DNA of 25,641 nt from a virus. Both the position numbers and the translations under genes were made by a program. Shown here in pieces: positions 1 through 25,641 of the stretch. Each line of letters begins with the position of its first letter. Positions within the stretch are counted from its first letter, which is position 1. The stretch is from IMG/VR virus record IMGVR_UViG_3300028610_000236, positions 1 to 25,641 of that record. One strand, given 5' to 3'. The notes below the pieces were generated by a model. That model saw only the letters and a list, made by a program, of their open reading frames with translations, was not told the DNA's origin and did not search any database.

Positions 1-177
1 GTCAAGGTAGGCCGAGCCTACCTCACCAATAGCAGCACTTACCTTGGCACTAGGTATCCACCCTATCCTCTGCTTCTTACAGTCGATGCCCCCAAATATC
101 AGGGGGCCAGCGACCATTGCCAGGATACTAGCGATAGCTAGTGCAATCAACAGCTCGATAAGTGAGAAGCCCCTCAT
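1..177 (-). CDS. Type IV prepilin-like protein (partial, runs off left edge)
   Basis: Read leftward from ATG 177-175, this gives 59 residues with no stop before the window edge. The start is MRGFSLIELLIALAIASIL: a class III signal peptide with a 3-residue leader ending in Gly, Phe at +1 and Glu at +5 of the mature protein. A hydrophobic stretch to about residue 29 (ending AGPLIFGG) follows, as in the first helix of type IV pilins and pseudopilins. In that family prepilin peptidase cleaves after Gly and methylates Phe, and Glu5 guides subunit assembly in the inner membrane. The start overlaps the stop of the upstream gene (ATGA, 177-174) and no Shine-Dalgarno is visible, so translation is probably coupled. 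The C-terminal pilin domain is not in view, so major pilin, minor pilin or pseudopilin cannot be told apart. A phage-borne pilin mimic is an inference. Confidence 0.72.
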   Translation of the reverse strand, partial: MRGFSLIELLIALAIASILAMVAGPLIFGGIDCKKQRIGWIPSAKVSAAIGEVGSAYLD

Positions 178-566
178 GAGGCAGCGAACTTGTCAAGCAG
201 GGCCATTGCCTTGGCCTCGTCACCCAACACTAGCTCGTCCTCTACCCGGCGACCCGCTGCACGTATCTTCTCTTGGGCCTTGTCACGACGGACATTGGCT
301 GCCTTGTTACGCCGCTCAATAGCAGCGTTCTCTTTGCCGACAACCTGATGCTCGATACTGTCGCTAATGCCATGTCTGTGGCCCCATTGGTTCTTCGATT
401 TGCCAATGGTGTTCCAGTTGACGGTGGCTGTGCCAGCACGCAGACGTTTGAGTACGTCGTCCCACTCAAGCTCGTCCTCATGGTCATACCCCGGTACTGC
501 ACTACACTTCAGTGCAACGATGGAACTCAGTCGTTCCCTTGCATACCTCAGTTTCACTTGGTTCAT
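174..566 (-). CDS. Hypothetical 130-aa basic protein, leftward module
   Basis: The start is set at ATG 566-564 (MNQVKLRYARERL) because a strong AAGGAGGA Shine-Dalgarno lies just upstream (578-571). The frame is open further out to 635, but that extension has no ribosome site. The product is 130 residues. An N-terminal helix is rich in Arg and Lys, residues about 25-45 are acidic (HEDELEWDD), and the C-terminal half is charged and probably helical (AAIERRNKAANVRRDKAQEKI). No membrane segment or catalytic motif is visible. It is the first gene of a leftward pair and overlaps the prepilin-like gene by ATGA. A candidate promoter lies at 888-916. I do not recognise the family; a small nucleic-acid-binding or host-interaction protein is possible, but nothing in the sequence shows it. 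Confidence 0.75.
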   Translation of the reverse strand: MNQVKLRYARERLSSIVALKCSAVPGYDHEDELEWDDVLKRLRAGTATVNWNTIGKSKNQWGHRHGISDSIEHQVVGKENAAIERRNKAANVRRDKAQEKIRAAGRRVEDELVLGDEAKAMALLDKFAAS

Positions 567-600
567 GGTGTCCTCCTTAATAGGACAGTGGTAGAATAGG

Positions 601-719
601 TGGACGCCTGCCTTTACACTCAACCTCTGGTCCACAGGGTTAGGTACTTCAAGTACCTTACCAGTGACAGCGTAGCTCTGACTCTAATGTCATCGCTACT
701 TGGTGAGAGCAAGCGTCCA
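601..719 (-). ncRNA. Candidate folded leader element (four-way junction)
   Basis: The ends pair as a 7-bp stem (601-607 TGGACGC with 713-719 GCGTCCA). Inside are three further stems. 622-625 and 627-629 pair with 635-637 and 638-641, with one bulged base. 642-649 pairs with 651-658. 658-663 plus 672-676 pair with 695-699 plus 701-706 across an internal loop. The whole sits upstream of the Shine-Dalgarno (571-578) of the gene starting at 566, as a regulatory leader would. Each stem alone could arise by chance; the nested arrangement is what makes it notable. No known riboswitch class is recognised. Confidence 0.3.
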
Positions 720-887
720 ATACATAGGTGTTGGTCACTCAAGACACACGTTCTATGCTTTAATAGTGGCTCCAGCTTTACACTCGACGGTCGTTCCCCA
801 TATAGCACGGCTACTTAGGTAGGGCATGGACGTCAACTACCGAGCCTGTGTTTCACCTATGGGTTCAGTCCTATGAGACTAGATGCC

Positions 888-916
888 ACTATCAAAGAAC
901 AGTGACGTTATGTCAA
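888..916 (-). promoter_or_regulatory. Candidate sigma70-type promoter, leftward
   Basis: On the minus strand a perfect -35 TTGACA (916-911) is followed by a 17-base spacer and GATAGT (893-888), which matches four of six positions of TATAAT. Transcription would start near 881 and run into the genes at 566 and 177. Spacing is optimal and the location in a non-coding gap fits. Confidence 0.45.
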
Positions 917-1025
917 ATCCAACGGGCAAAAAAAGTGTGGGAGTAGGCACAAACAAACACAATCGAGCGTGGTATACCGTCGCAAGATTATCTGAGTGAT
1001 GTGCCACTCCGCTTAATGCTCAAGA

Positions 1026-1077
1026 TAACACAGCTATGCTGTGTTACCCTGAACACTCCAGCCTACGGCTGGAATGT
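1026..1077 (-). terminator. Tandem hairpins after leftward gene, possible transcript end
   Basis: Two perfect or near-perfect hairpins follow one another in the leftward transcript. 1053-1077 is 11 bp with one mismatch and a 3-base loop, and the stop codon of the gene at 1063 lies in that loop. 1026-1046 is a perfect 9-bp stem TAACACAGC/GCTGTGTTA with a 3-base loop, followed by TCTTG. The U-run is weak, so this may be a 3' end stabiliser or processing site rather than an intrinsic terminator. Confidence 0.35.
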
Positions 1078-1413
1078 GCCGACAGCGCCAATCAAGCCCT
1101 TGTCATTGAGCGAATCGAAGCGATCCCTCAGTGCATAGGCCAGCTTGGTCTCGCCACGTTGGTTCTTTCGTGCATAAAGCACGACCTCACTACCTTTGGT
1201 AGTGGCGTGGTTGGCTGCCTTCTCGGTCATTTTAGCCATGTAGCCTTCGGCTACCTCGACCTTCGGCGCTTCGCCACCATCAACTACCGGGGCAGCAATA
1301 GCTGCCGGGGCAATAGCGTTGGCGGTTAATGCCGTGACCAGAGCATCAATGCTCTGGGTCTGCGACTCAACTGCGTTGAGTACGTCCTTCATGCTCGTTC
1401 TCTTGTCACCCAT
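1063..1413 (-). CDS. Hypothetical 116-aa protein, leftward module
   Basis: The start is placed at ATG 1413-1411 (MGDKRTSMKDVL). A GAAGGAG ribosome site lies six bases upstream; an in-frame TTG at 1419 abuts that site and is unlikely. The 116-residue product has a probable N-terminal helix. An Ala/Pro-rich low-complexity linker at about residues 32-50 (ANAIAPAAIAAPVVDGGEAP) follows, then a charged, probably folded C-terminal half (KGSEVVLYARKNQRGETKLAYALRDRF). No signal peptide or catalytic motif is seen and I do not recognise the family. The gene carries at least six short perfect inverted repeats, and its stop codon sits in the loop of another. It is separated from the upstream gene by 133 bases holding a large hairpin. 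Confidence 0.68.
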   Translation of the reverse strand: MGDKRTSMKDVLNAVESQTQSIDALVTALTANAIAPAAIAAPVVDGGEAPKVEVAEGYMAKMTEKAANHATTKGSEVVLYARKNQRGETKLAYALRDRFDSLNDKGLIGAVGTFQP

Positions 1414-1470
1414 TTTCAACTCCTTCGGACCACTTGGGCCTCGTCTGTTGGGTTTTCAAAACTCTCCCCT

Positions 1471-1518
1471 TCTCTCTCTGTCAGGGGAGTCGTAAGACTC
1501 CTCCCCTGACGAGAGAGA
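1471..1518. repeat. Long imperfect hairpin between leftward genes
   Basis: Three stacked stems: 1471-1478 with 1511-1518 (8 bp, alternating TC/GA), 1480-1486 with 1504-1510 (7 bp) and 1487-1491 with 1496-1500 (5 bp). The bulges are T1479 and CTC 1501-1503, and the loop is GTAA. It lies in the 133-base gap between the genes at 1547-1807 and 1063-1413. On the leftward RNA it would form a roughly 20-bp stem upstream of the next ribosome site. That resembles an RNase III processing site more than a terminator, because no U-run follows directly. Confidence 0.6.
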
Positions 1519-1546
1519 TAGGGTCTCGGTGCCTCGCACGCGGTAA

Positions 1547-1807
1547 TCACTGTGCGCGAGGCGGAGCATCGAGTGTAATGACCTCCAGTGTAACTGGAGT
1601 GTCATCGTAGAATCCCTCATCTTCGATGAGGGGCAGGCCATAGAACTCCAGTCGTTCCCATTGGGAACTACACTGGAGCATGTTAGTGGACATTTCCCTC
1701 TCAACCTGTTCATCTGTGATGAACAGTTGAGGGCCTCGATCTGCCATGAACTCGGCAGCAGCACTACGTAGAGCTTGCTCTACGGTCATGACGTTACGTG
1801 TGGTCAT
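1547..1807 (-). CDS. Hypothetical 86-aa acidic protein, leftward module
   Basis: The frame runs from ATG 1807-1805, which overlaps the TGA of the upstream gene (1806-1804) as ATGA. A GGAAGGA site lies upstream. The 86-residue product starts MTTRNVMTVEQALRSAAAEFM and then has an acidic middle (TDEQVEREMS) and a C-terminal half rich in Asp and Glu (PLIEDEGFYDDTPVTLEVITLDAP). No membrane segment or catalytic motif is seen and the family is not recognised. The gene is unusually dense in perfect inverted repeats: five or six stems of 7-13 bp, at 1578-1605, 1614-1632, 1646-1678, 1706-1726 and 1767-1784. Its mRNA would be strongly folded, yet the frame stays open and its start is well supported. Confidence 0.66.
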   Translation of the reverse strand: MTTRNVMTVEQALRSAAAEFMADRGPQLFITDEQVEREMSTNMLQCSSQWERLEFYGLPLIEDEGFYDDTPVTLEVITLDAPPRAQ

Positions 1808-2007
1808 TTCATGTCCTTCCTTGCCTTCGGCAAGTTGTGGGGAGTGGCGAACTCAATGTTCACAGAACATTGTAGCTCGGAGTACCTAAGTACCAAGCAA
1901 TCGCTTGGTACTTTGAATCGTTGGCAGTAAGCCAGCCGATCTACATTATCCGGTAGGATAATGGACCGGCCAGCAACATAGCCTATGTAGCGTCGTGTGA
2001 TTGTCAC
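1804..2007 (-). CDS. Hypothetical 67-aa protein with GTG start, leftward module
   Basis: A GTG start at 2007-2005 is chosen because GGAG (2016-2013) sits five bases upstream and the start falls one base after the TAA of the preceding gene (2011-2009). The frame is open further upstream, but that part overlaps the preceding gene and has no ribosome site. The product is 67 residues (MTITRRYIGYVAGRSIILPDNVDRL...), slightly basic, with two Cys (CQRFKVPSDC about residues 28-36) and a third further on (LQCS). It ends in ATGA overlap with the next gene. The family is not recognised. Inverted repeats at 1820-1834, 1854-1872, 1888-1913, 1934-1953 and 1976-1988 fall within it. Confidence 0.55.
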   Translation of the reverse strand: MTITRRYIGYVAGRSIILPDNVDRLAYCQRFKVPSDCLVLRYSELQCSVNIEFATPHNLPKARKDMK

Positions 2008-2008
2008 G

Positions 2009-2233
2009 TTAGCTCCAGTTGGCCTCAGCTTCGCTGAGTGTGGCGATAATGTCGTATTCATCAAGCAAAGCTTGATGGTGCGACTCAATCAGGTCGTCGT
2101 AGTCAACTACGAAGTAGTTGTACGAATCGCTATAGCCTGTGTAACCGTCGTCGAAGTCAAGTGCCTTCGGCACTGGCTCCGGTTTGTATCCAGCTAGCAA
2201 AGCTAGCTGTTGCAGCGAATTGGTCATGGACAT
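2009..2233 (-). CDS. Hypothetical 74-aa acidic protein, first gene of leftward unit
   Basis: The start is placed at ATG 2233-2231 (MSMTNSLQQLALLAGYKPEPVPK), with AAGGAG six bases upstream. A second in-frame ATG follows two codons later. The 74-residue product is markedly acidic, with a Tyr/Asp-rich central segment (DFDDGYTGYSDSYNYFVVDYDDL) and no membrane segment. Small acidic early phage proteins often mimic DNA or bind host proteins, but nothing here identifies a target. It is followed after one base by the GTG of the next gene. Two very long hairpins (2249-2297 and 2346-2389) lie in its leader. Inverted repeats at 2024-2038, 2059-2077, 2104-2120, 2160-2174 and 2191-2209 lie inside it. Confidence 0.66.
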   Translation of the reverse strand: MSMTNSLQQLALLAGYKPEPVPKALDFDDGYTGYSDSYNYFVVDYDDLIESHHQALLDEYDIIATLSEAEANWS

Positions 2234-2248
2234 TTCGAACTCCTTGTT

Positions 2249-2297
2249 GGGGCGGATTCCCCCCTTCACTACGTGAAGAGGGGGGAATCCTAGCCCC
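2249..2297 (-). repeat. 21-bp hairpin in leader of leftward mRNA
   Basis: GGGGC (2249-2253) pairs with 2293-2297, GGATTCCCCCC (2254-2264) with 2280-2290 and TTCAC (2265-2269) with 2273-2277. The loop is TAC (GTA on the leftward RNA) and there are two-base bulges TA 2291-2292 and GA 2278-2279. It ends immediately before the AAGGAG that serves the gene starting at 2233, so it could protect, process or gate that mRNA. Confidence 0.7.
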
Positions 2298-2345
2298 ACT
2301 TTTGCCTCGCGTGGTAGATACCGGGCGCATGACGTAGCATATATG

Positions 2346-2389
2346 GAATCCACACCATAGTCAACCGTAGGTTGACATGGTGTGGATTT
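2346..2389. repeat. 19-bp hairpin with GTA loop
   Basis: An outer stem of about 12 bp (2347-2358 with 2377-2388) and an inner 7-bp stem GTCAACC/GGTTGAC (2360-2366, 2370-2376) flank the loop GTA, with one bulged A at 2359. On the plus strand it is followed by TTTT (2387-2390), so it could stop rightward read-through. On the minus strand it would lie in the leader of the leftward transcript. Confidence 0.65.
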
Positions 2390-2414
2390 TGAGCAGAGTG
2401 GAAACTATCCGAAC

Positions 2415-2440
2415 TGTATAACAATCAACTAGTTGATTGT
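2415..2440 (-). promoter_or_regulatory. 20-base palindrome beside a weak extended -10 promoter, leftward
   Basis: 2421-2440 is a perfect palindrome ACAATCAACT/AGTTGATTGT, the size of an operator for a dimeric repressor. Its leftward edge adjoins TGTTATACA (minus strand), an extended -10-like box with TATACA at 2420-2415, which would start a transcript near 2408 for the gene at 2233. No good -35 is seen. The palindrome is certain; the promoter and operator roles are inference. Confidence 0.3.
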
Positions 2441-2638
2441 CGTGTAACGTGTGCAATATTATCGCCTGCGCGTTGCAATATCCGTGCCACTTGACATAAT
2501 TCTGCTGCATATGGGATTTAATGACCACATTTGGTCGATTTGACATAAGGGGGAGGGAGGGGGATCGAAAGCCATCGCCTCTGGCGAAAGGGAGGTCTTA
2601 AATTTCTCATAGAAATGTTGAACTTTCTCCTCTAACTA

Positions 2639-2681
2639 TTGTCTAATACATAAAAGAAAGTATTACCATTCGTAGAATGGT
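2639..2681 (+). promoter_or_regulatory. Weak candidate rightward promoter with overlapping inverted repeat
   Basis: TTGTCT (2639-2644), a 16-base spacer and TATTAC (2661-2666) resemble a sigma70 promoter upstream of the gene at 2765. A perfect inverted repeat ACCATTC-GTA-GAATGGT (2665-2681) covers the expected start point and could be an operator or the first hairpin of the transcript. It matches the hairpins of the neighbouring array, so its role is unclear. Confidence 0.28.
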
Positions 2682-2764
2682 TACTATTCTAGATATGTCT
2701 CAGTACACTTGGGGCTATCTCTAGGTTCGCGCCCGACTTCGTCGGCGCTCCCATAGAGGAGAAC

Positions 2765-3094
2765 ATGTTTGATAAGATCTGGTCAATCTTGCTTCAGGAG
2801 GCCCGTTGGCCCTTTAAGCTACTGTTTGTAGCGGCGCTAGCGCTGCTATTCTTCAGTGTGACCGGATGTAGCGCCACGCCAGAGATGGCGGACGACTGCC
2901 CCGCGCATTTCGCGGAAGAGAAAGACATTATCAAGTGCAAGAAGCGTGTCTTCATGAGAGAGGACCGCGCTTTTCAGCTACAGCAGATCGAGGCTCGAAA
3001 AGAGCTGTGCGCAGCCCAGAAAAAGATCTGGGTGACGGTAGGATACAATTCAGGTTGCCTGGCCAGGGAGGATGCCGTAAGGCTGTTCTACTAA
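2765..3094 (+). CDS. Small Cys-rich lipoprotein
   Basis: The 109-residue protein starts at ATG 2765 after AGAGGAG, the first gene of the rightward run. Residues 18-34 are hydrophobic (KLLFVAALALLFFSVTG) and end in a lipobox-like VTGC with Cys35. This suggests signal peptidase II cleavage and a lipid-anchored mature part of about 75 residues. The mature part has four more Cys (44, 57, 82, 98) and a charged helical middle (EDRAFQLQQIEARKEL). It overlaps the next gene by TAATG, so the two are probably made together and act in the cell envelope. An outer-membrane spanin or a superinfection-exclusion lipoprotein are possible roles, but no diagnostic motif separates them and no spanin partner is visible. 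Confidence 0.7.
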   Translation: MFDKIWSILLQEARWPFKLLFVAALALLFFSVTGCSATPEMADDCPAHFAEEKDIIKCKKRVFMREDRAFQLQQIEARKELCAAQKKIWVTVGYNSGCLAREDAVRLFY

Positions 3095-3537
3095 TGGCCT
3101 GGGCAGAGATGATGCGGGTCCTAATGGCATGGACGCTGTTACTTACAGGCTACGAAGACCCAGGAGGCTATCCAGAGATATCCTTCGCTACGCCCGCCGA
3201 GCTGAGCCTAATGATATGCCCAATGGCACCTAACGGGTGCGGCATACGGGGCGTATACCACGACGGCAAGATATGGCTGTCAAAAGAATACGACCTGAAG
3301 ACAGACGAGTACGCTAGGTCCATCCTAGTGCATGAGTTCACACACTGGCTTCAGGACATGAACAACGACTACGAATACGAGGGTTATGAAGGCTGCGAGA
3401 AGGCCAACCAGCGTGAAGTAGAAGCTTACGGCGTGCAGAACGCCTACTTGCGTCAAGCAGAGAAATCTCAGAACATGGTGAGGAATCAAGTCCCCTCCTG
3501 CGCAAGATGGTACGCACCGAAGCTAGACAGACGATAA
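3094..3537 (+). CDS. Small secreted HEXXH zinc metallopeptidase-like protein
   Basis: The start is placed at ATG 3094, which shares its A with the TAA of the lipoprotein gene; upstream extension in this frame would lie inside that gene. Internal ATGs at 3109 and 3112 are alternatives. Of 147 residues, the first 18 or so are hydrophobic (MRVLMAWTLLLTG) and look like a signal peptide or anchor. VHEFTHWLQ (HEFTH at residues 80-84) is a zincin active-site helix with two zinc-binding His and a catalytic Glu. Glu108 or Glu110 in the following REVEAYGVQNAYL helix is a candidate third ligand. Four Cys (41, 49, 101, 136) may form disulfides outside the cytoplasm. It resembles small bacterial HEXXH proteins of the DUF6647 type. 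The substrate is unknown; envelope degradation at lysis or entry is inferred. Confidence 0.75.
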   Translation: MAWAEMMRVLMAWTLLLTGYEDPGGYPEISFATPAELSLMICPMAPNGCGIRGVYHDGKIWLSKEYDLKTDEYARSILVHEFTHWLQDMNNDYEYEGYEGCEKANQREVEAYGVQNAYLRQAEKSQNMVRNQVPSCARWYAPKLDRR

Positions 3538-3744
3538 TTTATACCAGTCGCTCTGGTGAGAGGCGGCGACCGGCCAAAAGTTCTTCCGGATCTTTGAAGC
3601 TACAGCTTAAGTCGGCCCCAAGACCAAGGGGTTTTATATGCACAGAGACATTGGCTAAATGGTGGAGATCCTCTAATGGAGTTCGGCTGGTGCGTTGTTT
3701 CCAGGGTCGATTCCCTGGGGCTGGTGCCTTACAATGGAGATTGC
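3538..3744 (+). other. 207-base gap before terminase with small hairpins
   Basis: There is no gene. It contains ACCAG/CTGGT (3543-3557) and a weak CCCC/GGGG hairpin followed by TTTT (3616-3635). A perfect 6-bp hairpin CCAGGG/CCCTGG (3701-3718) is flanked by the 9-base direct repeats GGCTGGTGC (3685-3693, 3719-3727). The 13 bases CAGGGTCGATTCC (3702-3714) recur at 3847-3859 inside the terminase gene. The hairpin looks like a tRNA T-arm, but no acceptor or anticodon arm can be fitted. Confidence 0.5.
3616..3635 (+). terminator. Weak candidate intrinsic terminator
   Basis: CCCC (3616-3619) pairs with GGGG (3628-3631) across an 8-base loop, followed by TTTT. The stem is only 4 bp, so any termination between the metallopeptidase gene and the packaging genes would be partial. 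Confidence 0.22.
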
Positions 3745-4347
3745 ATGAACTTGGACCATCTTGTGAATCAATTACCAACCAACCCCGTAGGGGTTGCCGA
3801 GCCTGACGAAGTTGGGCCGGAGATCTTTGATCAGCTCAAGGACTCTCAGGGTCGATTCCGAACCCAGTCCTTATTCTGGGAGCACAGACACGAATCGTAT
3901 CCGGCCCACTTCACCACTAAGAAGCATCAGATTTCGCGCGACGGTAAGACATACATCAGTCTCTACGAGAAGTACATGGAGATCAGCGATCCCACGGAGT
4001 ATCAAGTAGCCATTAGGCTGCTCGGTTCATGGGACCACTGGCAAGCTTTGCTTGGCTCCAAGTGGTTCCAAGAGCTAGTAACCGAATGGCGTAATGAACT
4101 CCGTGTGAAGATGGAGTCAGAGCGTTATTTTGAAATGATTGAAGAGGTAGACAATGCCACAGCATCCGGGAAAGACGCTAGGAAAATCCAAGCGACCAAG
4201 TGGCTCGCGGAGCGGTACACGCCCGCAGAGCAAAAGCGCAGGGGCAGGCCGACGAAAGAAGAAAAAAAAGCGCACCTCAAAGAAGTAGAGCGTGACGCAC
4301 AGGATCTCGCGGCTGACGCCGCCAGCATAGGTATGAAGGTAGCATGA
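3745..4347 (+). CDS. terS: Terminase small subunit
   Basis: The start is placed at ATG 3745 (MNLDHLVNQLPTNP) because GGAG sits five bases upstream. The frame is open to 3676, but that part has no ribosome site. The 200-residue protein contains the segment YEKYMEISDPTEYQVAIRLLGSWDHWQALLGSKWFQELVTEWRNEL (given here split: DPTEYQVAIRLLGSWDHW, then SKWFQELVTEWRNEL). This matches the pattern of small terminase proteins in many podoviruses and myoviruses as I know them. A Lys/Arg-rich tail (QKRRGRPTKEEKKAH) follows. The small subunit binds the packaging site and recruits the large subunit. The gene ends in ATGA overlap with a beta-propeller-like gene, which separates it from the large subunit. Confidence 0.75.
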   Translation: MNLDHLVNQLPTNPVGVAEPDEVGPEIFDQLKDSQGRFRTQSLFWEHRHESYPAHFTTKKHQISRDGKTYISLYEKYMEISDPTEYQVAIRLLGSWDHWQALLGSKWFQELVTEWRNELRVKMESERYFEMIEEVDNATASGKDARKIQATKWLAERYTPAEQKRRGRPTKEEKKAHLKEVERDAQDLAADAASIGMKVA

Positions 4348-5456
4348 CAGACTCAGATGGAGCACACATCTTCCCACCTCGCGCCGATGATCAAAGGATC
4401 ATCGACGCGATAGCAGCACAGGGTGGACCCTTTGGTCTAGGCATTGACGGAGACTTCCGCAAGGCCCTAGGCAATTTCCTGGGCCTATCCGATACAGAGA
4501 TACTCGCCCACTCAGTCGACGATATGTGGAAACACTACCTCGACGACCAGGGGCTTGTCAATGCAGCAGAGCCATTCAGTTTTGATCTGGCCGCATCCGG
4601 TGATCCGGATATCACCAGCTACAGTCTCACGACCGCTGCTGGCGCTTTCACGATTTCTGGTAACAACCACAACACTCCATACTTTAATGTAGCTGGAACC
4701 CGAGCGTACTTTAATAGGACCTCGTCTTGGGAGACCTGGCAGTATAGCCTGTCAACGCCGGGTGATCTATCGACACTGTCGTTCGAACTCACCCATGACT
4801 GGAGCGCACCTACCCAATTACAACGGGCTATTTCCCTGCCTCCAGCCAACGACAAATTCTATCGCATACGTAGGTCCGGTGGTTCAGGTGACATATTTGT
4901 GTCTGCTGATCCGTTCGCTAATGATGAAGTTGGCGACGTTTCTGGTGGTAATCCATATACCTTGACAGGTGTATCGGGGTTCCTAGGCGGTATTGCCAGT
5001 CCTGTTACACCCACCGCTTTCGTCGTAGCACCCAATAATCTCGACATGTATGCAATGTCGGCTGACGTGGGCGACCGTGCAATTTATCACCACCAGATGA
5101 GTGTACTCGGAGATGCCGATACTTCGACAGACCAAGGCCAAGCCTTAGATGTAAGCACCGAGTTTGACACCAATCTATTTTGCATAATCTATAGTCCTGA
5201 CGGAAGCAAACTGTTTGTAGTAGGTACGCACAGCGCCGCAGTGATCGTCGCGCAGTATGATTTAAGCACTGCCTATGATGTCAATACTGGTGTATACAGC
5301 GGTAAACAAATTACGGTAACGCCTGCAAGCACAGTCCTACTCGGACTGTTCGTCTGGGCTAATCCGGATAGCACCTTCCGGCTGGTCCTAACATACCCGC
5401 TTGGTGGAGCTAGTAATGGCTCGGCGTGGCGGTATGATCAGTACGATACACCCTAA
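4344..5456 (+). CDS. Beta-propeller-like repeat protein, probable tail or receptor-binding component
   Basis: The 370-residue protein overlaps the small terminase by ATGA and the large terminase by TAATG. Residues about 85-365 show degenerate blade-like repeats of a kind common in phage tail proteins: 'YSLSTPGDLSTLSF' near 132-145, 'PNNLDMYAMSADVGDRAIYHHQMS' near 231-254 and 'SPDGSKLFVVGTHSAAVIVAQYDLSTAYDVNTG' near 288-320 (each split between display and binding strands). The pattern is 'marker of position, YDLST, Asp' repeated, as expected for a WD40-like or NHL-like propeller. The N-terminal 60 residues (GLSDTEILAHSVDDMWKHYL) look like a helical attachment region. The function is inferred: binding a surface ligand or decorating the virion. 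The position inside the terminase pair is unusual. No signal peptide is present. Confidence 0.55.
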   Translation: MTDSDGAHIFPPRADDQRIIDAIAAQGGPFGLGIDGDFRKALGNFLGLSDTEILAHSVDDMWKHYLDDQGLVNAAEPFSFDLAASGDPDITSYSLTTAAGAFTISGNNHNTPYFNVAGTRAYFNRTSSWETWQYSLSTPGDLSTLSFELTHDWSAPTQLQRAISLPPANDKFYRIRRSGGSGDIFVSADPFANDEVGDVSGGNPYTLTGVSGFLGGIASPVTPTAFVVAPNNLDMYAMSADVGDRAIYHHQMSVLGDADTSTDQGQALDVSTEFDTNLFCIIYSPDGSKLFVVGTHSAAVIVAQYDLSTAYDVNTGVYSGKQITVTPASTVLLGLFVWANPDSTFRLVLTYPLGGASNGSAWRYDQYDTP

Positions 5457-6997
5457 TGCCGAAGCTTACAGCGGATGACATCCGGCAAGCGGCAGAGGAT
5501 GATCTCCTAACATTCATAGCCCTCGTAGCGCCCCATAGGGTGCTCGGGCACGCACACAAAGAGCTTATCAAATGGTGGCTCAGAGACGGTGCAGGAACAC
5601 ATCAGATGGTCCTGCTGCCACGGGATCATCAGAAGAGTACAATGGTTGCCTACCGAGTAGCGTGGGAGATCACGCGCAATCCCGCAGTAACGGTGTTGTA
5701 CATCAGCGCCACCTCCGGACTCGCAGAGAAGCAGCTCAAGTTTATCAAAGACATATTGGTCCATCCCAAGTACCGCAAGTACTGGCCCGATATGGTTCAC
5801 CCAGATGAGGGCAAGCGTGAGAAGTGGACTAACACAGAAATCATGGTTGACCATCCGGCCAGGAAGAAAGAAGGCGTCAGGGACGCCACTGTCTTTGCTG
5901 CGGGTCTTACTACGCAAATCACTGGCCTCCACTGCAACATCGCAGTACTTGACGATGTGGTCATCAAAGAGAATGCTTACACCGTAGATGGTAGAGACAA
6001 GGTCGAATCACAGTACTCTCTCCTGGCGTCAATTGAAACAACCGACGCAGAGGAGTGGATTGTGGGGACACGCTACCATCCCAGGGACCTTTACGGAACG
6101 CTCATCACAACTACTCAAGACGTTGTTGACGAGCACGGAGAAGTCCTGGATTCCGCACTTGTATATGAGGTGTGGCAGAAAGAAGTAGAGGACATGGGAG
6201 ATGGTACAGGTCAGTATCTATGGCCGCGCCAGCAAAGAGGCGACGGCAAGTGGTTCGGTTTCAACGCTAAGGTCCTTGCTCTCAAGCGTGCCAAGTATCT
6301 GGATCGCACACAATACTACGCCCAGTACTACAATAACCCTAACGATCCGGGTGAAGAAGCGATAGCCAGTGAATACTTCCAGCATTACGATAGAGAGTTT
6401 CTCAAAAAGCGTGATGGCGTCTGGTGCTTCAATGGCAAGCCTCTCGCAATCTTCGCCGCTGTTGACTTTGCGTTCAGCATCCGGAAGACGGCGGATTATA
6501 CCGTCGTGGTTATTGTTGGAGTCGACGTTGATGGCAACATCTATATACTTGACATTAAGCGTAAGCGCACGAACAAAACGACTGAATACTACAAAATGAT
6601 CTATGACCTCCATATGAAATGGGGGTTCAAGAAGATCCGGGCCGAGGTCACCGCAGGCCAGGCAGTAATTGCAGAGCGTATCAGAGATGACATCAGACGC
6701 GATGGATTAGTGCTGGCGGTAGACGACTTCAGACCCACCCGAACAATGGGTACAAAGGAGGAACGAATCCATGCTGCTCTTAGCCCTCGCTACGAGAACC
6801 ATACAATCTGGCACTACGCTGGCGGACTTTGCGAAGAGTTGGAGCAGGAACTTATCCAATACAATCCTGCATTTGATGATATCAAAGATGCCCTCCATTC
6901 CGTCATGGGAATTATCCGTACGCCTTATAATGCTTCGCGGCGGCGCAACAAGAATACCGTCGTCAGTCATCCTAGATTCGGAGGAGTCGCAGCCTAA
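5456..6997 (+). CDS. terL: Terminase large subunit (packaging ATPase-nuclease)
   Basis: The 513-residue protein drives DNA into the prohead and cuts the concatemer. The N-terminal ATPase has a Walker A variant LLPRDHQKST (residues 53-62, T7-like form), the motif YISATS (82-87) that follows it in terminases, and Walker B IAVLDD (162-167). A coupling segment GTRYHPRDLYG follows near 204-214. The C-terminal RNase H-like nuclease has its first acidic residue in AAVDFAF (Asp337) and a later acidic motif in DDIKDALHSV near 473-482. The length is normal for podovirus terminases. Its start shares one base with the preceding stop (TAATG) and no Shine-Dalgarno is visible, so it probably depends on translation of the beta-propeller gene. 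It overlaps the portal gene the same way. Confidence 0.95.
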   Translation: MPKLTADDIRQAAEDDLLTFIALVAPHRVLGHAHKELIKWWLRDGAGTHQMVLLPRDHQKSTMVAYRVAWEITRNPAVTVLYISATSGLAEKQLKFIKDILVHPKYRKYWPDMVHPDEGKREKWTNTEIMVDHPARKKEGVRDATVFAAGLTTQITGLHCNIAVLDDVVIKENAYTVDGRDKVESQYSLLASIETTDAEEWIVGTRYHPRDLYGTLITTTQDVVDEHGEVLDSALVYEVWQKEVEDMGDGTGQYLWPRQQRGDGKWFGFNAKVLALKRAKYLDRTQYYAQYYNNPNDPGEEAIASEYFQHYDREFLKKRDGVWCFNGKPLAIFAAVDFAFSIRKTADYTVVVIVGVDVDGNIYILDIKRKRTNKTTEYYKMIYDLHMKWGFKKIRAEVTAGQAVIAERIRDDIRRDGLVLAVDDFRPTRTMGTKEERIHAALSPRYENHTIWHYAGGLCEELEQELIQYNPAFDDIKDALHSVMGIIRTPYNASRRRNKNTVVSHPRFGGVAA

Positions 6998-8775
6998 TGC
7001 CTAGAGTAGCCAAAGCCGTACAAGAGATTAACACCCTCCTACGGAGCGATGATCTCTCAGACTTCGTAGTGAACAAGTACGTGACGTGGCGTGGAAGCCG
7101 CGTTCACTGGATCGAAGACATGAAGGAGCTGCGGAACTACATCTTCCAGACAGACACTTCGCAGACCTCGAACAAGACCCTACCGTGGAAGAACACCACG
7201 TCGGTCCCCAAGATCTGCCAGCTAAGGGACAACCTACACGCCAACTATATGGCTGCCCTGTTCCCGAATGACAACTGGTTCAAGTGGGAATCAGCTACAG
7301 ACGAAGCGGCTGACAATGAGTCAGCCCTCCTGATCGAAAGCTACATGAAGCAGAAGATCCGGGAGTCAGACTTCAAGAAGGTCATTAGTGAATCCCTATA
7401 CGACTACATCGACTACGGTAACGTATTCGGTGAGGTCACGTACGAGAACGACGTCCACCAGACGGGCGACGGTACGAATGTCGCGGTCTATGTAGGCCCG
7501 CGCGTACATCGCATCAGCCCCTATGACATCTTGTTTGATCTGTCCGCGTCGGACTTCAAGAACGCCGCGAAGATCACCCGCACGATTGTTTCACTAGGCA
7601 CGCTGAAGAAGGCCGCTGAGGTAGACCCCGCGTTTGCGTGGGTGCCCGCCGCCATAGCAAATACCGTGGAGCTGCGCACACACATGCGCGGCTACTCCGA
7701 CAGCGACATCGACAAATCAGAAGGTATGCAGATTGATGGCTTCCACCAGCTCAACTCGTACTACTCTTCGGACCTGGTTGAACTACTCGAGTACGAAGGC
7801 GATACGTTCGACATCATAACTGGTGAGGTCAAGTCGGGCCGTCGCATAATCGTGATGGATCGAAGGGTCGTCGTCTTCGACGAGCCGTACGATTCCTGGC
7901 TAGGTAAGTCGAATAAAGAACACGTGTGCTGGCGTGACCGCCCTGACAATCTCATGGGTATGGGACCGCTGGACAATCTCGTGGGGATGCAGTACCGTCT
8001 CGACCACTTGGAGAACCTCCGAGCGGACGTCATGGACCAGATCGCCCACCCGGTTGTGTACACACGCGGCTACGTTGAAGACTGGGACTGGGGTCCAGGC
8101 GAGAAGATCTACGGCGACGTAGACTCGGACGTTCAAGTCCTTCGCCCAGATGCCACGGCCCTGAACGCCGATTTCCAAATGGACCGCTTGATGCGGGACA
8201 TGGAGGAACTAGCGGGTGCGCCCCGCGAGGCGATGGGCATACGTACCCCTGGCGAGAAGACAGCGTTTGAAATCCAGGCGCTGGAGAACGCCGCAGGTCG
8301 TATCTTCCAGCAGAAGATCCAGAAGTTCGAAGAGCACTTCGTCGAGCCTCTGTTGAATCAGATGTTGGAGTCAGCCAGGCGCAACATCAACGCAGTCGAG
8401 GTCGTTAAGGTACTCGACCAAGATTTCGCGGTGACACAGTTCTTGCAGGTGACACCGGAAATAATCGGAGCGAAAGGAAAGCTCTACCCCATTGGGGCAC
8501 GACATTTCGCTAAGCAAGCACAGATTGTGCAGAACCTTATCGGCTTCATCAATAGCGCAGCCTACTCCGACCCCTCCGTGGTAACCCACGTCAGTGGTCT
8601 GCGGATCGCTCGCTTGATGGAAGAGAACCTAGGACTGGATCGTTTCGAGCTGGTCGTAGAGAATGTCCGAGTCGCAGAGCAGCAGAAGACCGCAGCCCTG
8701 GTAACTCAGGCCGACGAAGACGTAGCAGGCGAGATCCTCGACCGAGGTGCCGCCGACACAGAGGAGCCAGTCTAA
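6997..8775 (+). CDS. Portal protein (head-tail connector)
   Basis: The 592-residue protein begins in a TAATG overlap with the large terminase, with GGAGGAG upstream. It forms the dodecameric ring through which DNA enters and leaves the head. The start (VQEINTLLRSDDLSDFVVNKYVTWRG), the early motif SVPKICQLRDNLHANYMAALFPNDNWF, and the later segments DNLVGMQYRLDHLENLRADVMDQ and GAPREAMGIRTPGEKTAFEIQ are typical of podovirus head-tail connectors. Length and position after the large terminase agree. The last 60 residues are helical and acidic (TQADEDVAGEILDRGAADTEEPV). The next gene starts directly after its stop, with no gap. Confidence 0.93.
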   Translation: MPRVAKAVQEINTLLRSDDLSDFVVNKYVTWRGSRVHWIEDMKELRNYIFQTDTSQTSNKTLPWKNTTSVPKICQLRDNLHANYMAALFPNDNWFKWESATDEAADNESALLIESYMKQKIRESDFKKVISESLYDYIDYGNVFGEVTYENDVHQTGDGTNVAVYVGPRVHRISPYDILFDLSASDFKNAAKITRTIVSLGTLKKAAEVDPAFAWVPAAIANTVELRTHMRGYSDSDIDKSEGMQIDGFHQLNSYYSSDLVELLEYEGDTFDIITGEVKSGRRIIVMDRRVVVFDEPYDSWLGKSNKEHVCWRDRPDNLMGMGPLDNLVGMQYRLDHLENLRADVMDQIAHPVVYTRGYVEDWDWGPGEKIYGDVDSDVQVLRPDATALNADFQMDRLMRDMEELAGAPREAMGIRTPGEKTAFEIQALENAAGRIFQQKIQKFEEHFVEPLLNQMLESARRNINAVEVVKVLDQDFAVTQFLQVTPEIIGAKGKLYPIGARHFAKQAQIVQNLIGFINSAAYSDPSVVTHVSGLRIARLMEENLGLDRFELVVENVRVAEQQKTAALVTQADEDVAGEILDRGAADTEEPV

Positions 8776-9048
8776 ATGACTGAACGACAAACCAAGCTAG
8801 ACCAACGCTGGTTCAAGGAAGATAGAGCACTCCCTAAAGAAGATCAAGAGAAAGCGAAAGAACAATCCGAGGTAGCCATTCGAAATTCGACATTGATGTC
8901 GAGACGTTTGAAAGGAATACTCGAGGAAGAATATGAGAAATGTATTCAGATCGAAGATGACTTCCAAAGCCCAGGCTGGAAGAAGCGCATCATAGCCCTG
9001 AATGCACGACGCAAAACCCTACGAGAGATCGTAGGAATCTTACCATAG
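8776..9048 (+). CDS. Hypothetical 90-aa charged helical protein between portal and scaffold
   Basis: The frame starts at ATG 8776, directly after the portal stop, with GAGGAG (8761-8766) nine bases upstream. The 90 residues are very charged (MTERQTKLDQRWFKEDRALPKEDQEKAKEQ) and predicted by eye to be almost wholly helical. No membrane segment or catalytic residues are seen. Small genes at this place in podoviruses are often head-assembly accessories, but I do not recognise this one. Its last codons form a perfect 7-bp hairpin CCTACGA-GAGA-TCGTAGG (9018-9035), 11 bases before the scaffold ribosome site. Confidence 0.75.
   Translation: MTERQTKLDQRWFKEDRALPKEDQEKAKEQSEVAIRNSTLMSRRLKGILEEEYEKCIQIEDDFQSPGWKKRIIALNARRKTLREIVGILP
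9018..9035 (+). repeat. Hairpin at the end of the pre-scaffold gene
   Basis: CCTACGA (9018-9024) pairs with TCGTAGG (9029-9035) around a GAGA tetraloop, of the stable GNRA class. No U-run follows. A position just upstream of the strongly expressed scaffold and capsid genes would suit mRNA processing or 5'-end protection, which is inference. Confidence 0.45.
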
Positions 9049-9059
9049 GAGGTCCGACC

Positions 9060-9791
9060 ATGACCGATGTATTTGACACTGACCAAGGTGATCAATCTAC
9101 CAGTGCTCTTGAAGAGCTGGTAGGCGATGGCAAGAAGTTTGCTGACAATGAAGCCCTTGCAAAAGGGAAGCAGGAATCAGACAACTTCATCGAACAACTG
9201 AAGCAAGAGAAGCAGGAAGCGCTGGATGCGCTGAAGGATGCCCAGAAGGATGTGGGTGAAGGCAAGACTGTTGCTGAACTTCTAGAGGCTGTTCGAGCCG
9301 CGCAAAAAACAGACGACGACGTTAACCAACCGCTGTCTGATGAGGATTTTCAAGAGAAAGTACGGTCCATTGTCCAAGGAGATTCTGCTGATACTACCCG
9401 TACAGCGAATCGTGAGATAGGCAACTCGCTAGTACTACAGAAGGTTGACGGCAATGTTGAAGCCGCCAAGACTTATGTAGCAGAACGCGCAAAAGCGCTT
9501 GGCGTTACACCAGCCAAGTTGCGCGAGCTGAGCGAAGATAGCCCTGAACTCTTTGCCAAAGCGATGGAACTCGATACTAGTACTGCTCCCAAAGGCACGG
9601 CGCAGCTACCTAATGTTAACACCAACAACCTTCAACCGGTTGTCGCAGAAGAAGTGGACGGTCATAAGACCAAAGCGTTCTACGACCGCCAGAAGAAGGA
9701 GATGGGTGTCAGCAAGTATCTGGACGACCACGCATTGCAGAATGCAATGATGGCCGACGCCATTGCACTAGGGGAGCGTTTCAGCAACTAA
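9060..9791 (+). CDS. Capsid assembly scaffolding protein
   Basis: The 243-residue protein starts at ATG 9060 with AGGAGG seven bases upstream. It should form the internal scaffold on which the capsid protein assembles before packaging. The N-terminal motif FADNEALAKGKQESDNFIEQLKQEKQEALDAL is the common podovirus scaffold pattern (given in part: ALAKGKQESDNFIEQLKQE). It leads into a coiled coil to about residue 85. The rest is acidic and helical with few hydrophobic residues, and ends in a short basic-to-neutral helix (KKEMGVSKYLDDHALQNAMMADA) that may contact the capsid protein. Position directly before the major capsid gene supports the call. Confidence 0.85.
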   Translation: MTDVFDTDQGDQSTSALEELVGDGKKFADNEALAKGKQESDNFIEQLKQEKQEALDALKDAQKDVGEGKTVAELLEAVRAAQKTDDDVNQPLSDEDFQEKVRSIVQGDSADTTRTANREIGNSLVLQKVDGNVEAAKTYVAERAKALGVTPAKLRELSEDSPELFAKAMELDTSTAPKGTAQLPNVNTNNLQPVVAEEVDGHKTKAFYDRQKKEMGVSKYLDDHALQNAMMADAIALGERFSN

Positions 9792-9814
9792 TCTCAACAT
9801 GAGAGGAAGTAGAA

Positions 9815-10768
9815 ATGCACACTACCCAAAATAGTGCCATTCTCACTCGCTCAGAGATTTGGAGTACGAACCTCAAAGAAGTTCTCCAAGACGAACTACG
9901 CGCACAAGGCTGGGTAAACTGGCTGAGTGAGTTTCCGGACGGTGACCAGTTCACCATCCCGTCTATAGGTGAATCGAACGTACGAGATTATGTGGAAGAT
10001 ACTGACATTCAGTATGACGCCCTTGATCTTGGTGAGTTTCCCTTCACAATCACTGAGTACCTGAGTTCAGGTCACTACATCACCGAGAAAGCGCGACAAG
10101 ACCTTTTCTATGCCGCTCGCTTAGAAGCATCGTTCCTGCCCAAACAGGCACGTGCCCTAGCCGAGAAAATAGAGACGGACATCCTCGCTCTTTGTGCAGG
10201 TGGTGCGTCAGGCGGTCAAACGGCTGACGACCAAAACGTGATCAACAACGCAGACCATCGTTTCGTCGCCACTGGCGCAAGTGAAACGATTACTGTTAAC
10301 GATTTCGCTAAAGCGTTATATGGCTTGAAGAAAGCTAATGTACCGCAGACCGCGATGATCGCTATTGTTGATCCCTCGGTAGAGTTCGCTATCAATACGA
10401 TTACGAACATTACCAATATCAGCAACAACCCCCGCTGGGAAGGCATAGTAGAATCGGGCATCGGCTCCGGAATGACGTTCATCAAGAACATCTTCGGATT
10501 CGACGTATTCGTTTCCAACTATCTGCCTGATGCAAACGAAACCATTGATGGTCTTACGACCAGCGCTGGTAAAGCGAATGCGTTCTTCAGCGCGGCTGGT
10601 GGCGACATTATGCCCTTCATGGGTGCAATGCGGCAGATGCCGAAGGTTGATGGTGGTTATAACTACAACAAACAACGTGAAGAGTATGTTACGACTGCTC
10701 GTTACGGGCTGAAGGTCTTCCGACCTGAAAACCTGGTTTGTGTATTGTCGGATACCGACCAAGTCTAA
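9815..10768 (+). CDS. Major capsid protein
   Basis: The 317-residue protein starts at ATG 9815 after AGAGGAAG. It is expected to have the HK97 fold and build the icosahedral shell. Typical signs are the N-terminal arm (SEIWSTNLKEVLQDELRAQGWVNWL), the segment TEYLSSGHYITEKARQDLFYAARLE near residue 80, a central helix-rich spine with a Gly-rich patch (CAGGASGGQTADD), and the C-terminal VTTARYGLKVFRPENLVCVLSD. It follows the scaffold gene, and a terminator lies one gene downstream, as is common for the most abundant virion protein. It lacks an N-terminal prohead-protease region, in line with a separate scaffold gene. Confidence 0.93.
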   Translation: MHTTQNSAILTRSEIWSTNLKEVLQDELRAQGWVNWLSEFPDGDQFTIPSIGESNVRDYVEDTDIQYDALDLGEFPFTITEYLSSGHYITEKARQDLFYAARLEASFLPKQARALAEKIETDILALCAGGASGGQTADDQNVINNADHRFVATGASETITVNDFAKALYGLKKANVPQTAMIAIVDPSVEFAINTITNITNISNNPRWEGIVESGIGSGMTFIKNIFGFDVFVSNYLPDANETIDGLTTSAGKANAFFSAAGGDIMPFMGAMRQMPKVDGGYNYNKQREEYVTTARYGLKVFRPENLVCVLSDTDQV

Positions 10769-10781
10769 GGAGGATTGACTA

Positions 10782-11282
10782 ATGTCAGCAAGAGAAGAGT
10801 ATTGGTCTAACCAAGATGGGCTGGTTGTAGGCTTCGGCCAACGGGATGTTTCATGCAACTCGGCTAAGAAAATCGCAGTAGAAGGCGCGGTTGAAGAGCT
10901 GGTGCTGGACCTGACTGATGCAACTTTACTAGAGGACGTGCAAGCGACCGATGGTAATGCAGTTGTAAACGGTTCGGAAATCCCGGCTGGAAGTCTAATC
11001 GTGAGTGCAGTATTAGTCGTTACCGAGGCGTTTACGTCCGGTGGCGCAGCCGTACTCGATGTTGGTACATACGACGCGGATACTGGTGTTGCAGTTGACG
11101 ATGATTCCCTCATCGCCGCTGAAGCACTTGGTAACCTCGGTGCAAATGCCGTTGTAACAGGCGCAGGTGCAGATATTGGAGCGGTGGTAACACAGCGCGT
11201 CAAGATCGCAGCTACGTTTGATACAGCAGCTTACACCGCAGGTAAAGCTCGCGTGGTTATCAAATACCAGCCCCCGGTATAG
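10782..11282 (+). CDS. Probable head decoration or minor capsid protein
   Basis: The 166-residue protein starts at ATG 10782 with an ideal AAGGAGGA seven bases upstream, suggesting strong expression. It is rich in Val, Ala, Gly and Asp, nearly free of Lys and Cys, and patterned as beta strands: 'LVVGFGQRDV' early, then 'IPAGSLIVSAVLVVTEAFTSGG' and finally 'AYTAGKARVVIKYQPPV'. This alternation and the place between the capsid gene and a terminator fit a beta-sandwich decoration protein or head fibre made at high copy. I do not recognise a named family, so the role is inferred from context. Confidence 0.6.
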   Translation: MSAREEYWSNQDGLVVGFGQRDVSCNSAKKIAVEGAVEELVLDLTDATLLEDVQATDGNAVVNGSEIPAGSLIVSAVLVVTEAFTSGGAAVLDVGTYDADTGVAVDDDSLIAAEALGNLGANAVVTGAGADIGAVVTQRVKIAATFDTAAYTAGKARVVIKYQPPV

Positions 11283-11297
11283 ACCCCCGATTGGTGA

Positions 11298-11324
11298 GAG
11301 GGGCTTCGGCCCCTCGATCCTTTT
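11298..11324 (+). terminator. Intrinsic terminator after capsid genes
   Basis: A perfect 7-bp GC-rich stem GAGGGGC/GCCCCTC (11298-11304, 11309-11315) closes a TTCG loop in the C(UUCG)G form, followed by GATCCTTTT. It sits 15 bases after the decoration-protein stop and directly before the ribosome site of the tail tubular A gene. It probably separates abundant head transcripts from lower-level tail transcripts. The U-run is short, so some read-through is expected. Confidence 0.75.
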
Positions 11325-11337
11325 AATGGAGAAGTAA

Positions 11338-12138
11338 GTGGCTAAAGAGAACCTGCTACAAATTGTACAAGACATCCTGTCGGATGCAGACAGCGATGCT
11401 GTGAATTCAATCTCGGCCACCGTAGAAGCAGAGCAGTGCGCCCGTGTCGTACGCACGATCTTTAATCAGATCCAAGATGGCACCGATATCAAGTACAAGG
11501 AAGGTATCGTAGAACTGGACGCAACGTCCGTCGCTACACCAAATGTTATGTTACGACCCCCAGGCTTCTATGATGTCGAATGGGTTCGTTACAATATCAA
11601 GAACGCTACGTCTGATCCGAACAAGTTTGAGAAGATTCGGTATCAGGACGCAGATGAATTTATTGATTGGACGTCCTCGCGTGCGAGTGACGATCCAACT
11701 GTCGAGTCAGTCACGCTGGAAAGCGGATATGAGATGCTGGTACGGAATGACGTACAGCCCACCTTCTGGACATTCCTGGAAGGCGAGGACCATTTCATCT
11801 TCGATGCGTATGACCGCAACCTCGACTCAAATCTACAAGCCAGCAAATCGTTGGCTTATGGAAAGACTAAGCCCTTGCTAGCCTTGACCGATTTATCAGT
11901 CCCGGATCTCCCGGAGCACCTGTTCAATCAGCTCAAGTTCCAAGCGAGGGCTTTGTTTTTTGACCTCTACAAAGACGGTTCCACACGAGAGATCGACAAA
12001 CTTTCTCGGCGCTCCGAGGTTCGCGTTCAGCGGCATCGGCATCTCACCAAGATGGAGAATGTAGAGAAACAAACTGGCCAGGACTTTGGACGTCTCCGAC
12101 GTCGAGGTGGTGGTCGCACAACTGGAAGACGACACTAG
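11338..12138 (+). CDS. Tail tubular protein A-like (head-tail adaptor)
   Basis: A GTG start at 11338 is chosen, with GGAG six bases upstream and immediately after the terminator. The product has 266 residues. The opening NLLQIVQDILSDADSDAVNSI, then EAEQCARVVRTIFNQI, is the characteristic start of podovirus tail tubular A (T7 gp11-type) proteins. These bind below the portal and join the tail nozzle. 'LEGEDHFIFDAYD' and 'LPEHLFNQLKFQARALFFDL' further on also fit. The C-terminus is strongly basic (GRLRRRGGGRTTGRRH), an uncommon tail that may touch packaged DNA. The next gene follows after a 10-base spacer. Confidence 0.85.
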   Translation: MAKENLLQIVQDILSDADSDAVNSISATVEAEQCARVVRTIFNQIQDGTDIKYKEGIVELDATSVATPNVMLRPPGFYDVEWVRYNIKNATSDPNKFEKIRYQDADEFIDWTSSRASDDPTVESVTLESGYEMLVRNDVQPTFWTFLEGEDHFIFDAYDRNLDSNLQASKSLAYGKTKPLLALTDLSVPDLPEHLFNQLKFQARALFFDLYKDGSTREIDKLSRRSEVRVQRHRHLTKMENVEKQTGQDFGRLRRRGGGRTTGRRH

Positions 12139-12148
12139 GAGACCAACT

Positions 12149-12523
12149 ATGTCACTCGAACAAGCAAAAGCACAGATCGACCGAGAGAATTGCATCGCAA
12201 ATAACATCGACGCCCTTGGCAAGAAGTGGGTAATCAAACACATCGCACACTCCACACTGTACACGGTTCGACCGGACCCAGACCGTGAGGATGCGCAGAT
12301 CCCCAAACTGTTTCAAGGCAAGTATACCCATCCGGATAGAGCACAGGCAAAGATTTCTGTACACTTGAAGAACACATGGGATAAAGCTGAAGCGGCTACT
12401 AAGCAAGCAGCCAGCAAAGCTCGAGTCGACTTGACTACACAAGGAGCTTCTCCGGAAGCCGAAGCAGAAGAGGAGGCAGCCATTGCTGACATCCTCGGCG
12501 TAGAAGAAACTACGGAAGAGTAA
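12149..12523 (+). CDS. Hypothetical 124-aa protein between tail tubular genes
   Basis: The start is placed at ATG 12149 (MSLEQAKAQIDRENC) because AGGAG lies seven bases upstream. The frame is open to 12086, but that would overlap the tail tubular A gene. The 124 residues show a globular first half (GKKWVIKHIAHSTLYTVRPDP, then IPKLFQGKYTHPDRAQ). An Ala-rich helical segment (KAEAATKQAASKARVD) follows, then a very acidic tail (EAEAEEEAAIADILGVEETTEE). No catalytic motif is seen. It overlaps the tail tubular B gene by TAATG. The function is unknown; a tail-assembly accessory is suggested only by position. Confidence 0.75.
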   Translation: MSLEQAKAQIDRENCIANNIDALGKKWVIKHIAHSTLYTVRPDPDREDAQIPKLFQGKYTHPDRAQAKISVHLKNTWDKAEAATKQAASKARVDLTTQGASPEAEAEEEAAIADILGVEETTEE

Positions 12524-14985
12524 TGCCACAACAGACTGTTCAAAAAGACTTCTTCCGTCTGAACAGGGGCCTGAATACTGAAGCCAACGAGATCAATTTC
12601 CCCGACGGTTTTACGACCGACGAGCAGAACTATGAACTCCTGGTGGACGGTTCGCGTCGCAGACGGAACGGACTAGCACAAGAGGCAGGCGGGGCACTTA
12701 AGGTGACCGGCCTGACTATTGGTGCTGCCGATGTCTTTACAGCATTCAAATGGCGAGGGGTGGATGGCATATCTGACAAGAACTTTATCGTTCATCAGGT
12801 AGGCTCCACCCTCTTCTTCACGGACGATGCAGAGACAATCAGTACTACGTATCACGCAACTGAGATTGATCTCCTAGCGCTTAAGATTGATCCGCTGACT
12901 ACAGATGCACAAGTCGCGGAGTGGCCTGTCCAGTTTTCAAGTGGGCGTGGCCATCTGTTCATCTCGCACAAGTATTTACGAACGCAGTACATCACATACA
13001 ATGCGCTAGCCGACTCCTTCTTAGTGAAGCAGATCAATATGCTGATCCGAGATTTTGATGGCATCGACGATGGTGTCGATGTGGAGCTAGCACCTTTCGG
13101 CCTGATCACGGACGATCACCGCTACAACCTCCGCAATCGAGGTTGGAAGCAGGAAGACATGGATACGTACAAGACCACGTTCGGTAAAAATCCAGCTAAG
13201 AATACCATTTGGTACACTGGCTACCGCCGACAGATTGATACCAACTTTGCAGATGAGGATGGAATCCAAGTCTTCGATGAAGACAAGATAGACGCCGAAG
13301 CCTTCGGTAACTCCTCAGCTCCACAGGGATCGTTGTTTCTTGATCCACTGAATACAACCTTCGCCGCGTCCAACTCGGGCGGCGGGTTCATCGTTCCGAT
13401 TGATGTCCCGGTCAACGGGTTCACCACGGGTAATGGCATCACAGGTGGTACGTTCGTCCTTGATGTTACCGCACATGGGCGCATCGGTGGAGACATGATT
13501 GAGATTACAGGCAGCGCCTGGACCTATCTCGCCACGAGTACAATCTTTTCGTTTAACTACAATCGAACCTATACCCTGCTCGCAGATGGGGGTACACCTA
13601 GTTCCTTTGGACAAGCAGTGCGGACAGCGGGTGATGAGACTAATAGCATCACGATTTTTGTAGGACCAATCAACTCACAGTTCGCAAACTTTGTAAGCAC
13701 GTCACCCGACGGCCAGATTGGTGGTGGGGACGCGCTTCTCAAGAGCGATGGCCAGGTGCTTTCAGTTGGTGCCGAGGCCGTGGAGTTTCACCAAGGCCGA
13801 GTGTTCTATGCAGGGTTCGATGATCAGGAGTGGACCGATACGGTCTTCTTCTCGCGCACCGCACAGAAACCGATAGCTTATGGCCAATGCCATCAGCAAG
13901 CCGACCCAACTGCTAGCGATTTCAATACGTTACTGCCGGACGACGGCGGTACGATTGTTATACCGCAACTCGGAGCCGTGCAGTCAATGCTTTCGACTCG
14001 GAGTTCCCTGCTCATCTTTTCGGAGAATGGAGTCTGGGAGATCGGCGGTGGACAACGCGGCTTCTTTACAGCCGACGGTTACTCCGTGCGGAAGATCACT
14101 GACGATGAGTGTACCTCTCACTTCAGCCCGATCCTACGGGGCAACACAGCTCTCTTCACTGGTACTAAGGGCATCTTTCAGATAGGCCCCAATGAATTCA
14201 CAGGCACGCTGGAGGCTACCAATATCAGCGAGCAACTAGTACAGTCCATCTGGAATGACATTCCGGTGGCAAACCAGAAGGTAGTGAAGACAGTTTATGA
14301 CGATGCGCTACGGCGTATCTACTTCTTGTACGGAGACAGCGGTGACAATATCAACCAGTACGCTAACGCTCTCATCCTCGACGGACGAGTCGGCGCATGG
14401 TACAAGTTTAGATTCAATGTTTCAGGCACTTCAGCGATCCTTAATGCTTATGCGATTACAGATTCTGATGCGTCAGATTCAGATAAGAAACTCAAGTGGA
14501 CCATTCAAGCGACAAATGACCTTGATACTGCGGACCTAGAGCAGCTCGACTATATCGACTACGATGGAGCAGAGAGTCCGCTCCCGTTCATGTTAACAGG
14601 ACATGACAACATCGGAGACTTCCAGCGACGTCGTCAGGCTCCGGTCATCACGGTCTTTCAAAAGCGAACCGAGACAGAGTTTGTCCCGGCTGGCAATGGC
14701 CTTGATCCAGTGAACGAGAGTTCCTGTCTCATGACAGCGAACTGGGACTGGACCGATGACAATGTCTCAGGCAAGGTGTCGACTACGAATCAGGTCTACC
14801 GTCATGTGCGAGCATTCCAGCCCGCAGGCGCTGGGCCATATGAGGACGGCTACCCCGTAGTTGTCACACGTAACAAGGTGCGTGGCCGAGGCCGCGTACT
14901 ACAACTCAGGTTTGAAGGAGAGCCTACGAAGGACACCCATATCCTTGGCTTCTCCACGAACTACAAAGTACAGAGGGCAGCATAA
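12523..14985 (+). CDS. Tail tubular protein B-like (tail nozzle)
   Basis: The 820-residue protein starts in a TAATG overlap with GGAAGAG upstream. The first 40 residues (QKDFFRLNRGLNTEANEINFPDGFTTDEQNYELLVDGSRRRRNGL, given here in part) follow the 'N-terminal Gly-Leu-Asn, then D-G-S-x-x-R-R-x-G' pattern of podovirus tail tubular B (T7 gp12-type) nozzle proteins. Central motifs include 'VEFHQGRVFYAGF' and 'MLSTRSSLLIFSENGVWEIGGGQRGFFTADGYSVRKITDDEC', the second typical of these proteins (given here split at GGG). It forms the distal nozzle through which DNA leaves. The length is close to T7 gp12. It overlaps the following 72-residue gene by TAATG. Confidence 0.9.
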   Translation: MPQQTVQKDFFRLNRGLNTEANEINFPDGFTTDEQNYELLVDGSRRRRNGLAQEAGGALKVTGLTIGAADVFTAFKWRGVDGISDKNFIVHQVGSTLFFTDDAETISTTYHATEIDLLALKIDPLTTDAQVAEWPVQFSSGRGHLFISHKYLRTQYITYNALADSFLVKQINMLIRDFDGIDDGVDVELAPFGLITDDHRYNLRNRGWKQEDMDTYKTTFGKNPAKNTIWYTGYRRQIDTNFADEDGIQVFDEDKIDAEAFGNSSAPQGSLFLDPLNTTFAASNSGGGFIVPIDVPVNGFTTGNGITGGTFVLDVTAHGRIGGDMIEITGSAWTYLATSTIFSFNYNRTYTLLADGGTPSSFGQAVRTAGDETNSITIFVGPINSQFANFVSTSPDGQIGGGDALLKSDGQVLSVGAEAVEFHQGRVFYAGFDDQEWTDTVFFSRTAQKPIAYGQCHQQADPTASDFNTLLPDDGGTIVIPQLGAVQSMLSTRSSLLIFSENGVWEIGGGQRGFFTADGYSVRKITDDECTSHFSPILRGNTALFTGTKGIFQIGPNEFTGTLEATNISEQLVQSIWNDIPVANQKVVKTVYDDALRRIYFLYGDSGDNINQYANALILDGRVGAWYKFRFNVSGTSAILNAYAITDSDASDSDKKLKWTIQATNDLDTADLEQLDYIDYDGAESPLPFMLTGHDNIGDFQRRRQAPVITVFQKRTETEFVPAGNGLDPVNESSCLMTANWDWTDDNVSGKVSTTNQVYRHVRAFQPAGAGPYEDGYPVVVTRNKVRGRGRVLQLRFEGEPTKDTHILGFSTNYKVQRAA

Positions 14986-15203
14986 TGGCATTGATGGGTG
15001 TTTCTATTGCAGGCTTAGGCAAGGCTCTTGCCAGGGCCAGGCGGATTAATAAAGCCATGAACGAAGAACAGAACGCTCGTCGGAACGCCGAGACGTTGCG
15101 ACATGTTGCACAAGAAGCTGCCGCCCCGGACCCAAGTCAAGCGGATTTCGACAAACGTCGGAGACGTATCCTTAGAGGATTAGCACGCGGGCGACCTTTC
15201 TAA
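14985..15203 (+). CDS. Hypothetical 72-aa basic protein
   Basis: The 72-residue frame lies exactly between tail tubular B and the gp14-like gene, with TAATG overlaps on both sides and GAGGG upstream. The sequence is strongly basic and helical, with a short apolar start (MALMGVSIAGLGKALARARR) and an Arg-rich end (FDKRRRRILRGLARGRPF). It could bind DNA or a membrane as part of the ejection apparatus, but the family is not recognised and the role is inferred only from position. Confidence 0.72.
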   Translation: MALMGVSIAGLGKALARARRINKAMNEEQNARRNAETLRHVAQEAAAPDPSQADFDKRRRRILRGLARGRPF

Positions 15204-15676
15204 TGGGATTCATGATCGCAGCAGCGGCCTTTAAGATTGCTGGCATCTTCCACAAGAACGATGCGCGCCTAGCACGTGAGAAAGCGAAACGCTTCAGAGA
15301 AGCAATTGGCCGGATTCAAAACAGACAGAAGAGACGGGCGTTCTTACGCCAGTTTCGTAGCGCTCAAGCTGCACAGGTTGCAGGGAGAGGAGCACGAGCA
15401 GGTGGCTTAGAGTCCTCGGCCTTCCAAGGCCAGGTCTCATCGCTCCTGACTCAAGCCAGGTTCGGCGTGTTCGAGCAAGAGTTGCAAGCTAAGTTTGCAG
15501 TACAAGCCTCAGCCGCAGAGAGCCGGGCGGCCAAGAAGGAGTTCCGAGCCAGCATCGCTGATGCAGGGTCGTCGTTCTTCGCAGGCGCAGCCGCGAACCA
15601 AGAAGTAACTGCTCCGGACGTATCAGTTGATACCAGTGGTGGTGGCGGTTTCGATGTTCCTGGAGTTGATGAATAA
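15203..15676 (+). CDS. Internal virion protein, gp14-like
   Basis: The 157-residue protein begins in a TAATG overlap with no visible Shine-Dalgarno. A short apolar start (MGFMIAAAAFKIAGIF) precedes a long basic helix. The segment AAQVAGRGARAGGLESSAFQGQVSSLLTQ (in part: GARAGGLESSAFQGQ) is the conserved pattern of small podovirus ejection proteins such as T7 gp14, which are released first and form a channel in the outer membrane. An Ala-rich helical stretch and a Gly-rich, acidic tail (SGGGGFDVPGVDE) follow. Its place directly before the two large internal proteins agrees with a DNA-ejection complex. Confidence 0.7.
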   Translation: MGFMIAAAAFKIAGIFHKNDARLAREKAKRFREAIGRIQNRQKRRAFLRQFRSAQAAQVAGRGARAGGLESSAFQGQVSSLLTQARFGVFEQELQAKFAVQASAAESRAAKKEFRASIADAGSSFFAGAAANQEVTAPDVSVDTSGGGGFDVPGVDE

Positions 15677-18600
15677 TGGTAGCACGAACTGACGAACTAT
15701 TTGATCGCCAAGCGCAATCCGAGAAGGTCAATAAGCTCTTCCAGGAAGCGCCTTCGCTCGTGGACAAAAGCGTGGCGGGCAACTATGCCCATGCGGAGTC
15801 AGCTCTCTTTGATGATCCGCCCTCTTACGAAGCTCGTAAGGAAGCCCGTATGCGTGGCACCGTATTCGACCGAGCCACCGAGATTGTCAAGGAGGAGTAT
15901 GCCGCAGGGCGGCTCCGTGAGAAGGACATCTTCGATCCGGATAACCCCCTCACCACAGCACAGCGGATGGATGCTACGATACACGAGCTGTATCGCGTCG
16001 ACCACCGAAAGTATGATCCCTACCGAAAGGCCATCATCGCTGCAATGATGATGGGTGCAGGAGAGCTACCCCTCGACAGGTTCGAGGGTGCGTACTATAA
16101 CCTCTCTGCCAGCCAGGTAGACGAGGTGACCGACAGGCTGACCGTCCAACAGCGTGAGCGAGGACGCCGAGTAGTTAACGATGTCGTGGCCAGTAAGGGC
16201 TTCACCAGCTACGGCGACATGGCTGTCAACTTCTTCGCCACCGATTTGATCCCTATTTACAATGAGTGGAACCGGTGGTTCATTGCCAAAAGCATGGAAG
16301 AGATCGTCGAAGAGATTTCCGGAAAGGAGATAGGCTCTCCCTTCAACGTCGCAGACGAGTTGGTGCCTGCTGAGATTAGGCAGAACATTCGTACAGCCCT
16401 GGTAGAGCTAGGGCCAGAACAGTACAACGAGGCGGTTAAGCGCATTGCTCTTAAGAGCGACGAGCTACTGAACAGCCCCGTATGGGGGCCGCTACTCACG
16501 AAGTATGGCTACCTAGAGTTCATGGAGAACACGTTCACCGAAGGTGTACTCACTGGACAGGATGACAAGAATACAATAGACCGGATTGTCGGTGATGTGG
16601 CCTTTGGCCTTGAAGCCATCTTCTCTGCCGCGCTCATGCGAGCGTTCGGCCAGGGAATGCGCGGTATGATACGAGGGACAGATGCTTCCACGTACCGTCA
16701 AGCGGCTCGCATCACAAACCAGACCAAGTCACGTAGTCAGTTTGACATTGACATGCAGTACGATGATGTAGCAGCAGAGTGGCGGATGCCTGCGGATGAC
16801 GCAGTCCCCGTCCTACTCCCCCGCCCGTCACGGTTTGTCAATGATATTGATGAGCTGCCCGATGGCGCTAAGCGTGTACTAGAACGCTCCGAGCGGATTC
16901 GCTCCGAGATTCTAGAGACCACAGATGGGTTCACAGGCGCTGGACTAAACGTCCGCGATAAGCGCAAGGTACTAACCCAAGAGCTAGAGAAGCTCGATGT
17001 GGCAGATGGCATAGCCTACCCACACACAGCCATGTCCACCGTTCGGATGCTTCCGAATGAGACAGGCATGGAGCTGGACGTTATTCTAGGCGAGACCGTC
17101 GAGGGTGGCTGGTCTAGCTTCGACGAAGCAGTTGATGCGTTGTTCAAGATTGATCCCCAAGGGGAACTCTTCGAACTGGTGCGTATCACCGACGACGGTA
17201 TTGTAGGCCCTGTCTTTGCTAACCGTGAGGAGTTCCTCCGCGCAGCATTCAAGGTGGATGCTCCCATTAGCGCGGCTCCGAATCAACCGGGGCTAAGGCA
17301 GGACTTCTACCTACGCTACAATCACCAACGCTTCTGGCACAATGTTGACAACAAGACAATGGGGCCAGAGACATTCCAGAACACAGGCATCATACCACGT
17401 GTCCTAGTAGCGCCCAACGGCAGACTAGGTAGTGGGCTAGATGACATCTACGGTAGCTTCGCTAACGCTTACATCAAGGAGCAGCAGCTTGTTAAGAACT
17501 TCGAGTTCATGTTCAAGCCGTTCTACGAGCTGAGTGTTACTGATAAGCGCTTTGTAACAGGTGCCTTTGAGTGGATGGAAGACTTTGGTAAGGCCCACGG
17601 GCGTGCTCCAGAGCTTGTGGAGATCTACGCCAAGTACGACGGTATCACTGAATCCCAAGTAAAGGGTATGGTTGCTGTTCGATCAGGCTACGACGTCATG
17701 CACGAACTGTTCAACCGACGTCTCTACCGGGAGTTTTCCGTAGCTGGCTTCAAGACAGCTCGCCCGACACAAGCCAATCTGCCTACCTTCCACGGCAAGA
17801 GTCTTGACCGAGCACAGGTACGGCCAGGAGAATTCCTAGATCCCTTAACAGGAGAAGGAGTTCGGCTTAGAACTCGTGACCTCGACGACCTCTACAATGC
17901 TGGTGACAGCATCATGGAACTCGACATCGCAGTCAGCGCTTCAACTTCGGCTCGCTCCCAGTACAACCAAGTAATCGTTGGTCCCGGTCGGGGCTACGAA
18001 GTAGGCGAACTGAGCACCAGGCCGCTGGTCTATTATCCCGGCTACCACTTTCGTTTCTACGATGACCCTTACTTTATCGTGAAGCACACAGACGATATGA
18101 GCGTGAACGGACAGATCTCGGGCGTGCCCATCAAGGACGCAATCCGTACGGCAGGCACCAAGCTGGAAGGGGAGGGCTTTGCTAAGCGCCTCGGAGACCT
18201 CGACGCTAAGACCGGTCGCTACAACGACCGTAAAGATACTGCGGTATCCTACGAGGTTGTGCGCGCAAGAGACATCTCACAGACAGAGAACACGCTGATG
18301 CAGAAACAGACCCTTCACAGAGAAGGCCGTCTGTTCTGGGATGATCGAAACTTCGATAGGCTGCCTGACGTAAACAACAACAGGTCTACTATTGAGGACT
18401 TCGTCCCGTCCCTAGAGCGAGGCATTGCCATTATCGCTCGGCAGCTAACCCATGAGGATTTACTTAAGGGCTTCAAGGGAGCCTTCACCGAGGAGTATGG
18501 GGACCTGGTTCCCAGAGGCTCCTTCGACGTGAAGTCGATGGCAGAAATTGTCAAGGAGCTGAGGGTATCACGTGCTAACACGTCCTCCGACCCTCTTAAG

Positions 18601-20520
18601 AAGAGGTACAACGAAGCTATTGAGCTGGTTAACTACTTCCGTCTCATCAGTGGTACGGAATCCGTAGCGATTCCAAAGATGCGAGAGGCTATGATTAGCC
18701 TCGGCTATACGTTCAACCGGTTGACGAAGGACATCCCTGGCAGTATGCCAGTGTCTCGAATGCTGGATCGGTATGCACAGCAGATGGACCCGACAAGGAC
18801 CATGCGCTCTGTAGCCTTCCACGCCTTCATGGTGTTCAGGCCCTTCCGCCAAGCATTCTTGCAGAGCCTACAGGTCTCTTACCTGGCTCCCCTTGATCCG
18901 ATTTATGTGGGTTCAGGGCGAGTATTCGGAGATGCAGTAGCACTCCGAGTGGGCGTCTCTCGACTCCGGGACTCCGGGTTTGATACTGGGATGTCGAAGT
19001 CGAAGTGGGCCAAAGTCATGGGCTTGTCCGCTAAAGAATACACACATCTTATCAAGCAGTTCGAGCGTAGTGGCTTGCTCGAGCTAGTGAACGTACACTC
19101 GTTCGCGGGCGGTGCCCGCAGGTTCAACAAGCAAGCGCTCCCTGACTCGGCAGCCGGACACATAGGCTACCGAGGTAAGCAGATGACCGTAGCCCTCCGC
19201 GATTTTATGCAGCGGATCGGCTTCGATTGGGGAGAACGCAACAACCTAACCTTTACTTATATGGTAGCCCTTCGGCGTCATATGAAGAAGAACAAACTTA
19301 AGAGCGTGCTCGATATAGACGCTCGTGATTGGGATGTCATCGGCCTCGACGCCTCTAACCTGGCACTCGGAATGATGCGCCCCAACAACTTCGGTTACCA
19401 GACGGGCCTCGCAAGCGTCGGAACACAGTTCCTTAGCTTCGGCCACAAGGCTGCGCTGGGTATACTGGGCCAGAACCCAGCGATCACCAAGCTGCAAGGC
19501 GTCAAGATCCTTATGGGTACATACCTACTCTTTGGTGCCAACATGTTTGGTGGTAGAGATTGGGTCGAAGAACAGCTTACAGTAATGGGAGTGGCTGACG
19601 CCCAGATCCCAGGGATCGACGGCGCTACACTCGTCGACCTCATCTCCGCAGGTATCGTTGAGACCGGGATCAACAAGATCCGAGAGGTCACAATGGAAGA
19701 TACGAAAGACATCGACCTGGGCTTCGCGGCTCCGGGCCTTAACGCTAAGCAGATGTGGGAGATGCAGATAGAGACCATCATCAAGCAACCAGCGATGGCC
19801 GTATTAGGGGCCTTCGGTAACGTCTTTAGCAACACACTCGAGTCATTCCAGTTCGCAAGCTGGTATGCGTCCGGGAATCCGGACATGGACCCTGTGGACA
19901 AGTTCGCTTTCACCGCTGATGCTATGCTCCGGGGCTTCTTCCCGCAGTACAACGACGTGGCAATGGCCCATCTGGGCTGGCAAATGCAGGAGTGGTACTC
20001 AGCGTCAGGGGAGGCTCTTCCAATCCGTCCCACGATGGATGCGATCCTCGCACGCGGTCTCTTAGGAGCACGCACTCGGGAAGAACTCAACTACTATGAG
20101 CTTCAAGGCGAATTATACGAGAATCAAGCCGAGATTGATGACATCGTAGAGAAAAATAAAGACTTTCTCGTACGACTTATCAATTTGAAGCAGGGTGGAG
20201 AGCTGACCAGAGAGAATTTCCACAAATATGCGGCTATGTTGAACAACATGTTTGAAAGTTGGCCCGAAGGCGTCCGCACTGTCATCCGAGAGCGCTCCTT
20301 TATGGAGGATCTCGCCAACGGTGACCCATCGGTCGCATCACAGCTCATTGAAGCTATGGATGACGGCACTTTTCGACCTAATATGAACCACATGATCGAC
20401 AACATGCCGGATATCCCTCCCCAAGAGCGAGAGCGCTTGAAACTCTTAGCAGAGGAGGTCTGGACAGACTTCCAACAGCTCGACAAACGTGAACTAGATA
20501 GAATAGAGGAACAGCAATAA
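15676..20520 (+). CDS. Giant internal virion (DNA ejection) protein, 1614 aa
   Basis: This is the largest gene in the window, joined to its neighbours by TAATG at both ends. T7 gp16, the equivalent ejection protein, has 1318 residues. The sequence is mainly helical with charged surfaces. Apolar stretches that could insert into a membrane lie near residues 305-335 (GDVAFGLEAIFSAALMRAFG) and 1275-1295 (ILMGTYLLFGANMFGG). Residues near 1045-1080 (AFHAFMVFRPFRQAFLQSLQ) match the C-terminal region seen in large podovirus ejection proteins. No lytic transglycosylase, HEXXH or RNA polymerase motif was found by eye. It presumably extends the conduit across the envelope and helps pull DNA in. The exact counterpart among gp15 and gp16 is uncertain. 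Confidence 0.75.
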   Translation: MVARTDELFDRQAQSEKVNKLFQEAPSLVDKSVAGNYAHAESALFDDPPSYEARKEARMRGTVFDRATEIVKEEYAAGRLREKDIFDPDNPLTTAQRMDATIHELYRVDHRKYDPYRKAIIAAMMMGAGELPLDRFEGAYYNLSASQVDEVTDRLTVQQRERGRRVVNDVVASKGFTSYGDMAVNFFATDLIPIYNEWNRWFIAKSMEEIVEEISGKEIGSPFNVADELVPAEIRQNIRTALVELGPEQYNEAVKRIALKSDELLNSPVWGPLLTKYGYLEFMENTFTEGVLTGQDDKNTIDRIVGDVAFGLEAIFSAALMRAFGQGMRGMIRGTDASTYRQAARITNQTKSRSQFDIDMQYDDVAAEWRMPADDAVPVLLPRPSRFVNDIDELPDGAKRVLERSERIRSEILETTDGFTGAGLNVRDKRKVLTQELEKLDVADGIAYPHTAMSTVRMLPNETGMELDVILGETVEGGWSSFDEAVDALFKIDPQGELFELVRITDDGIVGPVFANREEFLRAAFKVDAPISAAPNQPGLRQDFYLRYNHQRFWHNVDNKTMGPETFQNTGIIPRVLVAPNGRLGSGLDDIYGSFANAYIKEQQLVKNFEFMFKPFYELSVTDKRFVTGAFEWMEDFGKAHGRAPELVEIYAKYDGITESQVKGMVAVRSGYDVMHELFNRRLYREFSVAGFKTARPTQANLPTFHGKSLDRAQVRPGEFLDPLTGEGVRLRTRDLDDLYNAGDSIMELDIAVSASTSARSQYNQVIVGPGRGYEVGELSTRPLVYYPGYHFRFYDDPYFIVKHTDDMSVNGQISGVPIKDAIRTAGTKLEGEGFAKRLGDLDAKTGRYNDRKDTAVSYEVVRARDISQTENTLMQKQTLHREGRLFWDDRNFDRLPDVNNNRSTIEDFVPSLERGIAIIARQLTHEDLLKGFKGAFTEEYGDLVPRGSFDVKSMAEIVKELRVSRANTSSDPLKKRYNEAIELVNYFRLISGTESVAIPKMREAMISLGYTFNRLTKDIPGSMPVSRMLDRYAQQMDPTRTMRSVAFHAFMVFRPFRQAFLQSLQVSYLAPLDPIYVGSGRVFGDAVALRVGVSRLRDSGFDTGMSKSKWAKVMGLSAKEYTHLIKQFERSGLLELVNVHSFAGGARRFNKQALPDSAAGHIGYRGKQMTVALRDFMQRIGFDWGERNNLTFTYMVALRRHMKKNKLKSVLDIDARDWDVIGLDASNLALGMMRPNNFGYQTGLASVGTQFLSFGHKAALGILGQNPAITKLQGVKILMGTYLLFGANMFGGRDWVEEQLTVMGVADAQIPGIDGATLVDLISAGIVETGINKIREVTMEDTKDIDLGFAAPGLNAKQMWEMQIETIIKQPAMAVLGAFGNVFSNTLESFQFASWYASGNPDMDPVDKFAFTADAMLRGFFPQYNDVAMAHLGWQMQEWYSASGEALPIRPTMDAILARGLLGARTREELNYYELQGELYENQAEIDDIVEKNKDFLVRLINLKQGGELTRENFHKYAAMLNNMFESWPEGVRTVIRERSFMEDLANGDPSVASQLIEAMDDGTFRPNMNHMIDNMPDIPPQERERLKLLAEEVWTDFQQLDKRELDRIEEQQ

Positions 20521-22649
20521 TGGCTGGCGAAGACTTAGGATCAATTGATTTCAGGGAACCCCGAGGTGGGGGCGAGGCACGTGATTCGGGCATAGGCAAA
20601 AGCCTAGCAGACCTGGGCGCTATTGTTAACGCCAAAAAGACCCGTGATATTCTGGGTGAGTTCCGTGATGCGGAGCAGAAAGTCGTTGCAGACTCGCTAG
20701 CTAGTGATCAAACGAATGTAGAAGTCGGTGATGAGGCTCTAAATCCCACCGGCAATGCCGAAGTCGACCGATTTCAGAATCGCGTCACAAAACTACGAGC
20801 TGCTATTGAGCAAGGCAACACCTCTCAGCGCAGCTTGGCTGAGCTGAACCTTAAGCGAGAACTAAGCAAATTCCAAGCCCGCTTTCCGGGTCTCCAGACC
20901 GAGTTAGCAGGTGAGTTCGGCCAGTTTGCCCGCACCAGTCCAGGGCTTGATGAGCTTGGACTCCGAGACGTTCGAGATGGGGAGTTCTCGATCCTAGCAG
21001 CTAAGGACTTGGCCCGGCTAGAAGACTACGCTTACAAGAGCGTTGGTAATGGAGGCTTGGGTATTAGTCCTGGGTTAAACTCTGCTACCTCAGCTTTTGC
21101 AGCCCAGTTTATCTATAAGGATCAGATTCAAAATGGGGTTCAGACCGAGGCTATGTATGGCCTGGTCCTCGATTCGAATACGAAGGCCGACGGCATAACC
21201 GTTGCTGAAAATTGGCAGTCATCTCTGCAAGGACTGACTACCCCGATCTATGTAAACCTTGAGAGAGGGCTAGAGCTGGCCAGCGAAGTCGCAGAGTTGA
21301 GTCGCAAGGGCTTAACCGGTGAGACCTCGGAACAGATCAACGAATACAATCAGATTCACAAACCGAACCTCATCCGTGAGGTTCAAGGACGAATTCTAGA
21401 GCTGCGTACCCGCTGGGAAAATGTCGTGAGTCCGCGAATAGCAGACGTGGACCAGGTTAAAGCCTCAAAAGCTCAGCTAGACGACACCATAGGTCACTTC
21501 GAACGGCTGCTTACAGCCATCGGTGATGATGGATCGCCAGATCTACTCAAAGCATGGGAACTCGAGCGCTCTATGCGTACGTCAGCCCTCCGCGACCGCT
21601 CCAAACCCCTCGATAGAGCACTGGATTTGGTCGAAGCATTCAGAGGAGCCGAAAATCTGATCGAACAGATCGGCCCCAAAGATATCACACAACTTAGCGC
21701 TGCTGGTGAGGTTGTTGGGTTAGGTCTTGAAGACCTGACCAAGATCATCTACGAAGATGGCCCGCAAGAAGCGGTGGCTGATCGTCCGGACGGAGTTCTG
21801 AGTTCACAAGAGATTGAGAAACAGTCTCGGCGGAACCGCTCCCTTAATCCGAACGAAAACAACTGCCCCGATACCGGCGATGGACCACAGATGGAGTGTA
21901 CAGTAGACGCCCTGTTCAAACAGAACAATCTCTTAGGCGCGGTCAATGAGTTTGAGTCTCCGGGTTCTAAAGCCACGGTCGTTAACGGCCTGGCTAGCCA
22001 GTTTGATCGAATCTATGAGCTGGGCATCGTCCACGATGAGCAGATGGAACAGGTGCAGGGCACACTCATGAATGAGAACTGGGAAGAGATAGCCCGCAAC
22101 CCCACGAATGATCTTCAGCTCCAACAGAGCGTGAAGAACGCAGGAGAGCAAGCCTTTAAGGTCTGGGACTCCTACCAAGGCGGTGAGCAGTCTCGCCAAG
22201 AGAACTTTATGCGCCCCTTAGCACAGTCACGTGTTGAAGGCGGCCATAACTTCGGGGATTTCCCCGCGAATGCCGTCCTTGAGGTGGATATCACCGATAT
22301 CAATAACGGCTCCGTCAAGGTAGTCATCAATCCAGAGAAACTCGACGCCGTTCTTACCGAACAGGCGGGTGAGGGACAAGGCCCCCGCTTCACTGGTGCG
22401 CTAGGCATAGGAAACAGGCGTGATCCGAAAATCGACCGGCGTAATATACGCGAGCAGCTTGATGCTGTCGCGCTAGAGTACGGAGCGATGCTTACAGAGA
22501 ACATGGCTACCAATGCACAGATTCAATTTGCTCGGCGCATCGAACAGCGCGAGCCTAACGCAAATGTAGACTACATACGCGCGTACTTCGACAATGATTA
22601 TGAGTTGATTCTACCCACCCCTGGCACGCAGATAGCGTTGAAGAAATAA
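20520..22649 (+). CDS. Internal virion protein, 709 aa, gp15-like
   Basis: The 709-residue protein overlaps the giant gene by TAATG, with GAGGAA upstream. T7 gp15 has 747 residues. The segment from residue about 78 ('VDRFQNRVTKLRAAIEQG', then 'LAELNLKRELSKFQARFPGLQTELAGEFGQF') follows a pattern I associate with phage internal virion proteins. The rest is helical, charged and soluble, without signal peptide or membrane segment. It is likely packaged inside the head and ejected as part of the DNA conduit together with the neighbouring proteins. The order (small, giant, medium) differs from T7 (14, 15, 16), so assignment to gp15 rests on length and composition only. Confidence 0.6.
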   Translation: MAGEDLGSIDFREPRGGGEARDSGIGKSLADLGAIVNAKKTRDILGEFRDAEQKVVADSLASDQTNVEVGDEALNPTGNAEVDRFQNRVTKLRAAIEQGNTSQRSLAELNLKRELSKFQARFPGLQTELAGEFGQFARTSPGLDELGLRDVRDGEFSILAAKDLARLEDYAYKSVGNGGLGISPGLNSATSAFAAQFIYKDQIQNGVQTEAMYGLVLDSNTKADGITVAENWQSSLQGLTTPIYVNLERGLELASEVAELSRKGLTGETSEQINEYNQIHKPNLIREVQGRILELRTRWENVVSPRIADVDQVKASKAQLDDTIGHFERLLTAIGDDGSPDLLKAWELERSMRTSALRDRSKPLDRALDLVEAFRGAENLIEQIGPKDITQLSAAGEVVGLGLEDLTKIIYEDGPQEAVADRPDGVLSSQEIEKQSRRNRSLNPNENNCPDTGDGPQMECTVDALFKQNNLLGAVNEFESPGSKATVVNGLASQFDRIYELGIVHDEQMEQVQGTLMNENWEEIARNPTNDLQLQQSVKNAGEQAFKVWDSYQGGEQSRQENFMRPLAQSRVEGGHNFGDFPANAVLEVDITDINNGSVKVVINPEKLDAVLTEQAGEGQGPRFTGALGIGNRRDPKIDRRNIREQLDAVALEYGAMLTENMATNAQIQFARRIEQREPNANVDYIRAYFDNDYELILPTPGTQIALKK

Positions 22650-24271
22650 TGGCAGCAGCATTCTTACGAGAGCAGCAAATCAAACAGGCAGGCCCCGTAG
22701 AGGCCGATCCTGAACAGCCCGTTACCACTGAGTCACAACTACCGGTATCTGCTGACGTTGCTAAACAGGCAAACTGGTGGGATTCTGTCACTAGGAACGA
22801 AGCATGGCTTGGAGTAGAAGATGTGGGACGAGCTATGAAAGAGCTGCCACGTAATCTTATTTCTAACATGCTAGGTGAAGTCTCTGATATTGCGGAACTC
22901 GTAGCGAATTTGCCGCTCCGACGGCATCCTAACCGCCCTTTTATCAATGTTCCTGGGACCTCAGAGGACATTGTTACAGCACTGGGCGGTGATCCAGAAT
23001 CCGCAGGGTTTCAGATAGCCGGTTTTATTCCCACACCAGGCGGTAGTGTTGATATCGGAATGGAACTGTTCGGCCAAGCCATAGCTCTTGGTGCATTTGC
23101 AGCAAGGCGGCGAGGTGGACCCTTACTACAACGTCTTAATGACTTCCGGGCCGCCGAAGGCAAAACCTCTGACTTACCACAGTTCAATGAGGACCTGTGG
23201 CAGCAAACAGGATGGTATCGTGGAGCTGACAACCAACCGCGCTTCTACTTAAGCGACGCAAACTCCTCTGTCAATACAAAGATCTACACTGAGCACCCTA
23301 GAATTCAGAAGAACCTAGACAATGCCAAAGAATTTGGTGTTGATGTGACTACAACTGTTGAGACAAGACTCGATGACGTTTTAGTCCATCCAGAATTGTT
23401 CGAGTTGTATCCCGAGCTAGCAGGACTGAAAGTCAAGACCTATATCATTGCCAAACCCGACGGGTCGATTGTCTATCGGAACCTTACCCGCAACCCCGGA
23501 TTTCAGGGAGGTCTAGTAGGCTCACCGACCGTAATCTCGGGCGTAGAAATGGGTAGTGTTACCAGTACGGCACAGTTTCATGAAACAATACTCCATGAAG
23601 CCCAGCATGTCGTACAAAATATCGAAGGCTTTGCCACAGGCACAAGTTCGAAACTTACAGCGAGGATGCTTGATGAGCTAACCGGTTGGACGATCTTAAA
23701 ACGATCAACTGCTCTGATAGATGAAGGGGTTACAGGCTCAGACGACTTATTCAGGAAGCTCGTAGACGAGGGCTTTACTGAGGACCACGCTAAGTTCGCT
23801 ATTGGCCACAATGATATACAGAAATACCAGCAAGCGCTCGACTCAACAGATGAAGTAGCAACACAGTTTCTACTGGACCATAAAATGAATGTCGACTTGA
23901 ATCAGCACCGTTCGCAGACCGATATGGTCCATGTATTGAATTTTCTCTACAAGAACGATGTTCCCGAAGGCGCTAAGATGTTGGAGCAACTGGGAGAGAC
24001 TCTACGATTTGAGGAGATTGGTCAACTAGGCTTCCAATCTTATTTGAATAGTGCTGGCGAAGCGGAAGCACGCTTAACAGGGCTGTTACGTGAGATATCA
24101 CAGAAAGAGATTGCTGAACTGGCTGGCCCACCCAATCCAGGACGGTTGGCTGATGTAACACAAGAATTATCGGTAGGAAAACTAGAACAACCTGGCTCAG
24201 TCACGATTATGCAACGAGAGCAGCCATTTACTATGGCGGTTGATCCGATTGAAGTCCCTGACGTACTCTAA
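22649..24271 (+). CDS. Virion-associated protein with LPD23-like metallopeptidase domain
   Basis: The 540-residue protein is linked by TAATG on both sides. Residues 183-330 match the pattern of the large polyvalent protein-associated domain LPD23 as I know it: 'LWQQTGWYRGADNQPRFYLSD' (183-203, in two parts), 'VHPELFELYPEL' (246-257) and 'HETILHEAQHVVQNIEGFATG' (311-331, in two parts). HEAQH at 316-320 is a zinc-binding HEXXH and Glu326 is a possible third ligand. An apolar stretch near 120-152 (AGFQIAGFIPTPGGSVDIGM, then LFGQAIALGAFAARR) could contact a membrane. Polyvalent proteins are injected with DNA, so this may cleave a host target on entry or process virion proteins. Activity is inferred from the motif. 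Confidence 0.7.
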   Translation: MAAAFLREQQIKQAGPVEADPEQPVTTESQLPVSADVAKQANWWDSVTRNEAWLGVEDVGRAMKELPRNLISNMLGEVSDIAELVANLPLRRHPNRPFINVPGTSEDIVTALGGDPESAGFQIAGFIPTPGGSVDIGMELFGQAIALGAFAARRRGGPLLQRLNDFRAAEGKTSDLPQFNEDLWQQTGWYRGADNQPRFYLSDANSSVNTKIYTEHPRIQKNLDNAKEFGVDVTTTVETRLDDVLVHPELFELYPELAGLKVKTYIIAKPDGSIVYRNLTRNPGFQGGLVGSPTVISGVEMGSVTSTAQFHETILHEAQHVVQNIEGFATGTSSKLTARMLDELTGWTILKRSTALIDEGVTGSDDLFRKLVDEGFTEDHAKFAIGHNDIQKYQQALDSTDEVATQFLLDHKMNVDLNQHRSQTDMVHVLNFLYKNDVPEGAKMLEQLGETLRFEEIGQLGFQSYLNSAGEAEARLTGLLREISQKEIAELAGPPNPGRLADVTQELSVGKLEQPGSVTIMQREQPFTMAVDPIEVPDVL

Positions 24272-24663
24272 TGGCACGTTTTGGACGGACTAGCACCGAG
24301 AGGCGGAACACCTGTGACTCACGACTCCAAGAAATCCTCGACGAAGCTATCAAGCACGTTGACTTTTCAATTGTCTGGGGGCACAGGGATATGGAGGAAC
24401 AGAATCGAGCATTTAACGATGGAAACTCCCGCAATCGTTGGCCTACTTCGAAACACAACAAGTATCCAGCTAAGGCTTTCGATATTGTCCCGTACCCAGG
24501 AGAATACGAAGCAAGCTACGAAAGATTCTTCGAGCTGGCAACATACATACTCGCAGCCGCGTCTGCAAGGGGAATAGCAATCGAGTGGGGCGGCCACTGG
24601 AAAAACTACACCGGCAAGGGACTAAACGACCGGGATTGGGCACACTTTGAGAAAATAGACTAA
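24271..24663 (+). CDS. M15-family peptidoglycan peptidase (endolysin or virion lysin)
   Basis: The 130-residue protein is close in length to the T5 endolysin (137). It has the M15 zinc-site pattern TSKHNKYPAKAFDIVPY with His62 and Asp71, followed by DRDWAHFE near the C-terminus, giving Asp122 and His125. The spacing of that last pair equals the catalytic Asp and zinc His of the T5 enzyme. EWGGHW (105-110) is the usual motif before it. It should cut the L-Ala-D-Glu or D-Ala-containing stem-peptide bonds. There is no signal peptide, so lysis use would need a holin, none of which is seen here. Its position amid virion genes, with TAATG on both sides, also allows a role as a virion-carried lysin. 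Confidence 0.85.
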   Translation: MARFGRTSTERRNTCDSRLQEILDEAIKHVDFSIVWGHRDMEEQNRAFNDGNSRNRWPTSKHNKYPAKAFDIVPYPGEYEASYERFFELATYILAAASARGIAIEWGGHWKNYTGKGLNDRDWAHFEKID

Positions 24664-25511
24664 TGGCAAAATTAAATCTAGCAGATATTTCAGATACTCC
24701 GGGCTTCGACGTCACGGTTAACGCTAACAATGCGTTGATCGAGGCGGCTATCGAGAACACACTCTCCAGGGACGGCACTCAGCCGAACCAACTGGACACT
24801 GAACTCGATATGAACAGCTTCCGGATCGTAAACCTTGCGGATGGCATAGATCAGCAGGACGCGGTCACTATCGCGCAGCTTATCCAAGCATCCATAGCAG
24901 GACCAGTGTCCATAGGGGCCTTAATCGACGTAGACCTCACCGGTATACAGATAGACGACATCCTACAATGGGATGGCATTCAGTTCCTCCCGGTTGCACT
25001 GGTGCTACCGATACAGGCTACCGAAACAACGCTTGGTATCGCAGAGCTTGCGACGCAAGCCGAGGCGAACACAGGTCTGGATGATCTACGGATCATCACG
25101 CCCCTTAAGCTCGCCAACATGACCAACCTAATCCAAGCCACCGAAGTTATTCGGGGCGCGGCTGAGATAGCGACGCAGGGACAGACCAATAGCGGAACCA
25201 ACGATACCGTGATCGTCACACCCCTTAAGCTGCGTGGCAATACGGCAGAAACTGGTCGGCGCGGAGTAATCGAGCTAGCTACCCAAGGGGAAGTTGATGC
25301 TGGCACAGATACAGAGAGGGCTGTCACCCCAGCGACCTTGCAGAGTAAGATCGCTAGTGCAGGCTTTAGTGGATGCTCCATCTTCCGCACATCTCACTTT
25401 GTTACGGGACAACGGGACATACTATCGGTAATGGAGCGGGTCAAGTTCCTACTGGCATCGGTGTTCCCTCAGACAACGGCGAACAACCCTGTCCTTTTGA
25501 TGGAGAAGTAA
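24663..25511 (+). CDS. Tail fibre protein, apparently frameshifted near its C-terminus
   Basis: Of 282 residues, the N-terminus contains 'DMNSFRIVNLADGIDQQDAVTIAQL' (residues about 50-75), the usual podovirus fibre attachment pattern. Three repeats follow, of the kind found in phage tail fibres: 'TTLGIAELATQAEANTGLDD' to TPLKL (119-148), 'VIRGAAEIATQGQTNSGTND' to TPLKL (155-184) and 'GRRGVIELATQGEVDAGTD' to TPATL (195-222). After GFSGCSIFRTSHF (about 230-242) the reading loses fibre character and stops at 25511. The expected C-terminal fibre sequence continues in the -1 frame. Either a sequencing error, a real mutation or programmed frameshifting explains this. The gene overlaps the M15 gene by TAATG. 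Confidence 0.8.
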   Translation: MAKLNLADISDTPGFDVTVNANNALIEAAIENTLSRDGTQPNQLDTELDMNSFRIVNLADGIDQQDAVTIAQLIQASIAGPVSIGALIDVDLTGIQIDDILQWDGIQFLPVALVLPIQATETTLGIAELATQAEANTGLDDLRIITPLKLANMTNLIQATEVIRGAAEIATQGQTNSGTNDTVIVTPLKLRGNTAETGRRGVIELATQGEVDAGTDTERAVTPATLQSKIASAGFSGCSIFRTSHFVTGQRDILSVMERVKFLLASVFPQTTANNPVLLMEK

Positions 25512-25641
25512 TCGACACTGGCGTTGTTGATTTCGGCACGCAGTTCCATAGTACTTCAGTAAACATCACGAGAATTACCATCCCCGCTGGCGTTAATTTC
25601 GTACGACTAAGCGGCTCTGCCATATGGGATCAATCCTGCCC
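25370..25641 (+). pseudogene. Tail fibre C-terminal part in the -1 frame, runs off right edge
   Basis: Open from 25370 to the window end in the frame one base behind the fibre gene, without its own start. It reads AGQVPTGIGVPSDNG, then PFDGEVIDTGVVDFGTQFHS, then TSVNITRITIPAGVNFVRLS and GSAIWDQSC. 'DTG' followed by 'R-(I/L)-T-I-P-A-G-V' and a Trp-containing strand is the usual C-terminal beta domain of phage fibres. It is therefore probably the continuation of the fibre rather than a separate gene. The switch point lies between about 25395 and 25500. Confidence 0.55.

Follow-up and report, generated by a model that had tools for sequence, protein, structure and literature searches.

The shape and density of the repeats

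Why should a run of small viral genes be packed with short perfect inverted repeats whose stems are unrelated in sequence? This question is raised by positions 1026-2691 of the window, the whole stretch of 25,641 nt analysed here, where 20 perfect inverted repeats with a 3-nt loop and 8 with a 4-nt loop are found, within genes as well as between them. Throughout, a hairpin is a perfect inverted repeat with a stem of at least 6 bp and a 3-nt loop, or a 3-4-nt loop in the wider count. The first-pass annotation had spoken of about 20 stems with a 3-base loop, and exactly 20 were counted in 1026-2690, compared with a mean of 0.43 and a maximum of 3 in 1000 dinucleotide shuffles. The wider count gives 28, compared with a mean of 0.82 and a maximum of 6 (1000 dinucleotide shuffles). 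Codon-preserving shuffles, which had been proposed as a check, do not reproduce the count either: the four genes of the array contain 14 loop-3 hairpins, against a mean of 1.0 and a maximum of 6 under codon swapping (2000 shuffles) and a mean of 0.5 and a maximum of 4 under synonymous resampling (2000). Chance or base composition as the origin of the array is refuted by both types of shuffle, nothing speaks in its favour for any of the eight arrays described below, and we give it practically no credence.

A dispersed copied repeat of the REP or MITE type was also considered and rejected, as its copies should share sequence. When 1001-2700 was searched against its own record, the only matches besides the query (E <= 0.001) were four palindromes that align with themselves in reverse complement, which agrees with the initial view that the stems are unrelated. 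The rest of the window (2691-25641, 22,951 bp) contains 15 loop-3 and 28 loop-3-4 hairpins, so the virion genes are indeed poorer in such repeats, as had been judged by eye. These rightward genes are nevertheless mildly above chance, nine of them (16,230 bp) having 21 loop-3-4 hairpins where codon swapping gives 8.25 on average (range 4-13, 20 shuffles).

Source genome, relatives and genes of the array

Judged by terminase identity and PHROGs matches, the window represents part of the genome of a Zobellviridae-like podovirus. The terminase of the window is 50-55% identical to those of ICBM1-3, MEP401 and ICP2, whose records belong to Zobellviridae, and the PHROGs matches of the structural genes support this relatedness. 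Among 80 terminase relatives, 9 loci exhibit at least 22 repeats per 1.5 kb; this number says nothing about absence in the other relatives, as many of them have no upstream region. The repeat peaks of G015 and ctOsX528 were AT-repeat artefacts and were removed from the pooled counts. The pooled analyses comprise eight distinct array phages, and the spacing survey also took in G013 and G015 (301 hairpins, 10 records). The window, G001 and G002 are identical across the array. No tRNA was found in the window or in L089, and a host search in genome contigs returned two MAG contigs at 48-54% identity and no host.

The array runs through four leftward genes. Gene A (2009-2233, minus strand, 74 aa, with an assumed ATG start) has no Pfam match, and gene C (1547-1807, minus strand, 86 aa) has no PHROGs or Pfam match; between them lies gene B (1804-2007, minus strand, 67 aa, with an assumed GTG start). 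Gene D (1063-1413, minus strand, 116 aa), the last gene of the array, is present in all eight array phages, and its alignment against viral contigs recovered eight loci, namely seven of these phages and G002. It has no significant PHROGs, Pfam or PDB-sequence match and no match in named phages, and its structural model (mean pLDDT 69) gave no fold match at E <= 0.001. Gene D was not detected in G013, which has a short array. In a comparison of 15 genomes, with the same-clade fragment G008 tallied as non-array and ICP2 and O4 each taken without about 0.5 kb, a 179-aa protein encoded beside the DNA polymerase was confined to G013 and the four long genomes that carry an array. Its N-terminus is predicted to consist of beta strands and could be an OB fold, which is only a lead, given the poor model (pLDDT 64) and the insignificant fold matches.

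Boundaries of the array

All eight phages exhibit one array box each, in the same place, from a G-run element to the stop codon of gene D. The box comprises 20-42 hairpins over about 1.5-2.2 kb, with a density of 12.6-20.4 hairpins/kb compared with 1-6/kb in the flanks. The kilobase beyond gene D contains 2-6 hairpins (seven phages; the contig of G010 ends there), and the 2 kb on the far side of the array contain 2-10. In the window, the G-run element lies at 2549-2563 on the plus strand. Two G-runs are present in G009 and at least three in each of the remaining array phages. About 40 bp from the element is a conserved palindrome, ATTTCT-CAT-AGAAAT (2602-2616), and a similar sequence was recognised by eye at this place in all seven of the other phages.

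In ICBM1 and ICBM2, a C-rich counterpart of this G-run is found on the early-sense strand within the annotated terminal repeats. Direct terminal repeats of cobaviruses (Zobellviridae) resemble this end of the array in having C/G-rich runs where the early and structural arms diverge, and PMC6775973 describes terminal repeats that are supported by PacBio data and share a conserved 5' region rich in G+C; cobavirus ICBM2, in contrast, is without a hairpin array (0-3 repeats per kb). As the G-run resembles the C-rich runs in these repeats, we place the array at the early-gene end of the genome, where it probably adjoins the terminus. What had been called a leftward accessory module is therefore better described as the first leftward operon, beside this probable terminus.

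Architecture of the hairpin unit

Across the eight arrays (18,170 bases), loop-3 stems of exactly 6, 7 and 8 bp occur 58, 76 and 38 times, against 2.9, 0.8 and 0.2 expected, and the mode at 7 bp indicates a preferred size. The loop-closing pair is C-G in 162 of 192 hairpins, and the loop ends are commonly G.A, T.C, T.T or A.A. Beyond the closing pair, the stem letters exhibit only weak biases (79 of the 192, for instance, have A at pair 3), and the flanks are near random. GNA loops, which are the most stable DNA triloops, are found on the mRNA-sense strand in 56 of these hairpins, on the other strand in 33 (p = 0.02) and on neither strand in 103. The median spacing of hairpin centres is 36-72 bases in the eight phages. 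Where loop-3 hairpins fall in the listed genes, the 84 loops are distributed 46/29/9 over the three phases (chi-square p = 5e-6), and the rarest phase is the one with the least synonymous freedom, a form of negotiation with the reading frame.

In the window, long palindromes occupy 2347-2388 (inner hairpin 2360-2376) and, upstream of gene A, 2248-2298 (inner hairpin 2264-2278). Gene A contains two 8-bp hairpins with the loop AAA, at 2191-2209 and 2059-2077, gene B an 11-bp hairpin with the loop AATC at 1888-1913, and gene C a 9-bp hairpin with the loop TGT at 1706-1726 and a 7-bp hairpin at 1583-1599. A long quasi-palindrome lies between genes C and D at 1472-1517, with an inner perfect stem at 1486-1501 and outer arms traced by eye. 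Gene D contains a 7-bp hairpin at 1188-1204; another 7-bp hairpin, with the loop TAC, spans its stop codon (1057-1073), and a 9-bp hairpin with the loop TAT lies just past it (1026-1046).

Evolution of the stems

Comparison with G003 indicates how these stems change. In the hairpins at 1188-1204 and 1583-1599 and in the inner stem at 2264-2278, one pair is altered on both sides, whereas G003 has an unrelated hairpin at the position of 2347-2388 and a different 10-bp stem at that of 1026-1046. Among 95 aligned pairs, 72 are unchanged, 16 are altered on one side and 7 on both, and six of these seven still pair (about 0.8 expected if the changes were independent). The reverse comparison, from G003 to the window, gave 75 unchanged pairs, 33 altered on one side, 8 on both (5 still pairing) and one gap. 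In 30 overlapping ordered comparisons of the six other phages, pairing is retained at 52 of the 81 positions altered on both sides, and 163 pairs are altered on one side. Single hairpin units appear to be dispensable, as many are broken between relatives (6 of the 14 alignable from the window to G003 and 8 of 17 in the reverse direction).

Stems are thus compensated, replaced, shifted or simply lost. This is the outcome of the search for compensatory changes that had been suggested as a check. The claim that the shape is kept and the sequence is not holds across eight distinct phages with co-located arrays and different stem letters, and this suggests that the DNA itself carries a structural signal not described so far.

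The main rival to selected DNA hairpins is a mutational process that builds palindromes: a replicating strand would snap back at 3-nt loops and copy 6-8 nt (template switching), repeatedly and nowhere but in this stretch, with purifying selection then filtering what the genes tolerate. The observations separate this process only in part from cruciforms and other roles at the DNA level. Near-perfect arms, with 255 perfect stems against 49 with one mismatch in the eight arrays, the minimal 3-nt loop, stems that have been replaced or shifted where they stand and the mildly raised number of inverted repeats among the rightward genes would all suit such a process. However, a box bounded by the G-run and the gene D stop, a preferred stem length of 7 and single-pair compensation are more natural under selection, so that we consider the mutational explanation rather unlikely.

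DNA or mRNA as the selected object

Folding of early mRNA had been listed among the possible roles. The early transcript would then be a string of stem-loops slowing ribosomes, blocking RNases or binding an RNA-binding protein. The array does coincide with one leftward gene run ending at gene D, and 3-nt loops closed by C-G are stable in RNA too. With regard to G-U pairs, the strict count gave 5 one-mismatch G-U stems against 4.4-4.6 expected, beside the 255 perfect ones, whereas MS2 and Qbeta together, used as a control, gave 10 against 2.2 expected, beside 21 perfect stems. With loops of 3-8, G-U stems in the arrays rise to 39 against 13.5 expected, and A-C stems are equally raised (38 against 13.7). 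The first non-Watson-Crick pair beyond the stems is G-U in 47 cases and A-C in 39 (p = 0.45). Pairing resumes after 9 G-U, 4 A-C and 20 other mismatches, a slight lean to G-U that would suit mRNA hairpins and is not significant; an early tally made without an expectation had counted 14 G-U and 13 A-C of 74.

The two strands of the arrays fold equally: of 148 windows, the mRNA-sense strand is the lower one in 75 (p = 0.6). In E. coli rRNA (32 of 36) and in MS2/Qbeta (39 of 64, p = 0.005), by contrast, the sense strand is favoured. Hence the arrays exhibit neither the sense-strand folding bias nor the G-U tolerance of an RNA stem-loop array, the G-U contrast being a weak test by itself since G-U stems in MS2/Qbeta are no more frequent than A-C stems (10 against 11). 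Within 1-3600, there is a single terminator-like site on the leftward strand, at 2681-2665, and a search of RNA families (Rfam) gave one unrelated sub-threshold match only. A role for the early mRNA is therefore not favoured, and we regard mRNA hairpins as improbable. Since G-U stems do not exceed expectation in the strict count and neither strand folds better than the other, selection seems to act on the DNA and not on the mRNA.

Comparison with known systems

The array resembles Frpo/ssi, the hairpin promoters formed by single-stranded DNA in the leading regions of conjugative plasmids, in its probable leading-end position and proposed single-stranded folding. Frpo/ssi are, however, few and sequence-specific elements, and they do not form an array through genes.

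The early promoters of phage N4 are also DNA hairpins with a 3-nt loop and a short stem in an early region. The stem of the N4 vRNAP promoter is 5-7 bp, and the array unit, with its mode of 7 bp and loop of 3, is of the same type. Each hairpin could accordingly be a promoter read by an injected virion RNA polymerase, and the similar unit, the location in an early region near the probable genome end and the small early genes are in line with this. Supercoil-driven extrusion is moreover established for N4: PMC4496689 reports that the hairpins extrude at physiological supercoiling and that the promoter, with a 7-bp stem and a 3-base loop, requires the shape while some stem letters are free. In contrast to N4, which has three such promoters sharing conserved letters from -17 to +1, the arrays comprise 20-42 units per phage, their units have no such shared letters, and only the loop and the closing pair are constrained. 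N4 itself exhibits 0-5 such repeats per kb in positions 1-12000 and no array. The two large virion proteins gave no RNA-polymerase match in a PDB sequence search, and PF00940 had no match in 18 records; the latter is no proof that a polymerase is absent, as the control genomes were equally without a match. Taken together, we find promoters of the N4 kind very hard to credit here.

Linear telomeres of Streptomyces consist of packed palindromes near a linear DNA end, with 3-nt loops and sheared G.A; the array, at its probable genome end, recalls them in its packed palindromes, among which 3-nt loops dominate and G.A is one of several loop ends. Their lineage-specific sequence and compensatory changes, as described in PMC7205883 and PMC4513846, are similar to what is observed in the array, and according to the former their 3-nt-loop hairpins withstand single-strand nucleases. 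In contrast, the palindromes of these telomeres number five to eight within the final ~160-180 nt, on a 3' overhang, and are accompanied by a terminal protein and Tap, whereas the hairpins of the array extend over a far longer region, overlap genes and have mixed loops. The GNA bias is on the strand opposite to the overhang expected from Streptomyces telomeres. Since a 3' overhang here would expose the strand with fewer GNA loops, the telomere form is not favoured.

Proposed role and significance

We give an even chance to the explanation that selection maintains here, at the early-gene end of the genome, an array of DNA hairpins, predicted from the sequence, that do not depend on particular letters. 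The array would cover the first 1.5-2 kb of that end of a Zobellviridae-like podovirus genome, with a unit comprising a perfect stem of 6-8 bp and a 3-nt loop, usually closed by C-G. The leading end may become negatively supercoiled or transiently single-stranded when the genome enters the cell, is transcribed early, replicates or has its ends processed, and the units could then fold into small stable DNA hairpins. These hairpins would keep the leading end from coating, degradation or reannealing, or would be landing sites that a protein of the phage or the host recognises by their shape, or both. Our best guess is the guarding role, as hairpins placed every few tens of bases with no conserved letters suggest a coat or barrier in preference to a single signal.

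The array may represent a genomic element of a new type, a 'structure-only' code in DNA made up of tens of hairpins with no fixed letters that overlie protein-coding genes at the leading end, although we rate this proposal somewhat below an even chance. As a structural coat, it would shield the DNA, much as a telomere does, from nucleases, SSB/RecA or host defence; as a platform, it would allow multi-site loading during genome entry or replication. Searches of the open-access PMC literature brought up no description of a comparable array. Most of its hairpins would escape a large inverted-repeat survey (PMC13155455), which considered perfect repeats with arms of 10 bp or more.

The eight phages provide about 190 natural DNA triloop hairpins (192, some of them shared by descent). 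If the proposed explanation is true, DNA and not RNA secondary structure would be strongly selected through about 2 kb of genes, as a layer of constraint that is invisible to annotation, and podoviruses would have a testable element for the survival of the genome end in entry, replication and concatemer processing.

Excess and form of the hairpins

The region between positions 1026 and 2690 of the window had been described as holding about 20 stems that pair perfectly over at least 6 bp around a 3-nt loop, and 20 were counted, whereas 1000 dinucleotide shuffles of this region gave a mean of 0.43 and a maximum of 3. The excess is also found when codons are preserved. The four leftward genes running through the array (genes A-D) hold 14 loop-3 hairpins, versus a mean of 1.0 (maximum 6) in 2000 codon-swapping shuffles and a mean of 0.5 (maximum 4) in 2000 synonymous resamplings. 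The virion genes do show only about one tenth of the array density, but they are mildly above the codon-swap expectation, with 21 repeats of loop 3-4 versus 8.25 in nine rightward genes (window 3676-22649, 16.2 kb).

Pooled over eight arrays (18,170 bases), exact stems of 5, 6, 7, 8, and 9 bp with a 3-nt loop were observed 45, 58, 76, 38, and 13 times, versus 13.8, 2.9, 0.8, 0.2, and 0.0 expected. The stem length thus has a preferred size near 7 bp rather than a decaying tail. Loops of 4 nt are a minority and loops of 2 nt are rare. A C-G pair closes 162 of the 192 non-overlapping loop-3 hairpins, with T-A in 22, G-C in 7, and A-T in 1, and the most frequent loop ends are G.A (56), T.T (45), T.C (33), and A.A (32). 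The other stem positions exhibit weak biases and the flanks are close to random.

Distribution and boundaries of the array

The rightward genes of this 25,641-base IMG/VR virus record form a T7-like packaging and virion module (terminase, portal, capsid, tail appendage, and internal virion protein). The terminase shares 55% identity with its counterpart in cobavirus ICBM2 and about 50% with the one in Vibrio phage ICP2; both phages belong to the Zobellviridae. A terminase search gave 80 loci, nine of which reach 22-37 repeats per 1.5 kb, with terminases 69-100% identical. The window and the related genomes G001 and G002 are identical over the array and were counted as one phage; the distinct array phages are therefore eight, the others being G003, G004, G005, G006, G007, G009, and G010. 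A ninth, short array of about 11 hairpins is found at 28.37-28.90 kb in G013. Counts stay at 4 repeats or fewer in every kilobase of the distant relatives ICBM2, ICP2, O4, and CVT22; the last kilobase of MEP401 has 7, scattered and mostly AT-rich.

Each array genome or contig exhibits one main hairpin cluster. Inside the array there are 12.6-20.4 hairpins per kb; the density is 2-6 in the kilobase past gene D, measured in the seven phages other than G010, whose contig stops at this point, and 2-10 per kb across the 2 kb on the opposite side. The array is bounded opposite gene D by a G-run element, GGGGGAGGGAGGGGG (window 2549-2563, + strand). Anchored on this element, the density is box-shaped: 15.5-20.5 per kb over the first 1250 bp, then 12.5 up to 1500 bp, 5-7 up to 2000 bp, and 1-5 farther out, past the end of the arrays.

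Three or more G-runs are present at this boundary in seven of the eight phages and two in G009. By eye, a small hairpin comes next, then in most phages a GAAAGC-like block, and then a ATTTCTCAYAGAAAT-like palindrome. In G004 and G006, four G-runs fit a G-quadruplex pattern. The element may be a packaging or terminus site. The annotated direct terminal repeats of the cobaviruses ICBM1 and ICBM2 contain C-rich runs on the early-sense strand, at a distance of about 20 bases from the start of the genome and oriented as in the array phages; PMC6775973 reports these repeats in PacBio reads, with a conserved G+C-rich 5' region. As the G-run resembles these runs, the array would cover the early-gene end of a linear genome. 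In G001, G005, and G009 the minimum of cumulative GC skew lies inside the array; in G006 it is about 3 kb off and in G013 5 kb off. Divergent transcription alone could produce such a minimum.

Genomic surroundings

Window 1-16620 matches the 49.5-kb relative G001 at 99.99%, and window 16431-25641 matches it at 99.8%. The ends of G001 overlap each other, which gives a closed length of about 49.4 kb. The leftward arm of G001 encodes a primase, a DnaB-like helicase, a DNA polymerase, an exonuclease, and CobT-like and porphyrin-biosynthesis-like proteins. The latter two lie at L090:302-3300 (+), L090 being a stretch of G001 numbered on the opposite strand, and a CobT-like gene is annotated in ICP2 too. 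A 179-aa protein adjoins the DNA polymerase (21253-21792, - strand; L090:7758-8297, + strand). It is present in four long array genomes and G013, and absent from the other ten genomes compared. Its N-terminus is possibly OB-like by prediction, and it is a possible candidate for an SSB-like partner.

Three further features were observed in the window. An open frame at 1-177 (- strand) starts with MRGFSLIELLIALAIAS, which resembles what we take to be a type IV pilin-like prepilin signal, here in a phage. Positions 600-1020, which separate gene D from the leftward gene that follows, comprise about 400 bp with no convincing gene; a similar gap seems present, by eye, in G006 and G009. No Rfam or tRNA match was obtained in the window. 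At 2618-2650 (+ strand), upstream of the rightward operon, TTGAAC and TCTAAY are separated by about 18 bases, by eye also in G006 and G013, and are a possible late promoter.

Conservation of shape and tests for RNA folding

The first-pass annotation proposed that shape, and not sequence, is maintained. This is supported: compensation and replacement are seen in relatives, beside many stems that are simply broken. The window and G003 are 75-80% identical in alignable parts, where 14 of the 28 window hairpins fall; 5 are identical, 3 kept by compensation, and 6 broken. At the level of pairs, 72 are unchanged, 16 have one-sided changes, and 6 of the 7 changed on both sides still pair. In the reverse comparison, 17 alignable hairpins comprise 6 identical, 3 compensated, and 8 broken. 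Across 30 ordered overlapping comparisons of six other phages, pairing persists in 52 of 81 pairs changed on both sides, where chance would preserve a third, and 163 pairs are broken by one-sided change. At several unalignable spots, G003 has an unrelated hairpin at, or a few bases from, the position of a window hairpin.

If mRNA folding were selected, G-U pairs would be expected in stems and the mRNA-sense strand would fold better than its complement. In a strict count, the arrays have 5 G-U-interrupted stems next to 255 perfect ones, which is at chance (4.4-4.6), whereas MS2 and Qbeta have 10 versus 2.2 expected, next to 21 perfect stems. This contrast alone is weak, since A-C mismatches are equally frequent in MS2/Qbeta (11). 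With loops of 3-8 nt, G-U stems do exceed expectation in the arrays (39 versus 13.5), but so do A-C stems (38 versus 13.7); past the stem end, pairing resumes after 9 G-U versus 4 A-C mismatches. Mean folding energy in 120-nt windows shows no sense-strand preference in the arrays (-38.5 sense, -38.8 antisense; the sense value is the lower one in 75 of 148 windows, p = 0.6), in contrast to E. coli rRNA (-35.1 and -28.4; 32 of 36) and MS2/Qbeta (-39.0 and -36.8; 39 of 64, p = 0.005). With narrower tiling of the arrays, the sense strand had the lower energy in 62 of 105 cases (p = 0.31 using RNA parameters, 0.16 using DNA parameters). The arrays thus fail the strand tests of RNA stem-loop arrays, and mRNA folding is unlikely to be the selected object.

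Discussion

No known kind of pattern tested matches the array, which we therefore rate as new as a pattern, its mechanism being a proposal. N4 promoters need conserved letters that the array hairpins lack, Streptomyces telomeres have about one tenth of the length and are located at the very end of the DNA, and RNA arrays differ in strand behaviour. Short 3-nt-loop hairpins of N4 extrude from supercoiled DNA in vivo (PMC4496689), and 3-nt sheared-loop hairpins of Streptomyces telomeres resist single-strand nucleases (PMC7205883, PMC4513846). The array would fold into hairpins in supercoiled or single-stranded DNA, and the folded array may guard or mark the leading end. GNA loops are found more often on the mRNA-sense strand than on the other (56 versus 33, p = 0.02). 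In early transcription this is the non-template strand, and for a fork leaving the terminus it is the lagging-strand template; it is not the 3' overhang strand at that end. The bias hints at transient opening rather than a telomere-like overhang.

Snap-back template switching could also build perfect 3-nt-loop palindromes, and accounts for the perfection of the arms and the turnover of hairpins. Nevertheless, it is not easily reconciled with the box-shaped bounds, the 7-bp preference, and the single compensated pairs, and selection on DNA shape is probably the better explanation.

Whichever process makes the hairpins, they have been mutually negotiated with the reading frames, as the loop codon phases are skewed: phases 0, 2, and 1 are found in 46, 29, and 9 of 84 hairpins in the listed coding parts. 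The rare phase 1 leaves synonymous freedom at only one pair in three.
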